The notes beneath the pieces were generated by a model. That model was not told the DNA's origin. It was given only the letters and a program-made list of their open reading frames with translations, and did not search any database. Made by a program: the position numbers and the translations under genes. From Corallococcus soli (GTDB lineage Bacteria; Myxococcota; Myxococcia; Myxococcales; Myxococcaceae): DNA of 64,000 nt. This document shows, in pieces, positions 1 through 64,000 of the stretch (the stretch's first letter is position 1; each line of letters starts with the position of its first letter). The stretch is taken from assembly GCF_014930455.1 (NCBI RefSeq), contig NZ_JAAIYO010000005.1, positions 248,001-312,000 of the forward strand. The letters run 5' to 3'.

Positions 1-489
1 CAGGTTGTCCCGAGGGCTGAAGCCTTCCATCAGGGCCTCGGTGGCCTCCACCACGTTGCCGGGCAGGGACAGCCAGTCGAAGCAGGCGATGATCAACCGC
101 CCGCCGGGCCGCAACAGCCGGAGCACCTCGCGCGCGGCGACGGGCCGGTTGAACCAATGCCAGCACTGGCCAGCGAACACGCGGTCGAAGGACCCCGACG
201 GCAGGCCCGTCTCCTCCGCGCTGGCGACACGGAAGTCCACCGTGAGGCCATCGTCGCGCGCGAGCCGCCGGGCGGCGTCCAACTGCGGCGCGGACACATC
301 CAGCGCGGTGACGTCCATGCCACGCCGGGCGAGTCCCCGGGCGATGGTGCCAGTGCCCGTGCCCAGGTCCAACGCGCTCAGTCCGGACCGCAGCACGCCG
401 TCCTGTTCCAGCCGGGTGAAGAAGGCGTCCGGGAATCCCGCCCGGTATTTCGCGTAGTCCGACGACGTGCGTCCAAAGTCCACGGCCAT
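1..489 (-). CDS. Class I SAM-dependent methyltransferase, 3' end cut by the window
   Basis: The frame is open from an ATG at 489 to the window edge (163 codons). The translation carries a Rossmann motif I (LDLGTGTGTIAR, about residues 40-51), an acidic motif II region (TALDVS) and a later RPGGRLIIACFDW segment. These are the usual landmarks of the Methyltransf_11/25 families of small-molecule or lipid methyltransferases. The substrate cannot be told. The gene is divergent from the citrate synthase-like gene, and the strong inverted repeat at 526-555 sits in the shared upstream region, so the two may be co-regulated (inference). The C-terminus lies outside the window. Confidence 0.85.
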   Translation of the reverse strand, partial: MAVDFGRTSSDYAKYRAGFPDAFFTRLEQDGVLRSGLSALDLGTGTGTIARGLARRGMDVTALDVSAPQLDAARRLARDDGLTVDFRVASAEETGLPSGSFDRVFAGQCWHWFNRPVAAREVLRLLRPGGRLIIACFDWLSLPGNVVEATEALMEGFSPRDNL

Positions 490-525
490 GGTCGCTCCCC
501 GCTGAAGGCCTCGCGCCAGACGGGT

Positions 526-555
526 TCGACTCGACAAGATGTCCAGTCGAGTCGA
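526..555. promoter_or_regulatory. 10-bp perfect inverted repeat between divergent genes, probable operator
   Basis: TCGACTCGAC (526-535) and GTCGAGTCGA (546-555) are exact reverse complements separated by 10 bp. The site lies between the methyltransferase start (489) and the start of the helix-turn-helix citrate synthase (584). Each arm is itself a doubled 5-mer. It covers the upstream ATG at 539, which argues that 539 is not the real start. Autoregulation by the HTH protein is an inference. Confidence 0.6.
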
Positions 556-583
556 GACTCCACGTCCGGGAGGCACGAGAACC

Positions 584-1981
584 ATGGTGCGTCGCAGCGG
601 GGGTCGTTCTCAATCTCGATTCGACCATCCACCTGAGGAGGAGCTGCTGCGCGCGGAGGAGGCGGCGGCCCTCCTGGGCGTGAAGCGGGCGACGCTCTAC
701 ACGTACGTGAGCCGGGGGCTCGTGCGGTGCGTGCCGGAGAAGGGGACGAAGGAGAACCGCTACCTGCGCGCGGACCTGGAGCGCCTGAAGACCCGCCATG
801 ACGCGAGGGCCGGACACGCGGCGGTGGCGTCAGGAGCGCTGCGCTGGGGCGAGCCGGTCATCGACTCCTCGGTGTCGAGGATCGACGAGCGGGGGCTCCA
901 GTACCGGGGACACGACGCGGTGGCCCTGGCCACCGGAGGGCACCTCTTCGAGGACGTGGCGGAGCTGCTGTGGACAGGGCACCTGCCGTCCGTGTCCACG
1001 CCGTGGCCCTTCTCGGAGGGGGGTCTGACCCGGGGAGCGTCAGCGCTGTCTGCCTTTGAGCGCTCGGACCCGTCGCAAGGAACGCGAAGGGGCTCCGGCC
1101 CGAAGCCACGAGGGGCGCCACTGCTGACACCCTCCGCGCTGGCCGCGCTGCTGCCCCGGGACACGCCACCGCTGTCCGTGCTGGCCGCGCTGGTGCCCCT
1201 GCTGGCCGCGAGCGACGAGGGCCGCTTCGCCGCGCCCGTGGAGCAGGAGCAGGCGCGGGCCCGCCGCATCATCCGCCAGATGGGCGCCTGGGTCTGCGTG
1301 ACGCAGGCCCCGGGGCGCGTGTCCCGGGCCTTGAAGGAAGACACGGTGGCCGCGTCGCTGGCCACCGCCTGGGATTCAAAGGTGAAGCGCGCGCCAGAGC
1401 TGCTCAACCGCGCGTTGATCCTCTGCGCGGACCACGAGCTGAACACCTCCACCTTCGCCGCGAGGGTGACGGCCTCCTCGGGAGCGGACCTGTACGCGAG
1501 CCTGAGCGCGGCGCTGGCGGCCGTCTCCGGCCACAAGCACGGCGGCTCCTGCGACCGCGTGGAGGCCCTGCTCACGGAGGTGGGCCGGCCCGAGCGCGCC
1601 GCCCAGGTGGTGCACGGCCGCCTGCGCCGGGGTGAAGCCGTGACGGGCTTCGGCCATCGCCTCTACCCCCAAGGGGACCCGCGCACGCCGCCGCTGGTGG
1701 AGGCCGCGTTGAGCGTGAGGCCCGAATCCCTCCGCGTGAAGGTGGCCCGCGCCGTGATGGACACCATGCGCGACGCCGGCCATCCCCCTCCGGCGATGGA
1801 CTTCGGCCTGGTGATGCTGGCGGACGCCCTGGGCCTGCCGCCGGGCGCGGGCACCCTGCTGTTCGGCCTGGGCCGCACCGCGGGCTGGGTGGCGCACATC
1901 CTGGAGCAGCGCGAACAGGGCCACCTGCTCCGTCCCCGCGCGCGCTACGTGGAGCCTTCGCAGTCGCCCGCCGCGAAGTAG
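584..1981 (+). CDS. Citrate synthase family protein with N-terminal helix-turn-helix
   Basis: The 465-residue product begins with an excisionase/MerR-like helix-turn-helix (about residues 22-65, LLRAEEAAALLGVKRATLYTY) joined to a citrate synthase fold. The catalytic signatures are present: His in SGHKHGGSCD, His in GFGHRLYPQGDPR and Asp in PPAMDFGLVML. Citrate synthases condense acetyl-CoA or another acyl-CoA with an oxoacid such as oxaloacetate; the HTH-fused branch is of unsettled substrate and might be 2-methylcitrate synthase-like or regulatory. I chose ATG 584 over ATG 539 because GGGAGG lies 10 nt upstream and because 539 falls inside the inverted repeat. The segment around residues 145-185 is Gly/Ser/Pro-rich and probably a loop insertion. 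Confidence 0.85.
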   Translation: MVRRSGGRSQSRFDHPPEEELLRAEEAAALLGVKRATLYTYVSRGLVRCVPEKGTKENRYLRADLERLKTRHDARAGHAAVASGALRWGEPVIDSSVSRIDERGLQYRGHDAVALATGGHLFEDVAELLWTGHLPSVSTPWPFSEGGLTRGASALSAFERSDPSQGTRRGSGPKPRGAPLLTPSALAALLPRDTPPLSVLAALVPLLAASDEGRFAAPVEQEQARARRIIRQMGAWVCVTQAPGRVSRALKEDTVAASLATAWDSKVKRAPELLNRALILCADHELNTSTFAARVTASSGADLYASLSAALAAVSGHKHGGSCDRVEALLTEVGRPERAAQVVHGRLRRGEAVTGFGHRLYPQGDPRTPPLVEAALSVRPESLRVKVARAVMDTMRDAGHPPPAMDFGLVMLADALGLPPGAGTLLFGLGRTAGWVAHILEQREQGHLLRPRARYVEPSQSPAAK

Positions 1982-2047
1982 GCGCCGGCACGCCGGTGTC
2001 GCCTGCCGTGCACGCCCCACAGGTTTCGGTTGGAGCCCGGGCCCGGG

Positions 2048-2353
2048 ATGCGCACACTGCCGCCCGTGAGCGAACGCCGCCCTTCCCTGCCCTATCCCGC
2101 CGTGTTGTTGCTCGGCAACGTCGCCTTCATCGCCGCGTGGATCGTCGTCCTCAAACGCCCCGAGGGCTGGCAGTTCGTGGGCCCCGTGCTCCTCGCCCTC
2201 TTCCTCGTGCTGCGGGTGGGCGGCGTGTGGCGCTACGCGAAGAACAACCCGGACCCCACGGGCCGCGCGAAGCGCTCCGCCGTCATCTCCACCGTGCTGG
2301 CCCTGCTCGCCGTGGCGCTCTGGGTCTTCACCCTGCTGAGCGGCCCGCGCTGA
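2048..2353 (+). CDS. Small three-helix membrane protein, unknown function
   Basis: This 101-residue protein has three hydrophobic stretches, around residues 16-34, 43-58 and 78-95, with short positively charged loops such as RYAKNN and GRAKRSA. I do not recognise the family. A TTG at 2030 in the same frame would add six residues; ATG 2048 is preferred. It follows the citrate synthase-like gene by 66 bp on the same strand and may be cotranscribed. It ends against the convergent ychF gene, with a shared hairpin between them. Confidence 0.65.
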   Translation: MRTLPPVSERRPSLPYPAVLLLGNVAFIAAWIVVLKRPEGWQFVGPVLLALFLVLRVGGVWRYAKNNPDPTGRAKRSAVISTVLALLAVALWVFTLLSGPR

Positions 2354-2362
2354 AAACGAAAC

Positions 2363-2394
2363 GGGCGCCCCTTCCGAAGTGGAAGGTGGCGCCC
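2363..2394. terminator. Terminator-like hairpin between convergent genes
   Basis: The left arm GGGCGCCCCTTCC (2363-2375) pairs with GGAAGGTGGCGCCC (2381-2394), with one bulged base and a GAAGT loop. On the minus strand it is followed by GTTTCGTTTTCA, so it suits termination of ychF best and may serve both genes. Confidence 0.75.
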
Positions 2395-2425
2395 GCGCGT
2401 CACAGCGAAGCCGAGGACTCGCGCG

Positions 2426-3538
2426 TCAGACGTTGAAGCGGAAGTGCATGCAGTCACCGTCCTGCACGGCGTACTCCTTGCCTTCCACGCGCAGCAGGCC
2501 CTTCTCCTTCACCGCCGCCTCGCTGCCCAGCTTCACCAGGTCCTCCCAGCGCATGACCTCCGCCTTGATGAAGCCGCGCTCGAAGTCCGAGTGGATGACG
2601 CCCGCCGCCTGCGGCGCCTTGAAGCCCTTGTGGATGGTCCACGCGCGGCACTCCTGCTCGCCCACCGTGAAGTACGTCCACAGGCCCAGCAGCTTGTAGC
2701 CCTCGCGCACCACCTTGTGCAGGCCGGGCTCCGTCAGGCCGTTGCTCTCCAGGAAGCCAGCGCGGTCGGACTCGGGGAGCTGCTGGATCTCCGACTCCAG
2801 CGCCGCCGCCAGCACCACCACGCCCGCGCCTTCCTTGGCGGCCATGTCGCGCACCGCCTTCACGCGCGGGTCGCTGTCTTCCTTGCCAATCTGCCCTTCG
2901 CTGATGTTCGCCACGTACAGCACGGGCTTGTCCGTCAGCAGGAACAGGTCCTGGAGGGGCGCGTGCTCCTCCTCGCTCAGCTTCTGCGCGCGCACCGTGA
3001 CGCCGTTGTCCAGGGCCGCCATCACCCGCTCCAACACCGCCACCTCGGCCTTGGCCTCTTCGGCCGCCTTGCCGCCCAGCTTGGTGTTCTTCAGCGAGCG
3101 GTCACGGCGCTTCTCCACCGTCTCCAGGTCCTTGAGGCACAGCTCCGTGTCGACCACGTCCCGGTCCCGCACCGGATCCACGCCGCCCTCGACGTGGGTG
3201 ACGTTGTCGTCCTCGAAGCAGCGCAGCACGTGGAGCACCGCGTCCACCTGGCGGATGTTCGCCAGGAACTGGTTGCCCAGGCCTTCACCCTTGGAAGCGC
3301 CACGCACCAGGCCCGCGATGTCCACGAGCTCCAGCGACGTGGGGATCTTCTTCAGCGGCTTGATGAGCGCCGTCAGCTGGTCCAGGCGGTCGTCCGGCAC
3401 CGGCACCACGCCCACGTTCGGCTCAATCGTGCAGAACGGGTAGTTCGCGGCCTGCGCGCTCGCCGCGGAGGACACGGCGTTGAACAGGGTGGACTTGCCC
3501 ACGTTGGGCAGACCGACGATGCCGATGGAGAGAGCCAT
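2426..3538 (-). CDS. ychF: Redox-regulated ATPase YchF (OLA1 family)
   Basis: The 370-residue product has the full YchF layout. P-loop GLPNVGKST lies at residues 9-17, the switch/G3 segment VDIAGLVRGASKGEGLG around 73-90, then a coiled-coil insertion (about 130-200) and a C-terminal TGS-like domain ending in DGDCMHFRFNV. YchF/OLA1 proteins bind ATP rather than GTP because of a changed G4 motif, associate with ribosomes and respond to oxidative stress. The length matches the family. It begins 45 bp after atpF on the same strand and could be read from the atp transcript. Confidence 0.96.
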   Translation of the reverse strand: MALSIGIVGLPNVGKSTLFNAVSSAASAQAANYPFCTIEPNVGVVPVPDDRLDQLTALIKPLKKIPTSLELVDIAGLVRGASKGEGLGNQFLANIRQVDAVLHVLRCFEDDNVTHVEGGVDPVRDRDVVDTELCLKDLETVEKRRDRSLKNTKLGGKAAEEAKAEVAVLERVMAALDNGVTVRAQKLSEEEHAPLQDLFLLTDKPVLYVANISEGQIGKEDSDPRVKAVRDMAAKEGAGVVVLAAALESEIQQLPESDRAGFLESNGLTEPGLHKVVREGYKLLGLWTYFTVGEQECRAWTIHKGFKAPQAAGVIHSDFERGFIKAEVMRWEDLVKLGSEAAVKEKGLLRVEGKEYAVQDGDCMHFRFNV

Positions 3539-3583
3539 GATGGATTCCTGGAACAGACGGGCGCGGCTTGGGACTTCCCGGCC

Positions 3584-4132
3584 TTACGCCGAACGACGGG
3601 TCGCCGTGGCGCTCGTCGCACCCGGCAGGCCCTGAACGAACTGCTCGGCCAGCGCGCGGTGCTTGGCGTCGTCCATGCGCTCGTTCATGAGCTTGGTGGC
3701 CACGTCCATGGCCAGGTCCACCGCCATGGCGCGCACTTCCGCGATGGCCTTGGCCTTCTGGTCGTCGATTTCGCGGCGGGCGCTCAGCTTCAGCTCCTCC
3801 GCCTCCTTGCGGCTCTTGGCCATCAGCTCGTCGCGGAACTTCTCCATGTCCGCGGTGTTGCGGCGCATCATCTCCGCCGCCTCGCGACGGGCCTCCGCGA
3901 TGGCCGTCTTCTGGTCGGCCAGCAGCTTCTCCGCCTCGGCGCGCTCACGCTTCGCGCTCTCGATGGCGTTGGAGATCTGCTTCTCGCGCTCCTCCACGAG
4001 CGACAGGATGGGGCCCCACGCCTTCGCGCGCAGCACCAGCATGACGAGGACGAAGGTGACGATGGTCCAGAAGATGAGGCCCGGACGGACCTCCACGAAG
4101 CTGCTGGCGGCGAGAACAGAGGGCAGGAACAT
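3584..4132 (-). CDS. atpF: ATP synthase F0 subunit b
   Basis: This 182-residue protein has one N-terminal membrane helix (about residues 18-37, GLIFWTIVTFVLVMLVLRAK) followed by a long charged helix rich in Glu, Lys, Arg and Ala. That is the peripheral stalk of F-type ATP synthase, which holds F1 stationary against the rotating c-ring. It lies downstream of atpE in the usual B-E-F order for F0 genes. The expected next gene, atpH (delta), is absent; ychF follows instead, so the F1 genes must be elsewhere. Confidence 0.95.
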   Translation of the reverse strand: MFLPSVLAASSFVEVRPGLIFWTIVTFVLVMLVLRAKAWGPILSLVEEREKQISNAIESAKRERAEAEKLLADQKTAIAEARREAAEMMRRNTADMEKFRDELMAKSRKEAEELKLSARREIDDQKAKAIAEVRAMAVDLAMDVATKLMNERMDDAKHRALAEQFVQGLPGATSATATRRSA

Positions 4133-4213
4133 GGCGGGTCCCGGATTCAGACGGCGAAAAAGTGGTGCGGGAGACTGCGGGTGACACGGGCACGGCGACT
4201 GCTTTGCCGGAAG

Positions 4214-4248
4214 GCCGGCGCCCCTCCTTCAACGAAGAGGACGCCGGC
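4214..4248. repeat. Strong hairpin between atpE and atpF
   Basis: GCCGGCG (4214-4220) pairs with CGCCGGC (4242-4248), and the interior also pairs partly (CCTCCTTC against GAAGAGG). It lies in the 137-bp gap just 3' of atpE on the minus strand, without a T-run. Such a structure could protect the 3' end of an atpE-containing transcript, or reduce read-through, and so raise c-subunit yield over subunit b (inference). Confidence 0.55.
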
Positions 4249-4269
4249 TCCCAGGTGTTGCCAACCGGC

Positions 4270-4500
4270 TCAGACCTTGATGGCGAGCAGGATGCAGACG
4301 ACCAGCGCGAACAGCGTCGCGCCTTCGATGAGCGCCGCGGCGATGATCATGGTGGTGCGGATGTCGCCGCCCGCGGCCGGCTGACGGCCCGTGGCGTCCA
4401 TGGCGGCGGCCGCCAGCTTACCGATGCCGAGCGCGGCGCCGATGATGGAGAGACCCGCGCCGATACCGGCGGCGAGGAAGGCAAGAGCGATGTTGGTCAT
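4270..4500 (-). CDS. atpE: ATP synthase F0 subunit c
   Basis: The 76-residue hairpin proteolipid has two membrane helices, residues about 4-27 and 48-74, joined by a polar loop (ATGRQPAAGGD). The first helix carries the close-packing glycines (AAGIGAGLSIIGAALGIG). The ion-binding carboxylate is the Glu in AALIEGATLFALVV. The residues around this Glu do not show the Gln plus Ser/Thr signature of sodium-type rings, so proton use is likely. Upstream gene atpB ends 158 bp away. Confidence 0.97.
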   Translation of the reverse strand: MTNIALAFLAAGIGAGLSIIGAALGIGKLAAAAMDATGRQPAAGGDIRTTMIIAAALIEGATLFALVVCILLAIKV

Positions 4501-4658
4501 GGGAGCACGTACTTTCGGGTGAGGCAGGACCCGCTTGTGGGGGGGTCGTGAAATCCCTTTAGGACTACCTCCGACGGCCTTTCGAACCGCCGGGTCTTCA
4601 ACCGGGGCGCGCGCAGCTTCAGGCGCCCCGTCCAGTCAGGCCGAGAAGCTTCCCCGGC

Positions 4659-5705
4659 TCAAATGTGGTGCGCCTTGCCGTGGTCGTGGCTGGCGCCAGC
4701 TTCCGCGTGGCCGTGGTCGTCGTGGTGGTGACCCATGGCCACGCTCATGCCGATGAAGAGCGCGGACAGCATGGTGAACACGTACGCCTGCACGAAGGCC
4801 ACGAACAGCTCCAGCAGGTAGATGCCGAAGGCGAACGGCACGCTCACCAGCGCCACCGCGGGGTGACGGAGCATGAAGATGAGGCCCAGCAGGAAGAAGA
4901 TGACGATGTGGCCCGCCAGCATGTTGGCGAAGAGTCGGATGGTGAGGGCGAAGGGCTTGGTGAACAGGCCCAGGAACTCCACCGGAATCATGATGGGCCA
5001 CAGCCAGGGGGCCACGCCGCCCGTCAGGTGCTTCAGGTAGCCACCGATGCCCGCCGCGCGGATGCCCGCGACCTGGGTGACGACGAAGGTGCACAGCGCC
5101 AGGCCGCAGGTGACCGCGATGTTGCCCGTGGCGGACGCCATCCAGGGGAACAGGCCCAGCAGGTTCATGAAGAGGATGAAGAAGAACGCGGTCAGCAGGT
5201 AGGGCACGTACCGGGGGCCCTCCTCCTTGCCGATGTTCTTGATGGCCAGCTCGTCGCGCACGAAGAGGACCAGCATCTCGAAGAGGTTCGCCGCCGTGCC
5301 GCGCGGAACCAGCTTCGTCTTGTCGCGGTTGCTCCACACCATCAGCGAGCCGATGAGGATGAGCGCCGCCAGCCACATCATCACCGTGTGCTTGGTGATG
5401 GAGAGGTCCACGCAGCCGGCGCCCAGGCCCGGGTACACCTCGCCGTGGCCGCTCGGGTCCGCCACCGGCGTGCAGGCGCCCTCGCTCAGGGGGATGAAGA
5501 TGCGCGGCAGGTGGACGACGATGTGGTTGTGGCTCAGCGGGATCTCGAACTCGTACTCGTTCGAGTCGGACACGTGATGGAGGATGTAGCCGGCGACGTC
5601 CTCGCCCTCGGCGTCCTTGCCCTCGTTCGCGACGCCGGCCGGACCGGAGGCCCACACGGAACCCGCGAACAGACAGGCGAACAGCACCATTGCCTTGCGC
5701 ATCAC
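4659..5705 (-). CDS. atpB: ATP synthase F0 subunit a, with signal peptide and His-rich tail
   Basis: The 348-residue product is longer than typical subunit a (about 240-270). An N-terminal signal peptide (to about residue 19, FAGSVWA) precedes a roughly 90-residue periplasmic segment with two cysteines. The membrane core then follows, including the essential Arg in [15 protein letters not shown]. The C-terminus is unusually His/Asp-rich ([14 protein letters not shown] and onward). The gene overlaps the atpI-like gene by 4 bp (ATGA). Subunit a forms the two proton half-channels against the c-ring. Confidence 0.95.
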
Positions 5706-6115
5706 TCGTCTCCGCCCGCCGGGTCTTTCGACGCGGCCATCACGTAGCTGACTTCAATCCACTGCAGCGCGAAGTAGACGCCGAAGAAGCCGCCCACGAA
5801 CGCGATCGCGCTCAAATTCCGGGACACCACCCACGCCAACCCCAGCCCCACCGCCACGCCTCTCAGCGCGAACACCACCCCGACCACCTTCAGCGCGGCC
5901 TTGAGGTCCGCCTGCGCCAGCGCCCGCCGCTTCAGGAACAGCGCGAGCACCCCCACCACCGCCGACATCCCGACGCCCAGGAGCGCCGCCACCCGGTCCT
6001 CCGCCACCTTCGGCAGCGCCGCCGCCACCACCGCGCCCACGCCCATCGCCGCCGCCGCCAGCCCCGCGTGCGCCCAGAAGGGGTCCTTCCCCTGCCGCCC
6101 GTCCCGCCCCGTCAC
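5702..6115 (-). CDS. AtpI-like F0 assembly membrane protein
   Basis: This 137-residue protein has four hydrophobic segments and lies between atpZ and atpB, the usual place of the poorly conserved atpI/uncI gene. AtpI proteins assist c-ring assembly and/or cation supply. I place the start at GTG 6115, which overlaps the TGA of the upstream atpZ gene (GTGA) and gives a tight polycistronic arrangement. A longer frame to 6220 would only overlap atpZ. The stop overlaps the atpB start. Confidence 0.7.
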
Positions 6116-6378
6116 TTGCGCTTCCCCAGCCGCGCCATCGCGTGGAGGAAGCCGTAGAACCCCACGCCAATCCCCACCAGGGACAGGCCCAGGAGCAGCC
6201 AGGGGGACGTCCCCAGCCACTTGTCCAGGAAGTACCCTCCCAGGACCCCCACCACCGCCCCGCCCACCAGCTTCCAGACCGCGGAGATGTACGGCTCCGC
6301 CGCGCGCATCTGCCGGGCCGTCTCGCCCAGCTCACTGCCCGGCGCGTCCGCCCGCTCCCGTGGCTCCTGGTCTGCCAT
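6112..6378 (-). CDS. AtpZ/AtpI family F0 subunit, first gene of the F0 operon
   Basis: This is an 88-residue protein with a short charged N-terminus and two membrane helices (about residues 35-51 and 57-76). The segment GGAVVGVLGGYFLDKWLGTSPW is characteristic of the AtpZ/AtpI family (putative F0F1-ATPase subunit), where the Gly-rich helix and the F-x-D-x-W-x-G-x-x-P pattern recur. These proteins are encoded at the head of atp operons and have been linked to ion uptake or c-ring assembly. It is the first gene of the minus-strand set. Confidence 0.8.
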   Translation of the reverse strand: MADQEPRERADAPGSELGETARQMRAAEPYISAVWKLVGGAVVGVLGGYFLDKWLGTSPWLLLGLSLVGIGVGFYGFLHAMARLGKRK

Positions 6379-6750
6379 GCGGACGCCTCACCAAACCCTG
6401 GGAAAGTCTTGGGTTTCTCTTCACCAACCCCGACCCCGCCCATACCCGCGCGGGCGCCGCTTAGCACCGAATGCGCGGCGCGTGCAACCACTCCGCTGAC
6501 CCGGGGGGTGGCGCTGGCAGCAGGGATTGCCGCACCCGCAAGCGCAGCTATCACGGTCCCGGACGGAGCGGGGGTTTCTCCTCTGGAGGAAGGGGCGCGG
6601 CGGCAGGCGGGCGAAGGGAGCGTCCGGTGGATCAGCAACGGTCGTTGCACGGGGTGACGGACGGGCGGGCGGCCCACCCGCCGCCTCTACGCGCCGGGGG
6701 TGGGCGTCGCCAGCTTGCCGGAGGACGCCTTCCGCCTCCAGGAGCCACCC
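6379..6750. other. Divergent intergenic region, atp promoter side and PEBP gene leader
   Basis: No gene is supported here. Close to the atpZ start there is an inverted repeat AAACCC (6393-6398) and GGGTTT (6411-6416), inside a less GC-rich stretch that could hold the atp promoter. Near the plus-strand gene GGCGGG (6664-6669) pairs with CCCGCC (6677-6682). I see no clear sigma-70 consensus. Confidence 0.4.
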
Positions 6751-7302
6751 ATGCCGAAGCCGCTCGAGCTCACCTCGCCCCAGTTCAAGGACGGGATGCC
6801 CATCCCCATCGCCTACACCGGCGAGGGCGAGGACAAGGCGCCCCCCCTGCACTGGGAGAACCTCCCCCCGGGGGCCAAGAGCCTGGCGCTCATCGTGGAG
6901 GACCCGGACGCGCCGGACCCGGCCCACCCGCAGCGCACCTTCTGCCACTGGGTCCTCTACAACCTGCCCCCCAACGCCCAGAGCCTGCCGGACGGGGCCA
7001 CGCTGGACGTGCTGCCGCCCGGGGTGAAGCTGGGGATGAACGACTTCCAGCGGCAGGACTACGGCGGCCCCATGCCGCCCATCGGCAGCCACCGGTACTT
7101 CTTCCGGCTGTACGCCCTGGACACGGTGCTGCCGGACCTGGGCCGGCCCTCCCGCGCGGAGCTGCGCGAGGCCATGGACGGCCACATCGTGGGCGAAGCC
7201 CAGCTCATGGGCACCTACGAGAAGGTGCACCACCACCGGGAGGAGAAGGGCGCGCCCGCCGACAAGCCGTCCACCCGCCGCAACGGGAGCCGCAACCACT
7301 GA
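6751..7302 (+). CDS. YbhB/YbcL family Raf kinase inhibitor-like (PEBP) protein
   Basis: The 183-residue product shows PEBP-fold signatures: an APPLHW-type segment near residues 31-36, EDPDAPDP around 50-57, HWVLYNLP around 67-74 and GPMPPIGSHRYFFRLYALD around 106-125. Bacterial PEBP proteins are small soluble ligand-binding proteins of mostly unknown role. ATG 6751 is preceded by AGGAG at good spacing; the in-frame GTG at 6700 lacks support. The C-terminal 25 residues are basic and His-rich and look disordered. It is convergent with the RiPP operon and probably unrelated to it. Confidence 0.85.
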   Translation: MPKPLELTSPQFKDGMPIPIAYTGEGEDKAPPLHWENLPPGAKSLALIVEDPDAPDPAHPQRTFCHWVLYNLPPNAQSLPDGATLDVLPPGVKLGMNDFQRQDYGGPMPPIGSHRYFFRLYALDTVLPDLGRPSRAELREAMDGHIVGEAQLMGTYEKVHHHREEKGAPADKPSTRRNGSRNH

Positions 7303-7329
7303 GCCGGCGGCCGGCGGCGGCGAGCCCCC

Positions 7330-7932
7330 TCAAGGGGCGGGCAGCTCGCGCACCATCACCGCGGGCAGGCCCGGCACCTTGAGGTACTCCACGCGCGTGG
7401 GGCGGGCCTCCACCGGGGGCCAGCCCGGCGCCTCCAGCGCGGCGAGGAGCCCCAGCACCGGGAAGTCGAAGGACTCCACGAGGGGCCCCACCGGGGGCAT
7501 GGGCAGCAGCCCCCACGCCAGCGCGATGCGCAGCCGCTCACAGCGGGCCACCTGCGGGACGTAGGCCGGCAGGCGTGGGCCGGGAGCATCTGACCCCAAC
7601 TCCAGGAAGCGACACCAGGCGATGGCCTCCTCGCGGTTGAGCACCTCCGGCGGCACGTCCTGGAGGAAGCGCAGGCGCAGCGGCGCCAGGTCCGGGCGCT
7701 TGGCTTCATCCACCCACGGGAGCTGTTCGCGCACGCGCTCGGTGCGGTGGTAGTCCATCATCCGTCCGGCGCGGTCCACCACCGCGCGGTCCACGCGGCC
7801 GAGCGCCTCCTGCTCCCCCGGCGTCAGCGCCAGCGGCGCCAGCGTCCGTGGCGCATCCCGCGTCCACGCCTCGCGGAAGCGCGGATCCATGTGCAGCCGC
7901 GCCAGCACTTCCAGCGTCTGTGGATAACCCAT
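7330..7932 (-). CDS. MNIO (DUF692) partner protein, last gene of the putative RiPP operon
   Basis: This 200-residue soluble protein starts 18 bp after the DUF692 gene. Its N-terminal part (about residues 5-70; RLHMDPRFREAWTRD, then LALTPGEQEALGRVD) resembles the small helical Nif11/LigA-like domain common in RiPP leader and partner proteins. The C-terminal half has no family I can name. DUF692 enzymes characteristically need an adjacent partner that binds the peptide substrate, as MbnC does for MbnB and as BufC/HvfC-type proteins are thought to do. Position and size suggest that role here. The function is inferred from context. Confidence 0.65.
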   Translation of the reverse strand: MGYPQTLEVLARLHMDPRFREAWTRDAPRTLAPLALTPGEQEALGRVDRAVVDRAGRMMDYHRTERVREQLPWVDEAKRPDLAPLRLRFLQDVPPEVLNREEAIAWCRFLELGSDAPGPRLPAYVPQVARCERLRIALAWGLLPMPPVGPLVESFDFPVLGLLAALEAPGWPPVEARPTRVEYLKVPGLPAVMVRELPAP

Positions 7933-7950
7933 GGCCGTGTCCCCTTCCCT

Positions 7951-8781
7951 TCAGGCCGCGCTCGCGCCGCAGCGCTGGAGGATGGCGCGCGCGCGCGCGA
8001 GCTCCTCCACCAGCCGCGCGAAGGGTGGAAAGCCGCTGTCCATCTCGAAGTTCACGCCCCGCACCGGACAGCGCGGCGCCACGTACTCCAACAGCCGCCA
8101 CACCTCCTCGGGCGACGTCTCCGAGTGGCTGTCCAATCGCAGCCCCTCCGCCGTCATGCCGCCCGCCAGGTGGATCTGCACCACCCGCTCCAATGGCAGA
8201 CGGTCCAGGAAGGCATACGGGTCGAACCCGTGGTTGGCCGCGTTGCAATACAGGTTGTGCAAATCCAACAACAACCCGCAGTCAGCGCCCTCCACCACGC
8301 GGCGCAGGAAGTCCGCCTCATCCAGCGTGTTGAGCGGCGTGTGGAAGAGATACGCGATGTTCTCCACCACGAAGGGCACGCCCAGGTCCGCCTGGGCCGC
8401 GCGCACGTTGCGCACGCAGGTGGCCACCGCCTCGTCCGTCAGCGGCACCGGCGTGAGCGCGCGCAGGGCCAGGTCCCCCACGCGCGTGAAACACAGATGG
8501 TCCCCGTGCCACACGCTGCCCGTCCGCTGGGTGATGCGCCGCAAGCCCTCGCGGTAGCCGGGCGCGTCCACGCCGTCCGAGCCCACCGACAGCTCCAGGC
8601 TGTGGCCCACCAGGGGATAGCGCTTCGCGAGCAGGTCCAGCCGCCGCTCCGCGTCCGGCGTGAGCGGCAGGAAGTGCTCCGGTGTCACCTCCAGCCAATC
8701 CACGCCGGGGTTGCCACGCGCCAGATGCGGGTTGAGGTCCCAGCGGTAGCTGAGCCCCACGCCAAGGAAGGGAAGGCCCAC
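7951..8781 (-). CDS. DUF692 / MNIO family multinuclear iron oxidase, candidate RiPP-modifying enzyme
   Basis: The 276-residue product has the DUF692 TIM-barrel pattern: GVGLSYR (7-13), LEVTPEHF (30-37), GHSLELS (59-65), WHGDHLCF (91-98), VENIAYLF (139-146), LLLDLHN (170-176), IHLAGG (203-208), DSHSE (217-221) and NFEMD (244-248). Candidate metal ligands include H60, H92, E140, D173, H204, D217 and H219. Characterised members (MbnB, TglH, ChrH, bufferin enzymes) use two or three irons and O2 to rearrange Cys or Asp/Asn residues of ribosomal peptides. It sits between a SAM methyltransferase and a partner protein and is six genes downstream of three small C-x-C peptides. Confidence 0.88.
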   Translation of the reverse strand: MGLPFLGVGLSYRWDLNPHLARGNPGVDWLEVTPEHFLPLTPDAERRLDLLAKRYPLVGHSLELSVGSDGVDAPGYREGLRRITQRTGSVWHGDHLCFTRVGDLALRALTPVPLTDEAVATCVRNVRAAQADLGVPFVVENIAYLFHTPLNTLDEADFLRRVVEGADCGLLLDLHNLYCNAANHGFDPYAFLDRLPLERVVQIHLAGGMTAEGLRLDSHSETSPEEVWRLLEYVAPRCPVRGVNFEMDSGFPPFARLVEELARARAILQRCGASAA

Positions 8782-8799
8782 GGTGCGCGCTCCTTCGCC

Positions 8800-9642
8800 T
8801 CAGGCCCGCCGCCGGGCCATCACCTGGAAGTGCTGGCCCAGGACGGCGAAGCCCTCGTGCGCCAGCTTCTCCTGCATCGCCAGTATCTCCTCGCGCGCGG
8901 CCCACGCGTCCCACGGCTGCCCGGAGGCGCCGCCGCGAGCGGCGGCCATGGCGTTGAGCATGTCGAAGAACATCACCGGCTTGCCGAAGATCTCCAGCAG
9001 CTCCGCGCCCGCGTCCGCCACCGCCTGCTCCAATTCGCGCACCGTGAAGGCGTGCACCGGCAGGCCGTAGGGACACGTCGTCCTGCCATCCTGGAGCGTG
9101 CGGAACGCCTCCTCCGGCCGGCCCAGCTTCAAGGAGCCGGAGAACGCCTCGTAGCGGTTGTCCACGCCCAGCACCACCGGCGCGCCCGGCTTCGCCACGC
9201 GCACCAGCTCCTTCACCGCGCGCGGATACGCATCCAGGCAGTAGGACACCGGGTCGCCTTCACAGAAGACCAGGTCGAACGCGGCATCCGGCAGGTCCAG
9301 CTTCGCCACGTCCCCCTCCATGAAGGCCACCCGGTCCAGCAGGCCCTTCGCGGTGAACTGCACGCGGGCCCCTTCCAGCATGCCCGGGGAGATGTCCAAC
9401 ACGGTGACGTGGTGGCCCGCCTCCGCGAAGCGGGTGCCGAACTTGCCCCCGCCGCCGCCCGCGTCCAGCACGCGCCAGGCCGTGCCGTCCCGGGGCAGCA
9501 GCGCCTCCACCGGCTTCCAGGTGAGGTGCTCATAAGTGAGCCAGAACAGCTTGATGGCCATCTGGCTGGGGCCCCCCTGGTCGTACTTCGGGGACACCTC
9601 GTCGTAGCGGCGCTTGAGGCTGGCGGCGTCGGCGGTGCTCAT
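8800..9642 (-). CDS. SAM-dependent methyltransferase of the putative RiPP operon
   Basis: This 280-residue class I methyltransferase has motif I WRVLDAGGGGGKFG (about 56-69), motif II VTVLDIS, a GDVAKLDLPDAAFDLVFCEGD segment and a later APVVLGVDNR strand. The enzyme type is clear; the acceptor is not. It lies 17 bp after the DUF5916 gene and 18 bp before the MNIO gene, so it is translated from the same message. A methyltransferase beside an MNIO enzyme has a precedent in the chryseobasin pathway, where ChrH and ChrI act on one peptide. Peptide methylation here is therefore plausible but unproven. Confidence 0.85.
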   Translation of the reverse strand: MSTADAASLKRRYDEVSPKYDQGGPSQMAIKLFWLTYEHLTWKPVEALLPRDGTAWRVLDAGGGGGKFGTRFAEAGHHVTVLDISPGMLEGARVQFTAKGLLDRVAFMEGDVAKLDLPDAAFDLVFCEGDPVSYCLDAYPRAVKELVRVAKPGAPVVLGVDNRYEAFSGSLKLGRPEEAFRTLQDGRTTCPYGLPVHAFTVRELEQAVADAGAELLEIFGKPVMFFDMLNAMAAARGGASGQPWDAWAAREEILAMQEKLAHEGFAVLGQHFQVMARRRA

Positions 9643-9659
9643 GGTGGGTGTGCCTTCTT

Positions 9660-11789
9660 TCAGTAGTTGAAGGAGATCTTGGACAGGATCCGCCGCTCCT
9701 GGGAGCCGCCGAAGGGTTGGTCCGTGTAGACGAGGAAGATGTCGCTCCATTGGCGGTAGTGCCAACCCACCATCGCGTCCACGAACACGCCGTTCACGGA
9801 GTTGTAGTCCGCCAGCTCGTACACCACGCCCTTCTGCAATGTCAGACGCGCGTAGAGGTCCGGGCTGAAGTGGTAGCGCAGCTGCGCGTAGCCGGAGAAG
9901 CTGTGGCCGTCACCGGAGGTGCCGAAGAGGTCGCTGTTCTCCGGCACGTCGAAGTTGCGTGTGTAGAAGCCGCTGAGCTTGGCGACGAAGTGTCGCCCCA
10001 GCTTCATGTTGACCGCGCCGTTGAGGCCGCGAATCTGGCCGCCCAGGAACCGGCCGCCAATGGCCGTCAGCGTGTAGTTCTGCCAGTCGTGGGGGAACAG
10101 CGTGAAGCCGAACGTGCCGAAGCGGTCTCGGAACCCCAGGTTGTCGTCATAGACGCCGTCGAAGATGAGCGCGAAGTCGTGGTGCAGGTACGGCTGGACG
10201 TTGAGCCGCTGACGCCAGCGCGTGCGCTGGTGTTCGTGATTGCGGCGCCACAGCGTGTCCCACGTCACGTCCAGGCGGGGCAGGAAGCGCCACTTGGGGA
10301 ACGGGTTCAGGAACAGGCGCGAGTTGTAGCCCTGCTTGTCGACGACGGGCGTCCAGCCCAGCGGGTTCGCGTAGTTCTTCCCGATGTCCTCGAACTGCAA
10401 CCAGAACTCCGACAGCGTGTCGAAGCGGTGCAGGCCCACGTGGTACGCGTCCGAGTCGTCGTTGCCCAGCGGGCTCCAGCTCTTGAGCGCCTGCGCCTGG
10501 ATGAAGAACTCCTCGAAGAGGTGGAAGTTGCCGTCCACGCCCACCGTCTGGAAGTCGGAGTCCCCGAAGATGCCGCCCCGGCCGCTGCGGTTGAGCGCCA
10601 CCAGCGAAATCATCGACCGCTTGCCAATGTCGTGCTGGAGGCGCAGCACGCCGGAGTTGACGTTCTCGTAGACCTCCCGGCCGTTCGCGTCCTTGCCGGT
10701 GAAGTCGCGGTGCTGGATGTCCATCATCGCGAAGTTCGTGTCGCCAATCTTGCCGGTGAGCTGCAACCCGCCCCACACCCGGTCATGCGGCCTGAGCGCG
10801 ATGCGGCGCGAGGTGAAGATGTTGATGGGCGCGATGAAGAGGTGCTCGCTCTCCAGGAAGAACTGGCGGCGCTCCGGCAGCAGCGGCTGGTCGGTGTCCA
10901 GCAGCAGGAAGCTCTGGTCCGCTTCGGCGTCGCTGAAGTCCGGGTTGGCCGTCAGCTTCATGGACAGCCAGGGGGTGGGGTCGAAGCGCGCGTCCGCGCC
11001 CACGTTGGGCCGGAACACGCCGCGGCCGTCGGTGGACTTGAGCGCCACCGTGGTGGCCACGTAAGGGGTGACGCTGAAGATGGAGCGCGGGTTGATGTTC
11101 TTGAGCCCGCTCAGGTGCGGGTAGCGGCTCACCTTCGCGCTGTTCACGCCGTCCGGCGTCCAGTTGCTCCACTCCTGGTTGCGCGACTGCTCGCGGTCCA
11201 GGAGCATGCCGAACGTCAGCTCCTCCTTCTTCTCGAACTGGAAGTTCGCGAACGGGATGCGCACCTCCGCGATCCACCCGTCCGACACCACCGTGGACTT
11301 CGTCTCCCACTCGCCGCGCCAGTTGGTGGAGAACGCCTCGCCGTCATCCACGATGCGCCCGTCGGTGCGCACGCCCAGCGGGTTGGTCCAGAAGAAGTAC
11401 GCGTTGCGGTGGTCCAGGTACGTGTCCAGGATGACGGTGATGTTGTCCTCCTGGTGGAGGAACCCCTCGTTCTGCATGGTGTAGCCGGTGATGCGCTCCG
11501 GCTTGGAGTCCAGGCAGTGGAAGAGGAAGTAGAGGTTGTCGCTGTCGTAGAGGATGCGGACCTTGGTGTCGTCCGGCGCGGGGCGGCCGTAGTCCACGCG
11601 CGTGAGGAACCAGTTGCCAATCTCCGGCGCCGTCTGCCACGCCGGCTCGTCCCCCTTGCCGTCGATGGTGATGGCTTCCTTCGTTGGCGTCGCCGTGACC
11701 TTGTAGGTCGAATCGGCGAAGCCCAGGGCGGGCACCAGCGCGACACACAGCGCGGCGCCCCAGCGACACACGTTTCGTAAGGGGCTCAT
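9660..11789 (-). CDS. DUF5916 / CBM9-like domain outer-membrane beta-barrel protein
   Basis: The 709-residue product has a signal peptide (about residues 1-25, ending GFADS). A family-9 carbohydrate-binding-like beta-sandwich follows (about 30-210; ITIDGKGDEPAW, then DNLYFLFHC). The long C-terminal region of alternating hydrophobic and aromatic strands ends in Tyr (ILSKISFNY), as expected for outer-membrane barrels. This matches what databases call DUF5916. Specific function is unknown. The ATG overlaps the MFS stop (ATGA), so it is part of the operon. It may pass or anchor the operon's product at the outer membrane (inference). Confidence 0.8.
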   Translation of the reverse strand: MSPLRNVCRWGAALCVALVPALGFADSTYKVTATPTKEAITIDGKGDEPAWQTAPEIGNWFLTRVDYGRPAPDDTKVRILYDSDNLYFLFHCLDSKPERITGYTMQNEGFLHQEDNITVILDTYLDHRNAYFFWTNPLGVRTDGRIVDDGEAFSTNWRGEWETKSTVVSDGWIAEVRIPFANFQFEKKEELTFGMLLDREQSRNQEWSNWTPDGVNSAKVSRYPHLSGLKNINPRSIFSVTPYVATTVALKSTDGRGVFRPNVGADARFDPTPWLSMKLTANPDFSDAEADQSFLLLDTDQPLLPERRQFFLESEHLFIAPINIFTSRRIALRPHDRVWGGLQLTGKIGDTNFAMMDIQHRDFTGKDANGREVYENVNSGVLRLQHDIGKRSMISLVALNRSGRGGIFGDSDFQTVGVDGNFHLFEEFFIQAQALKSWSPLGNDDSDAYHVGLHRFDTLSEFWLQFEDIGKNYANPLGWTPVVDKQGYNSRLFLNPFPKWRFLPRLDVTWDTLWRRNHEHQRTRWRQRLNVQPYLHHDFALIFDGVYDDNLGFRDRFGTFGFTLFPHDWQNYTLTAIGGRFLGGQIRGLNGAVNMKLGRHFVAKLSGFYTRNFDVPENSDLFGTSGDGHSFSGYAQLRYHFSPDLYARLTLQKGVVYELADYNSVNGVFVDAMVGWHYRQWSDIFLVYTDQPFGGSQERRILSKISFNY

Positions 11790-13093
11790 CCGGGCTCCGA
11801 GTTGGGGTTGAGCGCGGCCACCGGCGCCGCGACAGGGGGAAGTTCCGGGGACTCGCGGACCCTCGACACACAGCCGAGGGCCAGCACGAGGGCCGCCGAG
11901 GAGAGGAGGAACGTGAAGCCGATGCCGGCCTTCTGCGCGACGAGGCCGTAGGTGATGGGCGCGAGCACGCCCGCCAGCGCCGCGCTGGAGCCCAGCGCCC
12001 CCATGAAGCGGCCGCGCTCCGCGGGCGACGGCACCTGCTCCACCACCAGCGCCGCCGCGGAGCCGCGGTGCAGGCCATCCGGCACCGCGAGCAGCACCCA
12101 CGACGCCACCAGCGCGCCCAGCGCGTATCCGCGCGGCAGCCACCCGGAGGCGCCGAGCACCGCCGCCATCACCGCCATGCCGGCCAGGCCCGGCGTGATG
12201 AGGCCCACGCGCCGGGGCAGCCGGTCCGACAGCCGGCCGCCAAAGGGCTGCACGAAGGCGAACACGAGCCAGGACACCGCCACCAGCGGCCCCACCAGCT
12301 CCCCGGGCGCGCCCAGCTCCACCGCGTACAGCGGCAGGTACGTGGGAAACAGCGCCAGCGCGAAGGTGAAGAAGAACTGCCAGAGGAACAGGCCCGAAAG
12401 GCGCGGGTGGTCCTTCACGTAGGTGAAGGGGGACACGAGCCCCTGGAGCGCCAGCGCCCAGCCCGTCCGCACCCCGCCCGCCCCCGCGCGGGGCGCGGGC
12501 TGGGAGTCGTCCAGCGACAGCAGCAGCAGGCTGCCCACCAGGAACAGGGCGCCCGCGAGGAAGAAGGTGCCGCTCACCGACAGCGCGCGGATGACCGCCG
12601 AGGAGGCGAACAGCGCCGCCACGAACACCAGGTTCGAGGTGGCATCCAGCATCGCGAAGATGGTGGCGCGCTGCTTCGTGGGCGCGAAGTCCGCCACCAT
12701 CGCGTTGGACACGGGCGCCGCGCTGCGCGCCAGGAGCATCTTCAAGATCATCACCGCCGCGAGCGGCGTCGGGTCGTCCACCAGCGCCACCGCCGGCACC
12801 ATCAGCGACGTGAGCAGCGACAGCCCCACCACGAAGGGCTTGCGGCCATGGCGGTCCGACAGTGCGCCCAGCACCGGCTGCGCGAAGATGGGCAGCAGCG
12901 AGCCCACGGTGTAGAGCAGGCCAATCTGCTGGAAATCCAGCCCGCGCGAGCGCAGGTACAACGGCATCACCGGGTTGAGCAGGCCCGCGGCCACCATGCC
13001 CACCAGCCCCGAGCCGAGCATCACCCGCAGGTTGCCCAGCCCCTTCGTCAACCCATACATCTCCCGGAGGGCCTGCACGCCCTGGCGGATCAT
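11786..13093 (-). CDS. MFS transporter of the putative RiPP operon
   Basis: This is a 435-residue polytopic protein with about 12 hydrophobic helices in two six-helix halves. The MFS signature between helices 2 and 3 is LGALSDRHGRKP (about residues 76-87), and its counterpart in the second half is FGGRLSDRLPRRVG. It resembles drug/metabolite efflux members. It overlaps both neighbours by 4 bp (ATGA at 13090-13093 and 11786-11789), so it is cotranscribed with the Lon-like gene and the outer-membrane protein. Export of the mature peptide or its intermediate is the natural guess; substrate specificity cannot be read from the sequence. Confidence 0.88.
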   Translation of the reverse strand: MIRQGVQALREMYGLTKGLGNLRVMLGSGLVGMVAAGLLNPVMPLYLRSRGLDFQQIGLLYTVGSLLPIFAQPVLGALSDRHGRKPFVVGLSLLTSLMVPAVALVDDPTPLAAVMILKMLLARSAAPVSNAMVADFAPTKQRATIFAMLDATSNLVFVAALFASSAVIRALSVSGTFFLAGALFLVGSLLLLSLDDSQPAPRAGAGGVRTGWALALQGLVSPFTYVKDHPRLSGLFLWQFFFTFALALFPTYLPLYAVELGAPGELVGPLVAVSWLVFAFVQPFGGRLSDRLPRRVGLITPGLAGMAVMAAVLGASGWLPRGYALGALVASWVLLAVPDGLHRGSAAALVVEQVPSPAERGRFMGALGSSAALAGVLAPITYGLVAQKAGIGFTFLLSSAALVLALGCVSRVRESPELPPVAAPVAALNPNSEPG

Positions 13094-13713
13094 GGCGCCT
13101 CCGGCTTCGTGACGGCCGCCGCGTCCGCGCGCGGCTCCAACCCCAGCACCGCCGACACCGCCCGCGTGAGCGTGGGCACCGGCCGCACGTCCAGCGCCGT
13201 CAGGGCATGCGCGTCGAAACCGCTGTCCTCCGGCACGTACACGGCCACCCTCCCCGCCTGGGGAAACACCTGCTTCACGTAGGACTGGGCCACGCCCAGC
13301 TTTCCCTGGAGGAACTCGCGCGGCGCGGGCGCGAGCCGCTCACCGTGCTCCTCCAGCGCCACCCCCGTGCCCAGGAAGGGCGACGGCAGCGGGCGGCCGC
13401 TCAGGAGCGCCACCCAGGCGACGAACAACGGCAACGACGCGCTCCGGCCATCCAGCGTCACGTTCCCGCCGCGCGCGCGGACGTGCAGGTCGGTCTGCTC
13501 CCACGGCAGCGCGTAGCGCGCCCTGCCCAGCGCCGCGAGGTGCTGGACGTGCCGCTGCCAGACGGGCGTGAAGACCGAACCTCGCGACGCGTCCAACCAC
13601 ACGCATCCCTGGCCGGGACCCACGCGGATCTCCACGGGCACGACGCGAAAGAGCGCGCATCCGCCGACGTCCGCCTGGGTGAAGAGCAACAACTGGAGCG
13701 AATCTGGCGACAT
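13090..13713 (-). CDS. Stand-alone Lon/S16-protease-like protein, Ser-Lys pair retained
   Basis: I align the central part of this 207-residue protein to the Lon proteolytic domain. DLHVRARGGNVTLDGRSAS (75-93) matches the Lon DIHVHVPEGATPKDGPSAG region, so S91 takes the place of E. coli Lon S679. WVALLSGRPL (100-109) follows. LQGKL (135-139) matches LKEKL, so K138 takes the place of K722. VYVPEDSG (158-165) matches the Lon IP-E strand. No ATPase domain is present. With its place directly after the peptide genes, a leader-peptidase role is my inference. A non-catalytic role cannot be excluded. The start at 13713 has a poor Shine-Dalgarno. Confidence 0.72.
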   Translation of the reverse strand: MSPDSLQLLLFTQADVGGCALFRVVPVEIRVGPGQGCVWLDASRGSVFTPVWQRHVQHLAALGRARYALPWEQTDLHVRARGGNVTLDGRSASLPLFVAWVALLSGRPLPSPFLGTGVALEEHGERLAPAPREFLQGKLGVAQSYVKQVFPQAGRVAVYVPEDSGFDAHALTALDVRPVPTLTRAVSAVLGLEPRADAAAVTKPEAP

Positions 13714-13740
13714 GGGCGGGCGTCAGGGATTGAAAAGACA

Positions 13741-13771
13741 GCCGGGTGGAGGCGCACGGCCTCCACCCGGC
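13741..13771 (-). terminator. 13-bp perfect hairpin with T-rich tail after the peptide genes
   Basis: GCCGGGTGGAGGC (13741-13753) and GCCTCCACCCGGC (13759-13771) form a perfect stem with a 5-nt loop. On the minus strand the stem is followed by TGTCTTTTC. It lies between the third peptide gene and the Lon-like gene. This is an intrinsic terminator or attenuator, and probably gives abundant peptide mRNA with limited read-through to the enzyme genes. Confidence 0.8.
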
Positions 13772-13781
13772 CGTGATGGCA

Positions 13782-13886
13782 CTACGCCGCCCGCCGGACG
13801 GCGCCCGTCTCAGGGGCAATGCCCCCACAACACATGCACCTGCCGGACGAAGCGATACAGCGGACGAGCCTGGTCTTGAGGTCCAT
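13782..13886 (-). CDS. Putative RiPP precursor peptide C (34 residues)
   Basis: ATG 13886 has GGAG 7 nt upstream, in the same context as peptide A (GGAGAAACACC before the ATG). The peptide begins MDLKTRLVRC and continues IASSGRCMCC then GGIAPETGAV, ending RRAA. It aligns with peptides A and B through VR-[VC]-[AI]-ASS-[DG]-[KR]-C-x-C. It carries four Cys (C10, C17, C19, C20), two more than A and B. The C-x-C-C motif is the likely site of Cys-directed modification. Small size, strong ribosome site and homology to its neighbours support a real gene. Confidence 0.8.
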   Translation of the reverse strand: MDLKTRLVRCIASSGRCMCCGGIAPETGAVRRAA

Positions 13887-13930
13887 GGTGTTTCTCCAGA
13901 CGACGGGTGATGGCGGGCGGAGCGGCGCGA

Positions 13931-14023
13931 CTACTCCGCGCGGATGACCACGCTCATGCCGTTGGAGCAGGTGCACTTGTCGGACGACGCGGCGACGCGG
14001 ACGATCTGGGCCTGGGTGTACAT
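13931..14023 (-). CDS. Putative RiPP precursor peptide B (30 residues)
   Basis: ATG 14023 has AGGAG 9 nt upstream. The peptide starts MYTQAQIVRV, continues AASSDKCTCS and ends NGMSVVIRAE. Its first 23 residues are identical to peptide A; only the C-terminal tail differs. The two cysteines form a C-T-C motif followed by S-N-G. No signal peptide or membrane segment is present, so the product is cytosolic before any processing. It lies 44 bp before peptide C and 56 bp after peptide A. Confidence 0.85.
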   Translation of the reverse strand: MYTQAQIVRVAASSDKCTCSNGMSVVIRAE

Positions 14024-14179
14024 GTTGGGATTCTCCTGGTTCAGGTTGGGTACTGCGGGATGCAACAGACGGAGCGGAACTACTCCGCCACGTTGTTCGA
14101 CAGCACCACCATGCCGTTGGAGCAGGTGCACTTGTCGGACGACGCGGCGACGCGGACGATCTGGGCCTGGGTGTACATG
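13955..14179. repeat. 70-bp direct repeat, recent duplication of the peptide gene
   Basis: Positions 13955-14024 and 14110-14179 are identical at every base I compared. They cover the start codon and the first 23 codons of peptides B and A, with a period of 155 bp. The flanking tails differ, which points to duplication followed by change confined to the C-terminal ends. Confidence 0.85.
14080..14178 (-). CDS. Putative RiPP precursor peptide A (32 residues)
   Basis: ATG 14178 has AGGAG 7 nt upstream. The peptide starts MYTQAQIVRV, continues AASSDKCTCS and ends NGMVVLSNNVAE. It is the first of three adjacent small genes that share the VR-x-x-ASS-x-[KR]-C-x-C signature. Within RiPP logic the conserved N-terminal part would be the leader bound by the PqqD-like protein or the MNIO partner, and the C-x-C part the core (inference). 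The coding DNA is part of a recent duplication with peptide B. Confidence 0.85.
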   Translation of the reverse strand: MYTQAQIVRVAASSDKCTCSNGMVVLSNNVAE

Positions 14180-14482
14180 GTGTTTCTCCTTGGTTGGATT
14201 TGCTGCGGGACAACCACTGCCGTGAAGCGCGGTGAAGCATGAACAGGGGGTCTGACATTCCCTGTCGTCCTCAGCTCGCTCCACCCAGCCGTGAAACACA
14301 GGTCTCACGACTGGCTTTCGCGGACGTCCCGACGTCAGGACGCACGCGAAACCCGGAGCCGGGGCATGGCGCTGCCGACCCTCCCCAGGAGGGGGCTCCT
14401 CGAACGGTGTGATGCCTTTGCGCGCCGCGCGGAAGCAGGAGGACCCGCGGCGCCCCGGGATGCGGGGGGAGGCTTCAGGAAC
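14179..14482. other. Intergenic stretch between PqqD-like gene and peptide A
   Basis: No coding sequence is supported. It contains a nested inverted repeat: GGAGCC (14355-14360) with GGCTCC (14394-14399), enclosing CCCTCC (14379-14384) with GGAGGG (14388-14393). There is no T-run after it. Peptide A probably has its own promoter here, but I find no convincing sigma-70 or sigma-54 consensus. Confidence 0.4.
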
Positions 14483-14764
14483 TCAGCGGACGGCGGGCGA
14501 GGGCTCGCACAGCCCCAGCTCCTGGAACTGCGCCACGGTGCGCTGGACGTCCGCGAGGATGGTGGCCTCCTGGCCCTGCGCCTCCAGCCCCCGGGCGAGG
14601 GTCTGCACGGCGTCCTCCAGCGACGTGCCGCCCCGGCACAGCTCGAAGATGCGGGCGGCCGTCTCGTTCACGCGGAAGACCTCTCCGCCCTCGGTGTCCA
14701 TGAGGAAGAAGGCTCCGTCCTGCTGCTGGACGATGACACCGGAAGTCGTGCGGGGCAGGCTCAA
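14483..14764 (-). CDS. PqqD-like (RRE-type) small protein
   Basis: The 93-residue product has the PqqD pattern: VIVQQQDGAFFLMDTEGGEVFRVNETAARIFELCRGG, then a helix with LEDAVQTLARGLEAQG and a final VQRTVAQFQELGLCE. PqqD-like winged-helix domains (RiPP recognition elements) bind leader peptides and hand them to modifying enzymes. The start is uncertain. I prefer TTG 14764 with AAGGGGG upstream, which gives the usual PqqD length. The frame stays open further upstream, but that part contains the promoter and palindrome. The gene lies 305 bp before peptide A on the same strand. Confidence 0.75.
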   Translation of the reverse strand: MSLPRTTSGVIVQQQDGAFFLMDTEGGEVFRVNETAARIFELCRGGTSLEDAVQTLARGLEAQGQEATILADVQRTVAQFQELGLCEPSPAVR

Positions 14765-14845
14765 GACATCCCCCTTCAGGACCGCGATCCGCCGGGTGCT
14801 CCCAGGAAGACCCTGGAGCCAGACCCGAGCCGCGTGTTGATGAAT

Positions 14846-14857
14846 GTATCTAGATAC
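14846..14857. promoter_or_regulatory. Perfect 12-bp palindrome GTATCTAGATAC over the -10
   Basis: GTATCTAGATAC is its own reverse complement and covers the -10 of the promoter above. That placement is typical of a repressor operator. No dedicated repressor gene is recognised next to it; the only divergent gene is a histidine kinase. Confidence 0.55.
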
Positions 14858-14875
14858 CTTCGCACGCACTGTCAA
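14847..14875 (-). promoter_or_regulatory. Sigma-70-like promoter for the PqqD-like gene
   Basis: Reading the minus strand, TTGACA (14875-14870) is followed after 17 bp by TAGATA (14852-14847). The -35 is a perfect consensus with optimal spacing; the -10 is weak. This is unusual in such GC-rich DNA and directs transcription towards the PqqD-like and peptide genes. Confidence 0.6.
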
Positions 14876-15035
14876 TGTCACACAGACTCTGGGTTTGCCG
14901 GCCGCGGGGCGCGAATATGACGTCTGGCGTATGGGAAGAAACGCGGGGATTGCCGTGGCGCGTCGTACGTCGGGTGTGCGCTGGTGGGCGGTGCGACGGG
15001 GGGGTGGCTTCACCCGGGGGCCCAGGGGTGCCAAC

Positions 15036-17735
15036 GTGGCCCGGGTGAGAAGCACTGAGCGTACGAACCGTCGGGTGGGGACGGTCCCGGAGGAGCCAGA
15101 GGCGGAGTACCGCCTCCTCGACGACATGCCCCTGGGCGTGTTCGTGCTCCGGGACGGCGTGCTCGTGCACGCGAACGCCGCGCTGGCGCGGCTCGTGGGC
15201 GCGCCCCGTGAAGAGCTGGTGGGGCAGCCGGTGACGGCGCTGCTGGAGGAGCCCCAGGCGGACACCCCGGTGGATCGGCTGGCGCGGCGGCTGGGCTCGG
15301 CGCCGGTGGCGGGCACCTACGAGGCCTGGCTGAGGACCGCGGGCGGCGGGATGCGCGTGGAATTGACGGTGCATTCGCATGCCAGGGATTGGGTGGTGCA
15401 GGCGCGGGATGTGACGTCGCGGGTGCGCCGACGCACGGTGCTGAGAAAGTTGGCGGAGCTGGGCGGGCAGGTGCGCGCGCTGCATTCCGAGGAGGCGGTG
15501 CGCGAGGAGGTGTTCCGCGGGCTGGAGGCGCTGGAGCTGGGGTTCGCGTGGTTGACGCCCCGGGGCGTGGGGGTGGAGCTGTCGGTGGCGGGGCTCGCGC
15601 CCCGGCTGGTGCCGCACGCGCCCGCGCTGGGCGGCCGGGTGCCGGTGGAGACGATGGGCGGCTGGGCCCCGGCGCTGGTGCGCACCTGGCGCGACGGCAG
15701 CGCGTGGGTGGAGGACCTGGGCGTGGAGGCGTCGCGGTTCGTGCCGGAGGCGCGCATGGACACGGTGCTGGCGGTGTTCCAGCGCGCGGAGCCGCACCGC
15801 GCGGTGGGGGTGCGCATCGACGTGGAGAACGCGCCCCTGGCCATGCTGCTGCTGGCGGCGGAGTGGCTGAGCGAGGAGGACGTGGCCGCGGTGCGGCTGT
15901 TCGGACAGCAGGTGTCGTCCGCGCTGGACGCGGCGCGCACCATCCAGCGGCTGAGCGTGCGCGCCACGGCGCTCTCCGCGCTGGGGCGGCTGGCGTCCCA
16001 GGCGGCGTCCGCGCCGCACCCGCGCGCCTTCTTCGGCTCAGGCACGGAGGAGATCGCCGGGCTGCTGTCCTGCGACGCGGTGTGCCTGCTGCTGCCGGCG
16101 GACTCGCGCCACGAGCCGGGCGAGCCGCTGGAGCTGGTGTACGCGCGCGGCCTGTCCGAGGACGCGGTGGCCCGGGTGCGCCGCGCGCGCCTGGGGTCGC
16201 TGCCCCGCCCCAGCGGGATGAGCGACGGGGTGCAGGTGCTGGACGCGGAGGCCTGCCCCGCGCCCACGCGCGACGCGCTGCGCGCCCTGGCCTTCCAGAC
16301 GCTGGTGTCGGTGCCGCTGCGGGTGCGCTCGCGCGGCGTGGGCACGCTGAGCGTGCTGTTCCACGCGCGGCGGCGGCTCACCCCGCTGGAGCTGGAGACG
16401 CTCCAGGGCATGGGCACGCACTTCGCGGCGGCCATTGAATCCCACCGGCTGCTGGACGAGGTGCGCGGGCGGGCGGAGGACCTGGCGCTGATGCACGAGG
16501 TGGGCAAGGCGCTGGCGGCCACGCTGGAGTTGGATCGGCTGCTGGCCACGGGCGTCACCAGCCTGGCGCGCATCGTGGACGTGCCGGACGCCTACGTGCT
16601 CCTGCCGGACGCGAAGGGGGAGCGGCTGGCCATCCGCGCGGCGACGGGCGGGCACCCGGAGCTGGTGGGCCGGGACCTGCCGCTGGATTTGTCCCCGCAC
16701 TCGCTGGCCGGCGAGGTGTTCCGCACGCGCCAGCCGCTGCGGGTGGAGGACGCGCGCGTGGACGTGCGGATGGACGACGAGCTGCGCCGGGCCACGGACG
16801 GCGTGGCGTACATGGTGCTGCCGCTCGCCGTGCACGCGCAGATGGTGGGCGTGGCGGTGATGGTGGAGACGCGCCGGCCCCGCCGCTTCACGCCCTCGGA
16901 GCTGGAGCGGGCGGACGCCATCGCCAACCAGCTGTCGCTGGCGCTGGAAGGGGCGCGGCTGGTGGAGGACCTGAAGAAGAGCTACGCGGAGCTGGCGCGC
17001 GCGCAGGAGCAGTTGGTGCACCGCGAGCGGCTGGCCGCGCTGGGCGAGCTGTCCGCCGTCGTGGCCCACGAGGTGCGCAACCCCCTGGGCGCCATCTTCA
17101 ATTCGGTGGCCACCATCCGCCGCATCATCGGCGCGGAGAGCCCGGCGGCGCCGCTGGTGGACATCGTGGGGGAGGAGGCGGACCGGCTCAACCGCATCGT
17201 CGCGGACCTGCTCACCTTCGCGCGCCCCCCGTCGCCGCACCTGTATCCCGTGTCCGTGACGCAGCTGCTGGAGGAGGCGGTGGGCGGCGCGCTGTCGGAC
17301 GCGGGCGGCCAGACGCCGCCGCCGGTGAACGTGGAGTGGATGATGGAGGAGGGCGTGCCGTCGGTGACGGTGGACGAGCGGCTCATCCGCCAGGCCTTCC
17401 TCAACCTGGCCCTCAACGCGGTGCAGGCCATGCCCCAGGGCGGCACGCTGCGGGTGGTGGCCCGGCGGGCGTGGCTGGACCGGCCCGGCGTGCAGGTGGA
17501 GATCAGCGACACCGGGCCGGGCATCCCGCTGGAGCTGCGCGCGCGCGTCTTCGAGCCCTTCTTCACCACCAAGGCGCAGGGCACCGGCCTGGGGCTCGCC
17601 GTGGTGAAGCGCATCGTGGATTCGCACCTGGGACAGCTGGGGCTGGACGTGCCGGAGACAGGGGGCACCGTCTTCCGGCTCTTCCTCCCGCTGGAGCCGC
17701 CCGTGCTCCCGGTGCTGCCGCTGACGGGCGGCTGA
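15036..17735 (+). CDS. Cytosolic PAS-GAF-GAF histidine kinase
   Basis: About 899 residues with no membrane segment. An N-terminal PAS domain (PLGVFVLRDGVLVHANAALARLVG) is followed by three GAF-like regions, then a HisKA domain with the phospho-acceptor in VVAHEVRNPLGA (near residue 675). An HATPase_c domain follows, with NLALNAVQAM (N box), DTGPGIP (G1) and GTGLGLAVVKR (G2). No response regulator adjoins it. The start is uncertain: the frame is open back to 14844, but that ATG lies inside the palindrome. GTG 15036 has CAGGGG upstream and precedes the PAS domain sensibly. It is divergent from the putative RiPP genes and might sense a signal for them (weak inference). Confidence 0.88.
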   Translation: MARVRSTERTNRRVGTVPEEPEAEYRLLDDMPLGVFVLRDGVLVHANAALARLVGAPREELVGQPVTALLEEPQADTPVDRLARRLGSAPVAGTYEAWLRTAGGGMRVELTVHSHARDWVVQARDVTSRVRRRTVLRKLAELGGQVRALHSEEAVREEVFRGLEALELGFAWLTPRGVGVELSVAGLAPRLVPHAPALGGRVPVETMGGWAPALVRTWRDGSAWVEDLGVEASRFVPEARMDTVLAVFQRAEPHRAVGVRIDVENAPLAMLLLAAEWLSEEDVAAVRLFGQQVSSALDAARTIQRLSVRATALSALGRLASQAASAPHPRAFFGSGTEEIAGLLSCDAVCLLLPADSRHEPGEPLELVYARGLSEDAVARVRRARLGSLPRPSGMSDGVQVLDAEACPAPTRDALRALAFQTLVSVPLRVRSRGVGTLSVLFHARRRLTPLELETLQGMGTHFAAAIESHRLLDEVRGRAEDLALMHEVGKALAATLELDRLLATGVTSLARIVDVPDAYVLLPDAKGERLAIRAATGGHPELVGRDLPLDLSPHSLAGEVFRTRQPLRVEDARVDVRMDDELRRATDGVAYMVLPLAVHAQMVGVAVMVETRRPRRFTPSELERADAIANQLSLALEGARLVEDLKKSYAELARAQEQLVHRERLAALGELSAVVAHEVRNPLGAIFNSVATIRRIIGAESPAAPLVDIVGEEADRLNRIVADLLTFARPPSPHLYPVSVTQLLEEAVGGALSDAGGQTPPPVNVEWMMEEGVPSVTVDERLIRQAFLNLALNAVQAMPQGGTLRVVARRAWLDRPGVQVEISDTGPGIPLELRARVFEPFFTTKAQGTGLGLAVVKRIVDSHLGQLGLDVPETGGTVFRLFLPLEPPVLPVLPLTGG

Positions 17736-17840
17736 CACACCCTTGCGCGTGCAGTGAACAGTCGCCACCCCGGGCGCGTTTTCGCCGGGCGCTCCCTGCC
17801 CACCACCGGTACGCAGGGGCCGCACCTTCCAGGGAGGCGG

Positions 17841-18728
17841 ATGATGCACCGGGGTCATGTCGTGGCAGGGGTCGTGGCGTGCTTGTTCGGCTTCATGGGC
17901 GTGGCGCGCGCGGAGGCACTGCCCGTCGACGTTCCGTTCAAGGCCCGGAAGGAGGAGCCTCGCGTGGAGCTGCGCGCGGTGGCGGAGCTGGGCTTCCTGG
18001 ACGTGCTGTCACACAGCCTCGTCCAGGGCCGCGACGGGACCTCCTTCCGGTTCCCGGAGGACGGAGGGCAGGACAACCTCTACACCTTCGTGCGCCTGAG
18101 CGCGGAGCTGGCCCTGCGCGGGCGGCACACGCTCATCTTCCTGGTGCAGCCGCTGGACATCCAGACGCAGGTGGTGCTGCGGCGGGACATCCGGCTGGAC
18201 GGGCTCACGTTCCCGGAGGGCACGCCGCTGGACGTGCGCTACGCGTTCCCGTTCTACCGGGCCAGCTACCTGTATGACCTGCTGGGCGGCCCCGCGCGGG
18301 AGCTGTCGGCGGGCGCGTCGCTGCAACTGCGCAACGCCACGTTCGTCTTCACGTCGGCGGACGGGACGCTGCGGCGGGCCAACCGGGACGTGGGGCCGGT
18401 GCCGCTGCTCAAGGTGCGCGGCCGGTGGGCGCTCAGCGAGAACTGGTGGGTGGGGGTGGAGGCGGACGGCAGCTACGCGCCGGTGGCCCTCATCAACGGC
18501 GATGACGACTCCGACACGGTGGGGGCGCTGCTGGACGCGAGCCTGCGCGGCGGCGTGCGGCTCACCGACCAGGTGGAGGTGTTCCTCAACCTGCGCTACC
18601 TGGGCGGCGGCGCGCGCGGCACGTCGGACGACAACGAGGAGGAGTTCGGCGACGGCTACACGAGCAACTGGCTCAGCACGGCCACCGTGTCGCTGGGCGT
18701 GCAGTACCGGCTGCCCTCCGCTGACTGA
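17841..18728 (+). CDS. Secreted outer-membrane-type protein, unknown function
   Basis: This 295-residue product has a signal peptide (about residues 1-24, VACLFGFMGVARA then EALPV). The rest is rich in alternating hydrophobic and aromatic strands (NLYTFVRLSAELALRG, LFLNLRYLGGG-like segments) and ends VSLGVQYRLPSAD. It looks like a small beta-barrel or outer-membrane-associated protein. I cannot name a family. AGGGAGG precedes two tandem ATGs at 17841 and 17844; either could start. It follows the kinase on the same strand by about 105 bp and ends against the convergent Ser/Thr kinase gene. Confidence 0.7.
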   Translation: MMHRGHVVAGVVACLFGFMGVARAEALPVDVPFKARKEEPRVELRAVAELGFLDVLSHSLVQGRDGTSFRFPEDGGQDNLYTFVRLSAELALRGRHTLIFLVQPLDIQTQVVLRRDIRLDGLTFPEGTPLDVRYAFPFYRASYLYDLLGGPARELSAGASLQLRNATFVFTSADGTLRRANRDVGPVPLLKVRGRWALSENWWVGVEADGSYAPVALINGDDDSDTVGALLDASLRGGVRLTDQVEVFLNLRYLGGGARGTSDDNEEEFGDGYTSNWLSTATVSLGVQYRLPSAD

Positions 18729-18737
18729 GGCGGCGGC

Positions 18738-21647
18738 TCACTCGCCGCCGGAGGAGCCCACGAAGAGCCACATGACGCCGAAGCCCAGGACGAGCGCCAC
18801 GACGACCACCACCGCGAGCATGGCCCAGAAGCGGTAGCGCGAGGGCAGCGGCCACGGCAGGCGGGGGAGCTGGAAGTGGACGACCTTGGCGGGCTTCTTC
18901 ACGCCCTTGCGCTTCGCCTCCGCCAGCTCGCGCTCGCGCGCCTTCAGCTCCTCCGCGACCTTGAGCGCGGCGGAGATGTCCATGTCGTAGCCCACGAGCG
19001 TTTCGCGCGTCTTGGTGCGCACCGGAATCGGGCGGGTGTCGTTGGGCCGCTCATCCACGACGGGGGCCGCGCGGCGAGGGGCCTCCTTGGGCGCGACGTA
19101 GGGGGCGGACTGCTCCGACAGGTACGCGGGCAGGTTGCCCGTCGTGCGTGACAGGGCGCCGAAGATCTTCGCGGCCTCCAGGGCCTCGGTGGCTTCGCCC
19201 GCGCCGCCGGGCGTCCAGGGCACGGGGAGCTCCTCCTGGGACAGGGGGCGGGTGGCGTCCGGGAAGTCCTCCACCACCGGCGGGGCGGCGCGGGCCGGCG
19301 GGGCGGCGCCCACGGACGTGCGGCCCGTGGGGGCGCGCCGCTCCGGGGACGCGTTCGCGCGGGGGCGCTTCGGCTTGTCGACGGCCGTGTGTTCGTCGTC
19401 CGCGTCTTCGTCGGGGCCCAGGGCCAGCGGGGACGGGCCGGCGCCTTCGGTGGCCTCCTCCTCACCGGAGCCCGGCGTCCAGCCGGAGCTCGCGGTGCCC
19501 CTGGCGGGAGCGCGCGAGGAGGGCTCGGTGTCCTCGCTCTTGCGCATGGGCCGCTCGTTCGTCGTGGAGTCCTCACTGCCGACGCCGGGGGTCCAACCCG
19601 GACGCGAGGGCCGGTTCTGCATGGGTGAGTCCTCCGGGGCGGGGGGGGCCCCTTCTCGATGAACAGCGCGAGGTTGTGAACCGGAGTCTTCCGCTTCCGG
19701 GCCCGGATTCCAATCCGCCTGGAGAAGTTGCCCCTCCGCGGGCTGGGTGCCCGGCAGGCCCCCTCCGTCCGCCCGGGGGCCTTCGCCCGGGTCGGTGGTG
19801 TCCTCGGCGCCCGGGCCGGAGGGCCGGGGCATGGCGACCTCCCGGGGGGTGGGTTCGTCCGCGCCCGACCCCGGCGTCCAGGCGGGCCCGCCTCCCAGGC
19901 GAGCGGCTTCAGCGCCCGGAGCGAGGGACAAACCCGAGTCGGCGCCGGGCGTGGGGGGCGCTTCGGCGGCCAGAGCCGGTGTCCGCCCTGGATCAACGTT
20001 CTCGCCCGCGCCGGGCGTGAGGGCCCCTTCGTCCGCCAGGCCCGCGAGCCGCCTGGGATCCACGCCCAGCGAGGTCGCGTCCTCCCCACCGGAGCCCGGC
20101 GTCCACGTCACGGGCGAGGGTCGAGCGGGGTCTGTGGGCTCCTCCGTGCGCGGCGTCGACGTCACGGGCGAGGGCCGGGTGGAGCCGGTGAGCTCCTCCA
20201 TGCGCGGCATGGACGCCACGGGCGAGGGCCGGGTGGGGTCGGTGGGTTCCTCCGTGCCCGTGCGCGGCGTCCACGTCACGGGCGGTGGTCGCGCGGCGGG
20301 GTCGGTGGATTCCTCCGTGCCCGTGCGCGGCGTCCACGTCACGGGCGGTGGTCGCGCGGCGGGGTCGGTGGACTCCTCCGCGCCCGTGCCCGGCACCCAC
20401 GCGTCCCTGGTGACTTCCTGGTTGTGCAGCCGCACCGGGGGCGCCTTGCGCGCACCGGGTTCCTCCCAGGGCTTCAACTCCCGAGGGGCCGCGTCCTTGC
20501 GCGCCTCCGCCTCGGCCGCCGCTTGGCGCAACTTCACCGCGTCCAGCGCCTCCGTCGCGATGTCCTCCTGCGCCCGGAGCGCGTCCGCTTCGCGCTCCAC
20601 CGGCGCGGTGGGCGGGGCGAGCACCGACGGGAACTCCTGCCGCGTGCTCGCGCGCTCCGACGGCTCGCGCAGCAGCTCCTCCACCAACTGCTGCTCGTGG
20701 ACCTTCTCTCGCGGGAAGGCCGCCGACATCAGCCGCACCAGGTCCTGGTCCGTCACGCCCGGCGTCAGCTTCTCCTTCAGCGCCGCCAGCGCCTCCGCCA
20801 TCGCCGCCGCGGTCGGGAACCGGTCGTTCGGTTCGGGCGCCAGCGCGCGCACCAGGAACGCGTCCACCGCGCGCGGCAGGTCCGGCCGGTGACGCCCCGC
20901 CGGCTCCCACTGCGGATACGCCGCGCGCCGCCAGCGCTCCAGGGGGTCCCCGCGCTGGGACAGCGGCTTCCACGCGAACAGCTCCCACAGCACCACGCCC
21001 GCCGCGTACACGTCCGCGCGCCGGTCCACCGTGCGCTTGCGGGCCTGCTCCGGCGCCATGTACGTGAGGTTCCCAATCACCACGCGCGGCGCCGTCTGCT
21101 GCTCCTTCAGCGTGGACTGCGCCGCGCCGAAGTCGATGATCTTCACCTCGCCCGCGTAGCTCACGCACACGTTCGCGGGCGACAGGTCGCGGTGCACCAG
21201 GTGCAGCGGGTGTCCGTCCTCGTCCGTCGCGTCGTGCGCGTACGCCAGGCCCTCGCACAGCCGCTGCCCCATCTGGAGCAGCGCGCCCAGGGGCATCATC
21301 CGCTGGCGCTGCCGCAGCCGGTACGCCAGCCGGCTCAGCGTCTTGCCCTGCACGTACTCCATGGCGAGGAAGAGCTGCCCGTCCACCTCGCCCATCGCGT
21401 ACACGCGCGCGATGTTCGGGTGCGCCAGCCGCACCACCACGCGCGCCTCGTCGCGGAAGCGCCCCACGAACTGCCGGTTCTCCAAGAGCCCCGGCAGCAC
21501 CTTCTTCACCACCACCGCGCGCCGCACGCCCTCCTCGCGCGCGAGGAAGACCTCTCCCATTCCGCCCGCGCCAATGCGGCGCACGAGCGTGTAGGGACCG
21601 AAGCGCAGCGGCCCCCTCAGGGGCTCTGGCTCAACGGGCGTCGCCAA
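18738..21647 (-). CDS. Ser/Thr protein kinase with long WTPG-repeat linker and C-terminal membrane helix
   Basis: The product is about 969 residues. The kinase domain (about 15-290) has GAGGMGEV, the catalytic Lys in [16 protein letters not shown] (Ser replaces the usual Lys after HRDL), IDFGAAQ and YMAPEQ, so it should be active. A very long Pro/Glu/Thr-rich linker follows, with about 14 degenerate WTPG-x-G-x-E-[ED]-x-T units, then a conserved helix ([19 protein letters not shown]). It ends with a single membrane helix ([25 protein letters not shown]), so the kinase is cytosolic and anchored by its C-terminus. The start is uncertain; TTG 21647 overlaps the hemL end by 17 bp. Confidence 0.88.
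20248..20373. repeat. Two 63-bp tandem repeats inside the kinase linker
   Basis: Units 20248-20310 and 20311-20373 differ by one base and encode 21-residue copies of the [18 protein letters not shown] unit. More diverged copies follow on both sides. This is a recent in-frame expansion of the linker. Confidence 0.85.
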
Positions 21648-22926
21648 GCGCGCGGAACGCCTTGCGGGCCGCGGCGAGGACGTGCGCCACCTCCGGCTCG
21701 CCGATGGCCAGCGACACGAACGCCGCCTCGAACTGGCTGGGCGGCAGGTACACACCTTCTTGCAGCATCGCGTGGAAGAAGCGCCCGAACTTCGCCGTGT
21801 CCGCCTTCTTCGCGGACGTGTAGTCGAACACCGGCTCCGCCGTGAAGAACACCGTGAGCATGCTGCCCACGCGGTTCACCGTCACCGGCACGCCCGCCGC
21901 CTTCGCCTCCGCGCGGAAGCCCTCCTCCAGCAACAACCCCAGCTGCTCCAGCCGCGCGTACGTGCCCGGGGCCGCCAGCGCCTTCAGGCACGCCATGCCC
22001 GCCGCCACCGCCACCGGGTTCCCGGACAGCGTGCCGGACTGGTACACGGGCCCTTCCGGCGCCACCTTCGCCATGACGTCGCGCCGGCCGCCGTACGCGC
22101 CCAGCGGCATGCCGCCGCCCACCACCTTCGCCATCGTGGTCAGGTCCGGCTTGAGCTTGTACAGCTCCTGCGCCCCGCCGCGCGCCAGCCGGAAGCCCGT
22201 CATCACCTCGTCCAGCACGAAGAGCACGCCGTGTTTCTGGCAGAGCGCCTGCAACCCCTCCAGGAAGCCCGGCCGGGGCACCAGCACGCCCATGTTGCCC
22301 ACCACCGGCTCGATGATGGCGCAGGCGATGTCCTTGCCCTTCTCCTCGAAGAGGCGCTCCACCGCGGCCAGGTCGTTGAAGGGCGCGGTGAGCGTCAGCG
22401 CCGCCAGCGCCGCCGGCACGCCCGGCGAGTCCGGCAGGCCCAGCGTCTCCACGCCGCTGCCCGCCTTCACGAGGAACGGGTCGCCCGCGCCGTGGAAGCA
22501 GCCCTCGAACTTGAGGATGTGCTCGCGGCCGGTGAAGCCGCGCGCCACGCGGATGGCGGCCACCGTGGCCTCCGTGCCGCTGGACACCAGGCGCACCTTC
22601 TCCACCGACGGCACCGTGGCGCAGAGCAGCTCCGCGAACTCCACCTCCGCCGCGACGGGCGCGCCGAAGGTGGTGCCGCGACGGGCGGCCTCCAGGATGG
22701 CCTCGATGATGGGCGGGTACGCGTGCCCGAGGATGAGCGGGCCCCAGCTGCCCACGAGGTCCACGTAGCGGTTGCCGTCCACGTCGGTGAGCCACGCACC
22801 GGCGCCCTCGCGGAAGAAGACGGGGTCACCCCCCACGCCACGGAAGGCGCGCACCGGAGAGTTCACCCCACCCGGGATGCGCGCCTGCGCGCGGGCGAAG
22901 AGGGCCTGGCTTTGAGCGTGTTTCAT
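21631..22926 (-). CDS. hemL: Glutamate-1-semialdehyde 2,1-aminomutase
   Basis: This 431-residue PLP enzyme converts glutamate-1-semialdehyde to 5-aminolevulinate in the C5 pathway of tetrapyrrole synthesis. Family signatures include ARIPGGVNSPVRAF near the N-terminus, VSSGTEATVAAIRVARG, FEGCFHGAGD, DEVMTGFRLA and the PLP-lysine motif TTMAKVVGGGMPLGAYGG. Length matches the family. ATG 22926 gives the standard N-terminus MKHAQSQALFARA. The following Ser/Thr kinase gene overlaps its end. Confidence 0.96.
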   Translation of the reverse strand: MKHAQSQALFARAQARIPGGVNSPVRAFRGVGGDPVFFREGAGAWLTDVDGNRYVDLVGSWGPLILGHAYPPIIEAILEAARRGTTFGAPVAAEVEFAELLCATVPSVEKVRLVSSGTEATVAAIRVARGFTGREHILKFEGCFHGAGDPFLVKAGSGVETLGLPDSPGVPAALAALTLTAPFNDLAAVERLFEEKGKDIACAIIEPVVGNMGVLVPRPGFLEGLQALCQKHGVLFVLDEVMTGFRLARGGAQELYKLKPDLTTMAKVVGGGMPLGAYGGRRDVMAKVAPEGPVYQSGTLSGNPVAVAAGMACLKALAAPGTYARLEQLGLLLEEGFRAEAKAAGVPVTVNRVGSMLTVFFTAEPVFDYTSAKKADTAKFGRFFHAMLQEGVYLPPSQFEAAFVSLAIGEPEVAHVLAAARKAFRALGDAR

Positions 22927-23108
22927 GCCGGGTTCCATAGCACGCGCCGGGCGCCGCTCCCCGCCTCGCGTGGGGCTCCGGTGTCGGCTTTCCACCGCCA
23001 TGCGGATGCCTGCCCGCACGGCGAAGGGCCGCCCCGGGCAGGAGGGACGCCCACCCGTCCGGCAGTCGTGGCTTCACCCCGGCGGCCCCGGCGGTTATGA
23101 CCGCCCGC

Positions 23109-23495
23109 ATGCGAATCCTCCACACCATGCTCCGCGTCGGCGACCTGGAGAAGTCGCTCGACTTCTACACCCGCGTCGTCGGCATGACGCTGCTGCGCCG
23201 CCACGACTACCCTGAAGGCCGCTTCACGCTCGCCTTCGTCGGCTTCGGCCCGGAGGACACCCACCCCGCGCTGGAGCTCACCCACAACTGGGACACGGCG
23301 AAGTACGAATTGGGCACCGCCTACGGCCACATCGCCCTGGGCGTCAGCGACATCCACGCCACCGCCAACGCCATCCGCGCGGCCGGCGGCAAGGTCGTCC
23401 GCGAGCCCGGCCCCATGAAGCACGGCACCACCGTCATCGCCTTCGTGGAAGACCCGGACGGCTACAAGGTCGAGCTCATCCAGCAGAAGACCTGA
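23109..23495 (+). CDS. gloA: Lactoylglutathione lyase (glyoxalase I)
   Basis: Glyoxalase I isomerises the hemithioacetal of methylglyoxal and glutathione to S-lactoylglutathione. The 128-residue product starts [17 protein letters not shown] and keeps the four metal ligands at the E. coli positions when numbered from ATG 23109: H5, E56, H74 and E122. That numbering supports 23109 over the upstream ATG at 23097. It is the single-domain, nickel-type class by length. No obvious operon partner. Confidence 0.95.
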
Positions 23496-23794
23496 GCCTC
23501 CGCGCACCGACCTGGAGCGTGGTGCCCCAAGGGAGCCGGAGCACCGGGCACGCGGCCCCTGACGCCCGGCCGGACGCCCCGGACCGGCTTGGAAGCAGCG
23601 GGAAGGCAGGCGGCGAAGGCACACAGGCGCCCCGGGCCCGAGGCCGTGCCCCCGAGGGAGGACGCACCGGGCAGGCGGGCGAAATTTCAGGGGGATGTTT
23701 CGCGGCTTCCGCTCGCCGTGCCCCCCATGGGGGTGTAGAGAGGCCGGCGCGCCGCGCATCGGCGCGCGCGCACCCTCCCCTTCCGAGGCACGCC

Positions 23795-25123
23795 ATGGTG
23801 GAGAGTCCCCAGAGCCAGAACGCGTTGTCCCCCGATGAGCTTCACGAGGCCTGGGCGGTGCTGTCCGGGGATGAGCGCCTGGAGGGCTTCCGCCTGCTAC
23901 CCCCGGCCGTGGCGGACGACTTCTTCCTTGGGCTGTCCGCGCGCGAACAGGCGGAGCTCATCCTCTCCCTGCCTCCGGCCGAGCGCCGCACCTGGGTCCG
24001 CCTGCTGCCCCCGGACGACCTGGCCGACCTGGTCCAGGCGGTGGAGCCGGACCAGGTGAACACCATCCTGTCGCAGCTGGACGACGCCAGCCGCCGCGAG
24101 GTGAACGTCCTGCTGGCCTACGCGGAGGACGACGCCGGCGGCCTGATGAATCCGCGCTTCGCCCGCGTGCGTCCGGACATGAGCATCGACGAGGCCATCG
24201 GCTACCTGCGCAAGCAGGCGCGCGAGCGGGTGGAGACCGTCTATTACGCCTACGTGCTGGACGCCGAGCAGCGCCTGCAGGGCGTGCTGTCCCTGCGCCA
24301 GCTCTTCCAGGCCGCGCCGGACAAGCGCGTGGCGGACGTCATGCAGCGCGACGTCATCACCGTGGCGGAGAACACCGACCAGGAGGCCGTCAGCCGCACC
24401 TTCTCCGAACACAGCTTCATGGCGATGCCCGTGGTGGACGAGGCGCAGCGCATGAAGGGCATCGTCACGGTGGACGACATCGTGGACGTGGTGCAGGAGG
24501 AGGCCACGGAGGACATCCAGAAGGTCGGCGGCATGGAGGCCCTGGACGCGCCGTACTTCGACGTGGGCTTCCTGGCGATGCTCAAGAAGCGCGCCGGCTG
24601 GCTGATGGTGCTCTTCCTGGGAGAGATGCTCACCGCCACGGCGATGGGCTACTTCGAACACGAAATCGCGCGCGCCGTGGTGCTGAGCCTCTTCATCCCG
24701 CTCATCATCAGCTCCGGCGGCAACTCCGGCAGCCAGGCCACCACGCTCATCATCCGCGCGCTGGCGCTGTCGGAGATGCGGCTGAAGGACTGGTGGCGCG
24801 TGGCCCGGCGGGAGCTGGGCACGGGGCTGGCGCTGGGCACGGTGCTGGGGCTCGTGGGCTTCACGCGCGTGATGGTGTGGCAGGGGCTGTTCCACAGCTA
24901 TGGGGACCATGCGGTGGTCATCGGCCTCACCGTGGGCGTGTCGCTGGTGGGCGTGGTGCTGTTCGGCACGCTGTCCGGCTCCATGCTCCCGTTCATCCTG
25001 AGGCGCGTGGGCTTCGACCCCGCGAGCGCCTCCGCGCCCTTCGTGGCCACGCTGGTGGACGTGACCGGACTCGTCATCTATTTCACGGCGGCCAGCCTCT
25101 TCCTGCGCGGCAGCCTGCTGTAA
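23795..25123 (+). CDS. mgtE: Magnesium transporter MgtE
   Basis: The 442-residue product has the MgtE order: an N-terminal superhelical domain (about 20-125, with LPPAERRTWVRLLPPDDLADLVQ), two CBS domains (about 130-250; MNPRFARVRPDMSI and VADVMQRDVITVAE), a plug helix and five membrane helices with the conserved SSGGNSGSQATTLIIRALA segment. MgtE is a Mg2+-gated Mg2+ channel closed by Mg2+ binding to the N/CBS part. ATG 23795 gives the usual N-terminus. The 299 bp upstream show no recognisable M-box riboswitch and no gene. Confidence 0.95.
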   Translation: MVESPQSQNALSPDELHEAWAVLSGDERLEGFRLLPPAVADDFFLGLSAREQAELILSLPPAERRTWVRLLPPDDLADLVQAVEPDQVNTILSQLDDASRREVNVLLAYAEDDAGGLMNPRFARVRPDMSIDEAIGYLRKQARERVETVYYAYVLDAEQRLQGVLSLRQLFQAAPDKRVADVMQRDVITVAENTDQEAVSRTFSEHSFMAMPVVDEAQRMKGIVTVDDIVDVVQEEATEDIQKVGGMEALDAPYFDVGFLAMLKKRAGWLMVLFLGEMLTATAMGYFEHEIARAVVLSLFIPLIISSGGNSGSQATTLIIRALALSEMRLKDWWRVARRELGTGLALGTVLGLVGFTRVMVWQGLFHSYGDHAVVIGLTVGVSLVGVVLFGTLSGSMLPFILRRVGFDPASASAPFVATLVDVTGLVIYFTAASLFLRGSLL

Positions 25124-25153
25124 TCAGCGACGCTGCGCCCCGGAGGCCATTCC

Positions 25154-26065
25154 ATGATCGTCACCACGCAGCGGCGCACGCTGACCTTGTTGGAGCCGCG
25201 GGGCGGCCATGTCTCCGCCGCCAGCGGGCTGGTGCGCGTGGGAGACTGGCTCTACGTGGTCGCGGACGACGCGCTCCACCTCGCCGTGTTCCCCGCCACC
25301 GGGGACGCGCCCGGCCACGGCGTGCGCCTCTTTCCGGGGGAGCTGCCGGACGCGCACGCGGCGCGCAAGGCGGCCAAGCCCGACCTGGAGGCGCTGTGCC
25401 GGCTGGGCCCCTCCGCCACGTTCGCGCACGGCGCGCTGCTGGCGCTGCCCTCGGGTTCGACGCCGGCGCGGCGCCGGGCGTCGGTGCTGCCGCTGAACGC
25501 GGACGGGACGCTCGCGGGGCCGCCCCGCACGGTGGACTGCACGGGGTTGTACGTGCAGTTGGAGCGGGAGCTGGTGGCGCTCAACGTGGAGGGCGCGGCG
25601 GTGACGGGCCGGTTCCTGCGGCTGCTCAACCGGGGCAACGGCCAGGGCGGCGTGGACGCGCTGGTGGACCTGGACCTGGACCGCGTGCTGGCCAGCGTGG
25701 ACGTGGGCGCGCTGGGGCCGGTGGCGGTGCGCAGCGTGCGCCGGTGGGAGCTGGGCGAGGCGAACGGCGTCCGGCTGTCCTTCACGGACGCGTCGGCGCT
25801 GCCGGATGGGCGCGTGGTGTTCACCGCCACGGCGGAGGACTCGCGCGACCGCGTGGCGGATGGCCCGGTGAAGGGCTCCGCGGTGGGCGTGCTCGCGCCG
25901 GATGGGACGCCGGTGTACCTGGACGCGGTGGACGCGGGCCTGAAGCTGGAGGGCGTGGACGCGCGCGTGGAGGGTGGGCGCGTCCACCTGCTGCTGGTGG
26001 CGGACGCGGACGACCCGACGGTGCCCGCGCCGCTGCTGGAAGCCGTGCTGCCCGTGCCGGGCTGA
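25154..26065 (+). CDS. Conserved hypothetical protein, DUF6929-like
   Basis: This 303-residue protein has no signal peptide or membrane helix. It has repeated strand-like segments such as GLVRVGDWLYVVADDALHLAVF, RVVFTATAEDS and GVLAPDGTPVYLDAVD, which suggests a beta-propeller-like fold. The N-terminal half has an HGVRLFPGELP segment. I recall similar proteins as DUF6929, but this is tentative, and no reaction can be given. It follows mgtE by 30 bp on the same strand and may be cotranscribed. Confidence 0.65.
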   Translation: MIVTTQRRTLTLLEPRGGHVSAASGLVRVGDWLYVVADDALHLAVFPATGDAPGHGVRLFPGELPDAHAARKAAKPDLEALCRLGPSATFAHGALLALPSGSTPARRRASVLPLNADGTLAGPPRTVDCTGLYVQLERELVALNVEGAAVTGRFLRLLNRGNGQGGVDALVDLDLDRVLASVDVGALGPVAVRSVRRWELGEANGVRLSFTDASALPDGRVVFTATAEDSRDRVADGPVKGSAVGVLAPDGTPVYLDAVDAGLKLEGVDARVEGGRVHLLLVADADDPTVPAPLLEAVLPVPG

Positions 26066-26068
26066 GCG

Positions 26069-26091
26069 GCGCCGGGCCTCAGGCCTGGCGC
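26069..26091. terminator. Hairpin between convergent genes
   Basis: GCGCCGGGCC (26069-26078) pairs with GGCCTGGCGC (26082-26091) with one mismatch and a 3-nt loop. It overlaps the last codons of the minus-strand SDR gene. There is no T-run, so termination is only likely. Confidence 0.45.
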
Positions 26092-26828
26092 TTCACTGGC
26101 AGCGGGCCGAACGCCTGCGCCACCGGCATCATGGAGATGACGTTGATGTTCACGTGCGCGGGCCGCGAAGCCACCCAGTGCACCGTGTCCGCGATGTCCT
26201 CCGGCGTCAGCGGCTGCGTGTTCGCGTACAGCGACGCGGCGCGGGCGTCATCGCCCTTGAAGCGCACGTTGGAGAACTCCGTGCCGCCCAGCAGGCCCGG
26301 CTCGATGTCCGTCACGCGCACCGCCGTGCCGTGCAGGTCCGCGCGCAGGTTGAGGCTGAACTGGTGCACGAACGCCTTCGTCGCGCCGTACACGTTGCCG
26401 CCCGGGTAGGGGAACTCGCCCGCGATGGAGCCGATGTTGATGACGTGGCCCCGGTCCCTGGCCACCATGCCCGTCAGCGCCGCGCGCGTGCAGTACAGGA
26501 GCCCCTTGACGTTGGTGTCCACCATCACGTCCCAGTCCTCCAGCCGCGCCGTCTGCGCGGGATCCAGCCCCAGCGCGAGCCCCGCGTTGTTGACCAGCAC
26601 GTCCACCTGCGCGAAGTCCGCGGGCAGCGACGCGAAGGTCCGCTCCACGGCCGCGCGGTCCGTCACGTCCAGCGTCACCGGCAGCAGCCGCTCCCCCAGC
26701 TCCGCCTTCAGCGCGTCCAGCCGCTCGCCCCGGCGCCCGGTGGCGATGACGCGCGCGCCTTCCTTCACGAAGCGGCGCGCGACGGCCAGCCCCACGCCCG
26801 CGGTGGCCCCAGTCACCAGCACGTTCAT
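26079..26828 (-). CDS. SDR family NAD(P)-dependent oxidoreductase (YdfG-like)
   Basis: This 249-residue classical short-chain dehydrogenase has the cofactor motif VTGATAGVGLA (about 5-15), VNNAGLAL, a Ser-containing INIGSIAGEFPYPGGN and the catalytic Tyr-Lys in VYGATKAFVHQF. The sequence around the active site (GGNVYGATKAFV) and the C-terminal VHWVASRPAHVNINVISMMP are typical of the YdfG / 3-hydroxy acid (L-allo-threonine) dehydrogenase subgroup. The physiological substrate is unknown. ATG 26828 gives a standard N-terminus. Confidence 0.9.
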   Translation of the reverse strand: MNVLVTGATAGVGLAVARRFVKEGARVIATGRRGERLDALKAELGERLLPVTLDVTDRAAVERTFASLPADFAQVDVLVNNAGLALGLDPAQTARLEDWDVMVDTNVKGLLYCTRAALTGMVARDRGHVINIGSIAGEFPYPGGNVYGATKAFVHQFSLNLRADLHGTAVRVTDIEPGLLGGTEFSNVRFKGDDARAASLYANTQPLTPEDIADTVHWVASRPAHVNINVISMMPVAQAFGPLPVKRQA

Positions 26829-26925
26829 GTGATTCCTCCCACGAAGAGACGCCCGGCCCGACGGGGCGGGGCCGCTTCGTTACATCGCATGCGAGGGAGG
26901 GCGGCGCACGCGAATGCGCCGGGCG

Positions 26926-27846
26926 TCAGTCCCCGCGGTCGCGGGCGGCTTCCTCGGCGGTGCCGCCCATGGCCTCCACGGAGGTGCGGGCCTGCCTGGC
27001 GCGATCAAACGCCACTTCCTTCTTGCCGATGCCCTCCACCGTGAGGTTCGCCAGCCGGCGGCGCGCCCGCAGGATGGCGTCCTGCACCAGCGTGGGGTCC
27101 GGGTGCGTCTTGAGCGTCTCCACCCAGGTCTCGATGGCCTTCTCGTTGTCCCCGGCGTCCGCGCGCAGCTTGCCCATCTCGAAGAGGGCGTGCGGCGCCA
27201 GCTCCGAGTCCGGGAAGCGCGAGCGCAGGTCCGCGAAGGCGCGCAGCGCTTCCTGCCGCTTGCCGTCCATCATCGCCAGCGCCTGCGCCTGGAGGTAGAT
27301 GGAGTCGTCCACGTACGCGCTGGTGGCGAAGCGCTCCGGCAGCTTGCGCGCCTCCAGCTCGCACTGCGGATAGTCCGCCAGCTCGAAGTAGAGCTTGGCC
27401 ACCTGGTACTGCAGCTCCGCGCCCTGGGGCGGGTTGCGGTGCAGCGCCGCGGTGAGCTGGTCGATGGAGCCTCGCAGGTCGCGGTAGTGCACCCGCAGCA
27501 GCTCCGCCAGGATGATGCGCGCCTCCAGCGCCTCCGGGGACTCCGGGCACTGCTGGATGAGCTGACGGTAGACGGACACCGCCTCCTTCACCTTGCGCTG
27601 CTCCAGCCAGTACACGTCCGCCGCGCCCTTGAGCGCCCGGGCGCGCATCACCAGCGCCTCCGGCGTCCCGTCGCGCAGGAGCATGTCGTACGCCTTGCGG
27701 TACTCCACCAGCGCTTCGTCCGGACGCTTCTCGAAGATGGCGTCGCGCGCGCGCTGCATGTGGTCCACCGGCTTGTCGCGGCAGCCCGTGACGGCCAGCG
27801 TCCCCACCGCGAACGCGAACACCCAGCGTCGGCCCAACCGCTTCAT
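26926..27846 (-). CDS. TPR-repeat lipoprotein
   Basis: The 306-residue product starts at MKRLG, followed by a hydrophobic segment and the lipobox VTGC (residues about 17-20), so it should be an acylated envelope protein. The mature part is helical with tetratricopeptide-like repeats (ALKGAADVYWLEQRKVKEAVSVYRQL; QVAKLYFELADYPQCELEARKL). It resembles YbgF/BamD-type scaffold proteins but is not clearly either. Its ATG overlaps the stop of the upstream Cys-rich lipoprotein gene (ATGA), forming a two-gene operon. Confidence 0.8.
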   Translation of the reverse strand: MKRLGRRWVFAFAVGTLAVTGCRDKPVDHMQRARDAIFEKRPDEALVEYRKAYDMLLRDGTPEALVMRARALKGAADVYWLEQRKVKEAVSVYRQLIQQCPESPEALEARIILAELLRVHYRDLRGSIDQLTAALHRNPPQGAELQYQVAKLYFELADYPQCELEARKLPERFATSAYVDDSIYLQAQALAMMDGKRQEALRAFADLRSRFPDSELAPHALFEMGKLRADAGDNEKAIETWVETLKTHPDPTLVQDAILRARRRLANLTVEGIGKKEVAFDRARQARTSVEAMGGTAEEAARDRGD

Positions 27847-28097
27847 TCGCACGACTCCGGGATGAGGCGCACGCAGCGCGTCTCGTCGCAGCGCACGCAC
27901 TCACGCTCCGAGGACACGTCCGTGACGCACACCGAGACACGCGAGGTCCGGGGGCAGTCCTCGGACGTGACGCAACGGTAGAGACTCCCGTCGGTCCGGG
28001 TGATGTCCACCGACGTGGAGCCGCAGGACTCCAGATTGTTGCATCCCAGGAGCATGGCCGACACGACCGCCAGTGCCCCGAACCAGGCGCATTGCAC
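27843..28097 (-). CDS. Small Cys-rich lipoprotein
   Basis: About 84 residues. I place the start at GTG 28097, which puts a short hydrophobic signal directly before the lipobox LLGC. The mature part has eight further cysteines in short loops (CVTSEDC, VSVCVTD, ECVRCDETRC) and is likely disulphide-bonded outside the cytoplasm. I recognise no family. A longer frame to 28181 adds a basic N-terminus with no support. Overlap of 4 bp with the TPR lipoprotein gene indicates co-expression. Confidence 0.65.
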   Translation of the reverse strand: MQCAWFGALAVVSAMLLGCNNLESCGSTSVDITRTDGSLYRCVTSEDCPRTSRVSVCVTDVSSERECVRCDETRCVRLIPESCE

Positions 28098-28285
28098 GGC
28101 CTGGGTTCTAGCCAACTTCCGCCCCCCGGTCACGAACCGTGCGCCCGCCTGCCTGCCCGTCAGGAAGCGGATTCCCCGCATGCGTGGCCTTCACGGGTGC
28201 ATGACCACCCCTGACCCGCCGTGCTAGCCCTGTCGCGTCACGACGTTCCATGCCGCCCGTTCGCCGGGCCCGGAGCCCTGAAGCC

Positions 28286-29113
28286 ATGAGCCTTCCCTCA
28301 CGTCCTCGCGCCGTGGTGACCGGAGCCGGCAGCGGCCTGGGGCGCGCGCTGTGTGAAGCCCTGGCGACCCGGCGGGCGCGGGTGCTGGTGTCGGACGTGG
28401 ACCCGGCCACCGCCGAAGAGACCGCCCGCCGCGTCACCGCGCTGGGCGGCGAGGCGCGCGTGTTCCCGTGCGACGTCACCGACCCGGAGGCGGTGGAGGC
28501 CCTGGCGCGCGCCACGGACGACGCGTTCGGCGGCGTGGACCTGCTCGTCAACAACGCGGGCGTGGGCGCGGCGGGGGACGTGGGCGTGCTGCCGCTGGTG
28601 GAGTGGCGGCGCGTGCTGGACGTGAACCTGTGGGGCGTCATCCACGGCTGCCACGCCTTCGTGCCGCGCATGCGCAGGCAGGGCACGGGGCACGTGCTCA
28701 ACATCGCGTCCGCCGCGGGGCTCATCTTCGCGCCGCACCTGGCGGCCTACAACGCGTCCAAGGCCGCCGTCGTGGCGCTGTCGGAGACGCTCTACGCGGA
28801 GCTGAGGCCGCTGGGCCTGGGCGTCACGGTGGCGTGTCCCACCTTCTTCCGGACGAACATCGCCGCGGCGGCGCGCTATTCGGATGACTCGCTGAAGGGC
28901 CTGGGCGCGAAGCTGGTGGACGGCTCGAAGGTGGGCCCGGACCAGGTCGCCGCGCGGCTGCTCACGGCCGTGGACCGGAACGCTCCGCACGTGCTGCCCA
29001 TGATGGACGCGCGCTGGTTCTGGCGCATGCGTCGGTGGATGCCGGGATTGTTCCTCCACGGCGTCATCGCGGTGGAGAAGCACGTCCGCGGACGCATGGC
29101 CCGCGAAGGCTGA
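28286..29113 (+). CDS. SDR family oxidoreductase
   Basis: This 275-residue short-chain dehydrogenase has VTGAGSGLGRALC (about 10-22), an Asp after the second strand (VSDVDP), which favours NAD(H), LLVNNAGVG, NIASAAGLIFAP and the catalytic YNASK. The C-terminal MMDARWFWRMRRWMPGLF segment resembles membrane-associated SDRs that act on lipids or other hydrophobic substrates. The substrate is not known. ATG 28286 matches the family N-terminus; the upstream in-frame start at 28250 lacks support. Confidence 0.88.
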   Translation: MSLPSRPRAVVTGAGSGLGRALCEALATRRARVLVSDVDPATAEETARRVTALGGEARVFPCDVTDPEAVEALARATDDAFGGVDLLVNNAGVGAAGDVGVLPLVEWRRVLDVNLWGVIHGCHAFVPRMRRQGTGHVLNIASAAGLIFAPHLAAYNASKAAVVALSETLYAELRPLGLGVTVACPTFFRTNIAAAARYSDDSLKGLGAKLVDGSKVGPDQVAARLLTAVDRNAPHVLPMMDARWFWRMRRWMPGLFLHGVIAVEKHVRGRMAREG

Positions 29114-29116
29114 GCG

Positions 29117-29491
29117 TCAGTTGCTGCGCTGCTGGGGCGCCGCCTTGCCGGAGGTGAGCACGGACGCCATGGAGTTGCGCTGCTTGATCATCCGCGCCTT
29201 CTGGTCCTGCTTGTCGTAGTGCTTCATGATGGCGGCCAGGTGCGCGTCCGCCACCTTGCACTGGACGACGCTGACCTCCTGGTGACGCCGCCCCAACTCG
29301 CTCCACATGGCCAGGCGACCCTGGCTGCCCAGGAGCCGGTCCTCGACCGCGTCCAGGGCGTGGTCCATCTGCTTGCCCTCCGCCTCCAGCACCGCGAGCC
29401 GCGCTTCGGAGTCCTCCGGGGTCGGTCCCCCGCATCCAGTGGAGACGGCGAGCCCCACGACCGCGGTCAGTCCGAGCCACATCCGCCGCAT
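29117..29491 (-). CDS. Short coiled-coil lipoprotein
   Basis: The 124-residue product has a signal peptide ending in VSTGC (lipobox Cys near residue 20), then a Glu/Ala/Leu-rich helical region (EDSEARLAVLEAEGKQMDHALDAVEDRLL) and a basic C-terminus. ATG 29491 is chosen over 29527 because it starts directly before the basic and hydrophobic signal. No family recognised. It is convergent with the SDR gene, with 3 bp between the stops. Confidence 0.7.
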   Translation of the reverse strand: MRRMWLGLTAVVGLAVSTGCGGPTPEDSEARLAVLEAEGKQMDHALDAVEDRLLGSQGRLAMWSELGRRHQEVSVVQCKVADAHLAAIMKHYDKQDQKARMIKQRNSMASVLTSGKAAPQQRSN

Positions 29492-29728
29492 CCCCACGTC
29501 GCCTCCCAGGTGTCTCGGGTCGTCCACCGACCGTCAGGCAGCGCAAGGTAGGAACGGCCTCCGGGAGCGACAACCTGGACTCACGTTGGGGGAGGAGGCG
29601 TTTTCAGGAACGAACGTTTGGGCGAATTTCCCGTCCCGCCCCTTTGACGATGGGTCAGAAGAGCCCCGTTCCAGTGTTGCGCGTGCCCCAATCCCCTCAT
29701 GGGTGGGCACCGTCGCGTTCGCTGCCCT

Positions 29729-30250
29729 TCAGGGCACCGGAGCGGCGCGCACCCGGTGCTTCAGGATGAACTCACACACCTCGCGCGCGGCGCCGAAGCC
29801 CGCGGCGCGCTGGGCCACGTAGTGCACCTGGGAGCGCACCTCGTCCGGGGCCTCGGGCACGGTGGCGGAGAAGCCCACCGCCTTGAGCAGCGGCAGGTCC
29901 ACCAGCTCGTCGCCCATGTAGCCGCAGTGCTCGGCGGACACATCGAGGATGCCGAGCAGCTTCTCGAAGTGCGCCACCTTGTCGTTGCTGCCGAAGTGCA
30001 CGTGGCGCAAGCCCAGCGACTGCATGCGCATCTGCGCGGAGAGGCTGTCGCCCCCGGAGATGGCCGCCACCTCGATGCCCACCTCCTGCAGGCGCTTGAT
30101 GCCCATGCCGTCACGCACGCTGTACATCTGCGTCCAGCCGGAGTTGGGCACCCAGAAGATGCGGCCGTCGGTGAGCGTGCCGTCGATGTCGAAGATCATC
30201 ACCGACAGGCGCGCCACCCGCGCCTTGAGCGCTTCCAGGTCCTGGTTCAT
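29729..30250 (-). CDS. kdsC: KdsC-type HAD phosphatase (KDO-8-phosphate phosphatase)
   Basis: The 173-residue C0-cap HAD protein has the nucleophile motif FDIDGTLTDGRI (about 19-30), AAISGGDS (motif II), and GYMGDELVDLPLLKAVG (motifs III/IV). These match KdsC, which dephosphorylates KDO-8-phosphate in lipopolysaccharide core synthesis. Length is typical. Related N-acylneuraminate-9-phosphatases look similar, so substrate assignment is by family. It lies 13 bp downstream of the linker-rich gene. Confidence 0.88.
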   Translation of the reverse strand: MNQDLEALKARVARLSVMIFDIDGTLTDGRIFWVPNSGWTQMYSVRDGMGIKRLQEVGIEVAAISGGDSLSAQMRMQSLGLRHVHFGSNDKVAHFEKLLGILDVSAEHCGYMGDELVDLPLLKAVGFSATVPEAPDEVRSQVHYVAQRAAGFGAAREVCEFILKHRVRAAPVP

Positions 30251-30263
30251 CGCAACCGCCCCT

Positions 30264-31331
30264 CTACTTGGGCACTGCCTTGAGCGAGGCCTTGCCGTCC
30301 TTGATGACGACCTTGAACTCCACGGCCTTCGCGTTGTGCTGCTTGAGCAGCTCCGGCACCTGCTTGCGCAGCGTGGCCGCCACCGAGTCATAGGACAGCT
30401 TGGACGTGTCCTCCTGGCAGCGGCGCTTCGCGGTGACGTAGGCGTCGTACACCGCGCGCAGCTTGTCGTCGGACAGGCCGCCGCCAGGGCCGGCCGCCGC
30501 GGGCCGGGGCGCCGCCTGGGCCGCCGCCATGGGACGCGCGGGCGCACCCGCCGCCGGGGCGCCGGACTTCGCGGCCATGCCCGGAGGCACCGCGGGGCGC
30601 CCCGCCGCGGGAGTCCCCCCGGCCACCGAAGGCACCGCGGGCGTCAGCGAAGGCAGCTTCGGAGCCCCCGCCACCGCCGGAACGCCGGGCACCGCGGGCG
30701 TCCCCCGGAACGGCGTGCCACCCACGGGCGCCACCGCGGGCGTCCCCCGGAACGGCGTGCCCGCCGCCGGAGCCACGGTGGGAGCCGCCACCGCGGGCAC
30801 CACGGGCTCGTTCACCGGACGGCCCGGGACCTTGGGCTCGTTGATGGGGCGGCGGCCGGTCAGCTCCTCAATCTCCTCGATCTCCATGTCGGAGATCTCC
30901 TCCGGCAGCTCCACCACGTCCTTGCGGCGCTCACCGGCGGCGGCGGGCTTCTTCGCGGACTCGGCGCGACGGCGGGCCTTGGCCAAGTCGCGGTGGTAGG
31001 TGCCGGCCTCAATCTCCTGGAGCGTGCGCACCCACAGCCGCTCGTAGGTGAGGAACTTGTTGTGGATGGTCTGCACGCGGAACTTCACCGACGTGCTGCG
31101 CACGAAGGCGCCCTTGAGGCGGATCATCCGCTTCTTCAGGTCCTCGTGCGCGCGGATGGGCGCCTGCCGCTCCATGCCCAGGAAGTACTGCTCGTAGGTG
31201 TGGCGCAGCTCCGCGAGCTCCGCCTCCAAGGCCTCACACTCCTGGAGGGCGGCTTCGCTGGAGGAGCTGGCGTCCTGCGCGGACCGGGCCCCGCCTTTGT
31301 TGGCGGACCGGGCGTTATCGGGCGGCGGCAT
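30264..31331 (-). CDS. Pro/Ala-linker protein with a C-terminal MXAN_5187-like domain
   Basis: The 355-residue product has an N-terminal helical/coiled-coil region (about 25-150), an acidic patch (ELPEEISDMEIEEIEELTG), and a low-complexity Pro/Ala/Gly linker with duplicated AGTPFRGTPAVAP units. The compact C-terminal domain (about 285-355; LSDDKLRAVYDAYVTAKRRCQEDTSKLSYDSVAATLRKQVPEL) is one I recall from myxobacterial proteins named after MXAN_5187. No enzyme motif is visible. Role unknown. Confidence 0.7.
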   Translation of the reverse strand: MPPPDNARSANKGGARSAQDASSSSEAALQECEALEAELAELRHTYEQYFLGMERQAPIRAHEDLKKRMIRLKGAFVRSTSVKFRVQTIHNKFLTYERLWVRTLQEIEAGTYHRDLAKARRRAESAKKPAAAGERRKDVVELPEEISDMEIEEIEELTGRRPINEPKVPGRPVNEPVVPAVAAPTVAPAAGTPFRGTPAVAPVGGTPFRGTPAVPGVPAVAGAPKLPSLTPAVPSVAGGTPAAGRPAVPPGMAAKSGAPAAGAPARPMAAAQAAPRPAAAGPGGGLSDDKLRAVYDAYVTAKRRCQEDTSKLSYDSVAATLRKQVPELLKQHNAKAVEFKVVIKDGKASLKAVPK

Positions 31332-31370
31332 GTATCGGGAGTGTCCTCAACCCGGGCGCGGCTCGCAACC

Positions 31371-32672
31371 TCAGGCCGCCGACGGTGTCGGTCCCAGGCC
31401 AGCGGCCTCACCCGCCGGTCGGTGGCGCGCCAGCAGCAGGGCGCCGAAGGTGAACATGCACAGGGAGATGAACTGGCTGGTGGACACGTTGTACCAGGCC
31501 TCCAGGGGCACCGCCGCCGCCAGCCCCTGGGCCCCCAGCGACTCCAGCAGGCCGTGCAGGGTGCCGCGCTCCACGTCGCCCCGGAACAGCTCCACCGTGG
31601 TGCGCAGGACGGCGTAGGCCATCAGCCAGAGGGCGAAGATGTGCCCGTGGAAGCGGCGGAAGCGGCGCGCGTACAGCAGCGCCACGAAGAGCACCAGCTG
31701 TCCCACCGACTCGAAGAGCTGCGTGGGGTACACCGGCAGCGTGGTGCCGTGCAGGGCCACCCAGTCGGAGATGCGCACCGCGCCCGGCGCCGCGTGGTGG
31801 AGCACCTGCCCGGTGGCCTCCACGACGAAGCGGTCATCCCCCGCCTGGGAGCCATACGCCAGGCTGGACGCGTGCCCCAGCCGGCCGAACAGGTCCTGGG
31901 CCACCCCGGCGCCGGGGAAGGTCACCCCGGTGTGGGAGTGGCTGCCCGCCATGTCCCCCCAGCAGCAGCCGGCGGAGAAGCAGCCCAGGCGCCCCAGGCA
32001 CTGGCCCAGCGACACGGTGGGGATGCACACGTCCGCGAGCCGCAGGAAGTCCAGGTCGTTCTTGCGGGCGAACAGGTACGCCGCCAGCCCCGCGCCAATG
32101 AGGCCGCCGTAGAACACCAGCCCGCCGCCCAGCGACAGCGCCTGCGTCCAGTCCCGCGCGTAGTCCTGCCAGTTCACCAGCACGAACAGCACGCGGCTGC
32201 CCACGAGCCCGCCGATGAGCACCCAGAACGCCAGGTCCATCACCTGCTCCCGCCGCCGGGGCCCCTCCGTGTCCACGAGGCCCTGGCCCGGCACCAGGGT
32301 CACCCGGCGCCACTCGTCCTGCGCCAGCCGCCCCGCCACCGACACCGCGCAGCTGAACCCCAGGGCCAGCAGCACGCCATAGGTGTGCAGCGGGATGCCC
32401 TCCCCCTTGCCCCCGGGGAAGGCCTCCGGCGGCAGCGCGTACATCAAGCCGAAGTACGCCAGCGCCAGGCCAATGGCGGCGAAGCCCCCCGCGCGCAGCA
32501 GCTTGTCCTGGAGCGAGGCGGGCGCGGCCTTGTCCGCCGCCGCGTCCACCGGGCCCACCGCGCCCTTCCAGCCGTTGACGGCGATGGAGGACACCACCCC
32601 CACCGCGACGGCGTACAGCAGGAGCTGCATCCAGAGGCTGGTGAAGGAGAGGCGCAGGAGGACGGGGAGCAT
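31371..32672 (-). CDS. lgt: Prolipoprotein diacylglyceryl transferase
   Basis: Lgt moves diacylglyceryl from phosphatidylglycerol to the lipobox Cys, the first step of lipoprotein maturation. This 433-residue membrane protein has IPLHTYGVLLALGF, the GGLVFYGGLIGAGLAAYLFARK segment, and the Lgt signature around GQCLGRLGCFSAGCCWG, plus LPVYPTQLFESVGQ. It is longer than usual (about 270-300) because of an N-terminal extension of about 90 residues with extra helices and an insertion (about 255-290). The start ATG 32672 is chosen over upstream in-frame starts. Two lspA genes lie just upstream on the same strand. Confidence 0.93.
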   Translation of the reverse strand: MLPVLLRLSFTSLWMQLLLYAVAVGVVSSIAVNGWKGAVGPVDAAADKAAPASLQDKLLRAGGFAAIGLALAYFGLMYALPPEAFPGGKGEGIPLHTYGVLLALGFSCAVSVAGRLAQDEWRRVTLVPGQGLVDTEGPRRREQVMDLAFWVLIGGLVGSRVLFVLVNWQDYARDWTQALSLGGGLVFYGGLIGAGLAAYLFARKNDLDFLRLADVCIPTVSLGQCLGRLGCFSAGCCWGDMAGSHSHTGVTFPGAGVAQDLFGRLGHASSLAYGSQAGDDRFVVEATGQVLHHAAPGAVRISDWVALHGTTLPVYPTQLFESVGQLVLFVALLYARRFRRFHGHIFALWLMAYAVLRTTVELFRGDVERGTLHGLLESLGAQGLAAAVPLEAWYNVSTSQFISLCMFTFGALLLARHRPAGEAAGLGPTPSAA

Positions 32673-32799
32673 GGGGACCTCGGGCCGGGCGGCGAAGACG
32701 GACCCGACGACGGACCGCGCCCGGAAACGGCGGGGACAACCAGGGCGGCCGGGCGGGACATTCCCACCCCGGCCCCGGGCGCGGAGCCCGGTGGAGGCG

Positions 32800-33408
32800 T
32801 CAGGCCTTGGCGGGGTCGGAGGCCGGCTTCTCCTTGCGGACGAAGGCGTCCACCACGAGCATGCCCACACCCACCACGATGGCCGCGTCCGCGACGTTGA
32901 ACGACGGCCAGGCGGCCTTGTCGTACCAATGCGCTTCCAGGAAATCGATGACGAAGGCCCGGGACACGCGGTCGACGTAGTTGCCCAGCGCGCCGCCCAG
33001 CACCATCGGCAGGCCCCACAGCGCCCACGCCTCCGCGGGGTCCGTGCCGGTGAGCTTCCGGAAGTAGAAGACGATGAGGAGCACCGCGCCCAGGCTCACC
33101 AGGTGGAAGAGCGGGCCGCGCACGTTGGGCGGCAGGTCGCGGAACATGCCCCACGCGGCGCCCGGGTTCTCCGCGTAGCGCAGGCGGAAGAAGTTATCGA
33201 CGACCTCCACGTGCGTGCGCGGCTGGAAGTGCAGGCCGTAGCGGCCGGCCGCCTCCGCGGGCGTGTACATCTTGCCCAGGCGCTGGCTCAGCGTGGTGGC
33301 CCCGTCGAAGCGGGTGGTGAGGTCCCGCACGACCAGGTACTTCGTCCACTGGTCCAGCACGATGAGGCCCAGCGAGAGGGCGACGAGGATGACGTATTTG
33401 CGCGGCAC
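32800..33408 (-). CDS. lspA: Lipoprotein signal peptidase II, copy 1
   Basis: LspA cleaves the signal peptide in front of the lipidated Cys. This 202-residue copy has four membrane helices and the two catalytic aspartates, D146 in GNYVDRVSRAFVIDF and D174 in FNVADAAI, plus the conserved YAENPGAAWGMF loop. It carries a periplasmic insertion of about 35 residues (about 30-66) compared with short LspA proteins. It is followed by lgt and preceded by a second lspA, with 32 bp between the two copies. Confidence 0.95.
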   Translation of the reverse strand: MPRKYVILVALSLGLIVLDQWTKYLVVRDLTTRFDGATTLSQRLGKMYTPAEAAGRYGLHFQPRTHVEVVDNFFRLRYAENPGAAWGMFRDLPPNVRGPLFHLVSLGAVLLIVFYFRKLTGTDPAEAWALWGLPMVLGGALGNYVDRVSRAFVIDFLEAHWYDKAAWPSFNVADAAIVVGVGMLVVDAFVRKEKPASDPAKA

Positions 33409-33440
33409 GGAGAGGGCTTATACCAGCCCACCCCACCCCG

Positions 33441-34073
33441 TCACGGCTGAGGGCTCGGCGGCGTCAACGTCGGGGTGGAGACGGGCTCCGGCCGGCGCAC
33501 CCACACGGAGTCCAGCAGCATCAGCGCCACGCCCACCACGATGGCCGCGTCCGCCACGTTGAAGGTGGGCCAGCGCATGCCCGGCTGGTTGCGCCAGTGC
33601 CAGTCGATGAAGTCGATGACGTAGCCCCGGATGAGCCGGTCCATGAAGTTGCCCAGCGCGCCGCCGGTGATGAGCGCCAGCGCCAGCCGCACCACCTTCT
33701 GGGACGCGTCCGTGCGCCGGTAGAGCACCAGGATGAACGACAGCGCCGCCAGGCTCACGACGTGGAAGAAGATCTTGCGCGCGGTGTCCGGCAGGTCGGC
33801 GAACATGCCCCACGCCGCCCCCGGGTTCTCCACGTAGCGGAAGTGCCAGTAGTCCTCGATGAAGCGGTACGGCCGCGTGTTGCGCCGGAACTCGCCTTCC
33901 ACCGGCGGGTCGTTGTCCAGGTTCTGCTCGCTCAGGAAGCCCGACACGCGCGCCAGGCCGTCGCGGCCGTCCAGGGCCTGCGTCAGCCGGGACACGGCCA
34001 GGTACTTGGTCACCTGATCCGCCGCGAGCACGGCGAGGACCACCACGAGGAGGAGGCGGAGGGAGGCTTTCAT
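33441..34073 (-). CDS. lspA: Lipoprotein signal peptidase II, copy 2
   Basis: This is a 210-residue paralogue of the neighbouring lspA, with catalytic D145 (GNFMDRLIRGYVIDF) and D175 (FNVADAAI) and the loop YVENPGAAWGMF. It also has an insertion after helix 1 (about 35-75), of different sequence from copy 1. All active-site features are intact. ATG 34073 is chosen because it begins directly before helix 1. Multiple LspA copies are known in Myxococcus, where LspA is the target of the myxobacterial antibiotic TA (myxovirescin); a resistance role for one copy here is only a possibility. Confidence 0.94.
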   Translation of the reverse strand: MKASLRLLLVVVLAVLAADQVTKYLAVSRLTQALDGRDGLARVSGFLSEQNLDNDPPVEGEFRRNTRPYRFIEDYWHFRYVENPGAAWGMFADLPDTARKIFFHVVSLAALSFILVLYRRTDASQKVVRLALALITGGALGNFMDRLIRGYVIDFIDWHWRNQPGMRWPTFNVADAAIVVGVALMLLDSVWVRRPEPVSTPTLTPPSPQP

Positions 34074-34191
34074 GCGCGCCTTGACCTCTATCCTGCCCCC
34101 GGGAGCCCTGACAACCCGGGCCCTTGGGGCGCCCGCCGGCCCGCCTGCCAGCGGACTCCCGGAGGCCAACGGTTTCGGGCATGGTGCGCCC

Positions 34192-34563
34192 ATGGCGCCT
34201 GTTCAGCCCGACGTGAAACCGTCCACTCCCGACATTGCCCCACCCGAGACCACCACCCCGGCGGAGAAGCCGTCGCTGATGGCGCGCTTCAAGGCGCTGC
34301 TGGTGGACTACGGGCCGCTGGCCATCGTGCTGAACTACGTCATCTTCGGCCTGGTCATCGTGGGCTTCTGGGCGGCCATCCGCGCGGGCTTCCAGCCGCA
34401 GAGCACCGGGGCCCAGGCAGGCGCCTGGGGGGCCGCCTACATCGCGTCACAGGCCGTGAAGCCGCTGCGGCTGGCGGCGGTGTTCGTGCTCACGCCGCTC
34501 ATCGCCCGCATCCCTCCGGTGGGGCGCTTCCTGGCGAAGAACAAGCACAAGTGGAGTTTCTGA
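34192..34563 (+). CDS. DUF1279 / FAM210-like small membrane protein
   Basis: The 123-residue product has a Pro/Thr-rich N-terminus, then ARFKALLVDYGPLAIVLNYVIFG and a first membrane helix, and a second helix near residue 95 (LAAVFVLTPLIARIP). The K-x-YG-P-x-A motif before helix 1 and the small second hairpin match DUF1279 (FAM210A/B-type) proteins, whose function in bacteria is unknown. ATG 34192 is the only well-placed start; the frame to 34072 overlaps the divergent lspA gene. Confidence 0.72.
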   Translation: MAPVQPDVKPSTPDIAPPETTTPAEKPSLMARFKALLVDYGPLAIVLNYVIFGLVIVGFWAAIRAGFQPQSTGAQAGAWGAAYIASQAVKPLRLAAVFVLTPLIARIPPVGRFLAKNKHKWSF

Positions 34564-34636
34564 AGCGCTTCTGGTGGCGCGCGGACCGGCCGGACACCGT
34601 GGGACTTCTGGTGCCCGGCCGCGTCGCGTTCACCGA

Positions 34637-35806
34637 CTAGAAGTTGGGCGTGAGGTAGTCCTTCACCACGCCCATGTGCTGCATGTTGGCGGCGCCGCTG
34701 TCGCTGGACAGCGCCGGGTAGATCTCCGACAGCGGCGTGTAGACGCGGCTGTCGAGCACGAGGCCGTTGGGGAAGGTGCTCGCGCCCACCACGGTGGGCA
34801 CCCGGTACTGGTGGAGGTCGTTGTCCACCAGCACGTGGTCGTAGGGCTTGGCGCGGCTCGCGTTGGTGCCTTCCTTGCCGTTCTTGTCCGCGGGGTGCGG
34901 GCCCACGGTCGTCACCACCTGCTTGAAGGTGGTGAGGCAGGACTCGGAGCGGCTGTCGGTGTTGAGGTCGCCGCCGACGGTCAGGTAGTCCGCCTCCGGG
35001 ATCTTGTCCTTGATGTACTTCACCAGGTTGCCAGCCTCCGTGTTGCGAGCGCCGGCGCCGCTGGTGAGCAGGTGCACGCTGACCGCCCAGAGGTCACGCG
35101 GCCCCGGAATGTCGATGCGCGCCCAGGCGAAGTCGCGGTTGGACACCTGCGTGTCCTTCCACTCGCCCGACTCCAGGATGGGGAAGCGGCTGATGATGCC
35201 GTTGGGGATCTGCGCGCCGGTCTCGCGGTAGTAATGGAAGTCCTTGCCGAAGGTCGTGTCGACCATGCTCCGGATGTCCGCTTCGGAGTTCGACTTGTAG
35301 TTGAACTCCTGGATGAGGACGACGTCAGGCTTCACGCCCTGCATCAGCCGGATGCCGTGACCCGGGTCGTAGTCCTGGCCGTTACCGCTGGTGATGTTGG
35401 CCGCCATGATGCGGATCTTCGTGGAGCCGCCGTCCGTATCCGAACCACCGTCCGTGGTGCCCGCGTCACCCGAGCCCGCGTCCGCGGTGCCCGCATCGAC
35501 GGTGGTGCCAGCGTCAACAGTGGTGCCCGCGTCGACGATGGTGCCCGCATCACCCGAGCCCGCGTCGACCGTGGTGCCCGCGTCGACGTCAGTGCCCGCG
35601 TCAATCGACCGACCGGCATCCTCTTCGCCGCCCGCGTCGACCGTGGCGCCGGCATCCGCCTGCGTGCCCGCGTCATCCTCGTTCCCGGCATCGACCTCGA
35701 TCACAGGGTCCCGAGGCGGCAACGGCTCTGCATCCTGGCCACAGGCGGTCGCCAGGGCCCCCACCGCCACGAGGGCGCTGAGAAACGGGGGGAGCTTCAT
35801 GGACAT
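34637..35806 (-). CDS. Endonuclease/exonuclease/phosphatase-fold lipoprotein with DAG-repeat linker
   Basis: The 389-residue product has a signal with a probable lipobox (GALATAC). A repetitive linker (about 38-130) of T-x-VDAGT/DAGSGDAG units follows. The C-terminal domain (about 130-389) fits the EEP fold: IMAANITSGN, VVLIQEFN (metal-binding Glu), VSVHLLTSG, LTVGGDLNTDS (Asp/Asn) and PYDHVLVD (Asp-His). These proteins are Mg2+-dependent nucleases, phosphodiesterases or sphingomyelinase-like enzymes, so a secreted surface DNase or lipase is possible. Actual substrate unknown. Confidence 0.82.
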   Translation of the reverse strand: MSMKLPPFLSALVAVGALATACGQDAEPLPPRDPVIEVDAGNEDDAGTQADAGATVDAGGEEDAGRSIDAGTDVDAGTTVDAGSGDAGTIVDAGTTVDAGTTVDAGTADAGSGDAGTTDGGSDTDGGSTKIRIMAANITSGNGQDYDPGHGIRLMQGVKPDVVLIQEFNYKSNSEADIRSMVDTTFGKDFHYYRETGAQIPNGIISRFPILESGEWKDTQVSNRDFAWARIDIPGPRDLWAVSVHLLTSGAGARNTEAGNLVKYIKDKIPEADYLTVGGDLNTDSRSESCLTTFKQVVTTVGPHPADKNGKEGTNASRAKPYDHVLVDNDLHQYRVPTVVGASTFPNGLVLDSRVYTPLSEIYPALSSDSGAANMQHMGVVKDYLTPNF

Positions 35807-35943
35807 GAGGGGACCTGGATCCTTGCTTCCGAGGGGGCGAGGGGGCGACCCGTCGGCTTCGGCACGCCGACTGACACGGGATTATAGAAGTTTGCAGGCT
35901 GGCTGTCCTGTGACCACCCGTGACGATTTCTCCCCTCCTTCGC

Positions 35944-35993
35944 AGAATCCAAGATTCTTTCGTCACATGTATCTGCGGAAGACTTGAATTCAA
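35944..35993. promoter_or_regulatory. Two small inverted repeats in an AT-richer divergent promoter region
   Basis: AGAATC (35944-35949) and GATTCT (35953-35958) form one dyad, and TTGAATTCAA (35984-35993) is a perfect 10-bp palindrome. Both lie in the 264-bp gap between the EEP lipoprotein gene and the Mut7-C gene, where GC content drops clearly. Operator function is inferred from position only. Confidence 0.4.
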
Positions 35994-36070
35994 AGGAAGA
36001 CATCTCCACATCTCCGCGACGCAGCAGGACAACACAGCAAGACTAAGCAGCCAGAGGTGAGGAGGCCACG

Positions 36071-36832
36071 ATGTCACCACGGGAGCTCACCGTGCGTTTC
36101 CACGGCGTGCTGAACGACTTCCTGGCACCGGAGCGCCGGGACGTGGCGTTCACCCATGTCTTGCAGGGCAGCCCCTCCGTGAAGGACCTCATCGAGTCCC
36201 TGGGGCCACCGCACCCGGAGGTGGACGTGGTGTTGGTGGACGGCGAAGCGGTGGGCTTCGAGCACCGGGCGCGAGCGGACACCCGGCTCGTCGTCTACCC
36301 CGCACTCCAGGCGCCCGGCGTTCCACCGGAGGCGCGCGTGGGGCCGCCGCTCCCGGACATGCCGCGCTTCGTGTTGGACGTGGGCCTGGGGCGGCTGTCT
36401 GGCTTTCTGCGGATGCTCGGCTTCGACACCCTGTGGCGCAATGACTCCGCGGATGAGCACCTGGCGCGCCTGTCGCGTCAGGAGTCGCGGGTGTTGCTCA
36501 CGCGGGACCTGGGCTTGCTGAAGCGTTCGGAGGTGGTGCACGGCTACTTCCCGCGCGCCACGGATCCCGCGCACCAGCTGGTGGAGGTGGTGCGCCGCTA
36601 CGCGCTGACGGAGCGCATGCGGCCCTTCAGCCGCTGCATGGCCTGCAACGCGCTGCTGTCCGCCGCCTCGCCGGACGAGGTGCAGGGCCGCGTCCCCGAA
36701 GGCGTGGCCGGACGCCACTCCCACTTCCGCCAGTGTCCCGGCTGCCAGCGCGTCTTCTGGCCCGGCACCCACCACGACCGCATGCAGGGCCTGGTGGACA
36801 CGCTGCGCCGCCTGGAAGCCGTCGGCACCTGA
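36071..36832 (+). CDS. Mut7-C RNase domain protein with N-terminal ubiquitin-like domain
   Basis: This 253-residue protein combines a beta-grasp, ubiquitin/MoaD-like N-terminal domain (about 5-80; LTVRFHGVLNDFL, then VDVVLVDGEAVGF) with a Mut7-C PIN-like RNase domain (about 97-250; RFVLDVGLGRLSGFLRMLGFDT, LLTRDLGLLKR). It ends in a zinc ribbon, CMAC at residues 195-198 and CPGC at 222-225. The combination is known in many bacteria; the RNA target is unknown. ATG 36071 has GAGGAGG upstream at good spacing. Convergent with the molybdenum-hydroxylase pair. Confidence 0.88.
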   Translation: MSPRELTVRFHGVLNDFLAPERRDVAFTHVLQGSPSVKDLIESLGPPHPEVDVVLVDGEAVGFEHRARADTRLVVYPALQAPGVPPEARVGPPLPDMPRFVLDVGLGRLSGFLRMLGFDTLWRNDSADEHLARLSRQESRVLLTRDLGLLKRSEVVHGYFPRATDPAHQLVEVVRRYALTERMRPFSRCMACNALLSAASPDEVQGRVPEGVAGRHSHFRQCPGCQRVFWPGTHHDRMQGLVDTLRRLEAVGT

Positions 36833-36840
36833 GGTCGGGC

Positions 36841-37983
36841 TCAGCGACTCCGGGGGACGGTGGCCCAGACCTCCGGGCCCCGGGGTTCGTCCTTCTCCAG
36901 CACCAGGTCGAAGGTGATCTCCACCGTGCGCGTGAGCCGCAGGAAGAACTCGCTGGCGAAGGCGTCCACGGAGAAGCCCAGGTCCCGCATGTCCAGCGTC
37001 ACCGGGGCGCGCGACGTGATGCGCAGGCGGGTGCCCTCCAGCACCATCACCACCGCGTCCGCCGTCACCGGCAACCGGATGCCGAGCGCGGAGACGTGGC
37101 CCTGGATGTTCACCGGGATGGCCGTGCCGAAGGGCACCGCGTCCAGCTGGTAGCGCCCGTCGAGCGTGTCCACCGAGTCCAGGGTGAAGTCCACGGACTC
37201 GATGGACTTGAAGAAGAACTTCCCCAGGTTGAAGTCGCGCACCGGCTCTCCGGTGCGGACCGAACGCGTCTTCGCGCTCACCCGCGCGGTGCAGGTGTCC
37301 AGCCGGAGCCACTCCTCGAACCGGATGAGCGCCTCCACCTCGTCCAGGAAGCCCACGAGCGCCTTCTCCTCCAGGTCGTTCGAGGACTGCTTGCGCACCC
37401 GGAAGGTGACGACCGAGCGCTGCGGCTCCGCCGGCCCCGGCGTCTCACAGGTGAGGCGCGGGTCCGCGAGGATGGCCTTCTTGATGGCCTCCGCGTACTT
37501 CACGTACCCCGTGCAACGACAGACGTTTCCGGAGATGGCCTGACGGATGCGTTGGTCCAGCTGGGCCGCGGGGATGGGCCTGCGGGCGAGCTGATCCATG
37601 AGGACGTCCGCCGCCATCAGGAAGCCCGGGGTGGAGAAGCCGCACTGGAATGAATAGCACTCCAGGAACTCCCGCTGCAGCGGGTGGAGCGCCTCGCCCG
37701 GCCCCGACAGCCCCTCCACCGTCGTGAAGTGCAGCCCTTCAATGGAGTCCATGCGCGCGTAGCACGCCAGCATGGCCATCTTGGGACTGCCGGGCGTCTT
37801 CTGCGCCACGACCTTGCAGGCCCCACACGAGCCGATGCCGCAGCTGAGCTTCGTGCCGGTGAGGTCCAGTTGTTCGTGCAGCACGTCGACGAGCAGATCC
37901 TGCCCCGACGCGACGACGGTCCTCGGGGTGCCGTTGACGTGGAGGGTGTATTCGCGCTCGGTGCCCTTGGGATTTCCGGTCAT
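36841..37983 (-). CDS. CoxS/XdhC-type [2Fe-2S] subunit fused to a YceI-like domain, one Cys ligand lost
   Basis: Residues 1-175 form the two-cluster iron-sulphur subunit of molybdenum hydroxylases: plant-type cluster ligands C48, C53, C56 and C74, then the helical-domain cluster with C114, C155 and C157 (GNVCRCTGY). The family motif QCGFCTPG reads QCGFSTPG here, so S117 replaces a ligand. The C-terminal half (about 190-380) is a beta-rich region resembling a YceI-like lipocalin fold (FNLGKFFFKSIESVDFTLDSVD). The stop of the large subunit follows with a 4-bp overlap (ATGA at 37980-37983), so both are made together. No FAD subunit is nearby; the electron acceptor is unknown. Confidence 0.82.
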   Translation of the reverse strand: MTGNPKGTEREYTLHVNGTPRTVVASGQDLLVDVLHEQLDLTGTKLSCGIGSCGACKVVAQKTPGSPKMAMLACYARMDSIEGLHFTTVEGLSGPGEALHPLQREFLECYSFQCGFSTPGFLMAADVLMDQLARRPIPAAQLDQRIRQAISGNVCRCTGYVKYAEAIKKAILADPRLTCETPGPAEPQRSVVTFRVRKQSSNDLEEKALVGFLDEVEALIRFEEWLRLDTCTARVSAKTRSVRTGEPVRDFNLGKFFFKSIESVDFTLDSVDTLDGRYQLDAVPFGTAIPVNIQGHVSALGIRLPVTADAVVMVLEGTRLRITSRAPVTLDMRDLGFSVDAFASEFFLRLTRTVEITFDLVLEKDEPRGPEVWATVPRSR

Positions 37984-40802
37984 GGCTTCAGCGCCTCCAG
38001 GACGCGCGCAGGCGTGAAGGGCAGCACGCCCAGGCGTGCCCCCGTGGCATGGGCAACCGCGTTCGCGATGGCCGGCATCACCGTGGTCATGACGGCCTCC
38101 GCGATGCCCTTCTTCCGGATGGGAGGACCGGACCTCAATATCTGCTCCCCCTCCGGAATCGGCAGCAGCCGCAGCTGGATGCCCGACGGGGGCATGTGCG
38201 TGGCCCGGGGGACCGGATAGCGGTGCAGGTTGAGCAGGCCGTCCACACCCACGGGCGCGGGCGGGATGTTCTCGAACAGGGTCATCCCCAGCCCCATCGC
38301 GAAGCCGCCCTCCACCTGCCCTTCGAGGATCCGCTGGTGGTGGACGTCGCCCGCGTCCAGGAGGGTGACCGCGTCCACGACGTCAATGACCCCGGAGCGG
38401 GTGTTCACCGTGACCGCGACGAGGTGGCCGGCCGACGCGTAGACGCTCCGGATGTGGTGCCTCGCGTCGTTCGCGACGCCGTCATACGGGACGTCCACGC
38501 GGGTGACGTGCTCATAGCCCGTCACGTCCTCATCATCCCCGCCGTGGCGGACGGCCAGCCCGTCGATGTAGCGCAGCCGCGTCGTGCCCCGCAGCGTGTA
38601 CTCCGAACAGGCGTACGCGTTGCGGTAGTAGGTGTGCACGATGGCGCCGGTGCACAGCCCATCCTCCTTCGCCCGGGCGTGGGCCCTGCACGCCAGCTCC
38701 TCCAGGGGAATGGGCTCCCGCCCCGGAGCGACCAGCTTCCCATCCTCCCAGCGCGCGGACTCCGGGACGTCGCCCCAGAGGGCCTCCGCGCACGGCTTCA
38801 GGCCGTGCTCGAAGACGACCCGCGCGGCCTCCTCCACGGCATGGAGGTGGAAGAACGCCGTCACCGAAGCGCTCATCGTGTTGTCCAGCTTCGGCGTGTT
38901 CCGGGGCTGCCCCGGGGCGTAGGGGGCCCTGTTCAGCCGGATGGTCTCGTGGTCGAAGCGGCCCAGCACCCCCATGACGACGCGGGACGCCTCGCGGCCC
39001 AGGAGCGGCCGGGGGGCGATGGCGAGCGAGGTCTCACTGCCCTGCCCCATCTCGATGGCGGTGGAGCGCACCGTCACCTCGCCCGTCGCGCTGATGCTGA
39101 CCTCGGCGAAGACCGCGTCCTCGCTGGTGCCAATGGCCTGCATCGCGCAGGCGAAGCCGACGCCGTACTTCACGAGCCCGTTGCCCCGCGCCGCGTACTC
39201 GGCCCGCCTTGCTTCGCGCCCGGTCCAGAGCGGCTCCTGCGCCGCCAGCTCGCAGATGCGCTCGGTGTCCAGCCGGTGCCGCAGCTCGAAGCCCGTGACG
39301 TCGACGTCCTTCGCCTGGAGCAGCTTCTCACGCCGGAACGCGATGGGATCCGCGCCAACCGTGCTCGCGACCTCGTCAATCATGGACTCGATGGCGAAGG
39401 CCGCCTGCGGAATCCCGAAGCCGCGCATCGAACCTGACGGGGCGCCGTTCGTGCTGATGCCATAGCCGCTGATGGCGTTGTGCGTGAAGCGGTACGGCCC
39501 GGCGGCGTGGAGGGCACACAGCTGCACGACGGGCTTGGTGAGGTTCAGCACGCCGCCGCCGTCCATGTAGAGGGTGGCGTCGAGCGAGTGCAGGACGTAG
39601 TCCCCGGGGCCCCTGGGCGGAGGTCCCTGGGGATTTCGGGGCCCGTAGGCCAGCGCGTTCTGGAGCACGGCGGCGTGCCGCTTGATGCCGCAGAGGAACT
39701 GTTCGTACCGGTCGAAGGCCAGCCGCACGGGCCCGTCGCAGAAGAAGGCCGCCAGGGCCAGGTAGATGGGGAAGGTGGAGAGGTCGCGCCCCCCGAAGCC
39801 GCCGCCAATCGGGAAGGTCTTCAGCTCAACCCGGGGGGCCTCGTCCCGGGGCCACAGGGTGGTGAGCGTCTCCACGCCGTCCTGGTCCTTGCGCGGAGAC
39901 TGCGTCCCCGCCGCGATGCGCATGACGGGCCTGCCTTCCTCATCCCGGGTGAGGAAGGCGAGCCCCGTCTCCAGCTCCATGAACATCGGATCGATGCTCT
40001 GGCTGAAGAAGGTCCGGCGCATCACGGTCATCCCCTCCTCGGCGACGGACCTGCGGATGGCCTCGCGGGCCTTGTTCGCCTTGAGGTTGATGGCCCGCTT
40101 CGCGGGGTCCACGTCCGGCCCCAGCGCGTCGGGGTCGTGGTCCTTGTGGCCCTGGGCGGAGAACGCGTGGTCCGGCACCTGGCTGCGGATGAAGTGGGTG
40201 GCGCCGTAGAGGGCCTCCTCCCGGAAGACCTTCGCGTCCAGCAGCGGGTTGACGAGCCGCTGGATGTCCTGCTGCCACTCCACCCGCGAGCTGGCGTCGA
40301 AGCGCAGCACGGGACGGCCGTCATGCCGGCCCCGCTCCCGGTTCCAGGTGGCGAACCTCCGTAGGTCGCGGCTCTCCTTGAACAGGAGGATGGCCACCGG
40401 CTGACCGATGTGGTCCGCGTAGCCGCCGGGCGGGGTCAGCCAGTACACGCCGAAGAAGTCAGGCACCACGCTCGGGTCATCCAGCGCGAGCCCCTGGGCC
40501 GGGTGGACGACCAGCCGGGGCCTGCCCCCACCGGGGGGCGTCTGCCTGTACGGCGCCGTGAACCCCCGCGCGTGGAGGTCCGCGGCCTGGAAGATGTCCG
40601 GCGGCTGGACGCCCAGCATCGCGAAGACCTCTCCCAACCGCGCGTCATCCAGGCCCAGGTACTTGCGGTCGGCATGGGTGACGCGAAGCAGGTAGGCGTG
40701 GCGGCACTCCCCCTCCCAGCCCAGGTCCCGCGTGTTGAAATCCCGTCCGTAGACCTTCTTGCCACGGACCTTGTCTTCACGGTCACCGAGGAATGGAGGC
40801 AT
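37980..40802 (-). CDS. Xanthine dehydrogenase family molybdopterin-binding subunit
   Basis: The 940-residue product has the aldehyde oxidase/xanthine dehydrogenase a/b hammerhead N-terminal part and the Mo-binding core. Visible motifs include FPIGGGFGGRDLS, GAPSGSMRGFGIPQAAFAIES, EVTVRSTAIEMGQGSETSLA and, near the end, KKGIAEAVMTTVMPAI, where Glu sits in the place of the catalytic base of the family's GxGE motif. It hydroxylates a carbon next to a heteroatom or an aldehyde; the substrate cannot be read. It is translationally coupled to the iron-sulphur subunit. ATG 40802 gives the family-like start. Confidence 0.88.
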   Translation of the reverse strand: MPPFLGDREDKVRGKKVYGRDFNTRDLGWEGECRHAYLLRVTHADRKYLGLDDARLGEVFAMLGVQPPDIFQAADLHARGFTAPYRQTPPGGGRPRLVVHPAQGLALDDPSVVPDFFGVYWLTPPGGYADHIGQPVAILLFKESRDLRRFATWNRERGRHDGRPVLRFDASSRVEWQQDIQRLVNPLLDAKVFREEALYGATHFIRSQVPDHAFSAQGHKDHDPDALGPDVDPAKRAINLKANKAREAIRRSVAEEGMTVMRRTFFSQSIDPMFMELETGLAFLTRDEEGRPVMRIAAGTQSPRKDQDGVETLTTLWPRDEAPRVELKTFPIGGGFGGRDLSTFPIYLALAAFFCDGPVRLAFDRYEQFLCGIKRHAAVLQNALAYGPRNPQGPPPRGPGDYVLHSLDATLYMDGGGVLNLTKPVVQLCALHAAGPYRFTHNAISGYGISTNGAPSGSMRGFGIPQAAFAIESMIDEVASTVGADPIAFRREKLLQAKDVDVTGFELRHRLDTERICELAAQEPLWTGREARRAEYAARGNGLVKYGVGFACAMQAIGTSEDAVFAEVSISATGEVTVRSTAIEMGQGSETSLAIAPRPLLGREASRVVMGVLGRFDHETIRLNRAPYAPGQPRNTPKLDNTMSASVTAFFHLHAVEEAARVVFEHGLKPCAEALWGDVPESARWEDGKLVAPGREPIPLEELACRAHARAKEDGLCTGAIVHTYYRNAYACSEYTLRGTTRLRYIDGLAVRHGGDDEDVTGYEHVTRVDVPYDGVANDARHHIRSVYASAGHLVAVTVNTRSGVIDVVDAVTLLDAGDVHHQRILEGQVEGGFAMGLGMTLFENIPPAPVGVDGLLNLHRYPVPRATHMPPSGIQLRLLPIPEGEQILRSGPPIRKKGIAEAVMTTVMPAIANAVAHATGARLGVLPFTPARVLEALKP

Positions 40803-40881
40803 GTGACTCCGGGAATGCCAGGAGCAAGGGGCCGCCGGTTCCTGCCCCGGCGGCGCCTTGAACTAACACACCCGAAGTTTG

Positions 40882-40914
40882 GACAGACACGCCCCCGGGG
40901 GAGCGCTGTCTGTC
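40882..40914 (-). terminator. Hairpin downstream of ileS
   Basis: GACAGACA (40882-40889) pairs with TGTCTGTC (40907-40914), and the loop contains the palindrome CCCCCGGGGG. It begins right at the ileS stop. Without a following T-run, termination is probable but not certain. Confidence 0.5.
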
Positions 40915-40915
40915 T

Positions 40916-43813
40916 TCAGCCCAACGCCTCACGGCATTTGGGGCACACCCCGCCGCCCGCCTCCACCCCCTCTGAATACACCCAGCAGCGCGGGCACTTC
41001 GTCCCCTTCGCGGGCAGCACCTCCACGGACAGGGACGCGCCATCGCCGAACGCCTGGGACACGTCCAGCGCCGTCGCCGCGTCGGAGGCGGCGTCCGCCC
41101 ACTCCACCTGACTCACGATGAACAGCCCGGGCAGCTCCGGCAGGTGCGCCTGGAGCAGCTCTTTCACCTGGCCGTCGGCCGTCAGCGCCACGCGCGCCTC
41201 CAGGGACGCGCCAATGCGCTTGTCCCGCCGCGCCACCTCCAGCACGCCCTGCACCGCGCCGCGCACCGCGAAGAGCTTCGCGTAGCGCTCCGCGAGCCCA
41301 GGCGCCATCGCGCCCTTCGGCTCCGGGAAGCCCGCAAGGAACACGCTCTCCGAGGTCCTGCCCGGCAGGTGCTGCCAGGCCTCCTCCGCCGTGAAGCTCA
41401 TCACCGGCGCGAGCAGCGGCAGCAGCACGGTGACGACCTCGTGCAGCACCGTCTGCGCTCCCCGGCGCGCGGGCCCGTCCGCCTTCGCCGTGTAGAGCCG
41501 GTCCTTCAGGATGTCGAAGTACACGGCGGACAGGTCGTTGGCGCAGAAGTCCACCACCGTCGCGTAGACGAGGTGGAACTCGTAGTCCTCGTACGCCTGC
41601 CGCACCCGGGCCACCACCTGGGACAGCCGGCCGCGCGCCCACTGGTCCAGCGGCGCCAGCGCCTGCGCCGGCACCGCGTCCTTCGCCGGGTCGAAGTCGT
41701 GCAGGTTGCCCAGCGCGTAGCGCAAGGTGTTGCGGATCTTCCGGTAGCCCTCCGACAGCCCCTTGAGGATGGCGTCCGACAGGCGCACGTCGTTGCGGTA
41801 GTCGCTGGCGGCCACCCACAGCCGCAGCACCTCCGCGCCGTACTGCTGGATGACCTTGTCCGGCGCCACCGTGTTGCCCCGGCTCTTGGACATCTTCTCG
41901 CCGTGGCCATCCACCACGAAGCCGTGCGTGAGACACGCCTTGTAGGGCGCCACGTCGCGCGTGCCCACCGACACCAGCAGCGAGGAGTGGAACCAGCCCC
42001 GGTGCTGGTCGCTGCCCTCCAGGAAGAGGTCCGCCGGCACGCGCTGCCTCGGCTCCAGCACCGCGGGCGCCATGCACGCCGAGTCGAACCACACGTCCAG
42101 GATGTCCGTCTCGCGGTGGAAGTCCTCCTTCCCGCAGCGCGGACACCGGAAGCCCTCCCCGAGGAAGTCCTTCACCGGCGTGCGGTACCACACGCCCGCC
42201 CCTTCCTTCTCCACCGCCGCCGCCACCCGCTCCATCACCTCCGGGGACACCACCGCGTCGTCGCACGCGTCGCAGTACGCGATGGGGATGGGCACGCCCC
42301 AGCTGCGCTGCCGGCTGATGCACCAGTCCGGGCGCCCCTCCAGCATGCCCCGGATGCGCGACTGTCCCCACGCCGGCACCCAGCGCACCGTGTCCACCTG
42401 CTCCAGCACCGCTTGCCGGAACGTCTGCGTGCCGTGGAAGGGCGCGTCCATGGGGATGAACCACTGGTAGGTGGCGCTCTGGATGACGGGCTGGTGGCAG
42501 CGCCAGCAGTGCGGGTAGCTGTGCGTGACGGTGTCTGACTTGTCATTGAGCAGCGCGCCCCGCTGCACCAGCAGGTCCAGCACGACCGGGTTCGCTTCGA
42601 ACACGCGCCGTCCCGCGAGCACCTCGCCCACCGTGTCGTCGTAGCGGCCGTCCGCGCGCACCGGGTTGTAGATGTCCAGGCCGTACGCGAGGCCCACCTC
42701 GTAGTCCTCCTGCCCGTGGCCCGGCGCCGTGTGCACCAGCCCCGTGCCCGCGTCCAGGGTGACGTGCCCGCCCAGCACCACGCGCCCCTGCCGCTCCAGG
42801 AACGGATGTTGATACGTCACGTGCTCCAGGTCCTCGCCCGTCGCGTAAGCGAGGATGCGCGAGGGGTCCACCAGCGCCGGGGACGACACCTCCCCCGTGG
42901 GCAGCTGGACGTGCTTCACCGCCAGCTCGTCCGACTTCACCTCCGCCAGCACCTTCGCCAGCAGGTCCTTGGCCACGCACAGGACGCGGTCCTCCAGCCG
43001 GTAGAAGACGTATTCGAACGCGGGGTTCACCGCGATGGCCAGGTTCGCCGGCAGCGTCCAGGGCGTGGTGGTCCAGATGACGAAGGACACCCGCTGGCCG
43101 CGCAGCTGCGGCAGCCGCTCACCGAGCGAGGCCCCCGCCGCGTCGAAGGCCACGTACACGGACGGCGAGGTGTGCTCCGCGTACTCCACCTCCGCCTCGG
43201 CGAGCGCCGTCTGGTCCTGGAGGCACCACGCCACCGGCTTCTTGCGGCGGTACAGCATGCCCCGGCGCGCGAAGGTGGCCAGTTCCCGCAGCTCCCGCGC
43301 CTCGTAGGTGAAGTCGAGCGTCTTGTAGGGCGCGTCCCACGAGCCGAAGACGCCCAGCCGCTGGAACTCCGCCTTCTGGATGTCCACGAACTCCAGCGCG
43401 TACTCGCGGCAGCGCTCCAGCAGCGCGTCGCGCGACAGCGTGCGCTTGTCCAGCTTCTGCTCCTTCAGCCGCTTCTCCACCGCCTGTTCAATGGGGAGGC
43501 CATGCGTGTCCCAGCCGGGGATGAAGTCACACGGGCGGCCGGAGAGGTTCCGGTACTTCACCACGATGTCCTTCAGCACCTTGTTGAGCGCATGCCCGGC
43601 ATGCAGGTGGCCGTTGGCGTACGGGGGCCCGTCCGCCAGCACGAAGGGCTCACGGCCGGCGTTCTTCTCCAACAGCCGCTTCCACACGCCGCGCTCCGCC
43701 CACCACGCCAGCAGGCGCGGTTCGAGCTGCGCGAGGTTCCCCTTCATGGGGAACTCCGTGCGCGGCAGGTGGACGGTGGCGTCGAGGTCCTTGCGGGAGG
43801 GGGCGTCGCTCAT
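40916..43813 (-). CDS. ileS: Isoleucyl-tRNA synthetase
   Basis: The 965-residue class I synthetase charges tRNA-Ile. The HIGH motif appears as GHLHAGHALN (near residue 65), the KMSKS motif as GEKMSKSRGN, the editing domain (CP1) has TWTTTPWTLPANLAIA-like sequence, and the C-terminus has the zinc site CPRCWVYSEG then CPKC. Length and layout match the bacterial type with the C-terminal zinc finger. ATG 43813 gives the expected N-terminus with HLPRTEFPMKGNL; the frame open to 44074 runs over the neighbour. Confidence 0.97.
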   Translation of the reverse strand: MSDAPSRKDLDATVHLPRTEFPMKGNLAQLEPRLLAWWAERGVWKRLLEKNAGREPFVLADGPPYANGHLHAGHALNKVLKDIVVKYRNLSGRPCDFIPGWDTHGLPIEQAVEKRLKEQKLDKRTLSRDALLERCREYALEFVDIQKAEFQRLGVFGSWDAPYKTLDFTYEARELRELATFARRGMLYRRKKPVAWCLQDQTALAEAEVEYAEHTSPSVYVAFDAAGASLGERLPQLRGQRVSFVIWTTTPWTLPANLAIAVNPAFEYVFYRLEDRVLCVAKDLLAKVLAEVKSDELAVKHVQLPTGEVSSPALVDPSRILAYATGEDLEHVTYQHPFLERQGRVVLGGHVTLDAGTGLVHTAPGHGQEDYEVGLAYGLDIYNPVRADGRYDDTVGEVLAGRRVFEANPVVLDLLVQRGALLNDKSDTVTHSYPHCWRCHQPVIQSATYQWFIPMDAPFHGTQTFRQAVLEQVDTVRWVPAWGQSRIRGMLEGRPDWCISRQRSWGVPIPIAYCDACDDAVVSPEVMERVAAAVEKEGAGVWYRTPVKDFLGEGFRCPRCGKEDFHRETDILDVWFDSACMAPAVLEPRQRVPADLFLEGSDQHRGWFHSSLLVSVGTRDVAPYKACLTHGFVVDGHGEKMSKSRGNTVAPDKVIQQYGAEVLRLWVAASDYRNDVRLSDAILKGLSEGYRKIRNTLRYALGNLHDFDPAKDAVPAQALAPLDQWARGRLSQVVARVRQAYEDYEFHLVYATVVDFCANDLSAVYFDILKDRLYTAKADGPARRGAQTVLHEVVTVLLPLLAPVMSFTAEEAWQHLPGRTSESVFLAGFPEPKGAMAPGLAERYAKLFAVRGAVQGVLEVARRDKRIGASLEARVALTADGQVKELLQAHLPELPGLFIVSQVEWADAASDAATALDVSQAFGDGASLSVEVLPAKGTKCPRCWVYSEGVEAGGGVCPKCREALG

Positions 43814-43878
43814 GGCCCTGCGGCCGTAACACCCCCGCGCGAGGGCTTCAATCGCCGGGCGGACCGCCCCGGGCCTGC

Positions 43879-44175
43879 CTAGTGGTCGTGGTCCGCCCCG
43901 GACTTCTTCTTCTTGCCGGAACAGCCCTGGGCACACTTGGACTGCAAGGCCGTCAGCTTCTCGGCGCAGCCCTGGATGCACTTCTGGTACTTCGGGGAGG
44001 AGGACTTGCCGGAGCAGGAGCTGGTGCAGGCCTGCATGGTGGTAGCCGCCTTGGTGTTGCAGTTCACCATGCACTGCGAGGGCTCCGCCGCGAGCACCGG
44101 CGGCGCCAGCAGGACGGCGCCCAGGCCCAGCATCCCCACCCAGCCACGCACCGCGATTTCAAGCTTCAAGGTCAT
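43879..44175 (-). CDS. Small secreted protein with four evenly spaced CX3C motifs
   Basis: The 98-residue product has a signal peptide (to about residue 30, LLAPPVLAAEP). The mature 68 residues have exactly eight cysteines in four CX3C pairs: C35/C39, C50/C54, C66/C70 and C81/C85, with 15-16 residues between pairs. Sequence between pairs is Lys/Ser/Gln-rich and helical, and the tail is KKKKSGADHDH. The layout recalls twin-CX3C helical hairpins or a metal-binding bundle. I recognise no family. It lies 65 bp upstream of ileS on the same strand but probably has its own promoter. Confidence 0.75.
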   Translation of the reverse strand: MTLKLEIAVRGWVGMLGLGAVLLAPPVLAAEPSQCMVNCNTKAATTMQACTSSCSGKSSSPKYQKCIQGCAEKLTALQSKCAQGCSGKKKKSGADHDH

Positions 44176-44250
44176 CCGCCACCTTCCAGAAAGGTTTCCG
44201 GCCCCTACTATCCGTCAACCGGGCTTCATCCCAAACAGGCCCCGCGCCGC

Positions 44251-45684
44251 TCACCGCGGCTTCAGGCCCTTGGCGTCCAACTGGTACTTCTTCACCAGCC
44301 GCTCAATGGACTTGCGGTGCAGCCCGCTCTCCCGGGCCGCGCGGGACAGGTTGCCCTCGCAGCGGGTGAGGACGCTGGTGACGTACTCGCGCTCGAAGTT
44401 CTCCAGGAGCTGCTCCTTGGCGTCCTTGAAGGCCAGGTGCTCGTTGAAGGGCAGCGGCCCCTCGCGGGCCTGGCCCCGGACGCGCGGGGGCAGGTGGGAG
44501 GGCAATATCTCCTCGCCCTCGGAGAAGGTCAGCACGTGGGACAGCACGTTCATCAGCTCGCGCACGTTGCCGGGCCACGCGTAGGCCATCAGCAGGCCCA
44601 GGGCCTCCGCGGAGAAGCGCTTGCGGCCGTGCTTGTCCACGACCTCCGGCTCCGCCAGGGCCTGCTTCAGGATGAGCGGGATGTCGTCGCGGCGCTGGCG
44701 CAGGGGCGGCAGCTGGATGTTGATGACGGACAGGCGGAAGTAGAGGTCCTCGCGGAAGTTGCCCGCGGCGATCTCCTTCACGAGGTCGCGGTGGGTCGCG
44801 GCGATGACGCGGACGTCCACCTCGATGACGTCGTTGCCGCCCACCCGGCGCACCTCGCGGTTCTCCAGCACGCGCAAGAGCTTGGGTTGCAGGTCCAGGC
44901 GCAGCTCGCCCAGTTCGTCCAGGAAGATGGTGCCGCCCTGCGCGCGCTCGAAGGCGCCGGGGCGCCCGGACACCGCGCCGGTGAAGGCGCCCTTCTCATG
45001 GCCGAACAGCTCGCTCTCGATGAGGTTGGGCGGGATGGCGCCGCAGTCCAGCACCACCATGGGGCCCTTCTTGCGGCCGGACAGTTCGTGGATGGCGCTG
45101 GAGACCAGCTCCTTCCCGGTGCCCGTCTCCCCCTGGATGATGACGGACACGTCCATGGGCGCGATGCGCTTGATGAGCCCGAACACCTGCCGCATCTTCA
45201 CGCTCTGGCCCACCATGCCGCACAGCTCGCCCTCGCGGTCGGGCTCCACCGCCACCTCTTCGTCCAGCGGCGCGAAGGTGATGACGGAGGAGCCGGCGCG
45301 GATCTGCGAGCCCGGGGACAGGTAGGCCCGTTCAATGCGCCGGCCGTCCAGGAAGGTGCCGTTGGTGGAGTTCAGGTCCACCAGCAGGTAGCCGCGCTCG
45401 GTGTACTGGACCTCGAAGTGGTGGCGGCTCGCGGTGCGATCCTCCACCAGCACCAGGTCGTTGCCCGGGTGGGCGCCGCACCGCAGCCGCTCCTTGTCGC
45501 TGGCCATGGAGCGCCCGGTGTCCGGCCCCGACGTCACCAGGAGCCGGCACTTGTGCAGCTTCATGGTGGCGCGCGGATCCACCACCTGCGTCTCCCCCAG
45601 CAGGGAGGACTGGGCCGACAGTTCGAGGCCGACATCACCGGGATTCGTGTGGATGTCGTCGGGATGCGGATTGGAGGCGGTCAT
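44251..45684 (-). CDS. FHA-domain sigma-54-dependent transcriptional activator
   Basis: This 477-residue enhancer-binding protein starts with an FHA phosphothreonine-binding domain (about 45-135; RSMASDKERLRCGAHPGNDL, SRHHFEVQ, DLNSTNGTFLDG). The AAA+ sigma-54 domain (about 150-385) has Walker A GETGTGKE, ESELFGHEKGAFTGA (the sigma-54 contact loop is intact), Walker B GGTIFLDELGE and the R-finger region. A Fis-type HTH (about 430-470; LSRAARESGLHRKSIERLVKKY) ends it. In myxobacteria such FHA regulators work with Ser/Thr kinases. It should activate sigma-54 promoters; targets unknown. Confidence 0.93.
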   Translation of the reverse strand: MTASNPHPDDIHTNPGDVGLELSAQSSLLGETQVVDPRATMKLHKCRLLVTSGPDTGRSMASDKERLRCGAHPGNDLVLVEDRTASRHHFEVQYTERGYLLVDLNSTNGTFLDGRRIERAYLSPGSQIRAGSSVITFAPLDEEVAVEPDREGELCGMVGQSVKMRQVFGLIKRIAPMDVSVIIQGETGTGKELVSSAIHELSGRKKGPMVVLDCGAIPPNLIESELFGHEKGAFTGAVSGRPGAFERAQGGTIFLDELGELRLDLQPKLLRVLENREVRRVGGNDVIEVDVRVIAATHRDLVKEIAAGNFREDLYFRLSVINIQLPPLRQRRDDIPLILKQALAEPEVVDKHGRKRFSAEALGLLMAYAWPGNVRELMNVLSHVLTFSEGEEILPSHLPPRVRGQAREGPLPFNEHLAFKDAKEQLLENFEREYVTSVLTRCEGNLSRAARESGLHRKSIERLVKKYQLDAKGLKPR

Positions 45685-45761
45685 CAGTGAACGCGAGGAT
45701 AGCAAAGGGCGCCCACGGACCATGCCTGACGGGCCGTGCGTGCTAGTGTCCCGCGCCCCGC

Positions 45762-46781
45762 ATGCCCCCCCGAAAAGTGAAGCCGAAGAAGGCGCCCATC
45801 CCGCCTGGAGCGCAGGCACCCGAGCGTGGCGACGCACCGCGCCCACGCCGGCCCCGCGCCAAGAAGACCGTGGCCATCCTGTCCCGGAAGCGCTCGCTGT
45901 ACTCGACGCGCCGGCTGGTGGAGGCCATCAAGGCGCGGGGGCACCGGGCGCTCGTCTTCGACACGCTGCGCTGCTGCCTGATGCTGGCCCAGGGCCGGCC
46001 GCGCATGACGTACCGCGGTGCGGAGGTGAAGGGCGTGGACGTCGTCATCCCCCGGATTGGCGCGTCCATCACCGCGTACGGCCTGGCGGTGGTGAACCAC
46101 TTCGAGATGATGGACGTGCCGGTGCTCAACCCCCCCACCGCCATCGCGCGCAGCCGCGACAAGCTGCGGGCGCTCCAGTTCCTGGCCCGCGCGGGCCTGG
46201 ACATGCCCCGGACGGTGATGGCGCATGACCGCGGCAACGTGCGCAAGCTGGTGCAGGAGGTGGGGGGCCTGCCCGTCATCATCAAGCTGATCAAGGGCAC
46301 CCAGGGCGTGGGCGTGATGATCGCCCACACGCTGCCGGAGGTGCAGACCATCCTCGACACCTTCTGGGACCTGGGCCAGGAGATTGTCTTGCAGGAGTTC
46401 GTCGCGGAGAGCGAAGGCCGCGACGTGCGCGCGCTGGTGGTGGGCGACACGGTGGTAGGCGCCATGCGCCGCAAGGCGAAGAAGGGCGAGTTCCGCTCCA
46501 ACATCCACCGGGGCGGCGAGGGCCGCGCCATCGTCCTGCCCCCGGCCTACATGGAGGCCGCGGTGAAGGCGGCGCGCATCATCGGGCTGGAGGTCGCGGG
46601 CGTGGACATGCTGGAGGGCCGGGACGGCCCCCGCCTCATGGAGATCAACTCCAGCCCCGGCTTCGAGGGCCTGGAGGGCGCCACGAAACAGGACATCGCC
46701 GGGACCATCGTGGAGCACGCGTTGGTGTACGCGGGGACCCGGGGCCCGGCGTTGGTGGCGCGCGCGGGGCGGGCCTCCTAG
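45762..46781 (+). CDS. RimK-like ATP-grasp ligase (ribosomal S6 / amino acid ligase)
   Basis: The 339-residue product has a basic, Pro/Lys-rich N-terminal extension (about 1-35) followed by a RimK fold: VAILSRKRSLYSTRRLVEA, VIPRIGASITAYG, then ATP-grasp segments VIIKLIKGTQGVGVMI, LQEFV, RDVRALVVGD, GGEGRAIVLPP and VDMLEGRDGPRLMEINSSPG (metal-binding Glu and Asn). RimK adds glutamates to ribosomal protein S6; related enzymes act on other peptides or cofactors. The N-terminal extension is unlike E. coli RimK, so I leave the symbol empty. Confidence 0.87.
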   Translation: MPPRKVKPKKAPIPPGAQAPERGDAPRPRRPRAKKTVAILSRKRSLYSTRRLVEAIKARGHRALVFDTLRCCLMLAQGRPRMTYRGAEVKGVDVVIPRIGASITAYGLAVVNHFEMMDVPVLNPPTAIARSRDKLRALQFLARAGLDMPRTVMAHDRGNVRKLVQEVGGLPVIIKLIKGTQGVGVMIAHTLPEVQTILDTFWDLGQEIVLQEFVAESEGRDVRALVVGDTVVGAMRRKAKKGEFRSNIHRGGEGRAIVLPPAYMEAAVKAARIIGLEVAGVDMLEGRDGPRLMEINSSPGFEGLEGATKQDIAGTIVEHALVYAGTRGPALVARAGRAS

Positions 46782-46809
46782 CGGCAGGGGCCGCCTAATG
46801 GGGGTGACA

Positions 46810-46839
46810 GCAGGCACGCGAGCAGTGAAACGTGCCTGC
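46810..46839. terminator. 9-bp hairpin downstream of the RimK-like gene
   Basis: GCAGGCACG (46810-46818) and CGTGCCTGC (46831-46839) are perfect complements around a 12-nt loop, 28 bp after the RimK-like stop. No T-run follows; may be a terminator or part of the leader of the next gene. Confidence 0.4.
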
Positions 46840-46984
46840 CCGCCTGCCGCATGGCGTGCGTGTCGCGCTTCACGGTGCGCACGGTGCCTTGCATGCTCCA
46901 CAGGAATACGGGAATGCCAACCGGCGTGGTTTGTCAGGGGGTGTTGGCAGCGACGGGGATGCGCCTCTAATCTGGCGACCCCCG

Positions 46985-47656
46985 ATGAAAACGCTGCACA
47001 AGCCGCTGCAGATCACCGTCTACCAGGATGTGTTGTGTTCCTGGTGCTACCTCGCCGACCTGCGGTTGGACGTGCTTCGCCAGGAGTTTGGCGAAGCCGT
47101 CCGCTGGAGTGTGCGGCCCTACCCGCTGCGGCTGCACGACGTGCTGCCCACGGAGCGCGAAGTGCGCGGATTGGTGGAAGAGGTGAAGCGCGCGCAGCGC
47201 GAAGCCGAACCCACCGCCGCGCTGCTCTCCACGGACCTGTGGCTGGGGGGAGACCCTCCCCGCTCCAGCGTGCCGGCCCTGGCGGCGCTGGAAGCCGCGC
47301 GATTGCAGGGTCCGCAGGCGCGGGCCTTCCTCGCGCGGGCCATGCAACGCGCGGCGCTGGAGCAGGGCGTCAACGTGTCGCGCTCGGACGTGGTGTTCGA
47401 GCTGGCGTCGCGCGTGGGCCTGTCCATGAACCAGTTCTCCGCGGCCTTCCGTTCGGAAGAGACGCGCCGGCTCATCCACGACGAGCACCGGCTGGCCAAC
47501 AGCCGCGGGGTGAGGGGCGTGCCCACGCTCGTCATCGGCGGCCGGTGGATGCTGTGCGGCCTGCGGGAGCTCACCGAGTACCGCGAGCACATCCTCGCGT
47601 GCCTGGGCAAGGTCATCGCGCCCCGCTCCGGCTCCTCCGAGCGGCTGGTGCACTGA
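46985..47656 (+). CDS. DsbA-family thiol oxidoreductase (FrnE-like), cytosolic
   Basis: This 223-residue thioredoxin-fold protein has the redox motif C18-S-W-C21 right after the first strand (QITVYQDVLCSWCYL), an inserted helical domain and the cis-Pro motif GVRGVPTLVIGG. The C-SWC motif and the lack of a signal peptide match FrnE/2-hydroxychromene isomerase-like DsbA proteins, which act as cytosolic disulphide oxidoreductases. ATG 46985 is the family-like start. A further CxxxC-like pair is absent at the C-terminus. Confidence 0.88.
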   Translation: MKTLHKPLQITVYQDVLCSWCYLADLRLDVLRQEFGEAVRWSVRPYPLRLHDVLPTEREVRGLVEEVKRAQREAEPTAALLSTDLWLGGDPPRSSVPALAALEAARLQGPQARAFLARAMQRAALEQGVNVSRSDVVFELASRVGLSMNQFSAAFRSEETRRLIHDEHRLANSRGVRGVPTLVIGGRWMLCGLRELTEYREHILACLGKVIAPRSGSSERLVH

Positions 47657-47667
47657 GGCTCCGCCCG

Positions 47668-47698
47668 GCGCGCCTTCGTCCCGTGGGCGAAGGCGCGC
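47668..47698. terminator. Bidirectional terminator hairpin between convergent genes
   Basis: GCGCGCCTTCG (47668-47678) pairs perfectly with CGAAGGCGCGC (47688-47698), and the loop TCCCGTGGG can extend the stem. It sits centrally between the stops at 47656 and 47718. Confidence 0.7.
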
Positions 47699-47717
47699 GC
47701 CCGGCGTCACCGGAGCG

Positions 47718-48710
47718 TCAGCCGTGCGACGGGTCGGAGCCTTCGTCCGACCCGGAGCGCAGCGTCAGGTACAGCCCCGCGAGCAGCAGCTGGGCCATGG
47801 CCGTGGCGGGGATGACGCCCACGCAGCAGACGAGGAAGCCCCCCAACACCACGAGCCCCGCGATGAAGCTCACGCCCACCATGGCCAGACGCTGGCCCCG
47901 GGCGTAGTCCCAGCAGCGACGCAGCACCTGGAGGGGTGAGGGCGGCGCGTCTTCGTACGCGAGCTCCGGCTGGACGAAGTAGAGCGGGAGCGTCACGTAG
48001 ATGAGGGGGAAGAGCAGTACCAGCGTGGTCCCTCCCAGCACCGCCAGCACGGGCACCACGGTGTTCCGGATCTCGCCGGACGCAGCCTCCTCGCGGATGC
48101 CGTGCAGCAGGCCGGTGCCCATCGCCGCCAGGAAGCCCAGGCCTCCCACGATGAACAGCGGCACCACGATGATGGCGACGACGACGAGCATCGTCAGCAG
48201 GTAGGGCCCCACCTTGTGCATCTGGGTGAAGAGGCGCGCCACGTCCGCGCGCTGCCCGCCCAGCACGTCGAAGTACACGCGCAGGAGCCCCAGCTGCACC
48301 AGCCCCTGCACCACCAGCTGGACCACCACGCCCACCAGGCCCAGCGCGACGGCCAGCGCGGTGCTGTCCAGCGCCGTGCCGATGCCCTGGCCCAGCGTGA
48401 CCAGGAACTGCGAGCCGAGTGAGACGCCGAAGCTGATCAACACCGCCAGCGACAGCATGGCCCACTCGCGCTGGAAGGCCTTCCAGCACACCTCCCACAG
48501 CGCGTTGACGGTCCAGGTGTCCCGGTTCAGGGGGAACGTGGTGCCGGCGCGCGCCCGGCAGGTGGGGCAGCGCGGGGAGCTTCCGCCCTCGCTGCACATG
48601 TCGCACATGAAGTTGCCGCACCGCGTGCAGGTGCCCGCGGCGACCTGCTCCGGGTGCAGCGCGCAGGACGGCCCCGCCCCCCGTCCGAAATCCCTGTCCG
48701 ACTCCGACAT
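47718..48710 (-). CDS. Multi-spanning membrane protein with N-terminal zinc-ribbon/B-box motif
   Basis: The 330-residue product begins with a cytosolic Cys/His cluster (about residues 17-55): CALHPEQVAAGTCTRCGNFMCDMCSEGG then CPTC. This B-box-like zinc-binding pattern is common at the N-terminus of myxobacterial membrane proteins. The remainder has about five or six membrane helices (about 82-320). I recognise no transporter family. The C-terminus ends shortly after the last helix (LRSGSDEGSDPSHG). Confidence 0.75.
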   Translation of the reverse strand: MSESDRDFGRGAGPSCALHPEQVAAGTCTRCGNFMCDMCSEGGSSPRCPTCRARAGTTFPLNRDTWTVNALWEVCWKAFQREWAMLSLAVLISFGVSLGSQFLVTLGQGIGTALDSTALAVALGLVGVVVQLVVQGLVQLGLLRVYFDVLGGQRADVARLFTQMHKVGPYLLTMLVVVAIIVVPLFIVGGLGFLAAMGTGLLHGIREEAASGEIRNTVVPVLAVLGGTTLVLLFPLIYVTLPLYFVQPELAYEDAPPSPLQVLRRCWDYARGQRLAMVGVSFIAGLVVLGGFLVCCVGVIPATAMAQLLLAGLYLTLRSGSDEGSDPSHG

Positions 48711-48904
48711 CCGTGTCTCTCCCAGGCGCGGGCTCCAGGCTTCGGGTGGACCCGCGCCCGGGCTTCATATCAGCGGGGCCCTCCCCCTCCTCCCTGGCAG
48801 GCAGGCTCGCGGGATGAATTAAAAGCGCCGCCGGCCGTCATGAGGGCAGAGAGGTTGCGGAGCGGGACGCTTTGGGGGTCCACTTCCGCGCCAGGAGATT
48901 CTCC

Positions 48905-49909
48905 ATGAACCGCTTGCTCGCCCTGGTCGTCCCCTTCGCCCTGCTGATGGGGACCGGCTGTATCGTGGATGGCCACTACCACCGCCCCACCCGCGCGGCC
49001 TACGTCGCCCCCGTCGTGGAGTACCGGTTCGCCGGGGCGCACCCCATCCCGGATGACTACGGCAGCGGGTGGTGCCCGGAGGACTACAGCCACATCCACG
49101 ACTACCAGCCGCCGCAGACGTCCTACGTCTACACGGACAACGTCTACTACTACCGGGGCCCGACGCTGGTCTGGTACTGGGACTACCACCCCATCCCGAA
49201 CGGCGGCTATTGCAGCTTCCACGGGCGCCACTCGCACGACTTCTACCCGCACGGCTCCTGGGGCCATGGGTACTCGTATGACCGCGGCACCCGGGGCTAC
49301 CGCTGGGACCGGACCCACGCGGCCTCCGCCGGGAACGTCCGCTACAACACCGGCCCGTCGCGTCCCTCGTCCGCGCCCTCTCCCGTCCCCTACAACGTGG
49401 GTCGCCGCCCGCCTCCGGGTGGCACCGGCACCGGGGCCCGCCCGCCCAGTGGCTCCGGCAATGGCTGGGGCCGCAGCAACGCCGCCCCCGCCGCGAACAA
49501 CAGCAAGCGTGACAACGACGACAACAAAGGCGGCGGCTGGGGCACCCCGGGCAACAAGAGCCGCGACGACGACAACGACAGCTCCCGCGGCAGCAGCGGC
49601 AACAGCGGCAACAGCGGCAACAGCGGTGGCGGCTGGAGCAGCCCCGGCAACAGCAGCGGCAGCAGCGGCAGCAGCGGCAGCAGCGGCGGTGGCCGGAGCA
49701 ACAGCGGAAGCAGCAGCAACAGCGGCAGCAGCGGCAGCAGCGGTGGCGGCTGGAGCAGCCCCGGCGGCAGCGGCCGGAGCAGCAGCGGCAACAGCAGCGG
49801 CAGCAGCGGCAGCGGCCGGAGCAGCAGCGGAAGCAGCGGCAGCAGCGGTGGTGGCTGGAACACGGGCAAGAGCTCCGGTTCCTCCAACAAGAGCGGGGCG
49901 CGCTGGTAG
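48905..49909 (+). CDS. Secreted/lipidated protein with long Ser-Gly-Asn low-complexity tail
   Basis: The 334-residue product has a signal segment ending MGTGC, which looks like a lipobox. A Tyr/His/Pro-rich domain (about 20-145; YHRPTRAAYVAP, YSHIHDYQPPQ, GHGYSYDRG) is followed by about 130 residues of Ser/Gly/Asn repeats with GGGWSSPG units. The tail is likely disordered and surface-exposed; the His/Tyr-rich part might bind metals. No family recognised. ATG 48905 has AGGAG upstream. A strong terminator follows. Confidence 0.75.
   Translation: MNRLLALVVPFALLMGTGCIVDGHYHRPTRAAYVAPVVEYRFAGAHPIPDDYGSGWCPEDYSHIHDYQPPQTSYVYTDNVYYYRGPTLVWYWDYHPIPNGGYCSFHGRHSHDFYPHGSWGHGYSYDRGTRGYRWDRTHAASAGNVRYNTGPSRPSSAPSPVPYNVGRRPPPGGTGTGARPPSGSGNGWGRSNAAPAANNSKRDNDDNKGGGWGTPGNKSRDDDNDSSRGSSGNSGNSGNSGGGWSSPGNSSGSSGSSGSSGGGRSNSGSSSNSGSSGSSGGGWSSPGGSGRSSSGNSSGSSGSGRSSSGSSGSSGGGWNTGKSSGSSNKSGARW
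49591..49850. repeat. AGCAGCGGC-type coding microsatellite
   Basis: The lipoprotein tail is encoded by runs of cagcagcggc and aacagcggc units with a 9-bp or 3-bp period over about 260 bp. Such tracts are prone to slippage, and lengths that are not multiples of three would change the C-terminus. Confidence 0.75.
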
Positions 49910-49943
49910 GCGTCCCTCCCCTCGCCATCCCATGCAGGACCCC

Positions 49944-49993
49944 GGCACCGGGCGCGGCCTTCCGTCATTCGCGGAAGGCAGGCTCCCGGTGCC
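49944..49993 (+). terminator. Strong two-tier terminator hairpin
   Basis: GGCACCGGG (49944-49952) pairs with CCCGGTGCC (49985-49993), and inside it CCTTCCG (49958-49964) pairs with CGGAAGG (49972-49978). The structure is followed by GACGTGTTTTC on the plus strand. It terminates the upstream lipoprotein gene. Confidence 0.85.
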
Positions 49994-50128
49994 GACGTGT
50001 TTTCAACATCCGGAAGCCTCGCCATCCCAAGCCCCCCTCCCCCGCGTGCACCGGGGCGTCCGCCAGGGGACGGACGGGGCCCGGGAACGGATTGCGATCA
50101 CACCGGACCGTGCGGATGTTGCGACGCG

Positions 50129-50977
50129 ATGAGACACTTTATTCGGGCGGCGGGTGGTGCCGTGCTCGGGCTGGTGGCACTGGCCTGTGGCGACGGCGGC
50201 TTCACACCGGACCCCGGCGTGCGGACCGAGGACGCCGAGGCCGTGGATCTGGAGAACCTTCGCATCCTCGTCAGCGGGCAGGCCGCCGTGTTCCCGGAGG
50301 CCGTGGGCCGGGGCGCGCAGACGCCCTCCCTGTCCGGGATGACGCTGAGCGTGGAGGAGCCCCTGCGCGTGGCCGTCAGCGACGCGTCCGCCACCTTCGC
50401 CACCGGGACGGTGGCCGAGGACGGCACCTTCCGCGTCACCGACGTGCCCGTGCGCGACATCCACCAGGGGCTCGGCGTGGGCCTGGCGCAGGACGGGTTC
50501 GTGCGCAGCACCACGCTCGTCTACGACACCGCCTTCACCGGCACCCGCCCGCGAACGGACATCGTCGCCGCGCGGGCGTGGGCCCTGCCCGCCGCCTTCG
50601 TGGACCAGCTGGGCGCCGCCGTGGGCGTCCCCCGCCTCATGGGCCACACCGGCACTCCCACGGCCACCCTGGCCACCGCGGGCTTCGTGCTCGGGCGCGT
50701 GGTGGACCTGGGCGGCCAGCCCGTGAGCGGCGCGCGCGTGGCGCTCGACCGCGCCGACCTGGCGGACCGGCTCTACTACCCCTCCGAGGACCTCACCTCC
50801 GTGAGCCAGACGGGCACCGCGTCCCACGGACTGTTCCTCTATGTGCACTCCGCGAGCGGCGTGGAGTCCTTCAAGGTCTCCGTGGAGGGACAGGACGCCT
50901 ACGTCCCGCGCAACGTGGACACCGGCCCCGGCCTGGGCGTGGTGCTCACCGTGTATCCGGGACGCTACGCGCCATAA
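50129..50977 (+). CDS. Lipoprotein with a carboxypeptidase-regulatory-like beta-sandwich
   Basis: The 282-residue product has a lipoprotein signal (VLGLVALAC, Cys near residue 20). The mature part has two beta-rich segments; the second (about 185-280; FVLGRVVDLGGQPVSGARVALDRADLADRLYYPSED) matches the carboxypeptidase regulatory-like/prealbumin fold common in bacterial surface proteins. Around residues 100-125 a GTVAEDGTFRVTDVPV unit may be another degenerate copy. Function is unknown; it may be adhesive or structural. Confidence 0.75.
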   Translation: MRHFIRAAGGAVLGLVALACGDGGFTPDPGVRTEDAEAVDLENLRILVSGQAAVFPEAVGRGAQTPSLSGMTLSVEEPLRVAVSDASATFATGTVAEDGTFRVTDVPVRDIHQGLGVGLAQDGFVRSTTLVYDTAFTGTRPRTDIVAARAWALPAAFVDQLGAAVGVPRLMGHTGTPTATLATAGFVLGRVVDLGGQPVSGARVALDRADLADRLYYPSEDLTSVSQTGTASHGLFLYVHSASGVESFKVSVEGQDAYVPRNVDTGPGLGVVLTVYPGRYAP

Positions 50978-51204
50978 CGGGCCCCTCCCCGGGCACTCCC
51001 CGCGACGGGTGTCTGCTGGTGAAACAGGGCCGGGCCACCGCTGCTGGGCGATGTCCGGTCCTTGTCGTATCCTCACCCTGACAAGTCGGATAGCCCTGCC
51101 TTCGGCGGACATGGAGCGGCCCTGGCGTCTCATTGCCGGAGCGACCCCCAAGGCGTGATTGTGTACCAAGGTTGCACGCTGGCGTTCCGGGGGGGACGCG
51201 GACC

Positions 51205-53217
51205 ATGAGCGGCCGATCCATGCCACGAAGCACGGCGTTGGTCCGTGCCCTTGCGCGCAGCTCCTCGGCCGCGGCCTGCCTGGTGGGCCTGTTGGTCCTG
51301 GTGGGCTGGGCACTGGACGTCATGGTCCTCAAGTCCATGGGCGCCGCGCTGCCGGCGATGCGTCCCAGCGCCGCGCTCGGGTTGCTGCTGGCGGGCGGCG
51401 CGCTGGGGCTGCGCCTGCGGTGCGACGCGAGCCCCGTCCGCCGCTGGATGGGCACCGGGATGGCATGGGCCACGGCCCTGCTGGGCGCGGCGAGCCTGGT
51501 GGATGGCGTCGTCGCCGGTGTCATGGCGAGCGGCGGAGGCCTGGATGCGCTGTTCCTGCGCCTCTTCGGCGAGGACGGCTTCGCGTCGCCCGGCATCAAG
51601 CCTTCCCCCCTGACGTCGCTGTGCCTGCTGCTGCTGGGCCCGGCGCTGGCGCTGCTGGACCGGGGCACCCCCCAGCGGCTGTCGTGGTCGGACGCGTTCG
51701 TGTCCCTGACGCTGATGGCGGCGCTGCTGGGCCTCAACGGCTTCCTGCTGGGCCCGCTGGTGACGCCCGCCGCCGTGCCGTTCTTCCAGGAGCGCAGCAT
51801 GGGGCTGCACACCACCTGCCTGCTCATCCTGCTGGCGGTGGGCACGCTGTGCGCGCGGCCGGACCTGGGGCTGATGGGGCGGCTCACGCAGGACACGCTG
51901 GGCGGCTTCGTGGCGCGGCGGCTGGTGCCGGTGACGCTCATGGGCCCGCCGCTGCTGGGGCTGACGCTGGTGGTGATGCACCTGTCCGGCAGGCTGAGCC
52001 ACGACGCGAAGTTCCCCCTCTTCTCCACGGTGGTGGCCGCGGGCGGCGCCGCGCTGGTGCTGATGGCGGCGCGCGCGCTGGACCTGCTGGACAACGAACG
52101 GCGCAGGGCCACCACCGCGCTGGAGGCCTCCGAGGTGCGCTTCCGCACCCTCCTGGACACCGCGCCGGATCCGATGGTGGTGGTGGACGCCTCCGGGCGG
52201 GTGCGCTTCGCCAACGCGGAAGTGGAGCGCGTGTTCGGCTACCGGCGTGAAGCCCTGCTGGACCGGGGCGTGGAGCTGCTGGTGCCCGAGGGCCTGCACG
52301 GCCCGTCCACCAGCGCCTCGCCGCGCCCCACCGGGGCCGGGCGGATGGTGTCCGGCCGGCGCCAGGACGGCACCTGCGTGCCCCTGGAGGTGCGGCTCTC
52401 CCCGCTGGAGGGCGCCGGGGACGCCACCACCATCGCCATCCTGCGCGACGTCACCGAGCGCCGCGAGCTGGAGAAGCTGCGCGAGGAGTACGTGGGGCTC
52501 ATCTCCCACGACCTGCGCAACCCCCTGCACACCATCAACCTGCGCGCCCACCTGCTCCAGCGCGCGCTGCACGAGCGCAAGCTGGAGCGCGAGGGCCACA
52601 TGGCCCAGGCCATCATCCACAACGTGGAGTGGATGAACACGATGATCGAGGAGCTGCTGGAGGGCTCGCGGCTGGAGTCGGGCAGCGTGACCCTGCGCCG
52701 CGAGTCGCGCGACCTGGGCCGCTTCCTGGAGGAGGTGCTGGAGCGCGACGTGGCCCCGGACACGCGCGAGCGCTTCCGGCTGCACCTGGCGGAGCCGCTG
52801 CCTCCCGTGCCCATGGACGCCGCGCGGCTGGAGCGCGTGGTGACCAACCTGCTGACCAACGCCATCAAGTACAGCCCCAAGGGCACCCCGGTGGACGTGC
52901 GCCTGTCCGCCGTGCACGAGCAGGCCGTGGTGTCGGTGAGCAACCTGGGCGCGGGCCTGGCCGCCCAGGACGCGGCGCGCCTGTTCGACAAGTACTACCG
53001 CACCGAGGACGGTCGCTCCGCGGACGGCAAGGGGCTGGGCCTGGGGCTCTACATCAGCCGGCTCATCGTGGAGGCCCACGGCGGCCACATCTGGGTGGAG
53101 AGCGAACCGGACCGGGGCGCCACCTTCTTCTTCAGCGTGCCGCTGGAGATGGCGAAGGCCTCACGGCCCGAAACCCCGGAGCCCCAGCCCCAGCCCGCGA
53201 GGCAGCGGGCGGGCTGA
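51205..53217 (+). CDS. Membrane PAS histidine kinase
   Basis: The 670-residue protein starts with about eight hydrophobic segments (about 14-300, MASE-like integral membrane sensor), followed by a PAS domain (about 310-410; RFRTLLDTAPDPMVVVDASGRVRFANAEVERVFGY), HisKA (phospho-acceptor in YVGLISHDLRNPLHT) and HATPase_c (VTNLLTNAIKYSP, ADGKGLGLGLYISRLI). It is likely an orphan sensor; no response regulator is adjacent. ATG 51205 has GGGGGGACG upstream. The stop meets the stop of the convergent PD40 gene with no gap. Confidence 0.9.
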   Translation: MSGRSMPRSTALVRALARSSSAAACLVGLLVLVGWALDVMVLKSMGAALPAMRPSAALGLLLAGGALGLRLRCDASPVRRWMGTGMAWATALLGAASLVDGVVAGVMASGGGLDALFLRLFGEDGFASPGIKPSPLTSLCLLLLGPALALLDRGTPQRLSWSDAFVSLTLMAALLGLNGFLLGPLVTPAAVPFFQERSMGLHTTCLLILLAVGTLCARPDLGLMGRLTQDTLGGFVARRLVPVTLMGPPLLGLTLVVMHLSGRLSHDAKFPLFSTVVAAGGAALVLMAARALDLLDNERRRATTALEASEVRFRTLLDTAPDPMVVVDASGRVRFANAEVERVFGYRREALLDRGVELLVPEGLHGPSTSASPRPTGAGRMVSGRRQDGTCVPLEVRLSPLEGAGDATTIAILRDVTERRELEKLREEYVGLISHDLRNPLHTINLRAHLLQRALHERKLEREGHMAQAIIHNVEWMNTMIEELLEGSRLESGSVTLRRESRDLGRFLEEVLERDVAPDTRERFRLHLAEPLPPVPMDAARLERVVTNLLTNAIKYSPKGTPVDVRLSAVHEQAVVSVSNLGAGLAAQDAARLFDKYYRTEDGRSADGKGLGLGLYISRLIVEAHGGHIWVESEPDRGATFFFSVPLEMAKASRPETPEPQPQPARQRAG

Positions 53218-54342
53218 CTAACGCGGCACGAACCAGGTGGGCAGCCAGTCCGCGCCCTTCGCGGTGGTGAGCCGCGTCTGGCCCGTGCCGTCCGCGCGCA
53301 TCAGGAACAGGTCGGTGTCGCCGTCGCGCTCGGAGACGAACACCAGCGCCTTGCCGTCCGGGCTCCACGCCGGCATGTCGTCGCGGTGGGTGCCGTCCGT
53401 GAGCGCCACCGGGGCGCCGCCCGCCACCTTCGCCACCCAGATGCGGCTCTTGCCGTCCGCATGCCGGGCCACGTACGCCACGCGCTGGCTGTCCGGGCTG
53501 AAGACAGCCTCGCGCTCGTCGCCCGCGAAGCCCTCGCCGGACAGCACGCGCAGGTCGGAGCCATCCGGCCGCACCAGGTACATCCGCTCCCGGCGCTCGC
53601 GGTCGCTCACGAACAGGAGCCACTGGCCATCCGGGCTCCACCGCGGTGAGCGGTCCTCCTTGTAGAACGTGGTGATGCGGCGCGGCTCGCCCGTGCCATC
53701 CGCGCGGTAGACGTAGACCTCCGGGTCTCCCTCCGTGCTGCACACGCACGCCACCTGCGTGCCGTCCGGAGACACCGCGGGCTCGAAGCAGCCCGCCTTC
53801 TCGTGCGTCAGCCGCGTGTCCACCGCGTTCGCCGTGGGCGCCAGGCGCACCACGTCGCTGAAGCCCTGCGCGTCCGACTCCGCCACCAGCCACGTCCCGT
53901 CCGGGCCCCAGCTCGCGTTGCGCGCGCGGCTCCGGGGCGGATGCAGCGCCACCGCCGCGCCGCCCTCCAGGGGCTGCACGCGCAGCTGCTGGAACACGCG
54001 ACCGTTGGCCTCGCCCGACGCCACCACCAGCAGCCGCTGGCCGTCCGGCGACGGGGGGCCGGGGTACTCGTCCTCGGGCGCGGAGGTGACCTGCGTCTCC
54101 TTCCCGTCCGGCGTCACCCGCCAGACGTCCTTCTGTCCCGCCCGCTCGGAGAGGAAGACGATGGTGCCCGGCAGGGCCCGCCGCTCCGCCTCCGACAGGG
54201 ACTGGGGGCCAGGGGCCGGGGTGGAAGCGCCGCCGCAGCGGCCCTCGCACCCCATGGCACCCAGCAACCCGAGCACGGCGCACCACGTCCGTGCCCGGAG
54301 GGGCCCCAAACGCGCCTTCCGTTCAAGGCCCCGTGCCTTCAC
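53218..54342 (-). CDS. TolB-like PD40 beta-propeller lipoprotein
   Basis: The 374-residue product has a signal peptide with a weak lipobox (GLLGAMGC) and then five or more PD40/TolB propeller repeats, each with the S-PDG motif: PSPDGQRLLVVAS, WGPDGTWLVAE, VSPDGTQVACV, WSPDGQWLLFVSD, FSPDSQRVAYVAR and WSPDGKALVFVSE. TolB-like propellers act as envelope protein-protein interaction platforms. This is not TolB itself, since it lacks the TolB N-terminal domain and tol neighbours. Confidence 0.83.
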   Translation of the reverse strand: MKARGLERKARLGPLRARTWCAVLGLLGAMGCEGRCGGASTPAPGPQSLSEAERRALPGTIVFLSERAGQKDVWRVTPDGKETQVTSAPEDEYPGPPSPDGQRLLVVASGEANGRVFQQLRVQPLEGGAAVALHPPRSRARNASWGPDGTWLVAESDAQGFSDVVRLAPTANAVDTRLTHEKAGCFEPAVSPDGTQVACVCSTEGDPEVYVYRADGTGEPRRITTFYKEDRSPRWSPDGQWLLFVSDRERRERMYLVRPDGSDLRVLSGEGFAGDEREAVFSPDSQRVAYVARHADGKSRIWVAKVAGGAPVALTDGTHRDDMPAWSPDGKALVFVSERDGDTDLFLMRADGTGQTRLTTAKGADWLPTWFVPR

Positions 54343-54343
54343 G

Positions 54344-55960
54344 TCAGCGCACCCGGATGGCGTCGGCGATGACCACCGAGCCCGCGGCCTGCCAGCGGCT
54401 CAGCTGCACCTTGTTCCAGCCGGCGGTGAAGTTGTACGAGCCCAGCGTCACCCACTTGCCGCCGTTGATCTGCTGGTTCGCGGTCGCCGTGCCCAGGTTG
54501 GCGCCGGCCGCGTTGAAGGAGATGAACGCCGCGGAGGTAGAGCGGTTCGTGCCCGCCACCCACCAGCCGTCCACCGTGCGCGTCTGCGCGGTGGGCAGGT
54601 AGAACCAGAACGTCGCCGGCTCGGAGATGGCCTCCGTGGCCGCGAAGTAGTAGCCGCTGCCGTAGTAGCCGGCGCTGCTGCCCGCGGTCCACGCGCCCGT
54701 CAGCTCGAAGCGCGCCTTGGACGCGTCGTTGTTGGCGCTGTTGCTGTCGACGATGATCTCACCGGCCGGCGTCGCGGTGCCGCAGTAGCCGTTGATCTTG
54801 TTGATGTACGACGCCCACGGCCAGTTGGGACCCGGGTCCGTGCGCGTCGCCGGCTGCAGGCGGCCGTGCGCCACGATGTGGTAGCTGTCCTTCAGGATGG
54901 CGTTGTCGCGCGCGATGTCGCACGACAGCTTGGCGGACGTCTCGATGAGGCCCGACGAGAACGTCCCGCTGGCGAAGCCGCCGTGCTCGATGCCGATGGT
55001 GAAGTTGTTGGACGACGCGCCGTTCAGCCAGCACTCCTTGCTGCCGTTGAGGCTGCAGTTGTACGCGGCGCCGATGTGCCAGGCGCGGCTGGACTCACGC
55101 ACGAGCTGCGTCACCTCGCTGCCGCTCTCGTTCACCACGTAGTGCGCGCTCACGCCGGAGGCGCTGTTGGCGAGCCAGCCCCAGCACCCGGCGTAGCCGC
55201 CCTCACAGGTGTGGATGATGATCATCGACGGGTCGCCACCGGCGCCCGCGGGCCGCGCGTTGTAGTTGGGCGACGGACGCCAGATGGACGCGCCGTAGTC
55301 CGGACCCGCCGCCATGGCCCGCACCTGCGGGCGGGCGAACTTCGCCTCCACCGTCACGGGCTCCAGGGACGCCGCCACGGAGCCGTCCGTGTTGAGCGCC
55401 ACCGCGCCCTCGTTGATGACCGAGTACACGCCGTGGTGCACGTGCTCCGCCAGCGCTTCCGGGTGGCTGATGCCGCTCAGCCGCGCGGCCACCGGCGCCC
55501 ACGCGCCCAGGTCCCCGCGCTCCACGTTCGCCTCCGTGGCGAACCGGGAGAGCAGCGCCGCGCCCGCGCGGATGTTCGCCGCCGCGTCCGTGCGCGCCGC
55601 GTCCACCGACACGCCGGCCAGCGCCGCGCCCTGCTCCAGGTCCGCGCCGCGCAGGGCCATCAGGCCGAACGCGGGCTGCTGGCCCGGGAACTCCTCCGTG
55701 CCGCGCACCATCTGCCAGCGCGTCTCCGTGTAGGAGACCGCCTTGAGCAGCTCCGCCGGGACGTTGAACTCCTGGGCGGCCTGCGCGAACAGCGGATCCA
55801 GCTCACGCGGCATCGCGCTGCCACCGGTGTCCGTCGGCTGCGACGGCGTCTCCGTCTCGGCGGGAGCGGGCGCCTCCGTGGGCTGCTGCGCCTGGGGACC
55901 ACACGCGGACAACACCAGGGCGGCGGCGGCCGCCGCGAACGGATTGCGGAACGTTGACAT
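54344..55960 (-). CDS. Lipidated N-acetylmuramoyl-L-alanine amidase with lysozyme-like and golvesin-like domains
   Basis: The 538-residue product has lipobox LSAC (Cys near residue 20) and three parts. Residues about 50-190 look lysozyme/SLT-like (AQEFNVPAELLKAVSYTETRWQM, AAANIRAGAALLSRF). Residues about 230-390 form an amidase_2/PGRP domain with zinc ligands in MIIIHTCEGG, IVAHGRLQPATRTDPG and a central IEHGGFASG. Residues about 400-538 form a golvesin-type beta-sandwich (ARFELTGAWTAGSSAGYYGSGYYFA, TFWFYLPTAQTRTVDGWWVAGTNRS). It should hydrolyse peptidoglycan in the periplasm or outside. ATG 55960 is chosen for the signal. Confidence 0.87.
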   Translation of the reverse strand: MSTFRNPFAAAAAALVLSACGPQAQQPTEAPAPAETETPSQPTDTGGSAMPRELDPLFAQAAQEFNVPAELLKAVSYTETRWQMVRGTEEFPGQQPAFGLMALRGADLEQGAALAGVSVDAARTDAAANIRAGAALLSRFATEANVERGDLGAWAPVAARLSGISHPEALAEHVHHGVYSVINEGAVALNTDGSVAASLEPVTVEAKFARPQVRAMAAGPDYGASIWRPSPNYNARPAGAGGDPSMIIIHTCEGGYAGCWGWLANSASGVSAHYVVNESGSEVTQLVRESSRAWHIGAAYNCSLNGSKECWLNGASSNNFTIGIEHGGFASGTFSSGLIETSAKLSCDIARDNAILKDSYHIVAHGRLQPATRTDPGPNWPWASYINKINGYCGTATPAGEIIVDSNSANNDASKARFELTGAWTAGSSAGYYGSGYYFAATEAISEPATFWFYLPTAQTRTVDGWWVAGTNRSTSAAFISFNAAGANLGTATANQQINGGKWVTLGSYNFTAGWNKVQLSRWQAAGSVVIADAIRVR

Positions 55961-56393
55961 GAGGGAACTCCAAAGTCGGGGGAGGGACTCCATGGCCCGC
56001 CCCCGCATTCCCACGGGAGAGGCCCACGTCCCTTCTACAGCACCATGCGTGCCAGCCCTCCCCAGCCCGTTACCTTCGTCCAGTTTTCTTCCTGAATCGG
56101 TACATCCATGCACCACCCGCGCGGATCCCACCGCGCAGTGCTTGACTGCAAACACCCGAAATCATGGAATTGCCTACATCCCTGGACCCAAAGCCCGGAG
56201 CCTGGCTGGAGGATGGAGCGTCCTTGTCTCACTGACGTGTTTCAGGACATTCGTGGCGTAACGTTTTGTTACATCGTTTCTTGTATCCGCTGTTATTTCA
56301 ACCCCTGGCGGACCCGTGGGGCCGGCGTCCCGCCAGGGTGGCGCGCGCGAAGGTCCAACACGGGGGCGGGCCATCCGCTATGACGCCAGCATC
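55961..56393. other. Divergent intergenic region with AT-richer promoter-like DNA
   Basis: No gene is supported in this 433-bp gap. A plus-strand TTGACT (56142-56147) is followed after 17 bp by TGGAAT (56165-56170), a possible promoter for the phosphoesterase. Around 56250-56300 the base composition falls and GTAAC/GTTAC form a small dyad. Not decisive. Confidence 0.4.
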
Positions 56394-57131
56394 ATGCGGC
56401 TCTTCGGCATCGGCGACACGCACCTGCCCTCCACGCGGCAGAAGGACATGCACCGCTTCGGCTGGACGGACCACCCGCTCCCGCTGCAACGCGCGTGGGA
56501 TGAGCGGGTGCGGCCGGAGGACGTGGTCATCGTCGCGGGGGACATCTCCTGGGCCACGCGGGCGCACGAGGTGATGGACGACCTGGCGTGGCTGGACGCG
56601 CGCCCCGGGCGCAAGGTGCTGGTGCGCGGCAACCACGACTACTGGTGGGGCGACTCCGCGTCCAAGCTGCGCAAGCTGCTGGAGCCCTTCCGCACGCTGG
56701 AAGGCTTCCTGCACAACAACGCGGTGGTGATGGGCCCGTGGGTCATCGCCGGCACGCGGCTGTGGACCACGCCGGAGGCGCCGCCCATGCCCGGCGGAGA
56801 GATGGGCGACGAGCCGTCCGACGCCGGGTACCTGGAGCGTGAGACGCGGAGGCTGGCCGCGTCGCTGGAGGACGCGCGCAAGAAGGAGCTGGCCAGCCCC
56901 ACGCCGCTCACGCGCATCGTCGCCGTGCACTTCCCGCCGGTGTACGCCAACGAGCGGTCCACCGCGTTCAGCGCCCCCATTGAAGCCTTCGCCCCCAAGG
57001 TCTGCGTCTACGGCCACCTGCACGCGGGCGGCATCAGCGCGGGCTTCACCGGCGAGCGGGGCGGCGTGCGCTACGTGCTCGCCTCCTGCGACGCCGCCGG
57101 CTTCACCCCCCTGCTGCTCGACGAGCGCTGA
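56394..57131 (+). CDS. Metallophosphoesterase
   Basis: This 245-residue calcineurin-fold protein has all the metal motifs: GDTH (7-10, where GDxH is usual), VAGDISWAT, RGNHDYWWG, and near the end GHLHAGG. An AHSR-like HFPPVY segment supplies another His. These enzymes hydrolyse phosphomonoesters or diesters using two metal ions. The WWG after GNHD and the ERSTAF segment match the subgroup of phosphoesterases often annotated YpsD/serine-threonine phosphatase-like in myxobacteria; substrate unknown. ATG 56394 begins directly before the first strand. Confidence 0.87.
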   Translation: MRLFGIGDTHLPSTRQKDMHRFGWTDHPLPLQRAWDERVRPEDVVIVAGDISWATRAHEVMDDLAWLDARPGRKVLVRGNHDYWWGDSASKLRKLLEPFRTLEGFLHNNAVVMGPWVIAGTRLWTTPEAPPMPGGEMGDEPSDAGYLERETRRLAASLEDARKKELASPTPLTRIVAVHFPPVYANERSTAFSAPIEAFAPKVCVYGHLHAGGISAGFTGERGGVRYVLASCDAAGFTPLLLDER

Positions 57132-57335
57132 GCGCGCCCCGTGCGCCTCCGGGCTGGGCCTCCGAGCTGGGACGGACCCGACCCACCACGTCGGCCGGCC
57201 GGCCCTGACACGGGGCGTTGTGCCTGGGCATCCCACCGGGTAGGCAGCCGGCGCGAGTCCTTTGTCGACAGACGGGAGTGTCCCGTTAAGCTGGGGTTCG
57301 CTTCCTCACTCCCGGGAAGCAAGGAGTTGGAAGTC

Positions 57336-57917
57336 ATGCCGTCGGACAAGGCCGAGCTCGCCGCAAGGATCGCCATCCTCCAGCCGGGGGATTCCATCCG
57401 AGGGCTCATCTTCAAATCCGTGTTCAGCCTGGTGCAGCAGCACGCGGGGGCCAACGGGATGGAGAAGATTCGCGTGGGCGAGTTGGACCACGACTACGCG
57501 GAGCTGCGCTCGTATCCGGCGCGGGAGCTGCTCACGCTGCTGTACACCGTGGCGGACCTGCTGGAGGGCCAGCTCGGCTCACCCGAGGCCGTGTTCCAGG
57601 CGTGCGGCGAGGTGAGCATCACGCGCTACTCCACCGGACCGGGGATGCTCATCTTCGGCATCATCTCCCGAGGGGACCCGCAGAAGCTCTTCGCGGGCGC
57701 GCAGATGGCGTACAGCGCGGCGGTGTCCTACGGCAACCGCGAGTACCTCACCACGGGGACCAAGTCCGGCACGCTGCGCATGCGCCGGGACATGATGCCG
57801 CCCGCGTACCACGTGGGCATCCTCACCGGTTCGCTCAAGGTGCTGGGGCTCACGGGCAACGTCACCGCGAAGCAGCAGGGCCTGGACCGCGTGGACTACG
57901 ACATCCAGTGGAGCTGA
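57336..57917 (+). CDS. DUF2378 / TIGR02265 family protein
   Basis: This 193-residue soluble protein matches the Myxococcus xanthus paralogous family TIGR02265 (DUF2378): a short N-terminal segment with GDSIRGLIFKSVFSLV, a helix-rich centre and the C-terminal FGIISRGDPQKLFAGAQMAYSAAVSYG, then a final strand pair. Its function is not known. The family is, as far as I know, restricted to myxobacteria and is a good lineage marker. ATG 57336 has AAGGAG upstream at good spacing. Confidence 0.8.
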   Translation: MPSDKAELAARIAILQPGDSIRGLIFKSVFSLVQQHAGANGMEKIRVGELDHDYAELRSYPARELLTLLYTVADLLEGQLGSPEAVFQACGEVSITRYSTGPGMLIFGIISRGDPQKLFAGAQMAYSAAVSYGNREYLTTGTKSGTLRMRRDMMPPAYHVGILTGSLKVLGLTGNVTAKQQGLDRVDYDIQWS

Positions 57918-57965
57918 GCGCGGTCCTCCCGCGCCCGTCGCTCCCGTCCCGCGTCGCGCTCGTCC

Positions 57966-58979
57966 TCAGTCGACGCGGGTGAAGGTCACGTCCAGCTGCG
58001 CGACGACGCGCTCGCCCACCGCCGCCCAGCAGGCGAACGTGTGGTCCGCGCCGCGCACCTTCGTGCGGCGGGCGCCGAACACCACCGTCTGCCCCGAGTA
58101 GGCCAGGCTGTCCGCGGACAGCTTCACGTCCTTCGCCACGAAGCGGGCGGTGCCGCACTGCTCCAGCGAACGGCCCAGCGTGGTCGCCATGCGCGTCATG
58201 CCGCCCGCGACGACGGCCACCGGCATCACCGGGTGCATCGCGAAGTGGCCCTTGCACAGCTCCGGGGTGACGACCAGCGACGAGCACAGGCTGTCGCCCT
58301 CGTTCTTCCAGTCCGTCAGCTCCAGCGGCTTGCTGTACGGGTTCTGCCGCAGCTTCGCCCACTCCTCCGGGGTGCGCTGCACGTTGTCCGCGGGCCGGGG
58401 CGCGGCGCGCATCTCCAGCTTCGCCTGACCGAACAGGCGGGTGAAGGCGGCGGCGGACAGCACGTTGTAGTCCACCTCCAGCCGGAACAGCGGCGTGCCG
58501 TCCGACGCGGAGAGCAGCGTGCGCGCCGTGCAGGTGCGCTTGCCCGTGTACTCCGCCTGCGCCAGGGCCCACAGCAGGTCCGTGGTGCGCTCCTGCGCCT
58601 GGGGCGCCAGCCACTGACCGCGCGCGGCGCTCGCCAGGTAGAAGTGCTGCCCGTCCTTGGGCGCCACCAGCGCGGAGGCGCAGGAGCCCAGGATGGCCAG
58701 GTGACGGCCCGCCTCGCCCAGGCCAATGGGCATCGCCTGCGCGTCGGGGTCCATCTGCACCGGGACGCGCGCCACCACCTCACCCGGCAGCACCGTCACG
58801 TCCTTGAGCGCGAAGTACGGATCACGCACGCAGATTCGCGGGTACAGCTCCTGCGCGCTCAGCACCGTGTACGGCGCCGCCTCCGACAGCGGCATCAGCG
58901 GGCGCTCGGCCCACGGCATGACGGACTTCACGGCGGAAACCGAGGAGGACAGGGAGGCGGGGGCGATGGCCTGGAGCAT
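57966..58979 (-). CDS. Hotdog-fold-like protein with FabA/FabZ-type segment
   Basis: The 337-residue product has no signal or membrane helix. The C-terminal half contains CKGHFAMHPVMPVAVVAGGM (near residues 240-260), like the HF-P-HPVMPGVLILEAM motif of FabA/FabZ dehydratases; the N-terminal half has a related PYFALKDVTVLPGEVVARVP pattern. I read it as a double-hotdog fold. The catalytic His is kept, while the acidic partner is not evident. It could be a thioester dehydratase or thioesterase for a lipid or polyketide. ATG 58979 is the plausible start. Confidence 0.65.
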   Translation of the reverse strand: MLQAIAPASLSSSVSAVKSVMPWAERPLMPLSEAAPYTVLSAQELYPRICVRDPYFALKDVTVLPGEVVARVPVQMDPDAQAMPIGLGEAGRHLAILGSCASALVAPKDGQHFYLASAARGQWLAPQAQERTTDLLWALAQAEYTGKRTCTARTLLSASDGTPLFRLEVDYNVLSAAAFTRLFGQAKLEMRAAPRPADNVQRTPEEWAKLRQNPYSKPLELTDWKNEGDSLCSSLVVTPELCKGHFAMHPVMPVAVVAGGMTRMATTLGRSLEQCGTARFVAKDVKLSADSLAYSGQTVVFGARRTKVRGADHTFACWAAVGERVVAQLDVTFTRVD

Positions 58980-59413
58980 GGAAGGCTGACCTCGTTTCAG
59001 ACGCCGGGTGTCGGGGGACACCTGGCCGCACAGTAACCAAGTTCTCGTACGCCAGGGCAGGAAGTTTTCTGCCCCGCGAAAAGATTCTCGATTGATTGGC
59101 GGAAGTGTTGCTGCCCTACCGTATTTTTTTATCCGAACCGGAATTCACGGACGTCGGCGGGGCAAGATGTAGCAGCCGAGCGTGGACGTAAACCCCTCGA
59201 TTCGAGCCAATGTCCACATTCAGAGGGTCGTTCCGACCCCAGGGCTGCCCCCGCAATCCCAATGATTCCAGGGGCTTGTAGCGTGGAAGAGGCCTTGTGG
59301 GAAGAAATGACGCCGCGTGAAGTCTGGAGAAGATTCTCTTTTCACCCCGTGAAGTCGTTGTGCGTCAGGTTCCGGGATGCCGGAACTCCCGGGCCGGGCC
59401 CCGGGAGCGGCGG
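58980..59413. other. Intergenic stretch upstream of the hotdog gene
   Basis: No gene is supported. It is clearly AT-richer than its surroundings around 59090-59140 (a run of seven T). GGGCAG (59055-59060) pairs with CTGCCC (59069-59074). No T-run follows the hairpin, so I do not call a terminator. Confidence 0.4.
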
Positions 59414-61327
59414 CTACAGCTCCACCTGACTTCCCAGCTCCACCACGCGGTTGGGCGGGATGCGGAAGTAGGCGGTGGCGCTGCGGGCGTTGCGGCTCAT
59501 CCAGGAGAAGAGGGCCTCGCGCCAGCCGGCCATGGCGCGCTTCTTGGTGGGGATGAGGGTCTCGCGGCCCAGGAAGAAGCTGGTGCCCATGAGCTGGAAC
59601 TGGAGGCCCTTCTCCCGGCAGCGCTTGAGGACGTCCGGGATGCTGGGGTTCTCCATGAAGCCGTAGCGGGCGACGACGCGCACGAAGCCCTGCTCCAGGG
59701 GCTCCACCTCCACGCGCTCCACGCCCGCGACGTGGGGAATCTCCTCCGGGATGATGGTGAGCAGCACCACCTGCTCGTGCAGCACCTTGTTGTGCTTGAG
59801 GTTGTGCAGGAGCGCCGGGGGCGTGCCCTCCGGGTTGCCCGTCATGAAGATGGCGGTGCCGGGCACGCGCACCGGCGGGTGGTCCCCGAAGCTGCCCAGC
59901 AGGTCCTTGAGGCTGATGCTCGCCGCGCGCAGCTTGGCCGCGAGGATGTCGCGCCCGCGCTTCCACGTCGTCATCAGGGTGAAGACGCAGACGGCCAGCA
60001 GCAGCGGGAACCAGCCGCCGTCGGCGATCTTCGTGGCGTTGGCGCCGAAGAAGGCCAGGTCCACCAGCATGAACACGCCCGCGATGGGCAGCGCCACGGC
60101 GCGGCGGACACCCCAGCGCTCGCGGGCCACCACGTAGGCCAGCACCGTGGTGATGCACATGGTCGTCGTCACCGCGATGCCGTACGCGGCCGCCAGCCGG
60201 CCGGAGGAGCCGAAGCCCAGCACCAGCGCCACCACGCCCACCAGCAGCGCGGTGTTGAGGCCGGGCAGGTAGATCTGCCCCATCTCCTCCGCGGACGTGT
60301 GCACGACCTCCATGCGCGGGCAGTAGCCCAGCTGCATCGCCTGCCGGGTGGTGGAGAAGGAGCCGGAGATGAGCGCCTGCGAGGCAATCACCGCGGCGGC
60401 CGTGGACAGGGCGACGAGCGGGTACAGGGCCCAGTCCGGGGCCAGCAGGAAGAAGGGGTTCCGGGCGGCCTCCGCGTTGCGCAGGAGCAGCGCGCCCTGC
60501 CCCAGGTAGTTGAGCAGCAGCGCCGGCAGCACCAGCATGAACCAGGCGCGCCGGATGGGCCCCGCGCCGAAGTGGCCCATGTCCGCGTAGAGCGCTTCGC
60601 CGCCCGTCACCACCAGGATGACGGCGCCCAGCACCAGGAAGCCGTGCACCCCGTTGTCCATGAAGAAGGTCACGCCGTGCGCGGGCGACAGCGACCAAAG
60701 CACCGCGGGGTTGTGCACCAGCTCCTTCACGCCCAGCACCGCCAGGACCAGGAACCACACGCACATGAGCGGGCCGAACACGGTGCCGATGCCGGCCGTG
60801 CCCTTGCGCTGCACGAGGAACAGGAACGCCAGGATGACGAGCGAGATGGGGATGACGTAGGGCTTGAAGACGGGGGTGGCCACGCTCAGGCCCTCCACCG
60901 CGCTCAGCACGGAGATGGCCGGGGTGATGACGCCGTCGCCGTAGATGAGGGCCGCGCCGAAGAGGCCCAGGGTGATGAGCACCGGCCGCGCGCGGTGTGA
61001 CTGCCCCCGGGGCCGCTGCATGGCCAGCGCCATCAGCGCCAGGATGCCGCCCTCGCCCCGGTTGTCCGCGCGCATCACGAACAGCAGGTACTTCACCGAC
61101 ACGACGATGATGAGCGACCAGACGATGAGCGACAGCACGCCCAGCACGTTGGCCGGCGTCGGGGGGACGCCGTGGGTGCCGCTGAAGCACTCGCGCAGCG
61201 CGTACAGCGGGCTGGTGCCAATGTCTCCGTAGACGATGCCCACCGCGCCCAGTGCCAGCATCGCGATGCGTTTGGGGGAATCCGGCCCCTCCGAAGAAGG
61301 GGCCGTCGAATCCGAGGGTGCGTTCAC
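59414..61327 (-). CDS. kup: KUP family potassium uptake transporter
   Basis: The 637-residue product is a KUP/HAK/KT K+/H+ symporter with 12 membrane helices. Landmarks are GAVGIVYGDIGTSPLYALRE in the first helix, GEGGILALMALA, GDGVITPAISVLSAVEGL, VTGGEALYADMGHFG (the Asp-containing ion-site motif), and a cytosolic C-terminal domain with FMTGNPEGTPPALLHNLKHNKVLHE. GTG 61327 gives an N-terminal extension of about 20 residues before the first helix; an ATG about 60 bp further in is also possible. Length fits the family. Confidence 0.94.
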   Translation of the reverse strand: MNAPSDSTAPSSEGPDSPKRIAMLALGAVGIVYGDIGTSPLYALRECFSGTHGVPPTPANVLGVLSLIVWSLIIVVSVKYLLFVMRADNRGEGGILALMALAMQRPRGQSHRARPVLITLGLFGAALIYGDGVITPAISVLSAVEGLSVATPVFKPYVIPISLVILAFLFLVQRKGTAGIGTVFGPLMCVWFLVLAVLGVKELVHNPAVLWSLSPAHGVTFFMDNGVHGFLVLGAVILVVTGGEALYADMGHFGAGPIRRAWFMLVLPALLLNYLGQGALLLRNAEAARNPFFLLAPDWALYPLVALSTAAAVIASQALISGSFSTTRQAMQLGYCPRMEVVHTSAEEMGQIYLPGLNTALLVGVVALVLGFGSSGRLAAAYGIAVTTTMCITTVLAYVVARERWGVRRAVALPIAGVFMLVDLAFFGANATKIADGGWFPLLLAVCVFTLMTTWKRGRDILAAKLRAASISLKDLLGSFGDHPPVRVPGTAIFMTGNPEGTPPALLHNLKHNKVLHEQVVLLTIIPEEIPHVAGVERVEVEPLEQGFVRVVARYGFMENPSIPDVLKRCREKGLQFQLMGTSFFLGRETLIPTKKRAMAGWREALFSWMSRNARSATAYFRIPPNRVVELGSQVEL

Positions 61328-61591
61328 GGGCCCCGCTTTAGCCGAACGCCGGGCCGCCGCAACCGAAGCCGCGCCCCCTCCCTGCTTTCCAACCCCTCCA
61401 AGGTGTTCCCATGTGCGCGCCCCACCTCCTGCCCCCCGGGGCGCCGTTCCCGGGAACGAGGCCCGTGCGCGCCACCAACGGTTCCGGGGTTTGGGGTGTC
61501 CAGCATCCGTGAAAGCGGGGATGGCGGGACCTGAGACCTCCAGCGTTACGGGTTCAAGCGTGTTTCGATGGAGTGGCAGCGGGGGGATGGC

Positions 61592-64000
61592 ATGACGATG
61601 GTGGCGACCAGCAGGCTGGGCGAGGTGCGGCACTTCGGGGCGCATGCTCCGGAGATCGAGGAGCGGCTGGCGCTTCTGGCCGAGGCCTCGCGGGTGTTGG
61701 CGGATGCGTCGCTGGAGCCGCCCGCGGTGATGGAGCGGCTGTGCGGGCTGGTGGTGCCCCTGCTGGGGACGGCGTGCGCGCTGCGGCTGTTGTCGGAGGA
61801 CGGGCTGTGGCTGCGCACGGTGGCGTCGGCGTCGGCGCTGCCGGAGTCGCGGGCGCGCTTCCAGGCGCTCATCTCCCAGCGGATGCGCGCGGACGAGGGC
61901 GTGGCGGCGGAGGTGCTGGAGACGGGGGAGGCGCAGGGGGTGGAGGCGGTGCTGGTGCTGCCGCTGAGGGCGCGGGGCCGCGCCATGGGGACGCTGACGG
62001 TGTGGCGGGACGCGACGGAGCCCCGGCCCATGGAGCCGCCGGGCGCCTGCGAACCCTTCGAACCCTTTGATCCGGGCGAGCAGCTGTTGTTGCAAGAGCT
62101 GGCGGACCGGGCGGCGCTGGCGCTGGACGTGGCGCGGGCGTACGCGGCGGAGCGGCAGGCGCGGCAGGCGGCGGAGGTGGCGGCCGGGAGGCTCGCGCGG
62201 CTGCAGCACGTCACCGCGGAGCTGTCGGAGGCGCTCACCGCCGCGCGCGTGGCGGAGGTGGTGCTGGAGCAGGGGCTGGCGGTGGCGGACGCGACGGGCG
62301 GGGGCCTGTGGCTGGTGGAGCCGGACACCGCGCGCGTCACCCTGCTGCGCTGCGCGGGCTGCACCCCGGACGCGGAGGAGCGGCTGCGGCGGGCGCCCCT
62401 CCCCGGGGAGGCGCCGGCGGCCCACTGCCTGCGGGAGCTGCGGCCGGTGTGGCTGGAGACGGAGGACGCGCTGGAAGGGTCCGCGAAGCCGGCCCCGTCC
62501 TCGGCGTGCCTGCCCCTGGTGGCGGACGGCCGCGCGCTGGGGGTGCTGGTGTTCGCCTTCAACGTGCCGCACGGGTTCGACGACGACGAGCGGGCCTTCC
62601 TCCAGCTGGTGGCGCACCACGCGGCGCAGGCGCTGTCGCGGGCGCGGCTGCTGGAGCAGGAGCAGCGGGCCCGGGCGGCGCTGCGGGAGGCGCACCAGAC
62701 GCTGGAGGCCATCATCCAGGCGAGCCCCGCGGCCATCATGCTGTTGGATCCGGACGGCACGGTGCGGCTGTGGAATCCGGCCGCGGAGCGGATGCTGGGG
62801 TGGACGGCGGAGGAGGTGCTGGGCCGGGTGCTGCCGTCGGTGCCGCCGGAGCACTGGGATGCGTTCCGGCACAGCCTGGAGCGCGCCACGCGGGGCACGG
62901 TGCTGGATGGCGCGCCCATGGCGGGGCGCAGGCGGGACGGCAGCGCGGTGCAACTGGCGGTGTGGACGGGCCGGGTGCACCCGGCGAGCGGGCCGCCGCA
63001 GTGCCTGAGCATGATGGTGGACATCACCGAGCGGCAGCGGGGGGAGGCGGCGCAGCGCTTCCTGGCGGAGGCCGGCGGGGTGCTGGCGGGGAGCCTGGAA
63101 GAGGAGGAGACGCTGGAGCGCGTGGCGCACCTGGCGGTGCCGGCGTACGCGGAGACGTGCGGCGTGTTCCTGGAGGACGAGTCCGGCGGGGTGCGGTGCG
63201 TGGCCACGGCGGGCGGGGGCGAGCCCGGCGAGGTGCCGCCGCCGGGGCTGGCGGTGGTGACGCGGGTCATCCAGTCCGGGAGGCCGGAGACGCGCTCCGG
63301 GCTGTCGGACGCGGACCCGACAAGCGCGCGCGCGGGCGGCACGTTCGCGTACCTGTGCGTGCCGCTGCGGGTGCGGGGACACACGCTGGGGGCGCTGACG
63401 TTCGTCACGTCCAAGCGGGCGTACGACGCGCAGGACCAGTCGCTGGCGCAGGAACTGGCGCGGCGGGCGGCGCTGGCGCTGGACAACGCGAGCCTCCACC
63501 GGGACGCGCGGCAGGCCATCCGCCTGCGCGAGGAGTTCCTCTCCATCGCGAGCCATGAGCTGAAGACGCCCATCAGCGCGCTCCAGCTCCAGGTGCAGAG
63601 CCTGATGGCGGGGCTGGCGCGGGCGGGCACGCAGTTCGACCCGGAGCGCCTGCGGCGGGGCCTGGAGCGGGTGGACCGGCAGGTGAAGCGGCAGACGCTG
63701 CTGGTGAACGACCTGCTGGACGTGTCGCGCCTGAGCGCGGGCAAGCTGGAGCTGGTGCTGGAGCCGCTGGAGCTGGGCACGCTGGTGCGGGAGGTGGCGG
63801 AGCGCTTCGAGCCGGAGTTCACGCGCTCGGGCACGCCGCTGGAGCTGACCCTGGCGCCGGAGGCGCGAGGCCAGTGGGACCGGCTGCGGTTGGATCAAGT
63901 GCTCACGAACCTGATGTCCAACGCGCTGAAGTATGGCCGGGGCAACCCGGTGCGCGTGGAGCTGGAGGTGGAGGCGGGCACGGCGCGGCTGCGGGTGAAG
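61592..64000 (+). CDS. Multi-GAF/PAS histidine kinase, 3' end cut by the window
   Basis: The frame is open from ATG 61592 (GGGGGG upstream) to the window edge, 803 codons. It has no membrane helix and shows an N-terminal GAF region, a second GAF, a PAS domain (IIQASPAAIMLLDPDGTVRLWNPAAERMLGW), a third GAF, then HisKA (SIASHELKTPISALQLQ, near residue 650) and the start of HATPase_c (LDQVLTNLMSNALKYG). The G boxes lie beyond the edge. It is divergent from kup, with 264 bp between; a link to potassium is unsupported. Confidence 0.88.
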   Translation, partial: MTMVATSRLGEVRHFGAHAPEIEERLALLAEASRVLADASLEPPAVMERLCGLVVPLLGTACALRLLSEDGLWLRTVASASALPESRARFQALISQRMRADEGVAAEVLETGEAQGVEAVLVLPLRARGRAMGTLTVWRDATEPRPMEPPGACEPFEPFDPGEQLLLQELADRAALALDVARAYAAERQARQAAEVAAGRLARLQHVTAELSEALTAARVAEVVLEQGLAVADATGGGLWLVEPDTARVTLLRCAGCTPDAEERLRRAPLPGEAPAAHCLRELRPVWLETEDALEGSAKPAPSSACLPLVADGRALGVLVFAFNVPHGFDDDERAFLQLVAHHAAQALSRARLLEQEQRARAALREAHQTLEAIIQASPAAIMLLDPDGTVRLWNPAAERMLGWTAEEVLGRVLPSVPPEHWDAFRHSLERATRGTVLDGAPMAGRRRDGSAVQLAVWTGRVHPASGPPQCLSMMVDITERQRGEAAQRFLAEAGGVLAGSLEEEETLERVAHLAVPAYAETCGVFLEDESGGVRCVATAGGGEPGEVPPPGLAVVTRVIQSGRPETRSGLSDADPTSARAGGTFAYLCVPLRVRGHTLGALTFVTSKRAYDAQDQSLAQELARRAALALDNASLHRDARQAIRLREEFLSIASHELKTPISALQLQVQSLMAGLARAGTQFDPERLRRGLERVDRQVKRQTLLVNDLLDVSRLSAGKLELVLEPLELGTLVREVAERFEPEFTRSGTPLELTLAPEARGQWDRLRLDQVLTNLMSNALKYGRGNPVRVELEVEAGTARLRVK

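Follow-up and report, generated by a model that had tools for sequence, protein, structure and literature searches.

What do the three very short C-x-C peptides encoded upstream of an MNIO (DUF692) enzyme in Corallococcus soli become, and does the enzyme act on them? A preliminary description of the locus held the peptides to be substrates of the MNIO in an undescribed RiPP pathway. The stretch of DNA analysed here (the window, 64,000 nucleotides) belongs to a genome of 9.4 Mb, and all parts of the locus map to the minus strand of the window between positions 7330 and 14764; the PqqD-type gene, the peptide genes and six further same-strand genes are all present where they had been placed, as listed below.

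14483 to 14764, minus strand: PqqD-type peptide-binding protein (RiPP recognition element), TTG start, PF05402
14179 to 14330, minus strand: conserved non-coding block, likely promoter or operator, with the core TGTCAGACCCCC at 14246-14257
14080 to 14178, minus strand: peptide 1, MYTQAQIVRVAASSDKCTCSNGMVVLSNNVAE, profile E 1.5e-18 (itself a profile row)
13931 to 14023, minus strand: peptide 2, MYTQAQIVRVAASSDKCTCSNGMSVVIRAE, profile E 1.9e-17 (itself a profile row)
13782 to 13886, minus strand: peptide 3, divergent, MDLKTRLVRCIASSGRCMCCGGIAPETGAVRRAA, profile E 8.4e-13 (itself a profile row)
13738 to 13774, minus strand: terminator-like hairpin at the boundary of peptides and enzymes, 16-bp stem with 1 mismatch, then CTTTTC
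13090 to 13713, minus strand: stand-alone Lon/S16-like protein, predicted leader or junction peptidase (fold model; S91, K138)
11786 to 13093, minus strand: MFS transporter (PF07690, 170 bits), likely inner-membrane exporter, the direction of transport being inferred
9660 to 11789, minus strand: CBM9-like and DUF5916 protein, likely outer-membrane barrel (PF06452 31.5 bits, PF19313 29 bits, both above cut-off)
8800 to 9642, minus strand: class I SAM methyltransferase (PF13649, 70.3 bits)
7951 to 8781, minus strand: MNIO (DUF692) enzyme (PF05114, 260 bits, cut-off 25)
7330 to 7932, minus strand: MNIO partner, TglI-like (PME-type 2) by predicted structure

The spacings, re-measured, agree with those first reported, with 4-bp overlaps at the Lon-like/MFS and MFS/barrel junctions and gaps of 17-18 bp between the other enzyme genes. 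The DUF5916 protein is one that we take to be an outer-membrane barrel. The continuous operon originally proposed needs qualifying, since the peptide genes are set off on both sides. Before them, 304 bp separate the PqqD gene from peptide 1 and include a non-coding block that is conserved in an alignment of 11 loci; within this region all 14 Corallococcus loci contain TGTCAGACC and none of the 8 others does, and the 14-mer TGTCAGACCCCCTG has a single occurrence in the 9.4-Mb genome. After them, a hairpin with a T-rich stretch behind it separates the last peptide from the Lon-like gene, and a script detected a hairpin at this junction in 18 of 22 loci, the exceptions among the loci scanned being L078, L079, L081 and L082. 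It beats all 60 shuffles in 17 of the 22 loci, including the window, while that of L093 is reached by 4 of 60 shuffles and does not stand out. Given the hairpin and the conserved upstream block, the peptides may therefore have their own promoter and terminator, and they may be produced in excess over the enzymes. A riboswitch search of positions 6000-18500 against Rfam was negative up to E 1.

The peptides form a family of 97 units, namely 84 single genes in the block, seven fused units in one genome (G081) and six unlinked units; a regular-expression count of 85 includes one alternative start in L078, and the distinct genes are 84. Block arrays hold 2-9 single peptide genes per genome, and the peptides are 30-36 residues long with an MYxx[AS][QE]IVRV start. 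In 21 loci there are 72 distinct peptides starting with MY, a set to which window peptide 3, its counterpart in L064, the units of the fused precursor and the six unlinked units do not belong. Within this set the residues Y2, R9, A12, D15, C17, C19 and M23 are invariant, and 71 members have K16. At positions 5-6 the same peptides read AQ (42), SE (21), AE (6), SQ (2) or PE (1). Their tails are variable, 7-13 residues long and rich in V/T/A/I, with E (59) or Q (13) as the last residue, and 59 of the 65 tail glutamates are terminal. The window's own peptides had been introduced as three C-x-C homologues of 30-34 residues; the lengths hold, and the third is divergent, carrying C-x-C-C without D-K and ending in A, as does its divergent counterpart, which was found in L064 alone among 22 loci. 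No Pfam family matches peptide 1 or peptide 3.

Whether these peptides belong with the enzymes can be read from their distribution in samples of 145 genomes of the order and 195 genomes of the phylum, a co-occurrence search that the preliminary description had proposed. Strong matches to peptide 1 occur in 22 of the 145 order genomes, the Lon-like protein is matched at E below 1e-60 in exactly these 22 before falling to E 2.8e-7 and weaker in 28 other genomes, and MNIO orthologues (76-100% identity, next best 47%) occur in 23 genomes, namely the 22 and G060; peptides, Lon-like protein and MNIO are thus found together in 22 of 145. Other MNIOs are widespread, 106 of the 145 genomes having one at E up to 1e-20. 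Across the phylum, the Lon-like profile matches in 22 of 195 genomes (E up to 1e-10), each time in the gene block, and the peptide profile finds its 97 units in the same 22, plus one chance-level match in a 23rd. A close-relative pattern search for the Lon-like protein outside the phylum set returned 8 loci, all from Corallococcus or Myxococcaceae, and the gene block is known only from Myxococcaceae so far. Some weaker matches were dropped, namely peptide matches in G006, G085 and G131 (E 0.07-0.53; the frames, when inspected, held no such peptide) and in G089 (E 0.006, internal stop), as well as the Lon-like matches at E 2.8e-7 to 1e-3 in 28 genomes, which by frame length and E-value are other Lon-type or long frames, and on the same grounds a second weak Lon-like match in G067.

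The block also keeps its internal order. The sequence PqqD, peptides, Lon-like, MFS, DUF5916, methyltransferase, MNIO and partner is identical in 22 of 22 genomes, lying on one contig in 19 (window included) and split over two in G067, G064 and G058, and PqqD stands ahead of the peptides in all 21 other loci that extend that far (in L080 in two pieces). The flanks are PEBP and sensor kinase genes in Corallococcus and genus g5, HlyIII and enoyl-CoA hydratase/EutBC in G109 (the one g19 genome annotated), and UvrA and an M18 peptidase in G081. Because the gene order stays while the flanks differ among these three surroundings, the block is a unit, more than an old stretch of chromosome. In the window's genus group of 16 genomes, 14 have the block. 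G060 has the MNIO and lacks the peptides; one of its contigs starts within the MFS gene and another within the adjacent kinase gene, which places the absent genes in a gap of the assembly. The remaining one, the complete Corallococcus genome G069, has lost the block: PEBP and kinase are kept, stumps of the methyltransferase (residues 226-280), MNIO (1-59) and partner (121-200) are left, and PqqD, peptides, Lon-like protein, MFS and DUF5916 protein were all not found there. Peptides and enzymes are lost jointly in this genome.

These distributions bear on a reading in which the peptides stay unmodified or are only methylated, serving as small metal-binding or signalling peptides while the MNIO acts elsewhere. 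The 5-kb distance and the hairpin between peptides and enzymes would fit it, and so would the unlinked arrays of three peptides in G062 and G066, two genomes that also have the full block; these six peptides keep C-x-C, position 16 is S or T in them, and their last residue is Cys. No second enzyme set was seen on the 8.9-kb contig L094 of one such array, where the frames first read as genes are antisense and those with Pfam matches correspond to an SDR, a ZIP transporter and an A2M-type protein. Against this reading, peptide genes occurring routinely without the MNIO, the pattern that had been named as contrary to the pairing, are not seen, since 22 of 22 peptide genomes carry an MNIO orthologue; moreover, the one broken block lost both, and a PqqD gene lies directly upstream of the peptides, all of which makes it very improbable. 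The C-x-C peptides are probably the precursors of a secreted, modified RiPP made by the MNIO of this Myxococcaceae block, and we infer from the sequences that the MNIO acts on them.

Where such precursors would be cut is suggested by the genome G081, in which seven units follow each other in one reading frame behind a single MYNKPQ start (start codon assumed). The fused units have the form I-x-R-[VL]-[AS]-[AP]-T-T-D-K-C-T-C-S-[NG]-G-M-tail and end in AE (four), PE (one), AA (one) and, at the very end, AQ, so that [AP][EQ] is found in 6 of 7. Because there is one start and then repeated units, this arrangement points to a leader made up of residues 1-6 and to a cut between [A/S][E/Q] and Ile7; the natural fused precursor is thereby a hint to both the end of the leader and the cut sites between units. 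The recognition sequence of PqqD-type RREs is given as W/Y/L-x-x-P/L/I in PMC12710340. Y-x-x-P is present in the fused precursor and in 1 of 72 peptides, the other 71 having A or S at that place. As a query in a large protein search, the fused precursor failed to match even the protein of its own genome, so that this negative carries no information on how widely such precursors occur.

In the case of the modifying enzyme, the genome encodes three MNIOs, of which that of the block scores 197 bits against the curated BufB model (cut-off 310) and 189 against HvfB (cut-off 360), below both. The models of ApyH, ChrH and MbnB rank lower, and the same pattern holds for three orthologues. Residues H60, H95, E140, D173, N176, H204, D217, H219 and E246 are invariant in 23 of 23 MNIOs, and the iron is presumably bound by some of these. 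The candidate ligand residues are matched in alignments to 3bww and TglH, which do not support H92 as a further candidate. PMC13097082 names Arg15, Arg16, Asp249 (the proposed base) and Phe250 in FonB and describes a 5-thiooxazole with a 4-Da loss at Lys-Cys. At what seem to be the FonB places (motifs aligned with 3bww, not with FonB), the window MNIO has R13, W14, D248 and S249, so that the base looks kept and the specificity positions look changed. Given these residues and BufB and HvfB as the nearest models, 5-thiooxazole would be a first guess for the chemistry and not a conclusion.

The partner, a protein of 200 residues encoded next to the MNIO, was modelled with pLDDT 91.6, and its only PDB matches under E 1e-3 are TglI, which is the partner of the MNIO TglH, as found in the TglHI complex, with Os1348 and MbnC next. 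A Pfam search at E up to 10 gave no family for it, hence no DUF2063, and some orthologues match PF14407 below its cut-off. From the model, it is predicted to be an MNIO partner of TglI-like fold. An MNIO with a TglI-type partner is common to this block and the 3-thiaglutamate (pearlin) system TglA/TglH/TglI of Pseudomonas syringae, whereas the distance to methanobactin (MbnA/MbnB/MbnC) is large, the block's MNIO lying far under the MbnB equivalogue cut-off (27.7 vs 325 bits).

The captophorins (bufferins, oxazolin and fontiphorin), which are MNIO systems with a DUF2063 partner, come closer, and the block could be a variant of these systems for copper detoxification in which the precursor was shortened and the signal peptide lost. 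Among the MNIO models, those of BufB and HvfB fit best, repeated modification sites within one precursor are a common feature, and the Lys-Cys motif of the peptides (K16 in 71 of 72) is shared with EGKCG. On the other hand, the MNIO falls under both curated cut-offs and the partner is without a DUF2063 match. By eye, the precursors of 30-36 residues contain no Sec-like stretch, and none of the other marks of captophorin/bufferin precursors (EGKCG, DUF2282 or Cys-Lys) was seen in them. In addition, the block has its dedicated PqqD, Lon-like protein, MFS transporter and DUF5916 protein, and a methyltransferase. A variant captophorin is therefore unlikely, and an MNIO RiPP pathway of its own is preferred.

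Two further proteins set this pathway apart. PqqD matches PF05402 at 52.6 bits (cut-off 23.4), which places it among RRE domains, and reaches 19.9 of the 46 bits of the equivalogue of the PQQ pathway, to which it is not assigned. The Lon/S16 assignment of the second protein falls short in Pfam (Lon_C 12.7 bits, cut-off 21.1) and stands on the predicted fold and the invariant residues: in a model of pLDDT 91.8, the top PDB matches are Lon proteolytic domains, and S91 and K138, which are the same in all 38 sequences compared, align with the Ser of the Lon GPSAG motif and the Lys of KEK (probability 42%). The modelled protein thus has a Lon proteolytic fold and a Ser-Lys dyad, and a peptidase role is predicted. 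It shares fold and Ser-Lys pair with Lon (S16) proteases and differs from them in having 207 residues, no ATPase and a distribution restricted to the block in 22 of 195 phylum genomes. It could instead be a non-proteolytic peptide-binding or assembly protein, with a general host protease removing the leader, since it stands alone without an AAA+ ATPase and the Lon-like folds of RadA, ComM and BrxL score almost equally; the invariant, dyad-aligned Ser and Lys argue against this role, which seems rather unlikely.

The best reading is a real, coherent, undescribed-looking family of MNIO RiPPs with short precursors that are genetically tied to the MNIO. In the proposed pathway, PqqD and the TglI-like partner would hold the N-terminal leader MYxx[AS][QE] while the MNIO would oxidise D-K-C-x-C at one cysteine or at both, most likely forming heterocycles of the 5-thiooxazole type such as captophorins carry at their Lys-Cys motif, and capping of the product would fall to the methyltransferase. 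Cleavage by the Lon-type Ser-Lys protein would take place between [A/S][E/Q] and Ile7 and free I-x-R-V...C-x-C...M-tail-[E/Q], which the MFS transporter and the barrel would export, and the variable tails would yield several products per genome. Metal binding, for example of copper, may tentatively be named as the most likely purpose. A bolder and distinctly doubtful proposal is a new RiPP class in which a stand-alone Lon domain is the dedicated maturation protease, cutting at leader and unit junctions after [A/S][E/Q], and in which one MNIO turns arrays or a polyprotein into a small combinatorial set of double-heterocycle metal-binding peptides that leave the cell by an MFS pump and an outer-membrane barrel of the DUF5916 type.

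No locus with this combination was known to the preliminary description, and no description of the gene block was found in the open-licence PMC literature; print beyond it may differ. The main screen of an MNIO survey took the gene preceding the MNIO as candidate precursor, according to the main text of PMC12452194, in which the terms Myxococc, Corallococcus, PqqD, CXC and Lon protease do not appear. Screens of this kind would miss the peptide family, because four genes separate the peptides from the MNIO. The novelties that the block offers are closely spaced C-x-C sites and an ATPase-free Lon-type protein as a candidate RiPP peptidase. For DUF5916, nothing was found in the open-licence PMC literature, and its protein would gain a suggested role if the export step is true. 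As a minor observation on the peptide genes, pN/pS is 0.57 over 58 N-terminal DNA sequences, a value that says nothing about selection because many of these copies are paralogous.

The third peptide of the block diverges from the typical D-K-C-x-C form, and its counterpart is found solely in locus L064; it may be decaying, or else be a different substrate. The non-coding stretch that precedes peptide 1 is strongly conserved and contains GTGTTTCACG and TGTCAGACCCCCTG, the latter being unique in the window's genome. In the loci of g19, another genus group having the block, roughly this position is taken by a different inverted repeat (GCCTGTG...CACAGGC).

Window 13782-13886, minus: peptide 3, C-x-C-C, without D-K
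Window 14179-14330: conserved non-coding stretch

Related peptides are also encoded away from the block, in two genomes that both have the full block as well. Peptides of both arrays bear extra cysteines and are possibly further substrates, made elsewhere. The L094 array neighbours an SDR gene and a ZIP transporter gene.

L094 6711-7139, minus: unlinked array, three related peptides
L095 6689-7118, minus: unlinked array, three related peptides

In one complete, Corallococcus-type genome the block is reduced to stumps of the methyltransferase, MNIO and partner genes (L151 6724-7306), and the PqqD gene of genome G109 (L080 12125-12396) appears in two pieces out of register, which is a frameshift or a sequencing error.

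The window's genome (G000) carries two further MNIO genes, at loci L001 and L003, and ATP synthase genes lie beyond the PEBP gene in the window.

G000:C2:930644-931426: further MNIO gene
G000:C3:567196-567930: further MNIO gene
Window 3584-5705, minus: genes for subunits b and a of an F-type ATP synthase
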